Assembly: GCF_009663775.1 (NCBI RefSeq)
Contig: NZ_RDBR01000008.1
Span: 1-52,610, forward strand
Direction of reading: 5' to 3'
DNA length: 52,610 nt
From: Lactobacillus sp. 0.1XD8-4
GTDB taxonomy: Bacteria; Bacillota; Bacilli; Lactobacillales; Lactobacillaceae
The translations under genes and the position numbers were made by a program. The notes beneath the pieces were generated by a model. That model did not search any database, had not been told where the DNA came from, and saw only the letters and a program-made list of their open reading frames with translations. The first letter of the stretch is position 1, and the number at the start of each line of letters is the position of its first letter. This document shows positions 1-52,610 of this stretch, one piece after another.

Positions 1-62
1 GACATTTTGAATTTATCAAGAGCAGCCTCATTTTGTTTAATTTCTTCTTGTGATTGAGCCAT
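1..62 (-). CDS. N-terminal fragment of probable KduD-type short-chain dehydrogenase
   Basis: An ATG at 62-60 opens a frame that runs off the left edge; only about 20 residues are visible (MAQSQEEIKQNEAALDKFKM). The LDKFKM stretch resembles the leader before the Rossmann domain in lactobacillar 2-deoxy-D-gluconate 3-dehydrogenases (KduD), which would convert the KduI product to 2-keto-3-deoxygluconate. It lies 13 bases downstream of kduI on the same strand, so the two are probably co-transcribed. The visible part has no catalytic motif, so the identity rests on context and is weak. Confidence 0.4.
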   Translation of the reverse strand, partial: MAQSQEEIKQNEAALDKFKM

Positions 63-75
63 AAATATACCTTCT

Positions 76-924
76 TTATTTCAGATCATGCATATCAACC
101 ATATCCATGTCATCATAAGTTTGGTTTTCACCACACATAGCCCAGATGAATGAATAGCTAGTTGTCCCTAAACCACAGTGAATTGACCAACTAGGGTTTA
201 CAACTGCTTGTTCTGGTTCTAAGACAATATGCTTACTTTCATCTGGTTTACCCATAAAGTGAAAGACCCGCGTATCCTTTGAACCAAACTCACAATACAT
301 GTATGTTTCCATCCGCCGAGCGTGGGTATGACAAGGCATCGTATTCCAGCCATTACCTGGTTCAAGGACGGTGTAACCCATTTGCAGTTGACAAGTATCC
401 ATGCTTGAAGCATCAATATATTTGTAAATTGTCCGCTTATTCATATCCGTTTGACTACCCATCGGCATTGCAATAGCATCCTTAAACGGCAGCTTTTTAT
501 TTGGATAGGTCTTGTGGGCGGGAGTTGAAACAACATAGAACTTAGCAGGGTCATCAGAATTATCCGATTCAAAAACCACATGTTTAACGCCCATGCCAAT
601 ATAATAGCCATCGTGCTTGACAATTTTATCCTTCTTGCCGTCAATAGTCACCGATCCAGAACCACCAATATTGATAAAGCCCAATTCCCGACGTTGTAAG
701 AAGTAATCAACACCAAGATCTTTATCAAGTTTAATTTCTAGCGGCTCACCAGCCTTGGGTGTCACACCACCAAAAATCATGCGATCATTGTAGGTGTACG
801 TCAATAAAATATCACCCAACGAAAAAATCTTATCCATTAAAAATTCGTCCCGCAGTTCTTGTGTATCATAATGCTGAATATCCTTAGGACTATGAGCGTA
901 ACGAGTTACCATCTTAAAACTCAC
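76..924 (-). CDS. kduI: 5-dehydro-4-deoxy-D-glucuronate isomerase (KduI)
   Basis: A 282-residue cupin-fold isomerase, close in length to E. coli KduI (278). The family interconverts 5-keto-4-deoxyuronate and 2,5-diketo-3-deoxygluconate in the cytoplasm. The zinc ligands are visible as CHTHARRMETYMY (His199, His201, Glu206) and a distal His in SIHCGLG (about 249). The start is taken as GTG at 924, eight bases after GGAGG; the ATG four codons in is too far from that site. A promoter (977-1004) with an overlapping cre lies upstream. No uxaC is seen in the window, so KduI may also isomerise glucuronate itself, as proposed for E. coli KduI; that is inference. Confidence 0.93.
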   Translation of the reverse strand: MSFKMVTRYAHSPKDIQHYDTQELRDEFLMDKIFSLGDILLTYTYNDRMIFGGVTPKAGEPLEIKLDKDLGVDYFLQRRELGFINIGGSGSVTIDGKKDKIVKHDGYYIGMGVKHVVFESDNSDDPAKFYVVSTPAHKTYPNKKLPFKDAIAMPMGSQTDMNKRTIYKYIDASSMDTCQLQMGYTVLEPGNGWNTMPCHTHARRMETYMYCEFGSKDTRVFHFMGKPDESKHIVLEPEQAVVNPSWSIHCGLGTTSYSFIWAMCGENQTYDDMDMVDMHDLK

Positions 925-976
925 TTTTCATTCCTCCGTTTCTTAATTAGAAATTTTATTTCCTTATTCACTTTTA

Positions 977-1013
977 ATTATAATCTTATTGACACTTTTT
1001 GCAAGTGCTTTCA
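977..1013 (-). promoter_or_regulatory. kduI promoter with overlapping cre-like site
   Basis: Read on the minus strand: -35 TTGCAA (1004-999), 16-base spacer, -10 TATAAT (982-977). A cre-like sequence TGAAAGCACTTGCA (1013-1000) covers the -35 box; it departs from the CcpA consensus at the central CG. Binding there would block polymerase, which fits catabolite repression of a sugar-acid gene. The flanks also carry repeated TTAGAAA/TTTCTTAA blocks (about 933-950 and 1025-1050) that may be operator half-sites for another regulator. Confidence 0.6.
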
Positions 1014-1091
1014 TTAAATTATTTCTATTTAAGAAATTTTGTTTCTAATAAGTGTTTGAGTGCTATGATGAAAATATAGAGGTGATTACAA

Positions 1092-1952
1092 ATGAGTATT
1101 AATATTGGAATTCGCGCCCACGATGTCAGTAAACATACCTTTAAGCATTTATTTAGCATAACTGCTAACTATGGCTTTACCAATGTTCAGTTTGCCCCGT
1201 TTAAATTCTTACCAAAAGAATTAATTACAGATAGTTCACAGTACTCCCCCGGCTTGTTAAATATAATCGATCAAAAGTTTAAGGAGGCCGGTGTTAATAT
1301 TTCTGTCCTTGGTAACTACGTTAATATGATTGATTATGATCGTACTGTTCGCGATAAGAATTTACAAAGTTACCAAAATAGCCTGATAGCAGAAAAATTC
1401 TTGCACGCGGCAGTTGTTGGCAGTGAAACTGGCAGCGTCCTTTCACCTAATGGTTATACACCACAGAACTTCACAGATTCAGCCTTATTACGCGTAATTG
1501 ATTCTGTCGAACAAATAACCAGCGATGCAGAAAAATTAGGAGCATTATTTGCGATTGAACCAGGGATAAATCATCCGCTTTATGATAATTATGCGGTACG
1601 CCGAGTATTAGATGCTGTTCATAGTCCAAACTTATTCGTTATCTTTGACCTTGCCAACCTTATTTCAAGAGATAATTATAAGGATCAAAGTACTATTTTA
1701 AATGAAGCAGCACGCTTATATGGTCCGCGAATCTGCACTTTTCATTTAAAAGATATTGATTTTATTAACGGTAAAAAAGTTACAGTTCCATTTGGTTCTG
1801 GACTAATCGATGTTGAACGTTATATCCACTTTATTAATCAACTTAAACCCTATACTTTTGCAACCTTCGAGGCAACAAAAGAGGATCAACTAGATTCCGC
1901 ATTAACTGCATTTCGGCAAGCAGAGAAGAAAGAAAAAACAATTATTATTTAA
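1092..1952 (+). CDS. Sugar phosphate isomerase/epimerase-like TIM-barrel protein
   Basis: A 286-residue protein of the xylose isomerase-like TIM-barrel superfamily (AP endonuclease 2 fold). Visible family features are a metal-ligand Glu in FAIEPGINH, an Asp in FVIFDLANL, a His in CTFHLKDID and a terminal Glu in FATFEATKED, as expected for the metal centre of these isomerases. It is transcribed divergently from kduI and begins with ATG after AGAGGTGATTACAA. The setting suggests it interconverts a sugar acid or a keto-sugar released by the neighbouring hydrolases. The exact substrate cannot be read from the sequence. Confidence 0.7.
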   Translation: MSINIGIRAHDVSKHTFKHLFSITANYGFTNVQFAPFKFLPKELITDSSQYSPGLLNIIDQKFKEAGVNISVLGNYVNMIDYDRTVRDKNLQSYQNSLIAEKFLHAAVVGSETGSVLSPNGYTPQNFTDSALLRVIDSVEQITSDAEKLGALFAIEPGINHPLYDNYAVRRVLDAVHSPNLFVIFDLANLISRDNYKDQSTILNEAARLYGPRICTFHLKDIDFINGKKVTVPFGSGLIDVERYIHFINQLKPYTFATFEATKEDQLDSALTAFRQAEKKEKTIII

Positions 1953-1968
1953 TCCACCATAAAAAATT

Positions 1969-2025
1969 ACCCGACAAATTTGATATTTGATGTAATCTAC
2001 ACACCAATATCAGAATTTATCGGGT
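1969..2025. terminator. Bidirectional terminator between isomerase and uidA
   Basis: Arms ACCCGACAAATTTGATAT (1969-1986) and ATATCAGAATTTATCGGGT (2007-2025) form a long, slightly imperfect stem. Runs of A on the left and T on the right allow termination from both sides, as suits two convergent genes. Confidence 0.75.
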
Positions 2026-2034
2026 ATTATTTTT

Positions 2035-3789
2035 CTATTTTTTTAGCCATCGCTGTTTCAAGGACTGCACAATTTCTTTAGGCTGACGATTACGAGTAAA
2101 AATTCCCTTACGATTTTCGCCGCCAATCCGAATCATTCCCGGTTCCGTTACAAAATCGGCAAAATTCCAAAGTTGTTCCCCCTGTACAAAATCAAATTTG
2201 TCAAAAATTGCGAAATTAGCCTTGTAATAGTCAACTTGGTATTCTTCAGAGTATGGCTCCCTTTGTGCCGAATGCATTCCGGCAATCGTATCAGCACCAA
2301 ATTCTGTAAAGATAATCGGTTTGTCGGGAAATTTTTGGTGCCATTTCTTTAATTCAGCCGTTAGATCAGCTTGAGCTTTGCTTAAATCACCAAAGTCAAT
2401 ATACCAACCATAATACCGGTTTAAACAGATCACATCGACTAAATCCCCTACTAAGTCCTTGTCCGCATCAGCCGCCATAATATTTACAATCGTGACAGGA
2501 CGCCGTTGCGGATCCAGTTTTTTTGCATACTCAACAATCCGCCTAAAGTACTCGTGAGCACCTTTTTCCTGACTAGCAGGCTCATTAGCTAATGACCACA
2601 TAATCACACTTGGATGGTCACAATCACGATCAATCATTTCTGCTAATGCAGCTTTATGATTCTTTGCCGGGTGTAGGTCTTCCCATGTTTTACCTGCATG
2701 CACGTTATTATCAAGAGTGACCGCAAAACTTTCATATAGACCAACTGCAGGTACTTCATCAATCACTACAAACCCTAAATGATCTGCAAGACGCATCGTC
2801 TCTTCAGCGTATGGATAGTGAGATGTTCGAAATGAATTTGCACCCATCGACTTCATAATATTAAGGTCCATTACTACTTGAGGCAAATTAAGTCCGCCAC
2901 CATGAGCAAGAGAATCTTCATGCCAACCAAATCCTTGGAAGTAAAACGGCTGGTCATTAATGAATATTTGATGGTCTTTTACCTTAATTGTTCGCACCCC
3001 AAATTCCTTAGTATACGAATCAACTAAGTTCCCTTTATTGTAGACATTAATATTCAATCGGTAGAGATATGCAGCTAATGGTTGCCAACGATGAGTAGCC
3101 GCAATAATTAATTGACCATGCTCATTTCCGCTAGCAACTTCTTGGTCATCTTCGTCTAGAATCGTCAACTGCACACGATCATAGTCGCCATTAATTTTAA
3201 TAGCGGGACTAACAGTAGTCTGATTATCAGTAACCTTATAATTGATATGAACATCGTCGATATATGTCAAAGCCGTCGTGTAAAGTTTTACTGGACGGTT
3301 AATACCAGCATAATTGAAAAAGTCAAACCGATTTTGCTGTTTGATATGCCCATCGACTGATTCTTGGTGCGCAGACGGGATAGTCGTATTATCCAGTAAA
3401 TTATTAACCCGGAGCTTTAAATCGTTTCTACCAGCCTTAATGTAGGAACTGATTTCAAACTCAAATGGAGTATACCCGCCGATATGGCTGCCTACTAACT
3501 GACCATTAACATATACTTCGCAATTTTGCGTTACCGCGCCGAAATGTAAAACATTACGCTTGACAGCTTGTTCATTAGGGATGTTAAAAGTGGTCTCGTA
3601 CCAAAAATAGCCCACATGGTTACGAACTTTCTTGTTAAATACCTGGTCATTAAAAGATGCAGGAACAGCAACTAGTTGAGGATTAGTTAGCTGGGTTGCT
3701 GGATCAACTTTCCCTTTTTCCACCTTAAATTTCCATAAACCCGAAAAGTCTTCTAGCGTCCGTGTCACTGTTTGTTTTGGATATAGCAT
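2035..3789 (-). CDS. uidA: Beta-glucuronidase, GH2 family
   Basis: A 584-residue GH2 enzyme (E. coli UidA is 603) with the usual order: sugar-binding jelly-roll, Ig-like domain, TIM barrel. The acid/base Glu lies in SLANEPAS (about residue 402) and the nucleophile Glu in IFTEFGADT (about 496). The C-terminal GENRKGIF supplies the NxK pair that contacts the glucuronate carboxylate in true beta-glucuronidases, which separates it from beta-galactosidases. No signal peptide is seen, so it acts on imported glucuronides. Start: ATG after TAGGAGGCGCACATA. A hairpin (3809-3865) sits directly upstream of the ribosome binding site. Confidence 0.93.
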   Translation of the reverse strand: MLYPKQTVTRTLEDFSGLWKFKVEKGKVDPATQLTNPQLVAVPASFNDQVFNKKVRNHVGYFWYETTFNIPNEQAVKRNVLHFGAVTQNCEVYVNGQLVGSHIGGYTPFEFEISSYIKAGRNDLKLRVNNLLDNTTIPSAHQESVDGHIKQQNRFDFFNYAGINRPVKLYTTALTYIDDVHINYKVTDNQTTVSPAIKINGDYDRVQLTILDEDDQEVASGNEHGQLIIAATHRWQPLAAYLYRLNINVYNKGNLVDSYTKEFGVRTIKVKDHQIFINDQPFYFQGFGWHEDSLAHGGGLNLPQVVMDLNIMKSMGANSFRTSHYPYAEETMRLADHLGFVVIDEVPAVGLYESFAVTLDNNVHAGKTWEDLHPAKNHKAALAEMIDRDCDHPSVIMWSLANEPASQEKGAHEYFRRIVEYAKKLDPQRRPVTIVNIMAADADKDLVGDLVDVICLNRYYGWYIDFGDLSKAQADLTAELKKWHQKFPDKPIIFTEFGADTIAGMHSAQREPYSEEYQVDYYKANFAIFDKFDFVQGEQLWNFADFVTEPGMIRIGGENRKGIFTRNRQPKEIVQSLKQRWLKK

Positions 3790-3808
3790 TATGTGCGCCT
3801 CCTAAAAT

Positions 3809-3865
3809 ACCCGACAATTCACCACTCAGCGCTAGTTTAGCATTGATTATGTTTTTTTGTCGGGT
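3809..3865. promoter_or_regulatory. Leader hairpin upstream of uidA
   Basis: Nine-base arms ACCCGACAA (3809-3817) and TTGTCGGGT (3857-3865) enclose about 40 bases. On the uidA transcript the second arm is followed by ATTTT and then by the ribosome binding site. It may be an attenuator or an operator. The same ACCCGACAA word forms the terminator below uidA. Confidence 0.45.
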
Positions 3866-3883
3866 AAGTGTTTTTATAAGGAA

Positions 3884-3917
3884 AAAACTTATTAAGAGAA
3901 AATACTTAATAAGTTTT
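3884..3917. terminator. Perfect 13-bp hairpin between the GH30 gene and uidA
   Basis: AAAACTTATTAAG (3884-3896) and CTTAATAAGTTTT (3905-3917) pair perfectly around an 8-base loop. It probably ends transcription of the GH30 operon before uidA. The stem is AT-rich, so it is weaker than the terminator at 1969-2025. Confidence 0.6.
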
Positions 3918-3947
3918 ACTGTAAGATATTATTTTATGTTGTAAAAT

Positions 3948-5492
3948 CTATTTTTTATTCACCCCCTTACCCGGTGCATAATCGTCCATTAAATTAGCTG
4001 GATACGGATTTAACTTAAATTCTTCATCTTTACGTGGGGAGCTTTCATTAATTGGATTATTTGATTTATGAAGGGTTACCGTTCCATAAGCAGGAACAAT
4101 AACATTTTGCCATTGGTTATTAAATCCGCTAATTGTAACAGTTGCTTTCAATGGCTTGTTCGTTGGATTATAGATATGTGCAGCAATTGATCCATCAGGT
4201 CCAATAAATGCAACTGATCCTAAGCCGCCTGTGTAACCATCTTGTGTATAGTTACTTGAACCAATTACTGTCGATCCTGGGATGATATCCTGGGTAAAAT
4301 TACGTAACATGTAGTATTCAAGATTACGCTGAACTTTACCGGTTTTATGATCAATTGTTACTACTCCTCGACGTCCTGTAGAGCCAACCATATTAGGAAG
4401 CCCACGTTCATCAAGCGCTATATTCCACAGGTAAATTGAAGATAGTCCTTCTCGTACTAGCCAATTACCGATAAGTCCAAACATGATATGGGATGCATCG
4501 TCAACTGACTCTTCAAGCATACAACGACGCTCGGTCATCGCAAAATCCCATTTAGGGTTAAAACGACTTGCGTTGAATAGATTAGTATAAGGACCATCAT
4601 AAGTATGGAAAGCAAAACCATCAAAAGCATTTGCTTCCTCAGGAGTAACAGAATCGCTTAGAGATTCATTAAGAACATTTAAACTACCATCCCAGAAATA
4701 AAGCTTTGTATCAGGGAATGATTGGTCTAATGCTGGACGAAGGTATTTATAGCCAAAATGAGCTAACTCTTTAATATTCCACATCATTGCTGGCCATTCA
4801 GCAGCATTAGATGGTTCATTTTGAATCGTAATGGCATAAATAGGAATACCTAGTTTTTTATATTCTGTCAAATAACGGATAAAGTATTGGGCATAGACGC
4901 CTTCAAAACGATCTTTGGTTGCATAACCATTTCCTGTAAATTCGTTGAAACGGAGATGACCACCCATTCGCATATTTCCGGTATTCTTCATCCACGCTGG
5001 TGCCGACCAAGGAGAAGCCATAATCTTAACAGCCGGATTAATCTTTAGAATTTCTTGGACAACCGGAACAATGTACTTTAAATCTTTGGTTGCATCGTTA
5101 GCCCCTGGTGTTCCCTCCCGAATTGAAAACTTGTTTAAACTTGAATCGTGTTCACCAAATGGAACGTCATCATAACTGTAGTAAGGTTGACTTGACGGTT
5201 CACATGCTCCTAATGGAATCCGAATATTTGAAAAGTTACCTTCATTAGGATCAAATAGCTCATGGAGGAGGGCACTACGTTGTTCAACACTTTGCTTCCA
5301 AATAAGTGAAGCGGCTGCATCTGTAATCGCTGCCCCAGCGCCAATCCAATTTTGCTTTTTTATTGATGGATCGATTACTATTTTGTAGCCATTGCCATTT
5401 GTCAAATGTTGTTCTGGAGTAGTCAGATGCTCTCTTTTCTGGGTTAAATCCCCAGATGTAGTAGTCCAAAACTCATTATTAAATTTAACCAT
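3948..5492 (-). CDS. GH30-family glycoside hydrolase, copy 2
   Basis: A 514-residue intracellular hydrolase of family GH30 (glucosylceramidase-like TIM barrel with a C-terminal beta-side domain). The acid/base Glu lies in TIQNEPSNAA (about residue 226) and the nucleophile Glu in FAMTERRCML (about 319). No signal peptide. It is a close paralogue of the gene immediately upstream (5505-7058); most blocks are identical, and the differences cluster near residues 60-80 and 430-460. The genes are 12 bases apart, so co-transcribed. GH30 includes beta-glucosidases, beta-xylosidases and beta-1,6-glucanases; the cluster suggests a glucuronate-containing or plant-derived glycoside, but the substrate cannot be assigned. 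Confidence 0.85.
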   Translation of the reverse strand: MVKFNNEFWTTTSGDLTQKREHLTTPEQHLTNGNGYKIVIDPSIKKQNWIGAGAAITDAAASLIWKQSVEQRSALLHELFDPNEGNFSNIRIPLGACEPSSQPYYSYDDVPFGEHDSSLNKFSIREGTPGANDATKDLKYIVPVVQEILKINPAVKIMASPWSAPAWMKNTGNMRMGGHLRFNEFTGNGYATKDRFEGVYAQYFIRYLTEYKKLGIPIYAITIQNEPSNAAEWPAMMWNIKELAHFGYKYLRPALDQSFPDTKLYFWDGSLNVLNESLSDSVTPEEANAFDGFAFHTYDGPYTNLFNASRFNPKWDFAMTERRCMLEESVDDASHIMFGLIGNWLVREGLSSIYLWNIALDERGLPNMVGSTGRRGVVTIDHKTGKVQRNLEYYMLRNFTQDIIPGSTVIGSSNYTQDGYTGGLGSVAFIGPDGSIAAHIYNPTNKPLKATVTISGFNNQWQNVIVPAYGTVTLHKSNNPINESSPRKDEEFKLNPYPANLMDDYAPGKGVNKK

Positions 5493-5504
5493 TCCCGTTT
5501 CCCC

Positions 5505-7058
5505 CTATTTATTAATACCTTTTCCTGGCGCCCAGTCATCTTGAAGAGCTGCTGGACGAGGATTAAGTTTAAACTTCTCATCCGCTCGAGGAGAACTTGT
5601 ATTAATCGAATTATTCGATTTATGAAGAGTAACTGTTCCATATGCCGGTACATCAATAGTCTGCCATTTTTCATCAAAGCCATTAATCTTAATAGTTGCT
5701 GTTAATGGCTTTGCAGTTGGGTTATAAATATGAGCAGTAATTGAGCCATTAGGACCCATGAAAGCAACGGATCCAAGGCCACCAGAATAACCATCTTGCG
5801 TATAATTGCTTGAGCCAATTACTACTGAACCAGCATCAACATCTTGGGTAAAATTACGTAACATATAATATTCCAAGTTACGTTGAACCTTACCTGTTTT
5901 ATGATCAATAGTAATTACACCACGTCGTCCCGTTGATCCAGCAATGTTTGGAAGTCCTCGTTCATCTAAGGCAAGATTCCACAAGTAAATTGATGATAAT
6001 CCCTGTCGTACTAGCCAATTACCAATAAGCCCAAACATGATGTGTGATGCATCGTCAACTGACTCTTCAAGCATACAACGCCGTTCAGTCATCGCTAAAT
6101 CCCAGTTGGTGTTAAAACGACTCGCATTAAATAGATTGGTATAAGGTCCATCATAGGTATGGAATGCAAAACCATCAAAGGCCTTCGCTTCTTCAATTGT
6201 CATTAACTTATTAAGCGGTTCATTAAGAACGTTTAGACTACCATCCCAAAAGTAAAGTTTTGTATCAGGAAAAGCCTTATCCAGTGCTGGTCGAAGATAC
6301 TTATAACCAAAGTAAGCGAGTTCCTTAATATTCCAGATCATAGCTGGCCATGCCGCTGCATTAGATGGTTCATTTTGGATTGTTAAGGCATAAATTGGAA
6401 TACCCAACTTTTGATAGGCCTCGATGAATTTAATGAAGTAGTTTGCATAAACCCCTTCGAAGCGGTCCTTAGCAGCATATCCATTTCCAGTAAACTCACC
6501 AAAACGAAGGTGACCACCCATTTTCATACTACCTGTATTCTTCATCCAAGCAGGACCAGACCATGGAGAAGCAAGGACTTTAACTGCTGGATTAATTTTT
6601 AAGATTTCCTGAACTACAGGAACAACGTACTTTAAATCCTTTGTTGCATCTTTACTTCCCGGTTCACCTTCACCAATAGAAAACTTGATAAGGCTAGAGT
6701 CGTGTTCACCAAATGGAACATCATCATAGCTATAATATTCTTCTTCTGAAACTTCTCCAGATCCAAAATCACATGATCCAATTGGAATTCTAATTGCAGA
6801 AAAATTTCCTTGATTAGGATCAAACAGTTCATGTAATAAGGAATCGCGTTGCTCAGGTGATTGTTTCCAAATTAGCGAAGCAGTAGCATCAGTAACTGCA
6901 GCACCAGCACCAATCCAGTTTTGCTTACGAATTGAAGGATCAATTATGATTTTGCTGCCATTTCCAGGAGTTTTTGTCTTAATTGGAATGTCTAGTTTTT
7001 GTCGTTTTTGGGTTAAATCACCTGAAGTTGCTGTCCAAAATTCATTTTTAAAGTTCAT
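5505..7058 (-). CDS. GH30-family glycoside hydrolase, copy 1
   Basis: About 517 residues, paralogous to the downstream GH30 gene. It carries the same acid/base motif TIQNEPSNAA (about residue 229) and nucleophile motif LAMTERRCML (about 323), and no secretion signal. ATG at 7058 is chosen because it aligns with the N-terminus of the paralogue and lies just after GAGGTG; the frame is open three codons further. Relative to the paralogue it has a small insertion around FGSGEVSEEEYYSYDD (near residues 76-90), next to the predicted active-site rim, which may change specificity. It follows the transporter gene by 11 bases, so imported glycosides are probably its substrate. Confidence 0.85.
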   Translation of the reverse strand: MNFKNEFWTATSGDLTQKRQKLDIPIKTKTPGNGSKIIIDPSIRKQNWIGAGAAVTDATASLIWKQSPEQRDSLLHELFDPNQGNFSAIRIPIGSCDFGSGEVSEEEYYSYDDVPFGEHDSSLIKFSIGEGEPGSKDATKDLKYVVPVVQEILKINPAVKVLASPWSGPAWMKNTGSMKMGGHLRFGEFTGNGYAAKDRFEGVYANYFIKFIEAYQKLGIPIYALTIQNEPSNAAAWPAMIWNIKELAYFGYKYLRPALDKAFPDTKLYFWDGSLNVLNEPLNKLMTIEEAKAFDGFAFHTYDGPYTNLFNASRFNTNWDLAMTERRCMLEESVDDASHIMFGLIGNWLVRQGLSSIYLWNLALDERGLPNIAGSTGRRGVITIDHKTGKVQRNLEYYMLRNFTQDVDAGSVVIGSSNYTQDGYSGGLGSVAFMGPNGSITAHIYNPTAKPLTATIKINGFDEKWQTIDVPAYGTVTLHKSNNSINTSSPRADEKFKLNPRPAALQDDWAPGKGINK

Positions 7059-7069
7059 ATTACACACCT

Positions 7070-8377
7070 CTAACGTACACGCTTAATCGACCAAATTAAG
7101 AATCCACCAATTACTTCCATAAATACAGCAAAGATAAAAATAGATTTATATCCAAAGCCAGCAACAACAGCTGAAGCAAACATTGCCCCTAACATTTGGC
7201 CCAAAGTATTAGCAAGGTTAATTAATCCTAAATCTTTTCCTGCAGTATCAGCTGATGGCAAAACATCCATGTTTAGTGCTCCATCAACAGAGTTATATAG
7301 GCCATTACCGAAAGCTGCAATAATTGCGTACACAAACATTGCCCATGGTTTGGCAACAAATAGTGGGAATAACGCAGCGGCTCCTAATGCAAAAGTAGCT
7401 AAAACAACCGGTCCCTTAACACGTTTCATTTTATCTGCCAGTGGTCCACCAACAAGGGCGAAAATAACACCAATAATTAACATAATCATTGAGAAAATTG
7501 AAATTGAGTATCCAGCGTCTTGTGTATTTTGACCAATATAATCAGTAAAAATATAAAGTTCAAACGTAGTAACAATCGTTGAACCAACAACCATACAGAA
7601 TTTGCCGGCTAAAGCAAAGTAAAAGTCACGTGCACCTTTAGTTGGGAAAAAGAAATATTTCTTTAATGATTGCTTATTAAACTTAACTCTAGGTTCATCT
7701 AAATTACCTTTTTCTTGAATCAATAATTCATGAATAATTGCAAGAACAACGGTACAACCAGCCATAACATAAATACCGAATTTAACATTTCCCAAGAATT
7801 GAGCTGCTAGTAATGCAAAACCTTGTTGAGCAATTGTGAAACCAACACCATAAAATGTTGATACAGTTCCACGCCATTTTGGTGCTACTCGATCAGATAT
7901 TTGTGGATAAATAGCTGCAGCAATTGCATTTTCCGCTGCAGCTGCAACAATCCATACGAGAATAATTCCTACGACAGAACGCATATTGGCAATAATACAT
8001 AATGAAATGGCTATTGCTAATGTCCCTAATACAATGTAAGGCTTTCGTTTACCAAATCGAGTGCGGGTGACATCAGAAAACGCTCCAAAAAGCAAATTAG
8101 CAATTGCACCAGTAATAGACGCAACCGTAGCTAAAATACCTACAGCCCAAACCTTATTAGCAGGATCAATTTGACTAAATAATTGTGGAATTAAAACACT
8201 TCTCGTTGAACCAATTGGACCATACCAACAAAGCGGTGCTAAAAACATAGCAGATGAAATCATCCAAGGTAATTTAGGCTGCTCTGAGTCTTTAACTTTT
8301 GCGTTTGTAATTTCACCTATTACAGACGAAGTACCTTTTTCTTCTTTTTTATTATCATTAGAAATTTTACTATCCAT
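7070..8377 (-). CDS. MFS sugar or glycoside transporter, 12 TM
   Basis: About 435 residues with a hydrophilic N-terminus and roughly twelve membrane spans. The MFS loop motif between spans 2 and 3 is visible (GAFSDVTRTRFGKRKPY). It resembles SLC45/GPH-like glycoside cation symporters more than drug pumps, but I cannot name the substrate. ATG at 8377 is preferred, eight bases after AAAGGAG; an in-frame GTG lies three codons upstream. A near-perfect cre stands just upstream and next to the gntP stop codon, suggesting a CcpA-controlled start for transporter plus both GH30 genes. Likely role: import of the glycosides cut by GH30 and UidA. Confidence 0.8.
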   Translation of the reverse strand: MDSKISNDNKKEEKGTSSVIGEITNAKVKDSEQPKLPWMISSAMFLAPLCWYGPIGSTRSVLIPQLFSQIDPANKVWAVGILATVASITGAIANLLFGAFSDVTRTRFGKRKPYIVLGTLAIAISLCIIANMRSVVGIILVWIVAAAAENAIAAAIYPQISDRVAPKWRGTVSTFYGVGFTIAQQGFALLAAQFLGNVKFGIYVMAGCTVVLAIIHELLIQEKGNLDEPRVKFNKQSLKKYFFFPTKGARDFYFALAGKFCMVVGSTIVTTFELYIFTDYIGQNTQDAGYSISIFSMIMLIIGVIFALVGGPLADKMKRVKGPVVLATFALGAAALFPLFVAKPWAMFVYAIIAAFGNGLYNSVDGALNMDVLPSADTAGKDLGLINLANTLGQMLGAMFASAVVAGFGYKSIFIFAVFMEVIGGFLIWSIKRVR

Positions 8378-8393
8378 AATACTCACTCCTTTT

Positions 8394-8408
8394 AGAAAGC
8401 GCTTTCAA
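8394..8408 (-). promoter_or_regulatory. cre site upstream of the MFS-GH30 genes
   Basis: TTGAAAGCGCTTTCT on the minus strand is an almost ideal, palindromic CcpA target. It lies between the gntP stop codon and the transporter start, about 17 bases before the ATG, where a bound repressor would act as a roadblock. Confidence 0.75.
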
Positions 8409-8409
8409 A

Positions 8410-9747
8410 TCAATGAATAAATATACTTAAAATTAATACAATAAGTAGTCCCACAACCGAATTTACTAGTTCTAATGCTCCCCACGTTTTGAAGGTGTCT
8501 TTTAAGGAAATTCCAAATGATTGTTGAAACAGTAGGAATCCTCCATCATACATTAAAGTCATTGTATTACTACCACAAGCACAGGCTAATACCATTAATA
8601 CTGGACTAACATGCATAATAGTTACCATAGGAGCAACAATTCCTGCAGCTGTAATTGCAGCAACTGCTCCTTGCCCCGTTAATATCCGAATTAAAACTGT
8701 AATTAGCCAAGCTAAAATAAATGGAGACACTGGAAGTTTATCAAACATATTTACAATTATATTTCCAACTCCTGTATCAATAATTACCTCTTTCATAATT
8801 CCACCAGCTGCAATAACAAGTAGCACATTAGAGATACCTTTAATGGCCTTTGTTAGTGTATCTGTTACTTGTTTACCTGATTTACCACGAGCATAGCCAA
8901 ACACTATCATTGCAACTAACACCGTGATTAACATACTAATATCTGCACTACCTATAAAAGCCATAATCTTATAGGTTATACTATTTCTACTGGTAAATGA
9001 TTTAGTTATAGAAGAAATAATCATAATAATTGCTGGCATTAATGGAACAAGTAGGCTAATGCCAAAACTTGGTATTTCGCTTACTGGTTTTTTAGGTGCG
9101 GGCTTCATAACATTACCTAATGGCATTTGATCAAGTCCAGGAATAAATCGCCGAATTAAAATACCAGAACAGACTATTGAAGGAATAATTACTATAAGCC
9201 CAAAAATATAAACTTGGGCAATATCTGCATGAAAAGCTGTTACAAGTGCCATTGGACCAGGCTGAGGAGGAAAAATACTATGTCCCATAGTAGCACCAGC
9301 AATCGTTGGAATTATTAATCGCATATATGGAATTTTTGCTTCTTTAGCAATGCTTAACACTAGCGGAACTGCAATCAGGAATGCAACCTCATAAAACATA
9401 GACATTCCAAAAATCGTCCCTATTATTAAAAGAGCAACTGACAAATATTTTCTTCCCATTTTTTCAACAATTGTATCAGCAATTTGCTGTGAAGCTCCCG
9501 ATTCAGTCATTAGTTGCCCAACAATTGCACCAAAAATAACAATTAATGCTAAGGTTGAGAGCACTCCTCCAATTCCTTTTTCTACTGTGGGAACAATTTT
9601 TGTGATTGGCATCCCTTCAGCAAAAGCAATAAATAACCCCGCAAGTAGTAAAGCAATAATATTATGCAACTTAAGACCAACAATCAAATATACTAGTAGT
9701 CCAATACCTACAAAAATGTAAATCAATGAAATAATATCAGCGGACAT
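8410..9747 (-). CDS. GntP-family gluconate/hexuronate permease
   Basis: A 445-residue integral membrane protein of the gluconate:H+ symporter (GntP) family with about 12-14 hydrophobic spans. Family-typical stretches include GATMGHSIFPPQPGPMALV near the middle and GGIMKEVIIDTG further on. It is 36 bases downstream of uxuA and belongs to the uxuBA-gntP unit, so fructuronate, glucuronate or gluconate are the likely substrates. Its ribosome binding site is weak. Confidence 0.85.
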   Translation of the reverse strand: MSADIISLIYIFVGIGLLVYLIVGLKLHNIIALLLAGLFIAFAEGMPITKIVPTVEKGIGGVLSTLALIVIFGAIVGQLMTESGASQQIADTIVEKMGRKYLSVALLIIGTIFGMSMFYEVAFLIAVPLVLSIAKEAKIPYMRLIIPTIAGATMGHSIFPPQPGPMALVTAFHADIAQVYIFGLIVIIPSIVCSGILIRRFIPGLDQMPLGNVMKPAPKKPVSEIPSFGISLLVPLMPAIIMIISSITKSFTSRNSITYKIMAFIGSADISMLITVLVAMIVFGYARGKSGKQVTDTLTKAIKGISNVLLVIAAGGIMKEVIIDTGVGNIIVNMFDKLPVSPFILAWLITVLIRILTGQGAVAAITAAGIVAPMVTIMHVSPVLMVLACACGSNTMTLMYDGGFLLFQQSFGISLKDTFKTWGALELVNSVVGLLIVLILSIFIH

Positions 9748-9782
9748 GTTTATTCACGTCTTTTCTTTGTGTCCTATTTTAC

Positions 9783-10856
9783 CTACTTATTCTCCTTTGT
9801 AATCGCTTCCCAAAGACCATTCAAATAGGTAATTCCAAGCGCGCGGTCATATAGTCCATATCCTGGACGACCTTTTTCACCCCAAATATCACGACCATGG
9901 TCTGGACGAATGTAACCGTCAAAGCCGGTGTCATACAAGGCTTTCATGATTTCATACATATCTAATGATCCTTCTGAAGATAAGTGTGCGGACTCGTGGA
10001 AGTCGCCATTACCCATGAATTTAATATTGCGGGCATGAATAAAAGGTGCACGGTCTTTCTTAACAAATTCGCGAATAATGGCTGGAACATCGTTATTTGG
10101 ATTTTCGCCAAGACTTCCAGTACAGATAGTAAAACCGTTATATTTCGATTCATGCATTTGCTCAATTTTGAGCATATCTTCCCTATTCTTATAAATCCGT
10201 GGTAAACCAAATAATGGCATTGGCGGATCATCAGGATGCATTGCCATCCGCACATCATATTTTTCACAGGTTGGAATAATTGCATCTAAGAAGTATTTTA
10301 GGTTTTCACGCAATTTCTGTTCATCAACATCCTTGTAAGCTTCAAATAGACGTTTAACTTCCGCTAACCGTTCAGGTTCCCATCCCGGAAGAACATATCC
10401 ATTAGAATTCTTTTCGACCGATTTAATAATATCTTCCGGTGACCCTTCAACGTATTTATGCTGAAACGCCATGTCTGTTGAGCCGTCTGGCAACGGATAA
10501 TGAAGGTCTGTCCGCACCCAGTCAAAAATTGGCATAAAGTTGTAACAAATAACCTTAATCCCGTATGCGGCTAAGTTCTTAATAGTTTCCTTATAATTTT
10601 CAATATATTTATCACGACTAGGAAGACCAATCTTAATGTCATCATGAATATTAACTGATTCAATGACTTCAAGCTTCAATCCGGCGTCTTCAACTTCTTG
10701 TTTTAATGCAGCAATTCGTTCCTTTGGCCATACCTCACCAACCGGAATATCAAATAGTGCACCAACTACTTGTGTTGTCCCTGGAATTTGGCGAATATCT
10801 GACAATTTAATGGAGTCATTATTATCGCCATACCAGCGAAATCCCATATTTTTCAT
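9783..10856 (-). CDS. uxuA: Mannonate dehydratase (UxuA)
   Basis: A 357-residue TIM-barrel enzyme that dehydrates D-mannonate to 2-keto-3-deoxygluconate. Hallmarks are MGFRWYGDNND at the N-terminus, VICYNFMPIFDWVRT (about residues 100-115), the metal region MAMHPDDPP (about 205) and IRPDHGRDIWGE near the C-terminus. It lies 15 bases after uxuB, so the two form one operon under the promoter near 12552-12580. The cognate product-consuming kinase (KdgK) is represented in this window only by a broken fragment. Confidence 0.95.
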   Translation of the reverse strand: MKNMGFRWYGDNNDSIKLSDIRQIPGTTQVVGALFDIPVGEVWPKERIAALKQEVEDAGLKLEVIESVNIHDDIKIGLPSRDKYIENYKETIKNLAAYGIKVICYNFMPIFDWVRTDLHYPLPDGSTDMAFQHKYVEGSPEDIIKSVEKNSNGYVLPGWEPERLAEVKRLFEAYKDVDEQKLRENLKYFLDAIIPTCEKYDVRMAMHPDDPPMPLFGLPRIYKNREDMLKIEQMHESKYNGFTICTGSLGENPNNDVPAIIREFVKKDRAPFIHARNIKFMGNGDFHESAHLSSEGSLDMYEIMKALYDTGFDGYIRPDHGRDIWGEKGRPGYGLYDRALGITYLNGLWEAITKENK

Positions 10857-10871
10857 TTTATTTTCCTTCTT

Positions 10872-12503
10872 CTAATATTTTCCTTTTTCAGTAACTGTCC
10901 GATGAATTGTTTCGCGCACAGCCCCTGGTTTGGTAATCATTTGTTTGAAGTAGTCTTCAACTTTGTCACCAAGACCGATTTCATAGAGGTCATTACCAAA
11001 AATTGACTTATTACTTAAAATTGGCTGCAATTTAGCATGTACGTCAACATCCGCATCCCCAAGCCTAATGTCTTTAACATAATCATGTAATTGTTCATAT
11101 AGGGGATCTGGACTTGGGATAAATGAATTACCCTTGTCATCCACCGCCATCAGGTACCGACACCAGCCTGCAATTATCATTGGAATAAACTCAAGTTGCG
11201 CCGGATCGAGTTGTGGATCATCAACATAATGTTGAAGAGTAACCCCGTAACGAATACCAACCTTTTGCGATGTATCCGTAGCAATTCGTTGTGGTGTGTC
11301 CGGAATATTTTTATTCGGCAACCGTTTTTCAATTAACGTATCGATAAACTCTTTCGGGTTAATGATTCCGGGATCCTTAACGACTGGTAAGTCTTCCCCA
11401 TAGCCAAGATTCTTAATCATCTTAAGTAAATCGGTATCCGTTGCTTCATCAGAAATAGCATGAAAATCAAGCAGACAGCCAAAAATTGCTAACGAAGTAT
11501 GAAGCGGGTTTAAACAGGCAGTAACCTTCATTTGGTCAGCGTCATTAACCGTTTCGCGGTCTGTCATTAAGACGCCTGCATCTTCAAGCTTTGGCCGACC
11601 ATTTGGAAAACTATCTTCAATCACGAGGTAGTGTGTTTCCTCAGTATTTCCAAACGGAGTAATATTAGTATGCTTATCTGTATGGATGATTGCAGCATCT
11701 TCAATTCCATCAGCGACAAGTTCTTTTGAGACTTCTTCTGATGGGTTTGGTGTAATGCGATCAATCATACTCCATGGGAATGATACCTGCGTCGGGTCAC
11801 TGAGATACTCAACAAAAGCTTGGCCAACCAAGCCATTTTTTACCCAGCCGTTAGCAATCAATAGAACGGCCTCTTCTAATCTCTTCCCGTTTTGCGAGAA
11901 ATTATCCGTGCTAACCATTGCAATCGGGAACGCACCAGCCTTATAACGAGCTAGCAACAGGTTGGCAATAACCCCCATATTAGTAACAGCGGTGTCAGGA
12001 TCATTTTTAATATCATGGTCGGCACCTTCTGTTAGGTTGCCATTCATATCCGTTAAGCTGTAACCCTTTTCTGTAATTGAAAATGTCGCGAATTGCAGTG
12101 AAGGATTACTAAAAATTTCCTTTAACGCCTTCAGCCCCGGTTTATTTTTACTGTTAGCGTAAATACTGTCAGCAACACTCGCTACTAACTCTTTATCAAA
12201 ACCATCTTTCTTCATTACCACTGATAAAAAGCGGTTCTCATACGGCTTGTAAACATTATTAATAACTTCATCATCATAAGTATCAGCAACGATAATCCCA
12301 CTATCCATTTCACCTTTATTTATTAATTCTTGGGCAATAACCGAGTGAAAACAGCGAAAGAGATTACCACCGCCAAAATGAACCCAAACAGGTGCTTCCT
12401 TGGTGTGTTCAATCAATTTATTTTGATCAAAATGTGGAACAGTAACACCTGCTTTTTTAAATGGTGTCGGGTCATTAAGGTAATCATCAGTTAATTTCAC
12501 CAT
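10872..12503 (-). CDS. uxuB: D-fructuronate reductase, mannitol dehydrogenase family
   Basis: A 543-residue polyol dehydrogenase of the long-chain mannitol dehydrogenase family. An N-terminal nucleotide-binding segment (VWVHFGGGNLFRCFHSV) is followed by the family helical domain with MVSTDNFSQNGKRL and the MKVTACLNPLHTSLAIFGCLL stretch. Next to uxuA this is the fructuronate-to-mannonate step of hexuronate catabolism (UxuB role). The gene is first in the operon, starting with ATG after GGAAGCG, and reads divergently from the GntR regulator. Confidence 0.92.
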   Translation of the reverse strand: MVKLTDDYLNDPTPFKKAGVTVPHFDQNKLIEHTKEAPVWVHFGGGNLFRCFHSVIAQELINKGEMDSGIIVADTYDDEVINNVYKPYENRFLSVVMKKDGFDKELVASVADSIYANSKNKPGLKALKEIFSNPSLQFATFSITEKGYSLTDMNGNLTEGADHDIKNDPDTAVTNMGVIANLLLARYKAGAFPIAMVSTDNFSQNGKRLEEAVLLIANGWVKNGLVGQAFVEYLSDPTQVSFPWSMIDRITPNPSEEVSKELVADGIEDAAIIHTDKHTNITPFGNTEETHYLVIEDSFPNGRPKLEDAGVLMTDRETVNDADQMKVTACLNPLHTSLAIFGCLLDFHAISDEATDTDLLKMIKNLGYGEDLPVVKDPGIINPKEFIDTLIEKRLPNKNIPDTPQRIATDTSQKVGIRYGVTLQHYVDDPQLDPAQLEFIPMIIAGWCRYLMAVDDKGNSFIPSPDPLYEQLHDYVKDIRLGDADVDVHAKLQPILSNKSIFGNDLYEIGLGDKVEDYFKQMITKPGAVRETIHRTVTEKGKY

Positions 12504-12551
12504 TAACAGCGCTTCCTTTCTAAGTAATATACTAATATATCAGTTGTCTTT

Positions 12552-12580
12552 ATAGTAAACGCTTTCATAAGATTTGTCAA
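12552..12580 (-). promoter_or_regulatory. uxuBA promoter with cre in the spacer
   Basis: On the minus strand: -35 TTGACA (12580-12575), 17-base spacer, -10 TACTAT (12557-12552). The cre TATGAAAGCGTTTAC (12569-12555) fills the spacer, so CcpA would repress directly. Downstream, TATATTAGTATATTA (about 12540-12526) is a partial palindrome that could be the operator of the adjacent GntR regulator. Confidence 0.65.
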
Positions 12581-12595
12581 TGTATTATCAGAAAT

Positions 12596-12624
12596 TGCAA
12601 TTTAGTAATCAAAAACGTTATAAT
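12596..12624 (+). promoter_or_regulatory. Promoter of the GntR regulator
   Basis: TTGCAA (12596-12601), an 18-base spacer and TATAAT (12619-12624). This places the transcript start inside the longest open frame and supports translation from the ATG at 12652. Confidence 0.65.
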
Positions 12625-12651
12625 AAAAATGTTAGAAAGGACGTTATAACA

Positions 12652-13335
12652 ATGCCTAATTACTCACGAAATGATTTGACTGGACAAGCTTATGACATCA
12701 TCTTAAAAAAGATTATTGATGCCGAATATGAACCTGGTCAAAAAATCTCTGAAAAGAAAATAGAAGATGACCTACAAATTGGTCGGACGCCAGTTAGAGA
12801 AGCACTGTTACAGTTACGACAAGAGCGACTTATCAATGTCATTCCCCAGTCGGGAACTTACATTTCAAAAATCGACTTAAAGGATGTATTAGACGCGCGT
12901 TTCGTTCGTGCTAGTGTCGAACGGCGGATTATGCGAGAGGCTGCAACCCTCAAATTAACTGCCGAACAGCTTGCTGACTTGGACCGAATTATTGAAAATG
13001 AAAAAAGGACCCGTGAAAATGATGATTTTCCTGCTTTCTTAGACAGTGATGACATCTTTCACGAGTACTTTTACAAGCTTACTAACCATCAACGGGTATG
13101 GGATTGGCTTAAAAAGATCAACATCCAGTTTAATCGTTTTCGTTTTTTGCGGCTTAAAATCCAAAAACTTTCCTGGCAAGGATTAATCGAAGAGCACGAA
13201 GCAATCTATGATGCAATTAAAGCTAATGACGTTAATGAAGCTGACCGCTTAACTGCTAATCATATGCACCGGATGTTAGACGAAGAGGAATCACTTATCG
13301 ATTCATTTCCCGATTATTTTTCAAATATCGACTAA
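12652..13335 (+). CDS. GntR/FadR-type regulator of hexuronate genes (UxuR-like)
   Basis: A 227-residue regulator: N-terminal winged helix-turn-helix of the GntR family (about residues 8-75, with ISEKKIEDDLQIGRTPVREA) and an all-helical FCD/FadR-type effector domain with metal-binding His residues (DIFHEYFYKL, LIEEHEAIYDAI, ANHMHRM). The longest frame starts 26 codons earlier, but a consensus -10 box lies inside that extension and GAAAGG precedes the ATG at 12652. It is divergent from uxuB, so it probably senses a hexuronate intermediate such as fructuronate or mannonate and controls the uxuBA-gntP operon. Confidence 0.85.
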   Translation: MPNYSRNDLTGQAYDIILKKIIDAEYEPGQKISEKKIEDDLQIGRTPVREALLQLRQERLINVIPQSGTYISKIDLKDVLDARFVRASVERRIMREAATLKLTAEQLADLDRIIENEKRTRENDDFPAFLDSDDIFHEYFYKLTNHQRVWDWLKKINIQFNRFRFLRLKIQKLSWQGLIEEHEAIYDAIKANDVNEADRLTANHMHRMLDEEESLIDSFPDYFSNID

Positions 13336-13337
13336 AA

Positions 13338-13382
13338 AAATACATTCAATGGGCTAATTAAGCTTGCTCACTGAATGTATTT
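13338..13382. terminator. Bidirectional terminator between regulator and kdgK remnant
   Basis: AAATACATTCA (13338-13348) pairs with TGAATGTATTT (13372-13382); A and T tracts flank both sides. It serves two convergent genes. Confidence 0.75.
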
Positions 13383-13388
13383 TTATTT

Positions 13389-13602
13389 TTAGCGCGATAC
13401 GCGAGTCCCCGCGCCGCCCTTCATAACGGCTTCAACATCTTCTTTTGTCGAAATATTTAGATCACCAAGAACGGTTAGTTTGAGAACACTAGCTGCGATG
13501 GCGTAATCGATCGTTTCTTGCGGATCATTATCATTTAATATTCCGTGCATTAATCCTGCACCAGAAACATCCGCCGGCAAATATCGCTGTATCTAAACTC
13601 AT
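13389..13602 (-). pseudogene. msrA 5' end joined out of frame to kdgK 3' end
   Basis: The minus strand starts with a good ribosome binding site (AGGAAAGG) and an ATG at 13602 that reads MSLDTAIFAGGCFWC, the catalytic-Cys N-terminus of peptide methionine sulfoxide reductase A. After about 20 codons that frame closes. In the next frame the same bases read PADVSGAGLMHGILND and continue for about 60 residues to SR-stop. This is the C-terminal part of a PfkB-family 2-keto-3-deoxygluconate kinase, with its DxxGAGD catalytic motif damaged (GAG directly followed by LMHG). The junction lies in bases both genes could share, about GGATGTTTCTGGTGCA. Neither part can be functional. A working kdgK must be elsewhere if the pathway runs. 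Confidence 0.75.
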
Positions 13603-13828
13603 ATATATCAATCCTTTCCTTGATTCCTCAACGTTTATAGACGTTATATTTTTTGACTAAATACCGAGATTTAATGAGAAATATCGAGAAACCTAGAATA
13701 TTTTTTCCCATGATTTTCCCATGGGAAAATCATTCAATTCACAAAGTTTCTCTAACTTATTACTTAAGTATAACCCAATATATCAATTTAGATTAGTTAT
13801 CTATAGTGTTTACTAAATTGGTATTCAT
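13603..13828. other. Non-coding gap with a 24-base perfect palindrome
   Basis: No credible gene in about 225 bases. Positions 13710-13733 form a perfect 24-base palindrome centred on CCATGG with arms ATGATTTTCCC. A partial copy of its left arm (TTTTTTCCCATGA) directly precedes it. It could be a protein-binding or recombination site near the junction between the metabolic island and the plasmid maintenance block. Confidence 0.6.
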
Positions 13829-14599
13829 TCATCGCCGCATTTCTTTATGATCATTTCGAAAAAGAGGTTTTAGTTTTACAGTTTTCGGATTTAAAGCTTT
13901 TTGTTCGTTAATATGTTTATGATAAATTTGCTCATTATCATTTGGAAGAAGTTCTAGCATTTTTGAAAAAGCCTTACTTTCGGTACTAGGATCTGTTGCT
14001 CCATAATATCGCATTAAGTTAATTGTAAATTCAGCACGATCAAGTTCATTAAAAGGTAGGACTAAATAATTTTCTTTCTCCCAAACATTATAGGCTGCAT
14101 TTGCAGCAATTAACGCTGTCCGCTTATTACCATCTTGAAAAGGTTGTAATTTTGCTAACTTTGCAAATACGAGCCATGCATCCTGTTTAGTTTGCGCAGA
14201 ATGCTTAAACTCATCAATAATCTTTTGTAAATCCGCTCTATAAACTACTTCGGGAGGAAAATAATGATCTTTTCCAGCTGTATCAATTGTAATTGCAATA
14301 TTATCATCTGGATTATACATTGAATTTCTTAAATGACCAGGAATAGCCGGATCCTCTTCCTTACTATATACAAAAGATTTATTGATATTAATAATTCCAT
14401 CAACTGTAAAACCATCTTTTTTTACTGCTTTAATTCCAGCTAAAGCATCTTTAAAGATTGGTACATCCTCATTATCTTGTTCCAAAGCATTAGTATTTCC
14501 TGTATCTAAAGCCTTTTTTGTCTGAGCAACTGTGCTTCCATAACCATTCAAACTCCCAAATGAGGCAATAAATTGAGCTAAAGCTGTATTATCTGCCAT
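13829..14599 (-). CDS. Fic-domain protein with His-to-Gln change at the catalytic position
   Basis: About 256 residues with a Fic/Doc core. The motif normally written HPFxDGNKR reads QPFQDGNKRTALIAAN here (about residue 156); the first position is a CAA codon, one base from His. Fic enzymes AMPylate or phosphorylate target proteins, and that His is the general base, so this copy may be inactive, regulatory or use altered chemistry. The upstream flap region (HLRNSMYNPDDNIAI) is present. ATG at 14599 follows GGGAG. It is downstream of a 51-residue ORF and the par operon, a typical addiction or maintenance position on plasmids. No inhibitory (S/T)xxxE(G/N) motif was found in either small neighbour. 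Confidence 0.75.
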   Translation of the reverse strand: MADNTALAQFIASFGSLNGYGSTVAQTKKALDTGNTNALEQDNEDVPIFKDALAGIKAVKKDGFTVDGIININKSFVYSKEEDPAIPGHLRNSMYNPDDNIAITIDTAGKDHYFPPEVVYRADLQKIIDEFKHSAQTKQDAWLVFAKLAKLQPFQDGNKRTALIAANAAYNVWEKENYLVLPFNELDRAEFTINLMRYYGATDPSTESKAFSKMLELLPNDNEQIYHKHINEQKALNPKTVKLKPLFRNDHKEMRR

Positions 14600-14657
14600 A
14601 ACTATGCTCCCTTCTTTCACTATTATCTAATAATACACGATCACTTTTTAGTTTTTC

Positions 14658-14813
14658 TTACTTTCTTCGCTGAGCAGCAATTTTATAAATGCGTTCCCAC
14701 CATTCTTTATCAGACTGATTTTTACATTCATTAATCTTTTTTCTTAATTCATCTAGAGGAACTTTAAGAAGCCAATTTTTGATTAATCTAGTTGAATCAG
14801 AATTTAAATTCAT
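14658..14813 (-). CDS. Small 51-residue protein upstream of the Fic gene, unknown
   Basis: ATG at 14813 follows GTAGGG; the longer TTG-initiated frame lacks a good site. The product is charged and probably helical (LIKNWLLKVPLDELRKKINE). Its place directly before the Fic gene suggests a partner or antitoxin, but it lacks the classical Fic inhibition motif. I do not recognise the family. Confidence 0.45.
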   Translation of the reverse strand: MNLNSDSTRLIKNWLLKVPLDELRKKINECKNQSDKEWWERIYKIAAQRRK

Positions 14814-14948
14814 TGTACCAATCCCTACTTTATTTTCCTGAAAAAATTCTAACAATTTATATCAATTTATAAATTTCAACACAAGTAACATTTAACACTT
14901 ATATTGAAAAGCAGAAAATATATTCAGCTTAAAATTACTATTCTAACT

Positions 14949-14986
14949 ATATAAACTTCATAAACTCAAGTTTATGAAGTTTATAT
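14949..14986. repeat. Near-perfect long palindrome below parR
   Basis: Arms of 18 bases (ending TAAACT at 14966 and beginning AGTTTA at 14969) pair perfectly around a 2-base CA centre. The internal word ACTTCATAAACT is mirrored exactly. It may terminate the par transcript or be a binding site. A separate TAACACTTATATTGAAA block at about 14893-14909 resembles the repeats upstream of parM. Confidence 0.65.
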
Positions 14987-15019
14987 TTTACAATTAAAAT
15001 TTAAGTTTCAAATCTTCGA

Positions 15020-15616
15020 CTATTTATCATCTAAATCTGTACTGATCATTGATAAATCAATATTAGATGAATCGGATAAATCAGCGTTCATTTGTGATTC
15101 TTGACTTTCCTGCTTGTTAGTTTCTTTAGTCTGAAAACTATCTTGTTTGCTTAACTCTTTCGGATTATTAAAGAAAGACTGCTCTAAAGCGCTAATTATT
15201 TCACCCTGTGAAAAAGATAAGGCGCAAGGAAAATCAGTAATTCCGAACATACCAATGACTAAAAAGATTAATTGATTCACTGATTCGCTAGGAGCCGTCT
15301 GTGCTTCAAACCAAGCGCTAACTTCACTATAGTCCGGTATTCTAATTGTTTTAGTCTTGGTTTCAAATTTTCCATTTTGGATATTGTCGCTTTTTTGTCC
15401 ATTTTTTAAATTACTATTATTAAATTTCATTTGTTGATTTGCTCGTATTTTAGGGAGTGTAGAAGGTAAATCTACTTCCCCATACAATGCAGTAATAAAC
15501 ATAATGGATTGACCAATAGATGAACCAAGCGAGTTTTGAATATCCATCCATTTTTTTACTGGTCCGTCATTATACAATTGTAAATTACGTGCTTTAGTAA
15601 CTGCTCCTCTCGGCAT
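15020..15616 (-). CDS. ParR-like partition adaptor with two ribbon-helix-helix-like units
   Basis: About 198 residues; ATG at 15616 is eight bases after GGGAG. Two similar units are visible. The first runs from a strand at RNLQLY through a helix with VKKWMDIQNSLGSSIGQSI and MFITALYG. The second runs from TKTIRIPDYSEVSAWFEAQ through SESVNQLIFLVIGMFG. Each looks like a ribbon-helix-helix half, so one chain could supply a whole DNA-binding dimer. The C-terminus is acidic and disordered, and could contact the filament. It lies 60 bases after the ParM-like gene, the normal ParMR order. Function is inferred from context and fold pattern. Confidence 0.65.
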   Translation of the reverse strand: MPRGAVTKARNLQLYNDGPVKKWMDIQNSLGSSIGQSIMFITALYGEVDLPSTLPKIRANQQMKFNNSNLKNGQKSDNIQNGKFETKTKTIRIPDYSEVSAWFEAQTAPSESVNQLIFLVIGMFGITDFPCALSFSQGEIISALEQSFFNNPKELSKQDSFQTKETNKQESQESQMNADLSDSSNIDLSMISTDLDDK

Positions 15617-15675
15617 ATGCTTCGCTCCCATTCATTATATATACATATCATTATAACAGGATTTTGTAATCTATA

Positions 15676-16950
15676 TCATTCTTTAGGACCCATTAATGCT
15701 TTCAAAATTAAAACTAAGCCCATCCTATTTAATACCTGAGCATATGATCCATCGACCCAAACAATTGGAATTATTTGATCTCCATTGAAACTCATAAATT
15801 TATTGTTAAGTTTCTCATAAAGCCGAGTAGTTTTCATTGGTACTGCAGCCCCACCGAACACAAACCCGATCTTAATACTTGTTCCAATCTTCCGTAGTGT
15901 TTGAGAAGCATTACTTACAATCTCATCAGCAAAAGGCTCTGCTGCTGAACTTACTACTTTAATAACTTTTTCTTTACTGCCTGGCGCAAATGGATTTTCA
16001 TCCTCATTAAGATATTTTTGTAATTGACGAATATTATCAAATCCATAATTCTTAGTTTGTAAGTAATCAACCGAACGTTGAAGGACATTATCGTATCCTC
16101 GCATAATAGAATTCGAAGCCATTATATTTGGTTTTCCATTAGTAATTACTGTACAGTCACTTGTTTTACCACCAAGGTCAAAACCTATCGCATCTTTAAT
16201 ATTTTTAATGAATTGATTATTAATTTTATCTGCTACTTTAGGATACTTTTCTTTAAGAGAATTAATGATGCTATTCGACAATTCAGGATAAGCATTTGGC
16301 GAATTTTTAATCGCCGCAAAAGCCACTTCTCCCTCTAACCCTACAAAAACATTTTTGAACTGCAGCGATACACTAATTGGATTTTTAAAGTTATGAAATG
16401 TGACAATATGCGTATTATCCATATATCTTTTACGATAGTTTCTTAAAACATTAGGTTGTTTCGCCTCACTGATTGGTAATGCAGTTGTCATATACACGTC
16501 CATTTTTAACTGATTATCTAAATCTTCTCCTTTTTTATAAGCATCCTGGACTCTTTTGCCGGCTAAATTGCTTAATGTAAGTAACAAAGTAAGGTCAACT
16601 TCAGATTTTCCTGATAAGTCATTGTAATCAAAATGCGTTAACGGCATTGTACTATCTAAAGCTGCTTGACCGACTAAAAATCGTCCTGCTTCACTAATTG
16701 AACTACTAGTAATAGAGACATCCATATGGTTTAAGAAATCGTCCATATAAGCATCTTTTTCTGCTTCTGAGCTAAATTCAACGGGAGCAGTTACATCTAA
16801 GGAATCTTTCATAGCAATTACTGAAGGACATTCTATATCTTCTCCAGCACTAAAAATTTGTTTTGCAGTTTCTGTACCATCACTAGTAAAGAGAGTTCCT
16901 TTCAACGAGTCATTTCCTGCATCATTTGCAAAATAAAGTTTATAAGTCAT
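15676..16950 (-). CDS. ParM-like actin-family partition ATPase
   Basis: A 424-residue protein with actin/Hsp70-fold nucleotide signatures: phosphate-1 FANDAGNDSLKG at the N-terminus, phosphate-2 GFDLGGKTSDCTVI in the middle and a Gly-rich adenosine-binding stretch IGFVFGGAAVPMKT near the C-terminus. Such proteins polymerise into filaments that push sister plasmids apart. It is longer than R1 ParM (320), with an N-terminal helical insertion. It starts with ATG after GGAGGTAATCAA, just below the repeat cluster at 16991-17091, and heads an operon with the ParR-like gene. This is the strongest evidence that the window is plasmid DNA. Confidence 0.85.
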   Translation of the reverse strand: MTYKLYFANDAGNDSLKGTLFTSDGTETAKQIFSAGEDIECPSVIAMKDSLDVTAPVEFSSEAEKDAYMDDFLNHMDVSITSSSISEAGRFLVGQAALDSTMPLTHFDYNDLSGKSEVDLTLLLTLSNLAGKRVQDAYKKGEDLDNQLKMDVYMTTALPISEAKQPNVLRNYRKRYMDNTHIVTFHNFKNPISVSLQFKNVFVGLEGEVAFAAIKNSPNAYPELSNSIINSLKEKYPKVADKINNQFIKNIKDAIGFDLGGKTSDCTVITNGKPNIMASNSIMRGYDNVLQRSVDYLQTKNYGFDNIRQLQKYLNEDENPFAPGSKEKVIKVVSSAAEPFADEIVSNASQTLRKIGTSIKIGFVFGGAAVPMKTTRLYEKLNNKFMSFNGDQIIPIVWVDGSYAQVLNRMGLVLILKALMGPKE

Positions 16951-16990
16951 TTGATTACCTCCAAAATATATTCGCTAAATAGATGTTATA

Positions 16991-17091
16991 TTGAAACTTA
17001 TTTGTTACTTATATCCGCTAATCAAAGTATAAATTTCAATATAAGCATTAATTGACACTTATATATTAATTATTTTTATTTTAAGTGTCAA
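16991..17091 (-). promoter_or_regulatory. Putative parC centromere and par promoter
   Basis: An 11-base word TTGNNACTTAT occurs at 16991, 17002 and 17052, with an inverted copy TTAAGTGTCAA at 17081-17091. A related TTTCAATATAAG lies at 17034-17045. The first two copies are directly abutted. On the minus strand, TTGACA (17091-17086), a 17-base spacer and TAATAT give a promoter whose -35 lies inside one repeat arm, and TTGACACTTA/TAAGTGTCAA form a perfect 10-bp inverted repeat around it. This arrangement fits a ParR-bound centromere that also autoregulates parMR. Confidence 0.6.
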
Positions 17092-17199
17092 TAACTATAC
17101 AAAATAACACGTAATAAAAAGATTTAATATAACTAGGGTAACTTTAATTTCAATTAAGTGAAGTTCTGCCATCAAGGGACTAATATAATTTGTAGATAA

Positions 17200-17935
17200 T
17201 CATAACCACCCGTCAAACGGGTGGTTTGCACATCGGCTATAAGCCGATAATAAAAGCCGGCGTCTCAAGGCGCTGGCTTTCGCTTTGCTCAAGCCAAAAT
17301 GCTCTGATTACTTTGCCACCGCTTTAAGCGGTGTTTGTACTACCTCACTTACCCTTAAAAGGGTCCGAATATTCCACGCTTATTAGCTTATCCATTGCTA
17401 TATCATGTTTCTCTTGATCTCGGATATACTTCTTTATTGTGGATTCATTCAATCCAACTGTACTTACATAGTAGCCTTCAGCCCAAAAATGTCGGTTCCC
17501 ATATTTGTATTTTAAATTTGCATGTCGGTCAAACATCATTAATGCACTTTTCCCTTTTAAGTATCCCATAAACTGCGATACACTTAGCTTCGGTGGAATA
17601 CTTACTAACAAGTGCACATGATCTGGCATCATATGACCTTCAATTATTTCTACTCCCTTATATTTGCACAACAAACGAATATAATCTCTCAGGTCTCTTC
17701 GATATTGATTGAAGATCGCTTTACGTCTATACTTTGGTATGAATACGATGTGATACTTACATAACCACTTCGTATGGGCTAAGCTATTTAATTTATTAGC
17801 CATATTTATATAACCTCTTTTCCCTTATTGACTTTGGCTTGAACACCTACATCTTAAGGCAAAAGAGGCCTTTTTTATATAATTTTTATCGCCCACCCGC
17901 ATAGCAGGTGGTTTTTTGTTTCGTGCATTCGCTCT
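17200..17935 (-). mobile_element. IS200-type insertion sequence
   Basis: A single-gene element of the IS200/IS605 family. The right end is marked by the hairpin AACCACCCG/CGGGTGGTT (17204-17226) and the left end by CCACC/GGTGG (17893-17911), both subterminal palindromes as used by the Y1 transposase. More hairpins lie downstream of tnpA (17235-17340). There are no terminal inverted repeats or target duplication, as expected. The outer boundaries are approximate. Confidence 0.75.
17345..17803 (-). CDS. tnpA: IS200 transposase TnpA (HUH/Y1)
   Basis: A 152-residue single-strand transposase. The HUH motif is MPDHVHLLV and the catalytic Tyr is in the helix YYVSTVGLNESTIKKYI near the C-terminus. 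Length and motifs are intact, so it is probably active. In the leader, CCTCTTTT (RNA from 17868-17861) can pair with the ribosome binding site AAAAGAGG (17821-17814), a translation-limiting structure like that of enteric IS200. It bears little close similarity to the other TnpA in the window (20601-21056), so the two elements arrived separately. Confidence 0.92.
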   Translation of the reverse strand: MANKLNSLAHTKWLCKYHIVFIPKYRRKAIFNQYRRDLRDYIRLLCKYKGVEIIEGHMMPDHVHLLVSIPPKLSVSQFMGYLKGKSALMMFDRHANLKYKYGNRHFWAEGYYVSTVGLNESTIKKYIRDQEKHDIAMDKLISVEYSDPFKGK

Positions 17936-18065
17936 GCTCACGCACTCAACTAGGTCTAAAGACATTAATAAAAAAGACGATAGTTATTCTACCGCCTTAC
18001 TTTCATATTTATATCATTTATAGCCTATAGGATAACCTTGTTCAAATTTAGACAATGTTCATTTA
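17936..18065. other. Short non-coding spacer after the IS200 element
   Basis: About 130 AT-rich bases between the IS end and the stop of the CPBP gene. No gene, clear terminator or repeat is seen. Confidence 0.5.
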
Positions 18066-18746
18066 CTACATTAAATTTGCTATTACCAACAATCCCAATG
18101 TACTAGTATTAAAAGTAATATGTGCAATAATGTTCATTTCCAGATTACTGAAGTGTAAATAAATAAATTGAAAATACAAGCTTAATAAAATGTAGATAAT
18201 CCCAATTGAGGCTCCGTGCATTTGCGCAAACACTGTTGCAACTATAAATGCACTAATTCCAACTCTCAATTTTGAATTATCAACCCAAGATGCTAGCCAA
18301 GCATCAATACGATGGAAAAAACTCTTCCGAAAGACAATTTCTTCCAAAATAGGTGCAATTATCACTACATAAGCTACATAGATTATATTTTTTTGAAGTA
18401 ATTTTACGATCAATGATGTATTTGAATTACCAATTATATGATTATTAAACTGCATTACAATTAGTAAAAATATAAGTTCAACCATTAATGGTAATAGCCC
18501 TAATCCTATTGCTTCCACAAAACTTTTCCAGGAAAGCCAGCGAATCTTAGGACGCAGCCATAATAAATAGAATATTAATAATAAAGTAAAGCTACCGGCC
18601 AGCATATATGAACCTTTAATTCCGGTAACTGTGCCAGCATATAACCAAATTAGCACATAACCAAATATGATTACCCATTCATTAAATTTTAGACTTTGTC
18701 CTTTAAGCCATAAAGCACATTTTCTTATTTTTGCTATCATATTCAT
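18066..18746 (-). CDS. CPBP-family intramembrane metalloprotease
   Basis: About 226 residues with seven or eight hydrophobic spans. The CPBP/Abi signature EEIVFRKSFF is present at about residues 140-150, followed by a conserved His segment (FAQMHGAS) and a third motif with NIIAHITFNTS. Members cleave within membranes and are often linked to bacteriocin immunity or surface protein processing. Here it is the last gene of the transfer operon, three bases after the preceding gene, so a role in maturing a transfer or surface protein is possible but not shown. Several in-frame starts (18752, 18746, 18740) are possible. Confidence 0.8.
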   Translation of the reverse strand: MNMIAKIRKCALWLKGQSLKFNEWVIIFGYVLIWLYAGTVTGIKGSYMLAGSFTLLLIFYLLWLRPKIRWLSWKSFVEAIGLGLLPLMVELIFLLIVMQFNNHIIGNSNTSLIVKLLQKNIIYVAYVVIIAPILEEIVFRKSFFHRIDAWLASWVDNSKLRVGISAFIVATVFAQMHGASIGIIYILLSLYFQFIYLHFSNLEMNIIAHITFNTSTLGLLVIANLM

Positions 18747-18755
18747 CACCACTTA

Positions 18756-19397
18756 CTAATTAACAACTGTTCCAATTGTCCCAATCCGTTGAATTTGAAT
18801 CAATTTTCTTTGATTACTATCAAATTTCACTAAGTAAATATCGGTTGTTTTAGAAGAGCTATGAGAACCTTTACGCGAAGAATATGATACTTCAACAATC
18901 CCACTAACAATTTGGTTTTGATCTATACCACTCACATAAGCATTGCTACCATCATAAACTGATGCAAGATGTTCTGCCTCAGTTATACTATGACCTGTTT
19001 TATCAAGACCATTATTGAATAACTTCTTATCATTTAGCACCGAACTGGTTGCAATCCTACGTACTTTATCCTTACGTTTGATATAAGTATTATGACTATC
19101 ATAAGTAAAATACTCATTAAAAAAATTTTTTGTAATTATTTGTAAATCATGCTTAGCTTCATAATCCTGAGTATTTTCAGACTTAGCTTTGTTAGAACTT
19201 ACTAAATTCTCATTAAGAACACTCCGACGGGCTATTTTTTGTCTTTCTTTTAGGACCTTTTTACGTTGATTTAGCATTTGCTTGACATTCGCTGTTTCTT
19301 TATTGTATTGAATCTGCTGTAGCTTAAATGTTCCTAAACAAATTAGACTGACAATGATTACTATCAAGCCTATAACTGAGGATATTTTCTTACCCAT
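18756..19397 (-). CDS. Transfer-operon protein with one N-terminal TM, NTF2/TcpC-like
   Basis: About 213 residues: one membrane span (about 5-24), a charged linker of about 60 residues (KQMLNQRKKVLKERQKIARR) and a C-terminal alpha-beta domain (from about FFNEYFTYDS). The layout matches VirB8/TcpC-like scaffold proteins of Gram-positive T4SS, but no diagnostic motif was found. ATG at 19397 is used, preceded by GAGGGCGG at the end of the previous gene; the longer GTG frame would overlap it. Confidence 0.5.
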   Translation of the reverse strand: MGKKISSVIGLIVIIVSLICLGTFKLQQIQYNKETANVKQMLNQRKKVLKERQKIARRSVLNENLVSSNKAKSENTQDYEAKHDLQIITKNFFNEYFTYDSHNTYIKRKDKVRRIATSSVLNDKKLFNNGLDKTGHSITEAEHLASVYDGSNAYVSGIDQNQIVSGIVEVSYSSRKGSHSSSKTTDIYLVKFDSNQRKLIQIQRIGTIGTVVN

Positions 19398-19398
19398 A

Positions 19399-19995
19399 TT
19401 AATCACCGCCCTCAACGTTCATAACTTGCTTAGTCACTGGTTTAATTTTTTGATAATTTAATACCTTCTCATTTTGTAGATCATAATTCATTTTAATTAA
19501 ATAAACGGCAGATTGATTATCCATAGTTTTAAAGCTAACCACCGCAATCACAGGCACCTGGTTGTTAACTTTAACTTTCCCATAACCAATTTCTACACCA
19601 TTATTTTCTTTGAAAAGCCATTCCTTAGTATTAGGATCGACATTATATACTTTCAATTGCTCAGCTAACTTAGGGCCTAAATCTTCTTCAATTTGGGTCT
19701 TATTAGCATTCCAATCATCATTTGAGTGTATTCCGCCAACAACCTTGCTTAATCCTTCTTGCAGTTTCTTAGAAGCTGTTATTTCAGCTGAATAGTAATT
19801 AAAAGAATCGTTAATAGATAATTTGTTTGCTTCATTTTGTTCAACCTTATTGATTTGGTTGTTAGTAATCCTTAATTGATCTTTGTAATAATTTAATTGC
19901 TTTTGACTCGGTATGCTTAGAACAGTAGCAATTACACACAGAATCGCAATTATCCATAATAAAATATTCGGACTCATTTTCCTCATTTCTATCAC
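19399..19995 (-). CDS. Transfer-operon protein with one N-terminal TM, unknown
   Basis: 198 residues with one hydrophobic span (about 9-25), a coiled-coil-like segment (KQLNYYKDQLRITNNQINKV) and a globular C-terminal half ending in a strand-rich part (VNNQVPVIAVVSFKTMDNQ). It has the same architecture as the next gene, so they may be a structural pair in the VirB8-like layer. The start codon directly follows the stop of the M23 fragment. No known family recognised. Confidence 0.5.
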   Translation of the reverse strand: MIEMRKMSPNILLWIIAILCVIATVLSIPSQKQLNYYKDQLRITNNQINKVEQNEANKLSINDSFNYYSAEITASKKLQEGLSKVVGGIHSNDDWNANKTQIEEDLGPKLAEQLKVYNVDPNTKEWLFKENNGVEIGYGKVKVNNQVPVIAVVSFKTMDNQSAVYLIKMNYDLQNEKVLNYQKIKPVTKQVMNVEGGD

Positions 19996-20554
19996 CTAAT
20001 TATTTATTCCTTCTTTAATAATCTTGATTGGATCAAGCCAAGTTCCGTCATCAGAATAGCCGCTTTGAACTGATGAAGTAATTGCTTTCTTGGTAATACC
20101 TAAATGTAGATGTGAGCCACTTAAAGTTCCAATTTTATCCCCAACTTTAATTTCATCACCTTCATTAACTGTAATATCCCCTCGACTGTTAAACGCTTCT
20201 TGATAAACTTCATTGTAGCCATCTGAAGATTTAACCCAGACGTACCACCAGCCAACATCGTTAGCAACCTTAAATACTTTACCGTCATGCACTGCTAAAA
20301 TTGGTTGACCCGCTCCTACAATCGCTGAACCAAAATCGTAACCATCATGGAAGTCATTTCCACCACCACGAATCATTCCGGTATGGCCATATTGTTGACC
20401 ATTTTCATATCTAGTTGGGCCATCTTTAGGAATAGTCTTAAATGGCCACCCCCATTTACCACTAGCCGTATCACCACCATCAGTATTGCACGCATTATTT
20501 TGTTGATCTTGAGCAACTCCAGTATCTGCAGTAGCGGCAGCACCATTTAATGAC
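19996..20554 (-). pseudogene. C-terminal M23 peptidase part of split conjugation cell-wall hydrolase
   Basis: The frame is open from 20376 upstream to the IS605 end at about 20554, so this is the C-terminal part of a larger gene rather than a gene starting at 20376. It begins with a linker (NGAAATADTGVAQDQQNN) and then an M23 endopeptidase domain: FHDGYDFG supplies the first zinc ligands and GSHLHLGI the HxH pair. M23 enzymes cut peptide cross-links in peptidoglycan. Its N-terminal half lies at 22556-23200. An internal ATG at 20376 could still give a 126-residue product, but without an export signal. Confidence 0.85.
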
Positions 20555-20600
20555 GCCTAGCCGGAAATCCCGTGACTTTAGTCATGGGATGGATAGGCCA

Positions 20601-21056
20601 CTATTGAGCCCCTTTATGGGGCTTTTTGTTTGTTTCTGTATATTTTTGGTCATTGATATATTTCTCTACAACTTCTTTGCTCATATTGCCCAATGTACTC
20701 ATATAGTAACTTGGCGACCAAAGATGACCGCCCCAATATTGGCTACGTCGTATTTCTGGATGATTTTGTAAAAAAATATAGGCACTACGTCCTTTGAGCG
20801 CCTTAATGGCACTAGCCGGCGCTTTGCTTGGCGGAAAACTGATCAGCATATGAATGTGATCCGGCATGACTTCCATCTTTTCGATTACGATGTCATTGTT
20901 ATCTGCAACTTGCTGCAAGATAGCTTTCATTTCGTTAGATAAGGCCTCGGTTGTAAAAGTCTGATTGCGATATTTAGTTACCCAGATCAAATGGTAATGG
21001 AAATTATAGATATAACGACGAGTATAAATGGCCTCTTTGATTTTTTCTTTAGTCAT
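20601..21056 (-). CDS. tnpA: IS605 transposase TnpA (HUH/Y1)
   Basis: A 151-residue Y1 transposase with HUH motif MPDHIHMLISFPP and catalytic Tyr in the helix YYMSTLGNMSKEVVEKYI. Full length with intact motifs. ATG follows AAAGGAG. It reads away from tnpB, as in the IS605 subgroup. Confidence 0.92.
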   Translation of the reverse strand: MTKEKIKEAIYTRRYIYNFHYHLIWVTKYRNQTFTTEALSNEMKAILQQVADNNDIVIEKMEVMPDHIHMLISFPPSKAPASAIKALKGRSAYIFLQNHPEIRRSQYWGGHLWSPSYYMSTLGNMSKEVVEKYINDQKYTETNKKPHKGAQ

Positions 21057-21129
21057 AATATGGTCTCCTTTGTTAATACATTGACATCATGATATAATAT
21101 TATTATATCAATAAGGGAGGTGAAATCAA

Positions 21130-22380
21130 ATGAAATCAATGGCGAAAATGAAATATCATTATGGCCTAAAAATGCGCTGCTATCCTAGTGACCAACAAAA
21201 GCAGTTGATTAAAATCAACAGTGACGCTAGTCGCTTTATCTATAACGAAATGGTTGCGATCAATAAGGAACTGATGCAGCTTCGCAGAGTTAAGCTACCG
21301 ATTGACATAGTTCGGGATCGTATTAAGCAACTAACTATGCGCCAAAACGCTAAGCAAATGTCTAATCACTATCAATTCTTAGAAGATAAACGAATTGATA
21401 GTTTGACGAAAGCTAATGCCATTCAGAACTATCGGAAAGCTTGGAATGCTTTTCGGAAGGTTCACACCGCTGGTGTTCCTAAGTTTCATCGAAAGAATTA
21501 TCGCTGGCGTTATCAAACCAATTGTCAATACCCAGGGCAAAAGACTGCGTTGCTAACTAACGGTACAGTCTGTTTTCTAGATAATAGCCATGTCAAAGTC
21601 CCTAAAATCGGACTGTTACGTGTTGCCGGTTCGCAAGCACGGCTTTTGAAAAGAATATGCGAGACTAGAATTGGTACTGTGACGTTGACTAAAGATTCAG
21701 CGGATCGCTTCTTCTTATCAATGCAGTTAGCTTCAGATGAATCTTTTGTTAAAGTGGCCAAAGCTACTCATGGGCATGTTGGAATTGATCTTAATACTGA
21801 TAACTTCTTAACCGACAGTGGAGGTAACATAGTTCCTAATCCACGATATTATCGCACTATTAAAGGTAAATTAGCCAAAGAACAGCGCATTTTATCTAGA
21901 CGGCAACAACGTGCAAAAAAAGAACATCGTTCTTTACGCGATAGTAAAAATTACCAAAAGCAACGCTTGCTAGTTGCCAAACTTCATGCCAAAGTAATGA
22001 ACCAAAGACATAATTTTCTCCAACAAATCTCTACTGCATTAATCAAGAACCACGATTTAGTAGTAGCCGAAGAGTTGCGTAGCAAGAATATGCTTAAAAA
22101 TCATGCTTTGGCACTTAGTATTTCTGACGTTGGTTGGCGAACATTTCTTGGCATGTTGGCTTATAAAGCAAAGCTTTATGGGCGTCAATTTATCACAATC
22201 AATCCAAGAAACACTACCCAAACATGTTGCGATTGTGGCTTTGTGATGGGCACTAATGGGACGGACAAACTAATGTTAGATGACCGAAAATGGACTTGTC
22301 CTAACTGTGGTATTCACCATATTCGTGACTGGAACGCAGCTAAAAATATTCTTGATAAGGGAATAGCTAAACTAGCTTAG
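21130..22380 (+). CDS. tnpB: RNA-guided nuclease TnpB of the IS605 element
   Basis: A 416-residue TnpB with an N-terminal helix-turn-helix/WED-like region and a RuvC domain. The catalytic acids look intact: Asp in VGIDLNTD (about 220), Glu in VVAEELRS (about 314) and Asp in IRDWNAAKNI (about 399). The zinc ribbon has CCDCGF and CPNCG. TnpB enzymes cut DNA using a guide RNA transcribed from the right end of the element and help keep the element in place. ATG after AAGGGAGGTGAAATCAA. No truncation is seen, so it is likely functional. Confidence 0.92.
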   Translation: MKSMAKMKYHYGLKMRCYPSDQQKQLIKINSDASRFIYNEMVAINKELMQLRRVKLPIDIVRDRIKQLTMRQNAKQMSNHYQFLEDKRIDSLTKANAIQNYRKAWNAFRKVHTAGVPKFHRKNYRWRYQTNCQYPGQKTALLTNGTVCFLDNSHVKVPKIGLLRVAGSQARLLKRICETRIGTVTLTKDSADRFFLSMQLASDESFVKVAKATHGHVGIDLNTDNFLTDSGGNIVPNPRYYRTIKGKLAKEQRILSRRQQRAKKEHRSLRDSKNYQKQRLLVAKLHAKVMNQRHNFLQQISTALIKNHDLVVAEELRSKNMLKNHALALSISDVGWRTFLGMLAYKAKLYGRQFITINPRNTTQTCCDCGFVMGTNGTDKLMLDDRKWTCPNCGIHHIRDWNAAKNILDKGIAKLA

Positions 22381-22556
22381 CTTATCTGTCCCTATGGCAA
22401 CCTGGGGACATAAAAGGCGTTGGTAATTAGACGACCGCTGTTTGATTACAATTTCGGTTGGTCAAATAAGTTGTCCCTATCTACGCAAATTGTGGTTCGA
22501 AATCTGTAAGGATTTTCGGCTCACAAGCCACTGACTTTAGTCAGTGGTGGTTGACG
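22381..22556 (+). ncRNA. Putative omega (guide scaffold) RNA of TnpB
   Basis: The 3' non-coding end of the element after tnpB is densely structured (CCCTATGG...CCTGGGGAC, then the terminal CCACTGAC/GTCAGTGG hairpin). In IS605 elements this right end encodes the TnpB guide scaffold, with the guide being the first 16-20 bases of flanking DNA. Here that flank would begin near GAGACTATCATTTGAGC, inside the interrupted host gene. Confidence 0.5.
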
Positions 22557-23200
22557 AGACTATCATTTGAGCTAATGTTTGAACCACCAAACTCCTGATA
22601 AGCCCATTGCGCTCCCGGATCACGTTGTTGTCCGTATTGATTTTCATTACCAGCCATACCTTCATAATCAATAAACCAATTCCATGTTGCTTGATGAACA
22701 TCTGTCGCTTTACCCACCGATGTTTTTACTTTGGTATAACCATGGTTTAGCTCGTATTGCATTAGTTTAATTTCATTGTCAAGAGTCAGTTCACTTGGGT
22801 CTACGCTCTTAATAATTCCACCAGCAATTAAGCGTTGGTTTTGACTCCACTGAAATAAGCCATTATAACCAACTCCATTTGGCTTCCAAACATCAAGTCC
22901 CGATTCACCTATTGCATTACCGACCGCTCCGGCTGCGCCAGCACCGCTAAAGCCCATCTTTTTAGTTAAGGTTTCAAAAATAGTCTTTGCTGCCTTATAC
23001 TCAGCTGAATTTTTATCTTTCCAATTTCCATTACTAATGCCGCCAGCCGAAATTGTTGCGGTATCAATACTACTATCACAGCCTTCGTCGCTACCTACTA
23101 GCATCGCAATAATTAAGGAAACTGCAAATAATAATAAAGTAATAACTCCTACAATCGAAATAATAATGCTCCAAAGATGAATTCTAGTCTTCCTTTTCAA
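22557..23200 (-). pseudogene. N-terminal lysozyme-like part of split conjugation cell-wall hydrolase
   Basis: Translation probably starts at TTG (23200) after AGAGGTGATTCTAT. It has one membrane span (about residues 10-33), then a phage-type lysozyme/transglycosylase domain (about 65-210) with the catalytic Glu in VGNAIGESGLDVW and the family pattern GYNGLFQWSQNQR. The reading frame runs into the IS605 right end and stops after a few foreign codons at 22541. With the M23 part (19996-20554) it made a VirB1/TraG-like bifunctional hydrolase that opens the cell wall for the T4SS. The truncated N-terminal part could still be translated as a membrane-anchored lysozyme. Confidence 0.85.
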
Positions 23201-23215
23201 ATAGAATCACCTCTT

Positions 23216-23464
23216 TTATAACAATGGCAGTAATTTTTCAATTAAAATCAGTCCAACAATAACTGCCAAAATAACTAATAAAAATTGTAATTTTGGTACC
23301 TGATAATTAGGTACATCGTCATCTTCAATTAGTCTTTGCGCCTGTTGATGAACAACTTTATTAGTATTTTCTTTAAACGACTTTACTTGATGAATTGATC
23401 GTCTTAATAAGTGTTCTTTTGAGGGCTTAGTATCCTCCTTGTCTTTGTTATGATGAATTGCCAT
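23216..23464 (-). CDS. Small transfer-operon protein with C-terminal TM
   Basis: 82 residues: a basic, Lys/His-rich cytoplasmic part and one C-terminal membrane span (VPKLQFLLVILAVIVGLILIEKLL). Its ATG overlaps the VirB4-like stop codon by one base, so the genes are translationally coupled. It is likely a tail-anchored accessory of the VirB4 or hydrolase complex. No family recognised. Confidence 0.6.
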   Translation of the reverse strand: MAIHHNKDKEDTKPSKEHLLRRSIHQVKSFKENTNKVVHQQAQRLIEDDDVPNYQVPKLQFLLVILAVIVGLILIEKLLPLL

Positions 23465-25392
23465 TAAATACCACCCCCATAACGACGCTCCTCTTCTTTA
23501 GTGATTTGAACCTTAAATTGAACATTACGATCTCCATTAATATTCATGAGACATTCCGTTTTTTCAAGTTTAGGCAATCCTTGTAGTTCATCGATCGTGG
23601 TTGAGCCACCAAGCGCTGTCTTTAGCCGTGGCAAATCATCATCTGAAATTTGGAAAAAGAAGCGAATTTGGAATAAGGAAAACATTTTTTGCACTGCAAT
23701 AATATAAGGATCATGCGAATTTCCATTCATAATTAAGTCTTTAATTGTTGGTGCTGCCATCGTAATAGCGCAGAAGTTTTTGCGCATTTGTTCCATCATC
23801 ATCGTGAGAAATTCAACCCCATAGGCGAACTTAGGATTAACAATATTTTCAACTTCGTCTAGATTTAAGTAATACCAAGGAATAAAGTCAGGATCTAATC
23901 GACCCTCTTTTAATAATCGCCGTAAATGCATACCGTTTTTTACAATATCTGCAGATAATAACGTTAAAATTGAGTAAATTTGAGCATTAAATACTGCTTG
24001 TCCTTGCGCTAATAATCCTTGGATGTTGAAAGTCACTACTTGTTCTCGCGAAATATCAGGGAAACGTGTAATACCGTCAAACATATCCCCTTTCTGTTCC
24101 TCAATTGAACTAAAAGTATTGGTAATGCGACTCATTGATTGTGACATTAAGCTAGTTATATGAATCTTTGGGTCCCGCTCTGCTTTACGCTTGCGTTCAG
24201 CAGCATAGATTACAAAATCCTGTAAAGTTGGGTACATATCATGAGGAAGACCGGTAATTTTGATATTCGGCATGGTCTTACGAGGATTGGCTACCCATAA
24301 GTTCTGATCAATGTAAAAGTCTCCTAACCACTGAGACAGAATTGTCATATCATCACCAGTTGCATCATCACAAAGAAACTTAAAAAAGTTAGTAAGTTTT
24401 GTAATGTGTTGAGCCATCGAGTTAATCTCATCAACCTTCCCATCATCATTAACTACTGTAGGAAAAACCTCAAATGGATTAATTAAGTTTTCTGGCTTGT
24501 CAAGACGAATAATAATTCCTCCTTGATCTTTAGTTTGATCAGTATATTCAGACGAAACATCAAAGTTCCGAATGATCGCTCCTCTTGAGAAAACATCATC
24601 ATTCATTTTCTTGAGCAATGTGGATTTACCCATACCAGCATTACCAGTTACAAAGAAAAATGACCGAGTTCGGCGATTATCCCGTTGGAATGGATCGAAC
24701 ATAACCTCCCCATTCGTTCGCGTGTAACCATAGTAAGAGCCATTGGGATCTTCCAATTTCACATGATTAAATGGGAAGAAACCAGATAAATTTTCAGCAT
24801 CAATAGGAGTCCCAATTGGTTTATTACCCATCTCTTCTTCAGACATCGTGGGAACAAAGATGGATTCAAAATCATCAAGCTGCTCATCAGCATACCTAGC
24901 CATATGGAACATTCCGTTCTGACGAATTACATCGTGAACACGCTTATCTAATTCTGCTAGAGTTGGTGCATAAACAAAAATTCGAAAGTAGATTCGTTTC
25001 ATAACTTCACTTTGCTGAGTAATCTTTTGCATTAACCGCATTTGATCATTGTAATTACCTGCAGATTGAACATTATCTAGAGCCTTAGCTTTCGATGAAA
25101 TTCGTGTTGCCTCTTCAGTTGCAGCTTTAGAAATTTGCTTAACAATCTGATCACGATTTTCAGTACCCACCGAAATAACGGCTAAAGTTGATGGACCATT
25201 TGTGAGATTAACGCCCCAGAACGGTGACATTCCTTTAGAGGGATATTTATAAATTCTTAAGCACGTTAGAAAGCCATCGCCAAATTCTAAATAACGGGCA
25301 TGACGTTTAAGATTCCCCTGTGGCTGTACTCGTGCTAAGAAGTCTAGATCATAACCAACACTTTCATAATGCAAAATATCTTTTTTCTTCAT
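23464..25392 (-). CDS. VirB4-like conjugation ATPase (TraE/TrsE)
   Basis: About 642 residues. The P-loop GNAGMGKSTLLKK is at about residue 255. The Walker B/hinge region YLNLDEVENIV and a C-terminal segment typical of VirB4/TraE (FFFQISDDDLPRLKTALGG) follow. The N-terminal third is the VirB4 membrane-associated domain. VirB4 powers substrate transfer and pilus subunit handling in all T4SS. Start: ATG 25392 after AGAGG, with GTG 25404 as an alternative. It lies 3-15 bases after the TraD-like gene. Confidence 0.9.
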   Translation of the reverse strand: MKKKDILHYESVGYDLDFLARVQPQGNLKRHARYLEFGDGFLTCLRIYKYPSKGMSPFWGVNLTNGPSTLAVISVGTENRDQIVKQISKAATEEATRISSKAKALDNVQSAGNYNDQMRLMQKITQQSEVMKRIYFRIFVYAPTLAELDKRVHDVIRQNGMFHMARYADEQLDDFESIFVPTMSEEEMGNKPIGTPIDAENLSGFFPFNHVKLEDPNGSYYGYTRTNGEVMFDPFQRDNRRTRSFFFVTGNAGMGKSTLLKKMNDDVFSRGAIIRNFDVSSEYTDQTKDQGGIIIRLDKPENLINPFEVFPTVVNDDGKVDEINSMAQHITKLTNFFKFLCDDATGDDMTILSQWLGDFYIDQNLWVANPRKTMPNIKITGLPHDMYPTLQDFVIYAAERKRKAERDPKIHITSLMSQSMSRITNTFSSIEEQKGDMFDGITRFPDISREQVVTFNIQGLLAQGQAVFNAQIYSILTLLSADIVKNGMHLRRLLKEGRLDPDFIPWYYLNLDEVENIVNPKFAYGVEFLTMMMEQMRKNFCAITMAAPTIKDLIMNGNSHDPYIIAVQKMFSLFQIRFFFQISDDDLPRLKTALGGSTTIDELQGLPKLEKTECLMNINGDRNVQFKVQITKEEERRYGGGI

Positions 25393-25406
25393 ACCTATAA
25401 ACACCT

Positions 25407-26078
25407 CTATCGTTGCGTATTAAGATTATTAATTCGTGTCAAAACTTCTTCTTTCCGTTTTTTGCTTAATGGTTCAAGAAATAAAGCACTTCCTCCCCAA
25501 TTCATTGCCGCATTCCGATTATTCCTTAAAATGGTTTTAGTTTTTCCAAATAGTAATAGGAAGAAATCTTCTGAGATTAGTTGAGTTTCTACCAACATAT
25601 TTCTTCGCTGAGTTTGATGAATGTATTGTAATTGCGTCATTAGTTGACGTTTCCTTCTAGGATCAGTTTCTTGGCTAATTGCAATATTGGTCCGATTGTA
25701 TCGTTTCCCCCAATAAATCTTTTGTTCAGTAGTATCAACCGGAAAAGGACAAATGATAAATTTTACATCACTTAATGCTGCTTGTAGAAAGTGATAGAAG
25801 TCATCTAGCACGATATTAGCTTCTCGTTGTGCCATCGTACCCACGCCCAGTCCTCGAATATTTAGTAAATCAGCATATCCATCCTCCTTTTCTTTTAAGG
25901 CAAGAAAGTGTTCAGGATCATCAGTAATAGCTTTATACGCCAACAAATTCATCATGGGCGTATAAGCTAATTTTTCACCACGATAATGTTCTAACGGATC
26001 CTTTCCGTTTTCTTTCTGTTTACGACTAAATAAACCGCTATGAATTTTCTTTTGCTTTGTAATTGTATTAATCGCCAT
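25407..26078 (-). CDS. TraD/TrsD-like T4SS protein
   Basis: 223 residues, mostly soluble and basic at the C-terminus, with no membrane span. Immediately upstream of the VirB4-like gene and overlapping the previous gene by 11 bases. Its position, size and the segment SDVKFIICPFPVDTTEQKIYWG match the TraD/TrsD proteins that accompany VirB4 in pSK41/pMRC01-type transfer operons, thought to work with it. Identification is by synteny and general resemblance. Confidence 0.6.
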   Translation of the reverse strand: MAINTITKQKKIHSGLFSRKQKENGKDPLEHYRGEKLAYTPMMNLLAYKAITDDPEHFLALKEKEDGYADLLNIRGLGVGTMAQREANIVLDDFYHFLQAALSDVKFIICPFPVDTTEQKIYWGKRYNRTNIAISQETDPRRKRQLMTQLQYIHQTQRRNMLVETQLISEDFFLLLFGKTKTILRNNRNAAMNWGGSALFLEPLSKKRKEEVLTRINNLNTQR

Positions 26079-26412
26079 TATTCTGTCGCTCCTTTCTTAT
26101 TTCGCTAAAAGGCTTAAATTCGTAGTAACCATATGATTTGAAAAGCTTACTTTGCCGATGAGTAATCAACATCCAAATAACTTCAAAGTTTCTTTTCCCT
26201 GGGTTAGTTCGAGGATGTAAATCCAAATAAAAGGCAAGAATCACCGAAAGTGCTAGAAAGATTGCTGACTCTACCCCTTGATCTGCCGGGAATAATTGGT
26301 CAAGAAAAATACTTGGCCCTATCACTAAGGCCAAGCATGCTATATCGGTAAGATAAAGCCACCCCAACTTGACTCCTTCTCGTATTCCGGCTACTACACC
26401 ATAAGTTTTCAT
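26068..26412 (-). CDS. TraC/TrsC-like membrane protein (VirB3-like)
   Basis: About 114 residues with two hydrophobic spans (LYLTDIACLALVIGPSIFL and ESAIFLALSVILAFYLDL) and a basic tail. This size and topology directly before the TraD- and VirB4-like genes fits the TraC/PrgI-VirB3 component. ATG 26412 follows CGAGGTGGAACAT; an in-frame GTG lies three codons upstream. A terminator and a GGCGAAA element precede it. Confidence 0.65.
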   Translation of the reverse strand: MKTYGVVAGIREGVKLGWLYLTDIACLALVIGPSIFLDQLFPADQGVESAIFLALSVILAFYLDLHPRTNPGKRNFEVIWMLITHRQSKLFKSYGYYEFKPFSEIRKERQNNGD

Positions 26413-26471
26413 ATGTTCCACCTCGTTTCTTATTGATAGTAATTAATCAGGTTTTACGAACAAGTTTCGCC

Positions 26472-26516
26472 AAAAAAAGTCTTCTCATTTCCGTATTAAG
26501 AAACAAAAAGACTTTT
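26472..26516 (-). terminator. Intrinsic terminator below the VirB6-like gene
   Basis: Arms AAAAGTCTT and AAGACTTTT, followed on the minus strand by a run of seven T. The element GGCGAAACTT (26471-26462) directly follows the T run. Confidence 0.8.
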
Positions 26517-26535
26517 CGTTGATTTTATTTAATTG

Positions 26536-29247
26536 TTACTCATCATCAAAGGGATCACTTTCACGACCATGGATATGACCACTTTGACTTAAATTAAACT
26601 GCCGATTTTTGAGATAACTAGCACTACGTTGTTCTACCCCTTTTGAAAGATGAGTAACGTGTTGTCCAAATCTTTCTACTTTTCCTGGTCGTGTGACTGC
26701 TGACGGTGGAGTAGGCGACGAGTGTGTGGTTGTCGGTGCGACATTAGTGTGAGCAGTATTATCATAGTAATCACTATGTACGCTTCCTTCATCATAGTTA
26801 TTCTGTGGGTTAATATTTGTACCTGGTATATTACGGTTAAAGGTATCGTTTTGACTTGAGTTTGTCCCATAGTGACTGTTAAATTGGTCATTGCTTACAT
26901 TAGGATTATTAACTTGCTTGCTAAAATCATTATTAGCAATATTAGGGTCATTCGGATCCATTGTAGGTGATTGATTCATTTGGTCCGCCCATTGGCTGTT
27001 TTGTGCATCATTGATGCCAACAGTATTTGAGCTAACTTCATTTGCATTATTCATTTGATCTGCCTGCTGTTGGAAATTACCGTCCGCTGGTTCATTCCCT
27101 AATAGACTATCCCAGTTGCTTGAATCCTGAAGACCATTATTAGCTTCTTGTGAAGGTGTTGATGGGTCAATATTAGCAGCAGAATCAGCATTATTAATCT
27201 GATCAGCTTGATCTGCAAAACTTGCGTTAGCACCAGTTGTATCTGGATCATCAAAGTTAATTCCGGCTGGTTGTTGATCTTGATCGTCAACTGCCTGACC
27301 ATTATCAACTAATCCTTCATTTGCTGGATTATCTACTGTATCTGGGGCTGCAGTTGAGTTGGTATTGTAACTGCTACTGCTTCCTTGACTATTGCCTTCA
27401 TAATTATCTGAGGATTGGCTATTTCCATATGAACTATTGTTAGCTTGTCCATAGCTAGATGATTGGCCCTGACTAGTATTTGAACTATTACCTTGGTTAT
27501 TTGTTTGACCATTGCTAGTTGAAGTATTAGTACCATAACCGTTACTTTGAGATTGTCCAGTAGCAGTGTTAGTACTATCAGACTGTCCGGTTGAATTACT
27601 GTTACTCTGTGCAGAGTTACTACTTTGATTTTCTGACAAACCAGTAGCGGTATTTTGTGATTGAGCATCACTAGTACTGAGTCCAGTATTATTAGATGCA
27701 CTGTTATTAGTACTATTAGCAAAGCCTCCCATTTGTGATGAATCAGTATTGTTAGTCTCAGATAAGCCAGTAGCCTTATCAGTTCCATGAGACTGAGAAC
27801 TATTATTGGTAATTCCATGAGCATTACTCTTATTTAACATACCACCAAGTATCGAGAAACTTTTACCTGCGCCACGCATTGCAAATCCACCAACGGCACC
27901 AGCCATTGCACCAGTTGCCATTAATTGCCCGGCTTCTTCACTAAGTCCCTGAGATACTCCGGTAACTCGTTCAAAATAAGAAATCCCAGCAAAAGAAGCA
28001 TAACCACCAGCTGCATAGATAATCGCAATCGCTAGACTACGCTCGATCCAGCTCAAATTATCTGGTAGCTTACTTGGAGCTACATTAATAAAGATAAAAT
28101 AAACTTTAATAATCAAAACCAATAGTACTAATGACAGGAACCAGCCCACCACTGAGCTAAGAAAATCTCGCCATTTTTTTGAGCTCCGAACACTCTGTGC
28201 TGCAATAAACGGTGCTGCTAAATTCATTAAAGAAAGTTCATAAATATCTTTAGCTACCCTAAATGAAGCTACGATGAGCACAATGCCTAAAATAAGAGAC
28301 TGACCAATTAAGCCAAGCCAGTTAACAGAATATCGCGAATAGTAGCTGTTCATCCATTTGGCAAATTTATGATAATCATTCTTTTCAATCGAATAGCCAC
28401 CATCGGTTTGTTCATGTTCATCAACTAAATGGTAATTCATAACGGCCTCAGCATCTTTATGTTTTTTATCCAATCCTAATCCTTTCATGGTTGGTTCATC
28501 CATAAAGTCACCAAGATCCATGTTTTCAATATCATCATCATTATCTAAAACATTCCAGTTAGCAACGTTTTTAATTTTGCTAGAATCTGGCTTGTACTGG
28601 TAATTCCCCCAATCTTTCCGGATTAAGGTGCTTAAATCAATTACATTATTTTTGATTGGTTGCACAGCTAAATCTTCACTCATACCTTTATTACTCGCAT
28701 GATTAATATCTGAACGCGCGCTAATAGCAATATCTCCGAATCCAGGAATTGTACTATTACCACCAGCCACACGCATCATCATTGGTAAGATAGTTAAGGT
28801 AATTGAAACCATGACAATATTTGGCAAAATTTTGCTCCACTTTGAAGCATGGCCCATTGTCTGCATAGCTACTAAAATAATTGCCAAGACTAATAATGAC
28901 CATCCAATTGCCGAAACGACAACATACAGGCCATGCAATGGGGATCCAGGGCTTGATAAGGTTCCATCCCAGCCTAATAAGCCAAACATAGCATCAAATA
29001 TCTTTTCAAAACTTTCATTGATATGAAAAATAGTTTGAACTATCACATTTTGAAAGAAACCAGCAACAGCATGCAAAGTTCCCCAGGATAAATGAAGATA
29101 ATTTCGCCAATCTTCATAAAAGCGAATTATTTTCCCAGTATCACCATCTGGAATACTAGAATACGGTCCACCACTAACCGCTTGATCCAAACTACTTGAA
29201 TTGATCGCTAGTAATGATAAGCATAAATTCTTAATCAGTATCCACAT
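26536..29247 (-). CDS. VirB6-like polytopic protein with N/S/Q-rich tail (TraL/TrsL-like)
   Basis: 903 residues. The N-terminal half has about seven membrane spans (residues about 100-430), with an extracellular-type loop after residue 170, as in VirB6/TraL channel proteins. A Gly/Ala-rich hydrophobic segment (GAMAGAVGGFAMRG) ends the membrane part. Residues about 470-850 are very low in complexity, dominated by Asn, Ser, Gln, Thr and Gly (for example NSNSTGQSDSTNTATGQ), then a short basic end. ATG after AGGAGGCGTAATAG. The gene is translationally close (3 bases) to the VirD4-like gene. The tail is far longer than in classical VirB6. Confidence 0.75.
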   Translation of the reverse strand: MWILIKNLCLSLLAINSSSLDQAVSGGPYSSIPDGDTGKIIRFYEDWRNYLHLSWGTLHAVAGFFQNVIVQTIFHINESFEKIFDAMFGLLGWDGTLSSPGSPLHGLYVVVSAIGWSLLVLAIILVAMQTMGHASKWSKILPNIVMVSITLTILPMMMRVAGGNSTIPGFGDIAISARSDINHASNKGMSEDLAVQPIKNNVIDLSTLIRKDWGNYQYKPDSSKIKNVANWNVLDNDDDIENMDLGDFMDEPTMKGLGLDKKHKDAEAVMNYHLVDEHEQTDGGYSIEKNDYHKFAKWMNSYYSRYSVNWLGLIGQSLILGIVLIVASFRVAKDIYELSLMNLAAPFIAAQSVRSSKKWRDFLSSVVGWFLSLVLLVLIIKVYFIFINVAPSKLPDNLSWIERSLAIAIIYAAGGYASFAGISYFERVTGVSQGLSEEAGQLMATGAMAGAVGGFAMRGAGKSFSILGGMLNKSNAHGITNNSSQSHGTDKATGLSETNNTDSSQMGGFANSTNNSASNNTGLSTSDAQSQNTATGLSENQSSNSAQSNSNSTGQSDSTNTATGQSQSNGYGTNTSTSNGQTNNQGNSSNTSQGQSSSYGQANNSSYGNSQSSDNYEGNSQGSSSSYNTNSTAAPDTVDNPANEGLVDNGQAVDDQDQQPAGINFDDPDTTGANASFADQADQINNADSAANIDPSTPSQEANNGLQDSSNWDSLLGNEPADGNFQQQADQMNNANEVSSNTVGINDAQNSQWADQMNQSPTMDPNDPNIANNDFSKQVNNPNVSNDQFNSHYGTNSSQNDTFNRNIPGTNINPQNNYDEGSVHSDYYDNTAHTNVAPTTTHSSPTPPSAVTRPGKVERFGQHVTHLSKGVEQRSASYLKNRQFNLSQSGHIHGRESDPFDDE

Positions 29248-29250
29248 CTA

Positions 29251-32190
29251 TTACGCCTCCTTCTTAAATTGATTAATAAAGTCAATAGCATTTTCATATA
29301 GAGCTGAATTTCCTTGAAATAGATCTTCTAGTTCGGTGTAACTATTATGATTTTTCCAATAGTTATAAGTGTCCTGAAATAACCCCATTGCAACCTCTTT
29401 TGGTTGGACACTATGGACCAGGCTATAAATATTTCTGCTAAGACTTCTTAAACGGTCATGATCATTTAACTCTGTATCAGTAAAAATCCGATCTTTTGAA
29501 TCCGCATGCGAGATTACATCATCATTAACCTCAGTAGGAATACTATCGTTAAACTGAGCTTCAAAGTCTTTCATAAAGCTGCCGCTAACTGATTCCTGTG
29601 GATTCCCGCTTAAATCTAAAATTTGTTTATAGGCGAGATCATAATTAATCCGCTTTTCTTTTAAATCTAATCGCCGATGCAAAGAAACAATTCCAATATC
29701 TGACAAGGTGGTTTGATCGTTGAATTCTTTCTGTAAGAAGGTATTTCGATATGGCATCTTAGTCTTTCCATGATCAAAAATTGGTTTGGCTGAGATTGAA
29801 TTACCACGTTGATCCATCCGATAAACTGATCGTAACACTACCATTTCACCACCCATGAATTGCATTAATTCAGGAACCGATAAAATATCTTGACTAATTA
29901 ACTGACTATTAACACTAGCACTGTGCCAGTTTCCAACTTGGCCATTAATATTTTCAACAGAAACTGTCCGCTTCCCAATTCGTTTAGAAATGCTTTCTGC
30001 AGTTGTCGTTGAGTTAGTCAAAATATATAAAATATTAGAACAGTTGCTCTCAATGGTTTTAGCTTCCTGTTCGCTATAATGAATTTGTAACTGTTCTAGA
30101 TTTTGTACGACAATATCAAACATCATGTTAAAACCTAAACAGATTGAAATTTTCTTAGTCATATCTCGAATTGTCGGTATTTCAGCATACTCATCTAAGA
30201 CAAAATGAACGCGACGAAATAGTTTTCGCCCATTGCTTTCAGCCATTCCATATAAAATATTGAAGGCTTGGTCAATTGCAAACGCCGGTAATTGATTATA
30301 TGTTGAGTTATTAGGCGGTGTGACTAAAAATAAAGCAACAGGTGCTTCTGAATATTTAAGCTTTGTCTCTGATTCTATAAGTTCCCCAGAAAGTTGATTG
30401 CTTTTCACTTTAAGTGAAACATCCTTAAGAATTGGCTTCTTAGTGTAAGGGTCTAGCTTAAACTTTCTCCCTAATCCTTGTTTAGCATAATTTTTGTGAC
30501 CTTGAAGTACAACTTCTTGATCAAGCACATCTGCTGAATTTTTTCGATAATTGAAACTGATTTTAATTAGAAAATCATCTGGCAAAGTAGTCTTAATTGC
30601 ATATTGAAGATTTCCGACCTTATCGATTAGCTGCGTACGCTTTTCCAATTTATTTCCATGAAGATCATCAAATTCAACAACGGCAGTCTTAAACTGATAT
30701 TTCGGATCAGAAAATTTTACTTTAAGCGTTCTAGGAAAACCAAGCTTAGTAAAATCAAGCGAATTCAAAGAAGTCATTTTAGCAATATCAGATTGCTGAT
30801 AGATTTTGATTCCTTCCATTGCGCTCGAATAGATATTTCCAGACGTTTCATCACCGGCAAATTTACTTTGTGCAAATGCATCTAAAGCCATTTGTCTAAA
30901 TTTGCTGTAGTTCTTTTCGTTAAGCTTTTGCAATTTAGCAAAATAAACTAATAATTTATTCTTTTGTGAGACTGGTTTATTATCTTCTGGCATTTCTAAA
31001 AGTCCACTATCTACTTCATCATCAGTAGGAATAATATCTCCAGATGAATTTAGTAGAACTTCTTTAGAACCTAATTCTGTCATCATATGCAAGACATTAT
31101 CCATCGTGACTTCAGCCCAGTTATTATTACGTTTAGCATGATCAACAACAGCCAAAATTAAAGCATTTAGTAAATTAATCGATGAATTTTGCCAGAATTT
31201 ATCCTTAGCATTCGGATCTACATAAATACTAGAAGAAAGGCTATTCACCGCTTGCTGGGTCTCATCATAATAGCCGTCTTTAGCATAATCAATAATCTGT
31301 TGTAATGGGTTATAACTCATTGAAAAATCTGGATTCTGAATATTGAGAACTTCAACCTCATAGCCTCGTTTACGTAAGGTCTCATAAGACATTTGATAAA
31401 GTTCCCCTTTGGAGTCATTCACCACCATTGAAGACTTTTTTTGTGCGCGTGACAAAATATCAATCAATGGCATAACTTCCGTTTCACCTTTACCAGAACG
31501 AGAGATACCAATTAATAGACTATTAATAGTTGTTTGATCAATTGAGTAAAAACCTTTAGCTGGTTCAACAAGCTTCATTTTCCCTTTTAATCCAGGAAAA
31601 GCAGATAATAATTGTAAAAGCTTAGGACACAGATAATAGCTTGTGTAAAGTCCTGGATGGTACTTAATAAATTCTGAGTTCGGTGTAATGTGTGAAACTG
31701 GAATTCCACCATAGCCAGGAAAAGAGGCTCCTCGATCAGCAATCTGTGGATATTGCCGAAGTATTTCCTTTTCTGTCGCTAAACGATCGTTTCCATATTG
31801 TGAATGTTTAGTTGGCTTCCAGCGAATTCTCATCTTAATAATCATCGGAACCAGGATCAAACTGAAGAAAAGTTCAATTCCCCAGAAAAAGCCAGGTGCC
31901 TGATGCATTACTCGATAGTTTCCTAAATTACTAAACTCCCAGCCGGCCACCACTGAACCAAAAGAGTCTTGAGGGATAATTCCATTGAGAATCTGTGCTA
32001 AAAACTGTCCGGAGGCTGGCGAAGTTACCCAATAATACGAAGCACTAATTCCACTGGCTAACCAGCAAACCACATAGCTCACTACAATAGAGTAAATAAG
32101 CCATATTCCAATTAGAAATATCGGTGATCCTAAAACTTTCTGATCCTGTCCGTCTTTACGATGACGTTCACGATCATAATTTTTTGCCAT
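29251..32190 (-). CDS. VirD4-like type IV coupling protein (TraG/TrsK)
   Basis: 979 residues. Two N-terminal membrane spans (about 24-46 and 100-118) precede the ATPase. Walker A is GISRSGKGETEV (about 229) and Walker B VHFVLDEYAEIPT (about 667). Coupling proteins recruit the relaxase-DNA complex to the channel. The distance between the Walker motifs is unusually long: a beta-rich insert at about 500-645 (for example FDDLHGNKLEKRTQLIDKVG) accounts for much of the extra length over the usual 550-700. ATG after AAGGAAGTTAGGTC. The C-terminal 150 residues are acidic and helical, a likely substrate-recognition end. Confidence 0.9.
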   Translation of the reverse strand: MAKNYDRERHRKDGQDQKVLGSPIFLIGIWLIYSIVVSYVVCWLASGISASYYWVTSPASGQFLAQILNGIIPQDSFGSVVAGWEFSNLGNYRVMHQAPGFFWGIELFFSLILVPMIIKMRIRWKPTKHSQYGNDRLATEKEILRQYPQIADRGASFPGYGGIPVSHITPNSEFIKYHPGLYTSYYLCPKLLQLLSAFPGLKGKMKLVEPAKGFYSIDQTTINSLLIGISRSGKGETEVMPLIDILSRAQKKSSMVVNDSKGELYQMSYETLRKRGYEVEVLNIQNPDFSMSYNPLQQIIDYAKDGYYDETQQAVNSLSSSIYVDPNAKDKFWQNSSINLLNALILAVVDHAKRNNNWAEVTMDNVLHMMTELGSKEVLLNSSGDIIPTDDEVDSGLLEMPEDNKPVSQKNKLLVYFAKLQKLNEKNYSKFRQMALDAFAQSKFAGDETSGNIYSSAMEGIKIYQQSDIAKMTSLNSLDFTKLGFPRTLKVKFSDPKYQFKTAVVEFDDLHGNKLEKRTQLIDKVGNLQYAIKTTLPDDFLIKISFNYRKNSADVLDQEVVLQGHKNYAKQGLGRKFKLDPYTKKPILKDVSLKVKSNQLSGELIESETKLKYSEAPVALFLVTPPNNSTYNQLPAFAIDQAFNILYGMAESNGRKLFRRVHFVLDEYAEIPTIRDMTKKISICLGFNMMFDIVVQNLEQLQIHYSEQEAKTIESNCSNILYILTNSTTTAESISKRIGKRTVSVENINGQVGNWHSASVNSQLISQDILSVPELMQFMGGEMVVLRSVYRMDQRGNSISAKPIFDHGKTKMPYRNTFLQKEFNDQTTLSDIGIVSLHRRLDLKEKRINYDLAYKQILDLSGNPQESVSGSFMKDFEAQFNDSIPTEVNDDVISHADSKDRIFTDTELNDHDRLRSLSRNIYSLVHSVQPKEVAMGLFQDTYNYWKNHNSYTELEDLFQGNSALYENAIDFINQFKKEA

Positions 32191-32258
32191 GACCTAACTT
32201 CCTTTCATTTAAATTCCATCACAGCATAAAAAAGTTACAGAAATGTTTAAGTTTCGCC

Positions 32259-32287
32259 AAAAAAAGCCAACCATTTTACCGGTTGAC
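32259..32287 (-). terminator. Intrinsic terminator below the LPQTG gene
   Basis: Minus-strand GTCAACC pairs with GGTTGGC around GGTAAAAT, followed by seven T. GGCGAAACTT follows at once (32258-32249). Confidence 0.75.
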
Positions 32288-32294
32288 TCACGTT

Positions 32295-33368
32295 TTACTT
32301 CTTTCTTGTTTTTAGGCCAACATAAGCTCCAATTGCACCTGCTAGAATTACCACCCCAGCAACAGTCAAGTAAAATTGATCCTTGTTACCAGTTTGAGGC
32401 AATGCTTGGTCAGCTTTGCTTTGGCTATTTTCTGAAGCTGGGCTTGATGATGCTGATGATGCATTTGCGCTTGATGCGCTATTAGGATTACTGGAAGAAT
32501 TAGTTGGACTGCTTGATCCATTTGTTTCAGCAGAAGAAGAGCTTGCACTATTTGCAGAACTATTTCCATTTGGATTCATATTAGCTATTGAAGCTGCTGA
32601 AGAAGAAGCTGTAGCTGGTGTAGCTGCTGAACTAGCTTGAGAGGTTGTACTTGTAACAGTATTGTTAGCTAGTGAAGCCTTTGTACTACCATTTGGATTC
32701 ATATTTGGAGCAGTACTAAGATTATTAGCTTTATTTTCGGAACTCACAGCACTGCTACTAGCATTAGAACTACTATCAGTTTTATCACTTGTAGTTGCAG
32801 TCGAATTACTGCTAGATGCAGCAGCAATCATATTAGATGTATCATTAGCATTATTCTTGGCCATATCTTGAAGCTCTTCTAATGTAATTCCTTCAATAGT
32901 TGCAATCGTTTCTCCTTTAGAATTAAGTAATGTAATTTTTAGCGGATCTGTCATCAATGTTTTGTTACTTAGCGCAGTTGAGCTAAGATTAACTTTAAAA
33001 CTGATATTGTCATTTTTTCGTTGTATTTTCCCAGAATCAACAGTTTGATGTTCCTGGGAGCCATCGCTATCAGCATCAATATCAGTTGCTACAAAATTAA
33101 GCTTTTGATCATTTCCCTTTACCTTATTTGCCGGTAACTCAATCTTAATTATCTGTGAACCATCGTCATTGTTAGTTACCGTAGCATTAAGATTGGTGTC
33201 CTTAGTCTTATAAGTATCTGGTGAAGTAATTTGAACTGTATTATTAATATCTTCTGCGTGAACAGCAATTGGAGTAGCTGAAATTCCTAGGCCTAAGATA
33301 CTTGTGGCAAGAAGTGTATTGAGCCATAAACGTTTACCAACAGAATTTTGAGTGATCTTCTTTTCCAT
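32295..33368 (-). CDS. LPQTG-anchored small surface protein of the transfer operon
   Basis: 357 residues: signal peptide (1-38, ending AVHA), a folded N-terminal domain (about 40-165), a Ser/Ala/Asn-rich stalk with two copies of NMNPNG, LPQTG at about residue 323 and a C-terminal span with KTRKK tail for sortase anchoring. It lies between the VirD4-like and coiled-coil genes, so it is co-expressed with the transfer machine. Surface proteins in transfer operons (PrgA/PrgC-like) often modulate mating-pair contact. The folded domain was not recognised. Confidence 0.85.
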   Translation of the reverse strand: MEKKITQNSVGKRLWLNTLLATSILGLGISATPIAVHAEDINNTVQITSPDTYKTKDTNLNATVTNNDDGSQIIKIELPANKVKGNDQKLNFVATDIDADSDGSQEHQTVDSGKIQRKNDNISFKVNLSSTALSNKTLMTDPLKITLLNSKGETIATIEGITLEELQDMAKNNANDTSNMIAAASSSNSTATTSDKTDSSSNASSSAVSSENKANNLSTAPNMNPNGSTKASLANNTVTSTTSQASSAATPATASSSAASIANMNPNGNSSANSASSSSAETNGSSSPTNSSSNPNSASSANASSASSSPASENSQSKADQALPQTGNKDQFYLTVAGVVILAGAIGAYVGLKTRKK

Positions 33369-33485
33369 ACCAAAAACCTTCCTGTTATTTTATTCAAAAG
33401 TTTACTTTGAAAAATGCCGGTATAATCGCCTCCTTTATCCGACACCCTAATTAAAAAGGACTAATTTATTTCTTTAACTTTCGCC

Positions 33486-33518
33486 AAAAGAAAAAGCCAG
33501 CACATAGGCTGACCTTAG
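33486..33518 (-). terminator. Intrinsic terminator below the coiled-coil gene
   Basis: Minus-strand GGTCAGCC/GCTGGC-type stem with loop TATGT, then TTTTTCTTTT and GGCGAAAGTT (33485-33476). Confidence 0.7.
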
Positions 33519-33528
33519 TGAAATAGAT

Positions 33529-35988
33529 TTATTTATTGGCTTGAGCAACCTTATCAGCTAGTTGATTATTATTAGCTTTCGTTAATAAGCTCTGTGCCTG
33601 GCTAGCACGGTAGCGATCATTCATATTCAAGTTGTTCATTTTTTGAATAACATCGTTTGCCTGTTTCGGATCATTAGCAATGATAGCCTTGTCCAAGTTA
33701 TAGTAAGTCTCAGTCTTGTACTTATCTAACTCATTGGCATTGTTGCTATGTAATGCAGCAACTGCTTTAGAATTAATTTGATCTTGTGATACTGTACTTA
33801 ATTTTTTAGCCGCTTCAACTCGATCATGCATTTGTTGTTGAAGCTGTGCAACTTCTTGTTGATGTTGATGCTTTTGATATGCTGTATAACCTGCTATACC
33901 AACAACAATTAGCAATAAAGTTACAATAAATCCTATTACCATCCGTTTTACGCCCTTAACCATACTAGCCACTTGATTATCTGTTTTTTCTTCTGCTTCA
34001 GATGGCTTTGGTGCTGAAGGATTAGTTTGCGGGGTCTGAATCGTCACTGATTGTGGTTGGTTCATTTTTTGTAAACTTTGTGCCAAAACTAACTGCATAA
34101 TATCATTAACGTTTTTACTATTTTCTTTGTTACTCTGTTCTATTCGCTTATTAGTATTTTCCTGCTTCAAAAGCTCAATTTCTTTCCGCAAAGATTCAAT
34201 CTTACTATCACGAGATTTTAACTCATGTTTTAAGCTAATAACATCCTTATTATTAGCATTTCGTGCAGCTTCCGAAGTACTTAAACGCGCATTCAAATCT
34301 GAAATAGTTTTATCTTTTTGCTCAAGTTTTTCGTGTGGATATTCAATTCGCTTCAATTCAGCTTGTGAACGATTATGAGCAATGATTGTTTGCCGGGCAT
34401 TCAAATCTTCATTTGTAACCTTAGTTCGGGTAATATCAAGTTCCTTACTGCATTTCTTCAGTAACTCTTGTAATAACTCTGTAGCATGAGCTCGAACCTG
34501 GCTAGCATCTTCTTGAGCTTGAATTTCATAGTGACGATTTAATTCTGCTTCTAATTTCTTTTCGTTTTCGTTAACCTGCTTTTCGTGATCTTTCCAGGTT
34601 TGATCATAACTCTCTAAGGCCTTGCCACTAAATTCCTTATCCAATTCTTGTTGGGCTATCTTTTTTTGTGTTCTAGTTGATTCATCAATTTGTTCTAAGG
34701 CCTTTTCATAACTTCTTTTAGCTTCTGCTTTATCGGCATTTGCTTGATTATCAATTTCTTTATTTTTCTTTGTAAGAGCTTGATCGTAATCATTCTGAAT
34801 ATTTTTTTCTACTTCATCATGGATTGCTGCTGCGTCATTAGCATGAAGTTTATTGTATTCAGCTAATTTTTCTTGAATATTTTGTGCATAGATATTTCTG
34901 CGACCTAGTAGATATTTTTCATTTGAGCTATTGAGTTTATTAGCTGCTTGCTCTAGCACCTTGTTTAAGGTTTTTTTCTTTTGATTTACTTGATATTCAA
35001 CATAGCCCTTATGACCTGGTTCTACCGGATCTAGAACTTCAACAGCAAACTTTGGTGCTTCAACGTACCCTTTATTGCGAACGTCTTCAATCGTTTTAGT
35101 GACTTTTTCTTCAACGCTATGTTTCTCTTTCCGAGAATTATACGTATCCATCTTCTTTGCGCTTGGCTTATCGTTATGATTTTGAATTACTTGTTCTTTT
35201 GGATTAGACTTCTTTATCATAACGGTCTGTGAAGTGTTCTCCGGATAACTATTAGATAGGTCACCTTGATTAGAGTTAGTTGTTTGTGAAACCTTTTGAT
35301 TATTATTCATAGGCACTGCTTCAGAAAATTTTCCTGAGACTGGATCATATACAGGCGCTTTACTTGCACTATCATTTTCTGTTTTTTCAATATTCTCAAG
35401 CGCTGGAATTGAAAGAGTTACTCTACCTTTTTGTATATCTTCTTCAGTTGGCAAAATAGCAATGTTATTGTCAGTAGTTCCTGTGGAATCTTGATAAGCT
35501 GTTTTCAATTCCTCACAATAATTTATCTTCTCATCATAATCGACATCTGAATTAGAAGGATCATTAAAAATTTCTTCAAAGATACTTTTAGTCAAGTTCT
35601 GGTAATCATAATCAATACTAAAATTACTTAAAGTAATAAATTCATGAGGGTTCCCATCCGCTGATCCTTTTTTTCCTATTTTTGCCTTTTGTGTTTTATC
35701 AAATTCCCAAATGGCAAAATATGAAAACGTAACAGGCTTAGCTGTTGTTGCAGCAAGAGTCCGTAATTCATCAAATAAATCTTCAGCTGTTTTAAAGGTA
35801 GCGAATGGTAAAGTTTGATTTAATGGAGCGACATTTTCATTTTCTTCACTCTCGGATACCTGCTCAATAATTTTTTGAATTTCATCGTTATTTTCTGGTG
35901 CAAACTCATCATCAAATTCTAAGCGAACGGTGTATGGATCATTCAGCATAAATTGATTTTTCTTTTTTAATTTCTTAAAAAATCCCAT
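33529..35988 (-). CDS. Large coiled-coil, single-span membrane protein of the transfer operon
   Basis: 819 residues. The N-terminal ~190 residues are acidic and probably folded, followed by a disordered linker. Long coiled coils span about 330-620, with many heptad-like EK runs. One membrane span lies at about 683-705 (VIGFIVTLLLIVVGIAGYTAY) and a helical C-terminal domain of about 110 residues follows, rich in Asn/Gln. With the N-terminus inside, the last domain would be outside. ATG after GAAGGAGTAAAAATA. Its position next to the pilin gene suggests a scaffold. I do not recognise the family. Confidence 0.6.
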   Translation of the reverse strand: MGFFKKLKKKNQFMLNDPYTVRLEFDDEFAPENNDEIQKIIEQVSESEENENVAPLNQTLPFATFKTAEDLFDELRTLAATTAKPVTFSYFAIWEFDKTQKAKIGKKGSADGNPHEFITLSNFSIDYDYQNLTKSIFEEIFNDPSNSDVDYDEKINYCEELKTAYQDSTGTTDNNIAILPTEEDIQKGRVTLSIPALENIEKTENDSASKAPVYDPVSGKFSEAVPMNNNQKVSQTTNSNQGDLSNSYPENTSQTVMIKKSNPKEQVIQNHNDKPSAKKMDTYNSRKEKHSVEEKVTKTIEDVRNKGYVEAPKFAVEVLDPVEPGHKGYVEYQVNQKKKTLNKVLEQAANKLNSSNEKYLLGRRNIYAQNIQEKLAEYNKLHANDAAAIHDEVEKNIQNDYDQALTKKNKEIDNQANADKAEAKRSYEKALEQIDESTRTQKKIAQQELDKEFSGKALESYDQTWKDHEKQVNENEKKLEAELNRHYEIQAQEDASQVRAHATELLQELLKKCSKELDITRTKVTNEDLNARQTIIAHNRSQAELKRIEYPHEKLEQKDKTISDLNARLSTSEAARNANNKDVISLKHELKSRDSKIESLRKEIELLKQENTNKRIEQSNKENSKNVNDIMQLVLAQSLQKMNQPQSVTIQTPQTNPSAPKPSEAEEKTDNQVASMVKGVKRMVIGFIVTLLLIVVGIAGYTAYQKHQHQQEVAQLQQQMHDRVEAAKKLSTVSQDQINSKAVAALHSNNANELDKYKTETYYNLDKAIIANDPKQANDVIQKMNNLNMNDRYRASQAQSLLTKANNNQLADKVAQANK

Positions 35989-36061
35989 TATTTTTACTCC
36001 TTCATCAAATTAATTTACATTCTTAAATTTATCTGCTATTTTTCATTACACAACTTTCGCC

Positions 36062-36106
36062 AAAATTAAAAAACGCCATGAATTTCTTCATGACGCAAAG
36101 CATAAT
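36062..36106 (-). terminator. Intrinsic terminator below the pilin gene
   Basis: Minus-strand TGCGTCATGAA/TTCATGGCG stem followed by TTTTTTAATTTT and GGCGAAAGTT (36061-36052). The same stem sequence recurs at 42117-42150. Confidence 0.8.
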
Positions 36107-36115
36107 GGCAAGCGA

Positions 36116-36433
36116 TTAAGCACCAAATGATTGACTAGTATAATTCTTCAAAAATTCAACAATAACAAAGGCAATCAACCCTACAACTAGTCCAATAGTA
36201 GCCTTTAGCCACTTCTTTTTACCAGATCGTGCACTTTCTTCCCCACCTGATGTATAGAGAATTGCTCCCCAAGCAACGATAAATGCAGCATAAGCCACAA
36301 GAATAACCATTAGGCCCCGTGACAATTTATTAAGTAAACTTGAGGTACCACCAATTGGATCAGCACCAAGAGTTAACTCATTCATTGCTTTGGCATATGC
36401 GGTTGGGAAATTAGTCATTAAAAACTTATCCAT
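36116..36433 (-). CDS. VirB2/TrbC-like pilin-type T4SS subunit
   Basis: About 105 residues with a hydrophilic N-terminus and two membrane spans (LSRGLMVILVAYAAFIVAWGA... and ATIGLVVGLIAFVIVEFL) separated by a Gly-rich, basic loop (YTSGGEESARSGKKKWLK). This pattern is typical of VirB2/CagC-type subunits. ATG at 36433 follows a perfect AAGGAGG. That site is enclosed in a 12-bp stem (36444-36507), so translation is probably controlled. Its own terminator follows, as expected for a structural subunit needed in different amounts. Confidence 0.8.
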   Translation of the reverse strand: MDKFLMTNFPTAYAKAMNELTLGADPIGGTSSLLNKLSRGLMVILVAYAAFIVAWGAILYTSGGEESARSGKKKWLKATIGLVVGLIAFVIVEFLKNYTSQSFGA

Positions 36434-36443
36434 CAAACCGAAT

Positions 36444-36507
36444 AACCTCCTTAAAATTAAGATGTCATCAATGATTGTTGATGATCAGTCATCAGTTTAA
36501 GGAGGTT
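36444..36507 (-). promoter_or_regulatory. Hairpin sequestering the pilin ribosome binding site
   Basis: On the minus strand, AACCTCCTTAAA (36507-36496) pairs perfectly with TTTAAGGAGGTT (36455-36444), which holds the ribosome binding site. The 40-base loop contains further GATGA/TCATC pairings that could compete. It could act as a translational switch. It may also work as a terminator for plus-strand transcripts because TTTTTAATTT follows on that strand. Confidence 0.7.
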
Positions 36508-36534
36508 TTTAATTTATTTAACTTTCGCCCAAAC

Positions 36535-36831
36535 TTACTTTTTCTGGTCAGATTCAATAATTTTATCTTGATTATTTTGATCTAAAAAATTTGTAGTTGG
36601 AATTCTTTCTTTAGCAACTTGAAAGAATTCATCTAGTTTTTTAACACTATCTAATTGCCAATATTTCATAAGTTTAGTTGCAAATTCGTTCAGTTGCTTA
36701 TCCGTCTCTTCTTTTTGTAAATCACGCAGTTCACTTTTTTCCTTAGCTAATTTCTTTGCTAGTTCTTTGATGTAATTTTGCTTTTTAGCTGTTTTTTCAG
36801 TTTCTAACGTTAATTCTTTCTTTCGAGCCAT
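36535..36831 (-). CDS. Small basic coiled-coil protein, possible relaxosome accessory
   Basis: 98 residues, strongly helical and charged (KKQNYIKELAKKLAKEKSEL), with no membrane span. Small helical proteins of this type (MobC/TraD-like) assist relaxases in Gram-positive plasmids, but no decisive motif is visible. ATG follows GGAATTGGAGACGAATTTTTA, 23 bases after the Clp-like gene, so co-translated with it. Confidence 0.45.
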   Translation of the reverse strand: MARKKELTLETEKTAKKQNYIKELAKKLAKEKSELRDLQKEETDKQLNEFATKLMKYWQLDSVKKLDEFFQVAKERIPTTNFLDQNNQDKIIESDQKK

Positions 36832-36854
36832 TAAAAATTCGTCTCCAATTCCTG

Positions 36855-38690
36855 TTATTTACTATCTGGAATCAATCCAAAATTGATTTTGCGACCGTTT
36901 TTATTATGATGTTGCAATTTACTACGTTCAAATTGATCACGAGGATCATAAACCTTAGCACTAATTTTGTGGTAGTTATTATCAGTTTTATTTTCTAATT
37001 GCAAAATAATCATTGAAAGTGGCGCTGTTACTTCATTTTCAATAGTTCTTTCAAGCGGTCTTGCACCATTTTTAACATCCGTTCCAATATCAGCTAGATA
37101 CTCAATTAGGTCATCGCTATAAGTAAATTGAAAGCCATGTTCTTGCAAGCGATCATTTAATATTTGTAAGTCATTTTGAGCAATTTGCTTAATAACCGAC
37201 CGGGGAAGCATGTTAAATACAATTTTATGTTCAATACGATTTACAAATTCCGGACGAAAAATATTAGTTAGTTCCATATTGACCAACTTCTTAAATGCGG
37301 TATTTCTCCTAATCCGTTGACGTTCACTTTGGTCAATTTCGTCCCCTTCAATTGTCTTTTCACTTGATTGCCGTTCATTGATTAGCTCAGCTGCAATATT
37401 GGTTGTCATAATGATAATGACATTTCTAAAATCAGTTGATCTTCCAAACCGATCCCGTAATTCACCAGCATCCAGAACTTGTAATAGGCGATCATGAACT
37501 GCTGAACATGCTTTTTCAATTTCATCCAGCAATAAAATACAATAAGGTCTGTGTTTTATTTGATCCGTTAATAGAATTTGAAAATGATTTAGGGAATCGC
37601 GCTCACTAAATTCAGACATATCAAACCTCACTAAGGCGTTTTCGCTATCAAACATAACTTTAGCTAATTGCTTAGAAAGTGCTGTCTTTCCAGTTCCAGT
37701 CGTTCCCAAGAATAAAAAGGACGCTAACGGCCGATTAGGTGCTTGCAACCCTGCTTTGGCAATTGTAATCACATTAGCTACTGATTGAATTGCTTCCTCC
37801 TGTCCTTTAACTACCTTACTAAGTTTATCTTTGATATTACGTAAACGACTTGTATCATTACGCAAAACATTAGTAATGGGAATTCCTTTCATTTCCTGCA
37901 GAACTAACGCCACTTGTTTAATATCCACATCAACCACATGATTAGTAGCAGCAATTGCGCCAGCCTGATCAATCAAGTCAATTGCCTTATCTGGCAAATA
38001 GCGATCTGCAATATAGCGAACTGATAAATCAACCGCCCCAGCGATTGCCGAATCATCATAATGAACGTGATGATAATCTTCATAGTTTTTCTTAATTCCA
38101 TTAAGAATCTTGATTGATGTATTCCGAGAAGGTTCTTCTACCTTTACTTGTTGAAAACGCCTTTGTAATGCTGGATCGCGCTCAATGAACTTTTTATATT
38201 CATCAATTGTCGTTGAGCCAATTAACTGAATATCTCCGCGGGCCATTGCTGGTTTTAACACATCTCCTAAGTCCATGGCTCCTCCCGTTTGATCAGCACC
38301 CATAATTGTATGAATTTCATCAATAAAAAGGATATTTTCCCCATTAGTTTGTTTAAATTCATTAATGATATTCAACATTTTCATTACTGTATCTTGTTGT
38401 CCCAGCGCTGCAATCTGAAGAACCCGAATATGTTTTCCTTCTAGTTGTTTACCAGCTTTATGTAAAGCAATTAATCGAGCTAATCCTTCAATAATAGCCG
38501 TCTTCCCTACACCGGCTTCGCCAATCAAGATTGGGTTATTCTTAGTCTTTCGATTAAGATTAATAATGACTTGCTTAATTTCCTGGTTTCGAGCAACAGC
38601 TTTATACTCATCTGGATTCTTAGCTGCCGCTACAGTTAAATCATCCGTATATCTATCAATGTTAGGTGTCTTTTTTAATTCTTCAGTCAA
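36855..38690 (-). CDS. Clp/Hsp100-type double AAA+ ATPase lacking pore loops
   Basis: 611 residues with two AAA+ modules like ClpB/ClpC. D1: Walker A GEAGVGKT (57-64), Walker B LFIDEI (121-126), Arg finger ALQRRFQ. D2: Walker A GTTGTGKT (329-336), Walker B ILLLDE (385-390), FRPEFVNRIE. The N-terminal substrate domain and the middle coiled coil are absent. The D1 pore motif (AGxKYRGEFE in relatives) is missing: IAALGQQDTVMKML runs straight on. In D2 the whole GSPPGYVGYEEGG loop is missing between DSLNHF and LLTDQIKHRPY. No LGF/IGF ClpP-docking loop is seen. Hence ATP hydrolysis is likely, classical threading is not. Start: TTG after AAGGGGTG. Role in transfer unknown. Confidence 0.85.
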   Translation of the reverse strand: MTEELKKTPNIDRYTDDLTVAAAKNPDEYKAVARNQEIKQVIINLNRKTKNNPILIGEAGVGKTAIIEGLARLIALHKAGKQLEGKHIRVLQIAALGQQDTVMKMLNIINEFKQTNGENILFIDEIHTIMGADQTGGAMDLGDVLKPAMARGDIQLIGSTTIDEYKKFIERDPALQRRFQQVKVEEPSRNTSIKILNGIKKNYEDYHHVHYDDSAIAGAVDLSVRYIADRYLPDKAIDLIDQAGAIAATNHVVDVDIKQVALVLQEMKGIPITNVLRNDTSRLRNIKDKLSKVVKGQEEAIQSVANVITIAKAGLQAPNRPLASFLFLGTTGTGKTALSKQLAKVMFDSENALVRFDMSEFSERDSLNHFQILLTDQIKHRPYCILLLDEIEKACSAVHDRLLQVLDAGELRDRFGRSTDFRNVIIIMTTNIAAELINERQSSEKTIEGDEIDQSERQRIRRNTAFKKLVNMELTNIFRPEFVNRIEHKIVFNMLPRSVIKQIAQNDLQILNDRLQEHGFQFTYSDDLIEYLADIGTDVKNGARPLERTIENEVTAPLSMIILQLENKTDNNYHKISAKVYDPRDQFERSKLQHHNKNGRKINFGLIPDSK

Positions 38691-38706
38691 TTACTAACAC
38701 CCCTTA

Positions 38707-39126
38707 CTATGGCTGACTTAATAACACGGCTTCTAACAAGCTATCAGTCTTCTTTAGAATTTTTTCATGGTTCTCTATTCCATATAAATACGCTTTAATT
38801 TTGCCGTGATTCTTCTCAAAAGTTACAATGATCTGTTTAGTAATAAATGGATTATCAACTAACCATTCTTCTTGATTAATTTGATTACTAACAAACCAAA
38901 ATGAACTATCAAGACCCGCTTTTTTTAATTCGCTATCAAGTTCGTAAAATCGCAAGCGGCTTAGATTACTCTTTGGCCATAGCTGTTTGCTCCAGCCTAT
39001 TGGCGTTCTTATTTTAGTATCTAAAACATTCAATAACGCTTCTTCACTCCAGCGAAATGCATTGACTCGTGAGTACTGATTAATTCGCTCTGCAGTTTCC
39101 GCTAAATATTCTTTTTCTAACTCCAT
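38707..39126 (-). CDS. Unknown 139-residue transfer-operon protein
   Basis: Soluble, mixed alpha/beta composition with many aromatic residues (FRWSEEALLNVLDTKIRTPIG). No membrane span, signal or known motif. 16 bases upstream of the Clp-like gene and 24 after the next gene, so part of the same unit. Because it directly precedes the Clp-like ATPase, it is a candidate partner or adaptor. ATG at 39126 follows AAGGAATTGTG. Confidence 0.55.
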   Translation of the reverse strand: MELEKEYLAETAERINQYSRVNAFRWSEEALLNVLDTKIRTPIGWSKQLWPKSNLSRLRFYELDSELKKAGLDSSFWFVSNQINQEEWLVDNPFITKQIIVTFEKNHGKIKAYLYGIENHEKILKKTDSLLEAVLLSQP

Positions 39127-39150
39127 CACAATTCCTTTTCCTTCTTACTA

Positions 39151-39963
39151 TTACAAACCAAGGCCTTCATCATCATCTCGTCCGCCAAAATAATCATTAA
39201 TATCTATATCATCTGCTGATTGATCAGTATCATCATGATCTTTAGCTTGTTCAGCCTGCTGATAAGATTCATCAATTTGCGAGCTGTCACCTAAATCAAC
39301 TGTCTTTTCTTTTGGATCTGATTTGGTTGCTGCAGGTTTTTTTATTTGGAAATCACCTTTCTCAGGAACAGTTATATCGTAGTTGTTGATATTAATTGTT
39401 GAATCAGGGTCATCGTCACTTTCGGGCTTATACTGTGAAACGATATCATTCATGCTAGCTTCTGTTTCATTATCACCTTTTTTTACATTCCTTAATTTAA
39501 TTGGTGGCTCTGATTCTTGCTGATCATTACTATTTTCCAAAAAATCTTTGCCGGGTTCCGTAGATTGTTTGACCTTATCACTTTCTAATACTCGTAATTT
39601 TTTCTGTAGTTTATCCTGCACTTTTTTAGCTGACTCTACTTCTCCCCGCAATTTTTGATTTTCTGATTTAAGCTTGTCAATAGCTTCAAAATAGTCACCT
39701 TTTGACAGATAAACCATACTATTAATTTCTTTTGCTTCTTTTAACTTAAAGATTATACAATTCAATTCTTTGATAATAACCTCGTCTAAAGTTAATAACC
39801 AAGTCGAATTTAATTGTGCTGAATGCGCGAAGAACTTTTCATATTGGTTATTATTAACTAACAGTCTTAGTTTAGATTCGCTATTACTTTCACATTCAAA
39901 ATCTAATAGCACATCATTACCCTCAATTTCTTGAGCCTTTAGTATTCCTGTAATTTTCATCAT
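39151..39963 (-). CDS. Unknown protein with beta-rich N-domain, coiled coil and acidic tail
   Basis: 270 residues: a strand-rich N-terminal domain (1-95, possibly OB-like), a coiled coil (about 100-135), then a long acidic disordered region ending DYFGGRDDDEGLGL. The layout recalls DNA-binding proteins with an acidic protein-binding tip, such as SSB, but the last residues are not the SSB DDDIPF motif. It is 3 bases after the topoisomerase gene, which suggests a helper in DNA processing. Family not recognised. Confidence 0.5.
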   Translation of the reverse strand: MMKITGILKAQEIEGNDVLLDFECESNSESKLRLLVNNNQYEKFFAHSAQLNSTWLLTLDEVIIKELNCIIFKLKEAKEINSMVYLSKGDYFEAIDKLKSENQKLRGEVESAKKVQDKLQKKLRVLESDKVKQSTEPGKDFLENSNDQQESEPPIKLRNVKKGDNETEASMNDIVSQYKPESDDDPDSTININNYDITVPEKGDFQIKKPAATKSDPKEKTVDLGDSSQIDESYQQAEQAKDHDDTDQSADDIDINDYFGGRDDDEGLGL

Positions 39964-39965
39964 TT

Positions 39966-42020
39966 TTATTTACCTCGCTTTTTAAAATCTGGTATAAAGC
40001 CAATAAATTTGCGTCCCTTATATTCACTTTGGCCAAGTTGACCACTCAAATTACCTTTCTTGTACTTGAAAGTAATTATCTTTCCAGCAGATAAATCCTC
40101 AAGTTCTTGGTCAGTAAATGTATGAGTACCCCACTTACGACTAATCTGAACCGCTTTTCCTTGGAATTTAACAGTCACTTTCTCTTTCTTTTCGTATTTA
40201 ACTTTCTTTGGCACCCCTAGAACATCTCTTAAGTGCTTAGCATTTTCCTGCATAATGGGAATATCATGCTTAATGACCTGAGTTACTGTATTTAGGACTT
40301 TATTTGGATCCATTTCAAATTTAGCAACTACATCCATTGCATCAAATAACTGTGCGGTAATTTTAGGTGAAGCAATATAAGTGTTATAGCCAATTAAAGC
40401 CGACATTAATCCAGTATCCGTTAGATTTAACTTAGCTCCTTTTGCTTTCAACAGGCCATTATTGCTAGTAATTGCAGCCAAAGTACTTTGTTGAGTTGCT
40501 GGCGTTCCAATCCCATATTTTCCATAAGCAGAAAGTCTATGATAGAGCCATTTTTTGGTTGGCCAAGCAGGCTTAGGATTGGCCCCTTCATCAATAAATG
40601 TAATTGCGCTACTGCCAAGTGGTTGTTGTTGCTTAGGTAAATTATCTTCACTATAGATAAGACGATAATTATACTCGACTGGCTGATTAAAGTGCGTTAC
40701 AAAGTCCGGATAATTAACTACGCATGCTTCATAAGAATCATAAACATAATCTTCTGCAAGAATGGATAAGGCACTAGCAGCTACTAATTTATAGATATCT
40801 ACCGCACAATCTTGTGCTTTTTCACTTTTACCAGGGACTGCCTTCTTTAGCTCACCCATTGTTTCAGGAATCTTTTCACCAGGCCGATTAGCCCCATGAG
40901 TCGCTGAGTCTTTAACAAACTTTTCTCTTGGTTGTCGGTGTGTTAAAAGCGATTGATCGACGTTAATTACAGTTGCGATTTGATCAGCATTATTAATCAG
41001 CTCAATAAACTGATCATTAGTAATCACCTTGTCTCCTGTGCGCGGATAAGATAGATAATGTTTTTCATAAAGTTCTTGGTAAACCTCTTCAACCATTGTA
41101 GAAGAATACCCCTTTGCTGCCATTGCACTATCAATTCCGGTCATATCAATTAATGTATTAGGGACCTGTTTTTTTCGTGTACAACTTAATAATTTGACTT
41201 CTGCGGGCGATGAGTAAGTGCTTTGTTCTTGTTTCGCTAGTTTAATATCAGCATGACGAATCTTTTTAATTAGTTCTTCGTCTTCTTTTCTTACTTTGCG
41301 AGCATAGACATGGCCATTATTATCCTTAAATTTAACTTCGTAGTAAGGATTTTTTTGATAATGCTTGATTCGCTGCAGTTGATCAAAAGTAAAAGCAAGC
41401 ATTACTGACTTTAATCGTCCTTGATTAATAACTTTTACCCGATAACCTTCACTACGAGCTAATGTTGTGGAAACCCTTGTTGCTTGCATAGACGCAAAAT
41501 CCCATCGCTGCCGTAAAACCGCTTTAATGTAGTCACCATCTTTTTTCTGACTAGAAATATCTCGTAAATTCCTTAATGCTTTTTGAATTCCCTTTTTACT
41601 TTCATCATCATGATATTCACGATAAACTGGTCCTCGCCAATTGATAGCATTAATAATTTCCCAAGCAAGAAGTTCACCTTCTCCGCTTGGATCATTATCA
41701 GTTGCAATAACAATTGCTTGTGCTTGACGACTCTCATTAGCAATTTTTTTAATCATTTTCTGTGCTGATCCATTTTTCGCTTTTTTTCGCCATGTTAAAT
41801 CTTGTAAGTTCCAGGGCAAATCTTTTAACTCCCAAGATTCATATTTATCTTTCAAGTTTGGTGCAACTTGATCTACTGGATCTAAGAATTCTAGTAGGTG
41901 CCCTTGAGCATGAGTTAGTTGATATGTATGGCCATTAACTGTTCCTGTTTCTCCACCAAGAGCAGCGACAAAGTTATCAAATGCTGATTTCTTTTCGGTT
42001 AAGATTAAATAATCAAACAT
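39966..42020 (-). CDS. Topoisomerase III-like enzyme (TraI/TrsI type)
   Basis: 684 residues, type IA topoisomerase. N-terminal Toprim domain with ILTEKKSAF and the acidic motif ATDNDPSGEGELLAWE (about residue 110, a variant of ATDPDREGE). The catalytic Tyr is in HYLSYPRTGDKV (about 325). The C-terminal part is shorter than in chromosomal TopA and has no zinc ribbons. Conjugative plasmids of the pSK41/pMRC01 kind carry such a gene (traI) to resolve transferred DNA. ATG after AATCAGGTGAAACT, behind a gap that holds a terminator and GGCGAAACTT. Confidence 0.9.
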   Translation of the reverse strand: MFDYLILTEKKSAFDNFVAALGGETGTVNGHTYQLTHAQGHLLEFLDPVDQVAPNLKDKYESWELKDLPWNLQDLTWRKKAKNGSAQKMIKKIANESRQAQAIVIATDNDPSGEGELLAWEIINAINWRGPVYREYHDDESKKGIQKALRNLRDISSQKKDGDYIKAVLRQRWDFASMQATRVSTTLARSEGYRVKVINQGRLKSVMLAFTFDQLQRIKHYQKNPYYEVKFKDNNGHVYARKVRKEDEELIKKIRHADIKLAKQEQSTYSSPAEVKLLSCTRKKQVPNTLIDMTGIDSAMAAKGYSSTMVEEVYQELYEKHYLSYPRTGDKVITNDQFIELINNADQIATVINVDQSLLTHRQPREKFVKDSATHGANRPGEKIPETMGELKKAVPGKSEKAQDCAVDIYKLVAASALSILAEDYVYDSYEACVVNYPDFVTHFNQPVEYNYRLIYSEDNLPKQQQPLGSSAITFIDEGANPKPAWPTKKWLYHRLSAYGKYGIGTPATQQSTLAAITSNNGLLKAKGAKLNLTDTGLMSALIGYNTYIASPKITAQLFDAMDVVAKFEMDPNKVLNTVTQVIKHDIPIMQENAKHLRDVLGVPKKVKYEKKEKVTVKFQGKAVQISRKWGTHTFTDQELEDLSAGKIITFKYKKGNLSGQLGQSEYKGRKFIGFIPDFKKRGK

Positions 42021-42083
42021 AGTTTCACCTGATTTTCTTATTTCAACTGAATTTAAGATACAGTAGCTCTTGATTTACGAAAG

Positions 42084-42111
42084 TTTCGCCTAATTTCGTC
42101 CAAATTTGGAC
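42084..42111 (-). promoter_or_regulatory. Palindrome and GGCGAAA element upstream of the topoisomerase gene
   Basis: GTCCAAATTTGGAC (42098-42111) is a perfect 14-base palindrome. Eight bases further downstream on the coding strand stands GGCGAAACTT (42090-42081). The palindrome is a candidate operator; it was not noticed at other gaps. Confidence 0.45.
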
Positions 42112-42114
42112 AAA

Positions 42115-42150
42115 GTAAAAACGCCATGAATTTTTTTCTTCATGACGTGA
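42115..42150 (-). terminator. Intrinsic terminator below the Toprim/DUF3991 gene
   Basis: Minus-strand CGTCATGAA/TTCATGGCG stem with an A-rich loop and TTTTT tail. It nearly duplicates the terminator at 36062-36106. Confidence 0.8.
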
Positions 42151-42161
42151 CCATTTATACC

Positions 42162-43322
42162 TTAACGTTCTTTTCGCTTATCTTTAAAATATTGTTTAAA
42201 ACTAGTTTTTTGTGGATTTACTTCATTGGTTATTGCTTTACTGTTCCCCATATTACCAGCCAGCATTTCATCCATAATTTGTCGAATCCGTTTTGCTCCT
42301 AATTCTTTAGTCTTACGATTAGCAAAGTCGTGCATGGACTCAGCATAGTATTGCTTGTCATTAAGTTTCAAGGCATCGTTCCAATCTTTATTATTGCTGT
42401 TGGGCTGATCTACTATAATTTTCATATTATCCCAACCGTATTCTTTTCTAAGTGTTTCAAGTCTCCCATTAATGCGTATAATACCCTTCAATCCTGCTGT
42501 ATCAGTATCTAACGCTAAATGAATTTCATCTGGAACACCAAATTTAGTTATGTAATTACTAACGGTATTTACCTTGGTAGCAGCACCATTAAGCGATAGA
42601 AAAGTTTTAGCACCTGGTTGGTTACCATGCATTTGAAAATAGGACAGCATATCAATTGGGCTTTCAAAAATATATAGCCTTTTAGTGTCATCGTTTTTTG
42701 AATTGGCATTAAAACGAAAGCCAAATTCCCTAGCAGAACCTTTTGCAATCATTTTAATGGTGCCACGTTTCCCAAATCTTTTATGATCAACTATCGTTCC
42801 CTGCACATCACCACCAATTTCTTTCATGTTTTTATCTCTCCAGGAAAAGAATGCACTACCGTTACGTAATTGCCTAATTAAGCCATGTTTAATGAGAACT
42901 TGAATCAAGCGCTCGTCTAACTTACGAGTTTTAGTGAAATAGTTAATCATTTGTTGATTTTGCCGACTACCTGGCCACTTTTCTGGTTGGTATTCAACTA
43001 CCTGGTAATGATGTTGTGGTGCCTTTGCTAATTCTGGAGCTAGTTTTTCTAATTGATCTAGTGCTATTTTCTTTTCTAGTCCTTCATATGATCTTAAAAA
43101 ATTATACAGATTTCCTCCAACGCCTTGCGAATTCCAATAGAAAGTCTCGTATGGCTTCTGTGAGGTTATTCTTGTATCGACAACTAGCGAATCATGATCA
43201 GTTAGTCTTAAATAATAGCCTTGTTTTTCATAAGGAATTCCTTTAATATCTAAATATTTCTGAATAGATTGCCGACACAATTTATCTATGCTTGATAATT
43301 TCTCTTCTGTAACTGCAGCCAT
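42162..43322 (-). CDS. DUF3991/Toprim primase-like protein
   Basis: 386 residues. The N-terminal region resembles DUF3991 (YWNSQGVGGNLYNFLRSYEG) and the second half is a Toprim fold: Glu in LYIFESPIDMLSY (about 220) and the acidic pair in LALDTDTAGLKG (about 272). These proteins relate to DnaG primases but lack the CHC2 zinc finger. They are common near replication and transfer genes of Gram-positive mobile elements, likely priming or nicking transferred DNA. It is 6 bases downstream of the redoxin gene. ATG after GGAGAGGTGATCAACA. Confidence 0.75.
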   Translation of the reverse strand: MAAVTEEKLSSIDKLCRQSIQKYLDIKGIPYEKQGYYLRLTDHDSLVVDTRITSQKPYETFYWNSQGVGGNLYNFLRSYEGLEKKIALDQLEKLAPELAKAPQHHYQVVEYQPEKWPGSRQNQQMINYFTKTRKLDERLIQVLIKHGLIRQLRNGSAFFSWRDKNMKEIGGDVQGTIVDHKRFGKRGTIKMIAKGSAREFGFRFNANSKNDDTKRLYIFESPIDMLSYFQMHGNQPGAKTFLSLNGAATKVNTVSNYITKFGVPDEIHLALDTDTAGLKGIIRINGRLETLRKEYGWDNMKIIVDQPNSNNKDWNDALKLNDKQYYAESMHDFANRKTKELGAKRIRQIMDEMLAGNMGNSKAITNEVNPQKTSFKQYFKDKRKER

Positions 43323-43328
43323 TGTTGA

Positions 43329-43577
43329 TCACCTCTCCACCCGCATTAGCCGTTGCTTTTGGAGAAGCTGATTAAGTTTATCAGGACGAAATCCCGACCA
43401 TTCTTCTGTATCTGTAATGACTACAGGCACCTTAAGATGCCCCTTATCATGAAGACTCTTAGCATACTGAGGACTTTGAGAAAGATCAATATCGATAAAT
43501 TTGATGTGGTGAACGATAAAAAAATGCATAGTCATTAGACAAGCTTTACAATTAGGCTTATAGAAAACTCGAATCAT
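43329..43577 (-). CDS. NrdH-like redoxin / glutaredoxin-like protein
   Basis: About 82 residues with a thioredoxin fold: CKAC active site near the N-terminus (FYKPNCKACLM), a cis-Pro strand VPVVI and the NrdH signature EWSGFRPDKL. NrdH feeds electrons to ribonucleotide reductase; plasmid-borne copies at the head of transfer operons may instead act on surface protein disulphides, although no export signal is seen. ATG at 43577 follows AAGGAG by eight bases; the longer GTG frame overlaps that site. Confidence 0.8.
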   Translation of the reverse strand: MIRVFYKPNCKACLMTMHFFIVHHIKFIDIDLSQSPQYAKSLHDKGHLKVPVVITDTEEWSGFRPDKLNQLLQKQRLMRVER

Positions 43578-43665
43578 GGTTATCACTCCTTAACTTTTTC
43601 TTCAAAAGTAAATTGGAATGAGCTTTTTAGTATCTTTCGCCACGCTTTAACTGGTGTAAACTTTG

Positions 43666-43696
43666 TATTTACATAAATGTAAATAAAGTGTAAAAT
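43666..43696 (+). promoter_or_regulatory. Promoter with operator-like palindrome in the divergent gap
   Basis: TTTACA (43668-43673), 17-base spacer, TAAAAT (43691-43696) drives the plus-strand gene. An inverted repeat TATTTACAT-AA-ATGTAAATA (43666-43685) covers the -35, so a repressor is likely. Minus-strand transcription toward the redoxin gene would start in the same gap, which also holds GGCGAAAG (43641-43634). Confidence 0.65.
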
Positions 43697-43731
43697 AGAG
43701 GCAACAAATAAATAGAAGGGCGGTTACATCA

Positions 43732-44073
43732 ATGTTAAATTTATATAACAGAACTATTGGCAGAATAGATAAAGGTTATATTTTTTCTCACTATCTATCA
43801 GTTTATTTTGTTATCTTTATTCTTTATAACTTTACTGATAAAAAAGATGGTATCTTTTGTTTAATCCTATGTGTTCTAGCCCTTTTTTACCCTTTCGCCA
43901 CATTTGGATGGGATTATTTATTCCAAAATTTCAACTCCAACGTATTCTTTTTTACTGGCTTTACTTTTATTCTTTGGATTTTCTGGAAGATTAGTAAATT
44001 TTTCTTTCTACTAGCCTTCGCACCATTAATCGCTATTATAGTTTTATTCTTTATCTATCTTTCAGGAAAATAA
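43732..44073 (+). CDS. Small membrane protein, about three TM, unknown
   Basis: 113 residues, very hydrophobic and rich in Phe/Ile/Leu, with about three membrane spans (YLSVYFVIFILYNF, GIFCLILCVLALFYPF, FAPLIAIIVLFFIYL). One of the few plus-strand genes here, with its own promoter and operator, reading away from the transfer operon. It could be an exclusion, immunity or regulatory membrane protein; nothing in the sequence decides. Start ATG after AGGGCGGTTACATCA. Confidence 0.6.
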   Translation: MLNLYNRTIGRIDKGYIFSHYLSVYFVIFILYNFTDKKDGIFCLILCVLALFYPFATFGWDYLFQNFNSNVFFFTGFTFILWIFWKISKFFFLLAFAPLIAIIVLFFIYLSGK

Positions 44074-44084
44074 AAAAGCGACAG

Positions 44085-44210
44085 TAACCAAATACCACCA
44101 CTGAAAAAGCTATTTGAATAGTCATGATAATTATTAGACCGTGTGCTGTGAGTGCTTCCTAGCTCACAAGTAGTCGGTTGAGAGGGCGTCCTAATAGGCG
44201 CTCTTTTTTT
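44085..44210 (+). ncRNA. Possible small structured RNA ending in a terminator
   Basis: After the membrane gene lies a structured block: TGTGAG/CTCACA hairpin (about 44145-44167), then a terminator stem (AGAG..CG.CC/GGCGCTCT) with seven T (44190-44210). Opposite, the minus strand has a 24-codon hydrophobic ORF, MTIQIAFSVVVFGYCRFFIF, with no ribosome binding site. This is the geometry of a type I toxin-antitoxin remnant, but neither partner is certain. Confidence 0.35.
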
Positions 44211-44468
44211 ATTGTCTGAAAATTAAATTAAGAAAATTATGTACAAATTCACAGTAACTTAATACTTCATCCTTACTTCCATGAGCACCTAAAAATACTT
44301 CAGCTAATTTGCCAATACTTGCTGTATTCGTCATCAACAAATTACCATCCGGATCAACTCAGACAACGATAAACCGGACTTACTTAGATGTGTCTTAGCC
44401 TGTTTTACATATTCCGAAGAAACCTGCACGCTAACGCTAACAGTAGTGTTTTTATAGTCATACGCCAT
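44209..44468 (-). pseudogene. Frameshifted ribbon-helix-helix antitoxin-like gene
   Basis: ATG at 44468 overlaps the stop of the 108-residue upstream gene by one base. The frame reads MAYDYKNTTVSVSVQVSSEY and on to KSGLSLSELIRMVI, a RelB/DinJ-like ribbon-helix-helix, and stops after 44 codons. The next frame continues with MTNTASIGKLAEVFLGAHGS to a stop at 44209. A single-base change near 44335 would join them into one protein of about 85 residues. No RelE/YafQ toxin was found beside it. Confidence 0.6.
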
Positions 44469-44794
44469 TAATATTCTGGAACCTCCCAATATTTATCTAC
44501 TAACGTCTTTAATTCACCAATCATCTCTTGTTCATCATTCCATTTGCCAATAAACCGCTCAAGTTCAATATATGGAATATTATCAATAATCCGGTCTCCC
44601 ACACCGTCATCCAATTCCAATACCTTATATTTACGATCAACAACCAAATTATAATCACCATAAGAATGCACTCGAGTATGGCTATTAGCCAAAGTAATCG
44701 ACTTAAGTAGCTCACGCTTATCATGAGCAGAAGCTTTTTTTAAACGTCGATTATGACGATGATCTTTAATATAAGATTTAACCGTTATTTTCAT
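44468..44794 (-). CDS. Unknown 108-residue protein upstream of the antitoxin-like gene
   Basis: Soluble and charged, with a basic start (KSYIKDHRHNRRLKKASAHDK) and a strand-rich middle (RVHSYGDYNLVVDRKYKVLELDD). ATG 44794 follows AAGGTGAAGTTTG. It overlaps the frameshifted ribbon-helix-helix gene by one base, so the two formed an operon. No family recognised. Confidence 0.5.
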   Translation of the reverse strand: MKITVKSYIKDHRHNRRLKKASAHDKRELLKSITLANSHTRVHSYGDYNLVVDRKYKVLELDDGVGDRIIDNIPYIELERFIGKWNDEQEMIGELKTLVDKYWEVPEY

Positions 44795-44867
44795 CAAACT
44801 TCACCTTCCCAGTTTTGTAATACTTATCCGTAAAACAAACTTCATTTGAGCTACTGGACTCATATTT

Positions 44868-44898
44868 AAAAACAACGATGATAATCACCGTTGTTTTT
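44868..44898. terminator. Bidirectional terminator
   Basis: AAAAACAACG.TGAT pairs with ATCACCGTTGTTTTT around a short loop, with A and T tracts at both ends. It separates the 44.9-45.6 kb pair from the 44.5 kb gene. Confidence 0.75.
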
Positions 44899-44913
44899 AA
44901 TTAGTTGTTCTCA

Positions 44914-45144
44914 TTACCTGTTAAGAATTCGTTGCCTTTGCCGTTGTTGAAATCCTCTAGCAATAATTAATCTTTTGACCTTCTCATTTGGATTAGGCTC
45001 TAACGCTAAGGCTTTTATGCAAGCACATTGTTGTTCTAATGGTAATTTGGCTTCTAAAGCTAACCAAGTAGCAGTGTCCCTGTTCATTCCGGCTTGACTG
45101 AATTTTAATTGGGTTAATGATAATTGATCAATTGTGTTTTTCAT
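44914..45144 (-). CDS. Unknown 76-residue protein
   Basis: ATG 45144 follows TTTGGAG. Predominantly helical, with a basic C-terminus (RGFQQRQRQRILNR). Its 5' end overlaps the upstream helix-turn-helix gene by 17 bases, implying translational coupling. No known motif. Confidence 0.5.
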   Translation of the reverse strand: MKNTIDQLSLTQLKFSQAGMNRDTATWLALEAKLPLEQQCACIKALALEPNPNEKVKRLIIARGFQQRQRQRILNR

Positions 45145-45622
45145 AATCTTCTCCAAAAAGTGATTCCTGATAACTAATGTTCTTATTCTTTTTGCTAAAT
45201 GTATTCCTAATTAAGTCAATTGCTGTTTGATAATACATCCACTGAGTTATTTCTTTACTTGAATAACGCGATTTACTAGAAACCCACCGACCATATTGAT
45301 TACATGATGTTTTAGATTTTATCCCTAGCTTATTGGCAATTCTTCCAATCATATTAGGAGTAGTACCAATCATTTTTGCTACTTCACTAGCGCTGTATTC
45401 CTTTTGTTGGGTAATCGACATAATCGTTGTTTCGTTATAAACAAGACCTGGCGTTGAAATATCAATTTCTTTAATCGAATAGTTGCTTTTAGTCCTTGTC
45501 TCAAGTTCTAATTCTTCAAGGAGATAGTCTAGTGCATCCGTTTGAGAATAGGCAGTTACTAAGTAATATAACTTATTATCTGAGATTCGATAAAGCTTTA
45601 GACTAGATTCTCTTTTATCCAT
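45128..45622 (-). CDS. Helix-turn-helix protein, unknown role
   Basis: About 164 residues. Residues about 75-115 form a helix-turn-helix (EYSASEVAKMIGTTPNMIGR), followed by a basic segment with repeated Ser/Lys/Arg that resembles a winged or Rha/phage-antirepressor-like DNA-binding region. The N-terminal 60 residues look like a small alpha/beta domain. It probably regulates the plasmid backbone genes beside it. ATG at 45622 is preferred over TTG 45637; its ribosome binding site (GGATGGG) is weak. Confidence 0.55.
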   Translation of the reverse strand: MDKRESSLKLYRISDNKLYYLVTAYSQTDALDYLLEELELETRTKSNYSIKEIDISTPGLVYNETTIMSITQQKEYSASEVAKMIGTTPNMIGRIANKLGIKSKTSCNQYGRWVSSKSRYSSKEITQWMYYQTAIDLIRNTFSKKNKNISYQESLFGEDYEKHN

Positions 45623-45872
45623 TTTTATCCCATCCAATACCTTTATTTAGAAGACTTATTTTCACCAATATAATATTTCTTGCCGTGAAATGCTTATAGC
45701 TAAAGCAAGAACATTTAAGCTTGTTCTTCTCTTTTCAGCAGCCTTCTCTCCTTTCTTAGTTGCATATAGACTATTAACTGAGATCCATTAACTGTATCAA
45801 AAGTTACTTCGATTTTATTTAAGCCAACGAAAATAAAACATTATTTATTTTTTCAAACAAGCCGCGGATTCT
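45623..45872. other. Non-coding gap with a short hairpin
   Basis: About 250 bases with no supportable gene. AAGAACA (45707-45713) and TGTTCTT (45722-45728) form a 7-bp hairpin that could be a weak terminator for the gene at 45873-46244. No GGCGAAA element occurs here. Confidence 0.5.
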
Positions 45873-46244
45873 TTATAAAGAGGATTTCTGAAGTCTATAA
45901 TCGTTTAGGTATATTCGGCGATGTAATCCCATTACCACAATGTAGCCATTATTGGGCATCGCTGTAACATAAACTTCATTACGCCAAAATTCCTTGTTAC
46001 CTTGTAACCGTGCTACTTCGTTCACTAGTCTTGTTGAAATATATTTCTTATTAACAATACTTTTTGAAGGGGTTACTTGTATAATTGCCTTTTCGTCTGT
46101 AACGCCTGCAGTATTACTGCGCCAAATAGAAACATTTTTACCATCACTTGTTACATTAATCATTTCAAACTGGGTTGTTTTAGCAATCACTTTTATCAAG
46201 TCATCTATGCAGGGACTTTCAACATCCATTATTTCATTACTCAT
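45873..46244 (-). CDS. Unknown 123-residue plasmid-backbone protein
   Basis: Soluble, alpha/beta composition with a probable N-terminal helix and several strands (GYIVVMGLHRRIYLNDY). No signal, span or catalytic motif. ATG after AGGAGAAATTTAAA. The initiation region is almost the same as that of the next gene upstream (46835), suggesting duplicated leaders. Confidence 0.5.
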   Translation of the reverse strand: MSNEIMDVESPCIDDLIKVIAKTTQFEMINVTSDGKNVSIWRSNTAGVTDEKAIIQVTPSKSIVNKKYISTRLVNEVARLQGNKEFWRNEVYVTAMPNNGYIVVMGLHRRIYLNDYRLQKSSL

Positions 46245-46343
46245 TTTAAATTTCTCCTAGCTAATTCAGAAAATATCAACAGCCTCACCAATATCACGCA
46301 TTTAACACTACAATTAGTACCTTAATTACTTCAAACCTATATA

Positions 46344-46835
46344 TTATTTAACTTTAATATAATCAAGAAACCAATGGTATTTAGCTCGATAGCCAGCACC
46401 ACTAATTTTTTTAGCTAATCTTTTCATCAGCAAGTCGTGAAACTGAGGTAACAACTCACCAAATGCAGCATTAGGTAGGTGTCCTAGTTCAGGGAAATTA
46501 GATTTTAATAAATTTATGAAATCACTTTGATATTCAGTAAAACCAAAAGCAATATCAGGTATAAAATAGCCATCACCACTAAGCTTACACAGCAAATATT
46601 CAGGCGTCAGTTTGATTGAATAATGCTTAATGCCGATAACTTCTTGTTGAAATACTAAATCAGTTAACGATGATTCGATAATTGACAGCAAGCGCGAATC
46701 ATTGACTATCTTATTAGCCAACTGTTGCAGCATTGAGTCAAAATCCATATCAGCAAATTGCTGTCCTGTATCAGTCTTTGATTTTAATTGCTGATACTTA
46801 TCTGTACATAAGTGATCCTTAAATTTATTATTCAT
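46344..46835 (-). CDS. Unknown 163-residue plasmid-backbone protein
   Basis: Soluble, helical protein with hydrophobic segments but no membrane span. ATG after AGGAGAAGTTTAAA. It lies directly below the giant adhesin gene behind a terminator and a GGCGAAACTT element. No family recognised. Confidence 0.5.
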   Translation of the reverse strand: MNNKFKDHLCTDKYQQLKSKTDTGQQFADMDFDSMLQQLANKIVNDSRLLSIIESSLTDLVFQQEVIGIKHYSIKLTPEYLLCKLSGDGYFIPDIAFGFTEYQSDFINLLKSNFPELGHLPNAAFGELLPQFHDLLMKRLAKKISGAGYRAKYHWFLDYIKVK

Positions 46836-46957
46836 TTTAAACTTCTCCTATCCGGTTTTATCCCTCTCAGTTAATTATTTAATGCTTTATCGTAATCTAC
46901 TATCACATTAAATATGGAAAAGAAAAGTTTCGCCATACTACCAATTATCCTTCAACG

Positions 46958-46989
46958 CAAAAAGACCCAGCAAACTGCTGAGCCTTTTT
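46958..46989 (-). terminator. Intrinsic terminator below the giant adhesin gene
   Basis: Minus-strand GGCTCAGCAG/CTGCTGGGTC-type stem with TTTTT tail. GGCGAAACTT (46934-46925) follows 24 bases later. Confidence 0.8.
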
Positions 46990-47032
46990 ACTTTAAAGGA
47001 GATATGAGATTTTTATGTGTAAAACAAACTAT

Positions 47033-50000
47033 TTAATTTCGCTTTTTCTTAAGACTAAATGCGCCTAGACTCACTAGGAATCCAGCTAATCCAGCTGCAA
47101 CTAATCCACTTTCATTTGCATTACCAGTTTGTGGCAACGCTTCTTGAGGAGCAGCAGAACTTGGTTGTTGTGGTACTGGAGTGGCAACTTGAGCAGGAGT
47201 TGCTACTGCAGCCATAACCGGTTCTTGCACTGGCGTTACTTGTGGAGCAGGAGTTGGGGTTGGGGTTGTCTTTGGTGTTTCAGTTGGCGTAACTGGAGTT
47301 TCCGGCGTCTTAGGTGTAGTAGGTGGTGTTTCTGGCTTCTTAGGTTCTTCCGTAGTTGTTGTAACGGTATTAGAACTAAAGTCAATGTTATTAATTGAGT
47401 TTGTGTACTTGTTTTGTACTGTGCCACTCTTTACTCGCTTCATCCTAAGATAAGCTGTTGCTCCAAACGATGACTTAGAAAGATCAACGTTTGTCAAGAA
47501 GTTTTTATCAAATTCAATGTCCACTTTACCATTTTCTGTATCAACAACTTGTGTTGTGTATTTTGTAACATCAGTATTCTTCTTAAGCACAGTTCCATCT
47601 TTTAACGTAATGTCATCATTTAAGAGGACAGTATAACCCGCATTATATTGATCATGCGTTTCATCATAATCATCGTGAAAACCATATTCATTAAGTGCTG
47701 TTACACTAGCCGGCAATTGTGACCCCATCAATTTGTAATCAAAATATTGACCTAACTCAATCTTTTGGCCATTGAGACTCTTCTGATTATCAACACTAAT
47801 TACTACATCCTTCGTTGCCTTTGGTAAGAAGGTCTCAATCCAAGGAGTATTAGTCTTAACCGTATGATTATTGATTGTTGATGATCCAGCATTCTCAAGT
47901 TTAGTGCCTGAAGGAACATCCTTGTGAATATTAAATGTTAATAGCAATTGTGCATTACCGCCTGGTGTCTTAGCAGGGTCTTTCCGCGTTGCGACAACAA
48001 AACCGTCACCCTTTTCAAGGTTATACTCACTAGTTGCTAACTTTCCATTCTCAAGGACTTGAACATCAGTAAGATCAACATCCTTAGCGAATTTCGAATA
48101 ATCATCTTTAATTGACATATTAGTAAGTGGATCAGTTAATTGTGATGGGTCCGGTAAGGTAGTAGTGACCTTAGCATGTGCTACGGATCCATCAATAACT
48201 ACCTGGCCATCAACAATTTGATCATCTTCTACCCAATGTTTTTCAGCTTCTTGGGTATAGGTAGTAATTGATGGTGTATTAGTTGGAATCGTCTCGTCGT
48301 TAATTGTTCCAGAACCATGGTTTTCAAGAACAGTACCATTAGGAATATCACCCTTAATCTTGTAGTCAACCTTCATTGAAACTTGGCCACCATTAAGATT
48401 TTCAGTATCATTCCGAGTTGCTGTTACATGACCAGCACCATCATCTGAAACAGTGTAATTAGCAGTGGCTTCCTTACCATCTTCATAAACATGAACAGCT
48501 CTTGGTTGAGCATATTTACTGAAGTTAGTATAATCGTCGGTTACTGCTACCTTATTTACCCCTTCGTTAGTTTCTGGAAGCTGCATATCAACTTGTGAAT
48601 TGATCTTGCCATTAGCCGAAGATACATGAGTTTGAATAAAGGAAGCATTGAATAATCCAGCTCTTGCGGCAAAAAGGTTATTGTTTAAGTTACCAGTTGC
48701 TTTAGTGACTAAATTATTAGTATCTAAGGAATCCTTAGCATTCATTACTGCTTGCATAGCAACTGGCAATTCACCTTGGTGATTATTAACCTTAGATGGG
48801 TCCTTACGAGTTGCGACTACCTTACCATTTGGATCAACGAAAATATCGTACTCATCCGTTACATCTTTATCGCCTTCAAAGACGTGAACTCCTTGCACTT
48901 CAACATCTTTAGCAAACTTAGAAAAGTCATCAGTTAATTGAACTTTATGAATTTCACTACCTAATGTTGAAGATTTTGGAAGCGTCATATCAACACGAGC
49001 AGTAACTACTCCATCATTAATTGCTAATTTACCATCAACAACTTGGCCACCATTATTAACCCAATGCTTATCCGTATCTTGAGTATAAGTCTTAATTTGA
49101 CGATCAGGGGTTGGAACCAGGTCATCATTAATTTGACCTGAACCACGGTTAGTTAAGATAGTACCTGTCGGAACATCTTTATGCAAAGTCCATTGTGCCC
49201 GTAGAATTACGATTCCGCCTGGCGTCGTTGCAGGATCTTTCCGCGTTGCAATGATTTGATGATCTTTAGTCACTTCAAAGTTATAAAGATCGTTTGCATC
49301 TTTTCCATTTTCGGTAATGGAATAACCCTTAAGATCAACCTTATCTGCAAAGTCCGCAAAGTTATCAATTACTTGAACTTTCTTGAGCTTTTCAGCCAAG
49401 TTCTGTGGCTCTGGCAACGACATTGAAACCTTGCTGCTTACATTATCACCAGCGATGAAGACCATATTATCAACAGATTGATCATTATCATTGGTCCAAT
49501 GTTTATCGGTTTCTGGAGTAAAGGTAACTACATCTGGTGTATTAGTCTTAACGCGGCTGCGGTTAATAATTCCGGTACCTTTGTTAGTGAATTTAGTTCC
49601 CGAAGCCACATCGTGATTAACTTTCCAAGTAACGTTCATGGTTAAGGTACCAGCAGGCGCCTTAGACGGATCCTTACGAACAGCAGTAATCACGCCATCC
49701 TTTAAGGTTACATTATATTCGGCACTAGCATCTTGACCATTTTCATAAAGTTTAACTGTTGGTAGTCCAACTTTATCCTTGAAGTCACTGTAATCATCTT
49801 CAATTTCTACATCTTCTAATGATTTTGCTAAGTTCTGTGGCTCTGGTAAGGACATCGAAATTTCTGAATGAATTACATCGTCATTAATAACAGTCTTACT
49901 GTCAACATCTTGATCTCCAGCTTTCCAGTGCTTTTCTGCTGTTTGTGTAAAGACATAAATGTTACGATCGGGTGTTGGAACTAGATCATCATTAATCTGT

Positions 50001-52610
50001 CCTGAACCACGGTTAGTCAAGACCGTACCGTTAGGGATAGCAGTATTAAGTTTCCAGTTAGCTTTCAGATAAACTACCCCACCCGGTGCTGAGCTAGCAT
50101 CTTTGCGAGTAGCAGTAACAATTCCATTTTCATTCTTAACATCATAGAGTGAGGTTACGTCTTTATCGTCTTCGTAGACATTAGCACCCTCATAGGTAAC
50201 CTTATCCATAAAGTTACGATAATCATCAATAACGATAACCTTAGAAAGTGGTTTAGCTAACTGCTCTGGTTCTGGCAGTGTCATTGAGACATTCCCATGC
50301 ACTTCATCACCGGCAACGTAAGTCTTATCATCAACGTCTTGATTACCCTCAACCCAGTGCTTATCTGTCTTTGGGGTAAAGGTAACAGTATCAACACTAG
50401 GAACCTCTACACGGCTCTTATTGATTAAAGTGTAACCAGTATTACGCAGTTTAGTACCGCTGGCAACATCATGATTGATCTTCCAGTCAACCAACAATTT
50501 AGCAACGCCACCTGGTGCTGAGCTGGCATCTTTGCGAGTAGCAGTAACAAAACCGTTATTATCAACTACTACGTTATATTGATCAGTTGCATCCTTATCA
50601 TTTTCAGTTACACGATAACTAGTAACCTTAGCCTTGTCTTTGAAGTCAGACCAATCATCAACTAATTGAATTTCGCCAAGTTTCTTAGCTAATTGGCTTG
50701 GATCTGGTAAAGCGGTAGAGATTTCAGCATGAATCAAATCATCATTAATCTGAGTTAAGCCATCAACCTTGCGGTTTCCTTCAACCCAGTGCTTATCACT
50801 ATCATTATGGAAAGTATAGATTGTTCGGTCCGGTGTATTTACAGTTTTACCGTTAATCGTTCCTGAACCACTGTTGACTAACTTCGTTCCACTAGGTAAA
50901 CCAGTATGAGTGGTCCAGATAACATTTAATTGAACCTTACCAGCAGGTGCTGCACCAGGGTTCTTGCGGGTTGCTGTAACTACCCCATTCTCGTTAACAA
51001 TGTTATATTGATCAGTTGCATCCTTATCATTTTCAGTTACTGTTGCTGACTTGTAGTCAACATCGTTAGCAAACTTAGTGTAATCATCACGAATAATTAC
51101 ATTAGATAATGGTTTGGCTAAATCGCTTGGATTTGGCAAGGACATAGTAACTTGACCATTAACATTGTCACCATCAACGTAAGTTTTATCATCAACAACC
51201 TGGTTACCATCAACCCAGTGTTTGTCCGTAGTTTGTGTGTAAACTACTACATAAGGTTTGCCGGCTTCTACTGTATGGTTGTTAATTCGACTAGAACCCG
51301 TATTTACTAGTTTAGTACCAGAAGGAACATTATCATTAATTTTCCAAACTGCTACTAGGCGTAAAGTACCTCCTGGCGCTTTGCTTGGATCGTTTCGCCG
51401 TGCCGTTAAGTGTCCATTGTTATCTGTTACCGTGTATTCACTAGTAACATTGCTGTTGCTTTCCCATACTTGGTAACTTTGTAATTTAGCTTTATCCATA
51501 AAGTTAGTGTAATCATCATCGATTGACAGGTATGTTAATGGTTTAGCTAAACTATTAGGATCAGGTAAAGTGGTTGTAATGTTTGTAGTTGCTACATCAT
51601 CTGCAATATAGGTCTTAGTATCAACGGTATTTGAACCTTCTACCCAATGCTTATCAACGCTTTGCGTAAAGGTAACAATTGCTGGCGTATTAGTCTCAAC
51701 TGTATGATTGTTTAGCCGGCCAGATCCCCGATTTACTAACTTAGTACCATTAAGAACATTATCATTAATCTTGAATGTTCCGATTAAAACAACTTCTCCT
51801 GCTGGAGCCGCTGAAGCATTCTTACGAACGGCCGTTAAATGACCATTTTCGTTAGTAATATTGTATTGGTCAGTTACATTAGCACCATTTTCCCATAATT
51901 GATAAGAAAGAAGATTTGTCTTATCAGCAAAATCAGTATAGTTATCATCAATTGACACATAACTTAATGGCGCAATTAAAGTACTTTGGTCTGGTAAAGT
52001 CATATGAACTTGAGTAGTAACAATATCACCGTTGATTTCAGTTTTATCATCGACAATATTCTTGCCTTCCATCCAGTGCTTTACTGTTTCTTGTTCATAA
52101 GTTTTAATTTGTGCGTCATTCGTTGGGACAGTTTGATCATTGATGGTTCCGGATCCTGAATTTTCAAAGACAGTTCCAGTTTTAACATTTGGCTTAATCT
52201 TAAAGTCAATTACTAAGGAAACTTTACCACCATTGGCAGATTCAGGGTTCTTTCGTGTAGCCGTAACCTGTTGGCCATTATTAGTAATATCATAATTACC
52301 TGTCGCAAGTTCTTCATTCTCGTAAACTTGTGCTCCAGCATAGTCAACATTATTAGCAAATTTGGAATAATCGTCAGTAACCTTAAGACTATGCAAACCA
52401 CCTTCAATCTGATTTGAACCAAGATAATTCATATCAACTTTGGTAGTTACCACATCGTCATTGATTCCTACCTTGTTGTTAACGCTTTGAATACCATTAA
52501 CCCAGTTCTTTTCAGGCGTAGTCTTAACATTTAAGTCATGAAGTTGGTAATTGACTGGTTGATCACCAATTGTAGTCTTAGGTACCATCACTGTATTGTA
52601 GTGATAGTGT
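47033..52610 (-). CDS. Giant LPQTG adhesin of repeated isopeptide-type domains, N-terminus outside the window
   Basis: More than 1855 residues; the frame stays open to the right edge, so the GTG at 52591 is not the true start. Eleven modules of about 143 residues begin with KHW-like words at about residues 28, 171, 315, 458, 600, 745, 888, 1030, 1175, (1315, altered) and 1451. Each has a VDxKT strand, a TLPxPxxLA stretch, DDYxxF and a GSGxINxxTV end. A different domain follows at about 1594 (LGQYFDYKLMGSQLPA, GFHDDYDETHDQY), close to the C2 domain of antigen I/II adhesins. Then come a Pro/Thr/Glu-rich wall-spanning region and LPQTG with KKKRN. The modules probably form Lys-Asn isopeptide bonds. 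A PrgB-like aggregation role in conjugation is likely but inferred. Confidence 0.88.
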   Translation of the reverse strand, partial: HYHYNTVMVPKTTIGDQPVNYQLHDLNVKTTPEKNWVNGIQSVNNKVGINDDVVTTKVDMNYLGSNQIEGGLHSLKVTDDYSKFANNVDYAGAQVYENEELATGNYDITNNGQQVTATRKNPESANGGKVSLVIDFKIKPNVKTGTVFENSGSGTINDQTVPTNDAQIKTYEQETVKHWMEGKNIVDDKTEINGDIVTTQVHMTLPDQSTLIAPLSYVSIDDNYTDFADKTNLLSYQLWENGANVTDQYNITNENGHLTAVRKNASAAPAGEVVLIGTFKINDNVLNGTKLVNRGSGRLNNHTVETNTPAIVTFTQSVDKHWVEGSNTVDTKTYIADDVATTNITTTLPDPNSLAKPLTYLSIDDDYTNFMDKAKLQSYQVWESNSNVTSEYTVTDNNGHLTARRNDPSKAPGGTLRLVAVWKINDNVPSGTKLVNTGSSRINNHTVEAGKPYVVVYTQTTDKHWVDGNQVVDDKTYVDGDNVNGQVTMSLPNPSDLAKPLSNVIIRDDYTKFANDVDYKSATVTENDKDATDQYNIVNENGVVTATRKNPGAAPAGKVQLNVIWTTHTGLPSGTKLVNSGSGTINGKTVNTPDRTIYTFHNDSDKHWVEGNRKVDGLTQINDDLIHAEISTALPDPSQLAKKLGEIQLVDDWSDFKDKAKVTSYRVTENDKDATDQYNVVVDNNGFVTATRKDASSAPGGVAKLLVDWKINHDVASGTKLRNTGYTLINKSRVEVPSVDTVTFTPKTDKHWVEGNQDVDDKTYVAGDEVHGNVSMTLPEPEQLAKPLSKVIVIDDYRNFMDKVTYEGANVYEDDKDVTSLYDVKNENGIVTATRKDASSAPGGVVYLKANWKLNTAIPNGTVLTNRGSGQINDDLVPTPDRNIYVFTQTAEKHWKAGDQDVDSKTVINDDVIHSEISMSLPEPQNLAKSLEDVEIEDDYSDFKDKVGLPTVKLYENGQDASAEYNVTLKDGVITAVRKDPSKAPAGTLTMNVTWKVNHDVASGTKFTNKGTGIINRSRVKTNTPDVVTFTPETDKHWTNDNDQSVDNMVFIAGDNVSSKVSMSLPEPQNLAEKLKKVQVIDNFADFADKVDLKGYSITENGKDANDLYNFEVTKDHQIIATRKDPATTPGGIVILRAQWTLHKDVPTGTILTNRGSGQINDDLVPTPDRQIKTYTQDTDKHWVNNGGQVVDGKLAINDGVVTARVDMTLPKSSTLGSEIHKVQLTDDFSKFAKDVEVQGVHVFEGDKDVTDEYDIFVDPNGKVVATRKDPSKVNNHQGELPVAMQAVMNAKDSLDTNNLVTKATGNLNNNLFAARAGLFNASFIQTHVSSANGKINSQVDMQLPETNEGVNKVAVTDDYTNFSKYAQPRAVHVYEDGKEATANYTVSDDGAGHVTATRNDTENLNGGQVSMKVDYKIKGDIPNGTVLENHGSGTINDETIPTNTPSITTYTQEAEKHWVEDDQIVDGQVVIDGSVAHAKVTTTLPDPSQLTDPLTNMSIKDDYSKFAKDVDLTDVQVLENGKLATSEYNLEKGDGFVVATRKDPAKTPGGNAQLLLTFNIHKDVPSGTKLENAGSSTINNHTVKTNTPWIETFLPKATKDVVISVDNQKSLNGQKIELGQYFDYKLMGSQLPASVTALNEYGFHDDYDETHDQYNAGYTVLLNDDITLKDGTVLKKNTDVTKYTTQVVDTENGKVDIEFDKNFLTNVDLSKSSFGATAYLRMKRVKSGTVQNKYTNSINNIDFSSNTVTTTTEEPKKPETPPTTPKTPETPVTPTETPKTTPTPTPAPQVTPVQEPVMAAVATPAQVATPVPQQPSSAAPQEALPQTGNANESGLVAAGLAGFLVSLGAFSLKKKRN

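What the first reader, a model, noticed from the sequence alone, without database searches (positions are those of the whole stretch)
19996..23200. IS605-type element splits the conjugation cell-wall hydrolase
A membrane-anchored lysozyme-like N-terminus and an M23 C-terminus are separated by about 2 kb of IS DNA. Both frames are open to the element ends and can be rejoined in frame as NDSL-SLNGA with small choices of the cut point. The hydrolase is expected to be needed for wall passage of the T4SS, so the plasmid may be transfer-defective, or the element may excise precisely and restore the gene, since IS605 leaves no duplication.
Basis: seen in the sequence. Interest (0 to 1): 0.6.

Follow-up and report, generated by a model that had tools for sequence, protein, structure and literature searches.

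The report
IS605 insertion splitting conjugation wall hydrolase
A common kind of jumping gene has landed cleanly in the middle of a plasmid gene that probably helps DNA pass the cell wall during bacterial mating, leaving one half readable and the other stranded; it is an ordinary event, with an RNA-guided cutter aboard that should work against its reversal.

Summary
Confirmed, with corrected boundaries. One 2005-nt IS200/IS605 element (window 20551-22555; TnpA Y1 transposase and TnpB nuclease, catalytic positions present) lies 3' of a TTTAA target inside a gene of a conjugation operon. The gene encodes a membrane anchor, a phage-tail-type lysozyme domain and an M23 peptidase domain. Other copies with unoccupied sites give the rule: TTTAA kept, no base gained or lost. 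Under it both halves share one frame; the junction is NDSL|LNGA, not NDSL-SLNGA. The N half still encodes the whole anchored lysozyme domain. The M23 half has no evident usable start or export signal. Whether transfer is lost is untested: in the pCF10 analogue PrgK only the muramidase domain showed activity. Precise excision is possible in principle, but TnpB, whose predicted guide is the adjacent hydrolase sequence, should cut exactly that excised form. No excised form is in the assembly. New instance of a well-known kind; modest interest.

The parts
22556..23200 (-). 5' half of the split hydrolase gene: TTG start behind AGAGGTG, membrane anchor, complete Phage_lysozyme2 domain (215 codons)
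   Evidence: anchor and ribosome site read by eye
22541..22555 (-). four codons (VNHH) and a stop codon supplied by the right end of the element, ending the N-half product at 219 aa
   Evidence: sequence
19996..20550 (-). 3' half of the split gene: linker and M23 peptidase domain with both metal-site motifs (FHDGYDFG, HLHLG); 184 codons plus stop
20546..20550 (+). target site TTTAA, 5' of the left end; also the predicted TnpB motif (TAM)
20551..22555 (+). IS200/IS605 element, 2005 nt, divergent tnpA and tnpB
20569..20588 (+). left-end subterminal hairpin (CCCGTGACTTTAGTCATGGG)
   Evidence: nearly unchanged in the copies
22528..22547 (+). right-end subterminal hairpin (CCACTGACTTTAGTCAGTGG), followed by TGGTTGAC
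   Evidence: similar hairpins in the copies
20601..21056 (-). tnpA, Y1 HUH transposase, 151 aa (HIH 67-69, Tyr 133)
21130..22380 (+). tnpB, RNA-guided endonuclease, 416 aa (RuvC D, E, D positions and zinc ribbon present)
22556..22575 (+). predicted TnpB guide: flank next to the right end, i.e. hydrolase sequence
   Evidence: inferred from the position rule in PMC8612924 (passages)

Best explanation
A TnpA/TnpB-type IS200/IS605 element inserted, by single-strand peel and paste, 3' of a TTTAA in the linker between the lysozyme and M23 domains of a plasmid conjugation hydrolase gene. No base was duplicated or lost. Result: a shortened, membrane-anchored lysozyme-only protein is still encoded; the M23 half is silenced for practical purposes. 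TnpA could in principle excise the element and leave the gene whole, but TnpB, guided by the neighbouring hydrolase sequence next to the TTTAA motif, should cut the excised form and any uninterrupted sister copy, so the inserted allele is expected to be kept. Shown by sequence: anatomy, boundaries, frame, relatives. Inferred from published mechanism: excision, TnpB cutting, effect on transfer.
For: Domains. Ends: TTAA before the left end in 18 of 18 distinct left ends read (the window's included), TTTAA in 17 of 18, and GTGGTTGAC at the right end in 13 of 13 copies with both ends in hand. Unoccupied sites among the 20 loci fetched: for the L015 copy 9 of 9 alignments that cross the junction read TTTAA there, 5 of 9 without any gap over 240 nt; for the L014 copy 6 of 7 crossing alignments have no gap. 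The frame opens at 2005 nt and the joined protein aligns across the junction without a gap at that point to L046 (46%, 415 columns) and L003/L047 (52%, 345 columns). Uninterrupted relatives: 14 of 14 loci read, second-domain motif in 14 of 14, Pfam second domain in 8 of 8 scanned. TnpA residues 13-138 of 151 and TnpB residues 13-410 of 416 align to solved relatives 2xm3 and 8h1j (ISDra2 proteins, as recalled) with the catalytic positions kept. Gene order around it resembles L008, with a VirB4-like ATPase just upstream and a pLS20_p028 family gene further upstream.
Against: No near-identical plasmid without the insertion was found (no match in 'plasmids' at that sensitivity; best N-half relative in genome contigs 55%), so the empty site is inferred from other copies and from distant relatives. 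In the L014 set 0 of 7 homologous sites read TTTAA, so they are homologous genes, not strict empty alleles. In one search further matches to the L015 joint cover one flank only (e.g. G035, G043). No Rfam model matched the expected guide-RNA scaffold. The VirB4-like match lies under its curated cut-off. Expression and TnpB activity are untested.
Confidence: 0.93

Rival explanations
1. The lysozyme and M23 parts are two natural neighbouring genes and the element merely sits between them.
For: M23 domains occur with other partners, for example glucosaminidase in L009, and 9 of 14 relatives of the N half have another kind of second domain.
Against: 14 of 14 loci of the N half are one frame through a second hydrolase domain; 4 of 8 scanned have the same lysozyme-M23 order; the M23 half has only an internal ATG and GTG as possible starts, and its frame is stopped just inside the element.
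Confidence: 0.03
2. The element is a reversible on/off switch: regular precise excision restores the hydrolase in part of the population.
For: Same-frame junction and no duplication; transposase catalytic positions present.
Against: No excised form in the assembly, 0 matches at up to 1 mismatch, although an assembly shows only the major form; the TnpB expected to cut the donor joint looks intact (mechanism in PMC8612924, passages).
Confidence: 0.05
3. The split gene is still adequate: the anchored lysozyme half alone carries out wall passage and the M23 loss hardly matters. (This concerns the effect, and can hold together with the best explanation.)
For: The lysozyme domain is complete and anchored; in PrgK only the muramidase domain showed activity and the LytM site is degenerate (PMC11323569: abstract, Introduction, part 1 of 2 of the Discussion).
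Against: Here the M23 metal-site motifs are kept, unlike the degenerate LytM of PrgK, and 8 of 8 scanned lysozyme relatives keep a second domain; PrgK without its muramidase domain partly complemented, and in pIP501 TraG two domains are reported to work better together (PMC11323569).
Confidence: 0.3

Closest known systems
ISDra2 (IS200/IS605 family, TnpA and TnpB)
   Same: Y1 transposase and TnpB nuclease, partly palindromic ends, insertion 3' of a short AT-rich target; best solved relatives 2xm3 (transposase) and 8h1j (TnpB) (that these are the ISDra2 proteins is recalled)
   Different: Target TTTAA instead of TTGAT; divergent genes instead of partially overlapping ones (ISDra2 facts: PMC8612924, passages)
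IS605 of Helicobacter pylori
   Same: Left end next to TTTAA; about 2 kb (PMC2993954, passages)
   Different: Not compared at sequence level here
Near-identical copies in lactobacilli
   Different: Other insertion sites; the L. fermentum copy is itself interrupted by an IS256 element
PrgK of pCF10 and phi29 gp13
   Same: Phage-lysozyme-type muramidase combined with a LytM (M23-type) domain (PMC11323569)
   Different: PrgK has LytM, MUR and CHAP domains and a degenerate LytM; this gene is lysozyme then M23 with motifs kept, and is interrupted. Not compared at sequence level here
TnpB plasmid gene drive (PMC11870625, preprint)
   Same: TnpA/TnpB element in a plasmid, guide taken from the insertion site
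   Different: There shown by experiment; here only predicted

Membership tests
IS200/IS605 insertion sequences | Y1 HUH transposase with catalytic tyrosine | tested here: met
   PF01797 1.2e-41; aligned to 2xm3 with H-x-H and Tyr kept (which residues are catalytic is recalled)
IS200/IS605 insertion sequences | Subterminal hairpins at both ends | tested here: met
   Hairpins at both ends, also in other copies; read by eye, terminal inverted repeats not searched for
IS200/IS605 insertion sequences | Insertion 3' of a fixed short target, no duplication | tested here: met
   TTTAA in 17 of 18 left ends, TTAA in 18 of 18; unoccupied sites of the L015 copy ungapped in 5 of 9
IS605 subgroup with TnpB | TnpB with RuvC D, E, D and zinc ribbon | tested here: met
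   (catalytic role of D, E, D recalled)
TnpB guide-RNA system | Guide RNA made from the right end plus flank | not testable with these tools
   No Rfam match; no RNA data
Conjugation peptidoglycan hydrolases of Gram-positive T4SS (PrgK/TraG type) | Membrane anchor plus extracellular wall-hydrolase domains | tested here: met
   PF18013 and PF01551 in the two halves; hydrophobic N-terminus read by eye, no topology program run
Conjugation peptidoglycan hydrolases of Gram-positive T4SS (PrgK/TraG type) | Encoded within the transfer operon near the VirB4-like ATPase | tested here: met
   VirB4-like gene 23464-25404 (206.6 bits, under the curated cut-off), pLS20_p028 gene 26536-29247 and VirD4-like gene 29251-32190 (both over it); similar order in L008
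Conjugation peptidoglycan hydrolases of Gram-positive T4SS (PrgK/TraG type) | Needed for DNA transfer | not testable with these tools
   Needs mating assays

The most novel reading that the evidence does not exclude
Because the guide is taken from a transfer gene, this element's TnpB would destroy uninterrupted sister plasmids that share this stretch of the hydrolase, spreading an allele that may weaken the plasmid's own transfer: a selfish drive acting against plasmid mobility.
Probability: 0.15. Interest if true: 0.5.

Novelty: new member of a known kind. Interest (0 to 1): 0.25.

Why it matters
It is a clean natural example of an IS605 element in the linker between two domains of a conjugation hydrolase. 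That makes two questions testable: whether the lysozyme domain alone supports transfer in a Gram-positive T4SS, and whether TnpB drive can fix an insertion that harms its carrier plasmid. As a mobile-element event it is ordinary.

Tried and rejected
The literal ends of the first BLAST matches (20558-22555, 1998 nt) were rejected: 8 bases after the first T of the element vary between subfamilies and cut the alignments short, and that length would close the frame. A TTTAAT target (2004 nt) was rejected because the unoccupied sites have no extra base and because it closes the frame.

An intact second copy of the gene elsewhere in the genome was looked for and not found. The other lysozyme2 match (contig C57, 646 aa) reads like a secreted protein with a C-terminal cysteine-peptidase-like part, and the other M23 match (contig C40, 847 aa) reads like a prophage tail protein (naming by eye, no family scan of these two).

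Led nowhere: viral-contig scan (123 stretches matched a pattern, none encodes a relative); Rfam for the guide RNA; near-identical plasmids for the transfer region (no match); paper search for Lactobacillus conjugative plasmids with TnpB (0 papers with all 5 terms); joints of L055 to L058 in plasmids (no match covers both flanks by more than 9 bases); L061 joint (one match with 6 gaps and a poor fit at the junction). Tandem repeats of 15000-24000 gave one unrelated row.

Not followed: weaker N-half relatives L005, L006, L007; 34 of 94 records and 376 of 436 were not listed; one search gave loci for 20 of its matches only. L009 has M23 without the lysozyme domain and is not in the 14.

Full report
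What is there. The window lies on contig C112 of a 2.2 Mb genome in 122 contigs. Its genus is taken to be Limosilactobacillus: the protein of same-genus genome G012 (L004) is identical to that of L. fastidiosus (L049) (inference). The contig carries sugar-acid genes and a transfer region with a VirD4-like gene and a pLS20_p028-type gene (both over their curated cut-offs) and a VirB4-like gene (under its cut-off). On the minus strand, downstream of the VirB4-like ATPase and a small 82-aa frame, lies the split gene.

The two halves. The N half (22556-23200) starts at a TTG behind AGAGGTG, has a hydrophobic stretch read as an anchor, and contains the complete Phage_lysozyme2 profile. Four codons and a stop from the element end it at 219 aa. 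The C half (19996-20550) contains the M23 domain with both metal-site motifs; the one solved relative found, 5gt1, is named choline binding protein A and aligns over the M23 region. Its frame meets a stop just inside the element, and its only possible starts are an ATG at codon 59 and a GTG at codon 87, by eye without a ribosome site or export signal. So the M23 half is effectively silent (inference).

The element. TnpA matches the solved transposase 2xm3 (E 1.4e-29) and TnpB the solved TnpB 8h1j (E 3e-40) over most of their lengths, with the catalytic positions kept (that both are ISDra2 proteins is recalled). Among 301 family genomes searched, the window's own included, 71 had some match, many of them partial. 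One copy was found in the held genome.

Where it begins and ends. Aligned copies showed TTTAAT, then 8 bases that differ between subfamilies, then GCCGG or a close form. In 18 of 18 distinct left ends TTAAT precedes, in 17 of 18 TTTAAT (found by similarity to the end, so the set is selected, and the window is one of the 18). To decide whether the T belongs to target or element, flanks of other copies were joined and unoccupied sites sought. For the L015 copy, 9 of 9 alignments that cross the junction read TTTAA there, 5 of 9 with no gap in 240 nt and 4 of 9 with gaps; one of the 9 is in the window's own genome (L074). Other matches cover one flank only. The right flank of L015 begins with T, so the cut could sit one base over, but the length is fixed. 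For the L014 copy, whose right flank begins with C, 6 of 7 crossing alignments have no gap and 1 of 7 has 2; 0 of these 7 sites read TTTAA, so they are homologous genes rather than strict empty alleles. Together they give target TTTAA, with the element starting at T: 2005 nt here.

Independent agreement from the frame. Of the lengths 2005, 2004 and 1998, each suggested by some reading of the ends, only 2005 keeps one frame: 399 codons, junction NDSL|LNGA. 1999 nt also does, but no shared end supports it. The joined protein aligns without a gap at the junction to L. murinus (L046, NDSVLG) and to L003/L047 (NDSLLG).

Refuting result looked for. 14 of 14 loci read for the N half carry one frame through a second hydrolase domain, by motif M23 in 5 of 14 and the CSGFVW cysteine-peptidase type in 9 of 14. 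They are 12 distinct proteins: L003/L047 and L004/L049 are identical pairs, and L004/L048, L011/L050 and L052/L053 are close, so fewer independent cases. Of eight scanned with Pfam, 4 of 8 have M23 and 4 of 8 an NlpC/P60 or Amidase_5 type domain over the cut-off, with further related families under it. L009, not among the 14, has M23 with a glucosaminidase instead of the lysozyme. L005 to L007 were not read. So a lysozyme-M23 single gene is the ordinary arrangement of which this is a broken example.

How it likely works. From the published mechanism (PMC8612924, passages), TnpA excises and inserts single strands next to the target, and TnpB uses a guide RNA from the right end plus flank and cuts where the target motif stands beside the flank, i.e. 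at the excised joint. TTTAA is a demonstrated motif of an archaeal TnpB (PMC10640517, passages) and the inferred IS605 target (PMC2993954, passages). Here the guide would be hydrolase sequence from 22556 onward. A preprint reports that plasmids with such an element displace matched plasmids without it when TnpB is active (PMC11870625, abstract and part 1 of 2 of Results).

Effect on transfer. PrgK of pCF10 is called essential for conjugation, and only its muramidase domain had measurable activity; variants without that domain still partly complemented (PMC11323569: abstract, Introduction, part 1 of 2 of Discussion). Here the lysozyme part survives and the M23 part, with motifs kept, is lost. 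Reduced or altered rather than abolished transfer is plausible; nothing here tests it. The next gene (19399-19995) lies outside the element and keeps its own start region, but its transcription now has to cross or restart within the element. No terminator-like site was listed on the minus strand of 19900-23400, and promoter-like sites were about as frequent as in shuffles (13 against a mean of 11.5).

Verdict. A real, precise and structurally well-supported insertion; ordinary in kind.

Noticed in passing
window 17345-17803 (-): A second IS200/IS605-family transposase gene (Y1_Tnp; NF033573), about 2.2 kb from the split gene.
   Followed up: no
window 20552-20559 and left ends of other copies: The 8 bases after the first T of the element differ between subfamilies at fixed length, while the rest of the left end is conserved.
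   Followed up: partly
L016, L023, L064: Short internally deleted forms of about 600-940 nt with both ends kept, looking like non-autonomous derivatives.
   Followed up: no
window 33529-35988 (-): An 819-aa frame inside the transfer region with no Pfam or NCBIfam match at E 0.001; no relaxase was named among the proteins scanned.
   Followed up: partly
window 36855-38690 (-): A Clp-type AAA ATPase inside the transfer region.
   Followed up: no
window 2035-12503: Sugar-acid gene cluster: glycosyl hydrolase families 2 and 30, MFS transporter, GntP permease, UxuA, mannitol dehydrogenase-like.
   Followed up: no
L003/L047: A relative of the hydrolase with three domains, glucosaminidase plus lysozyme plus M23.
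   Followed up: no
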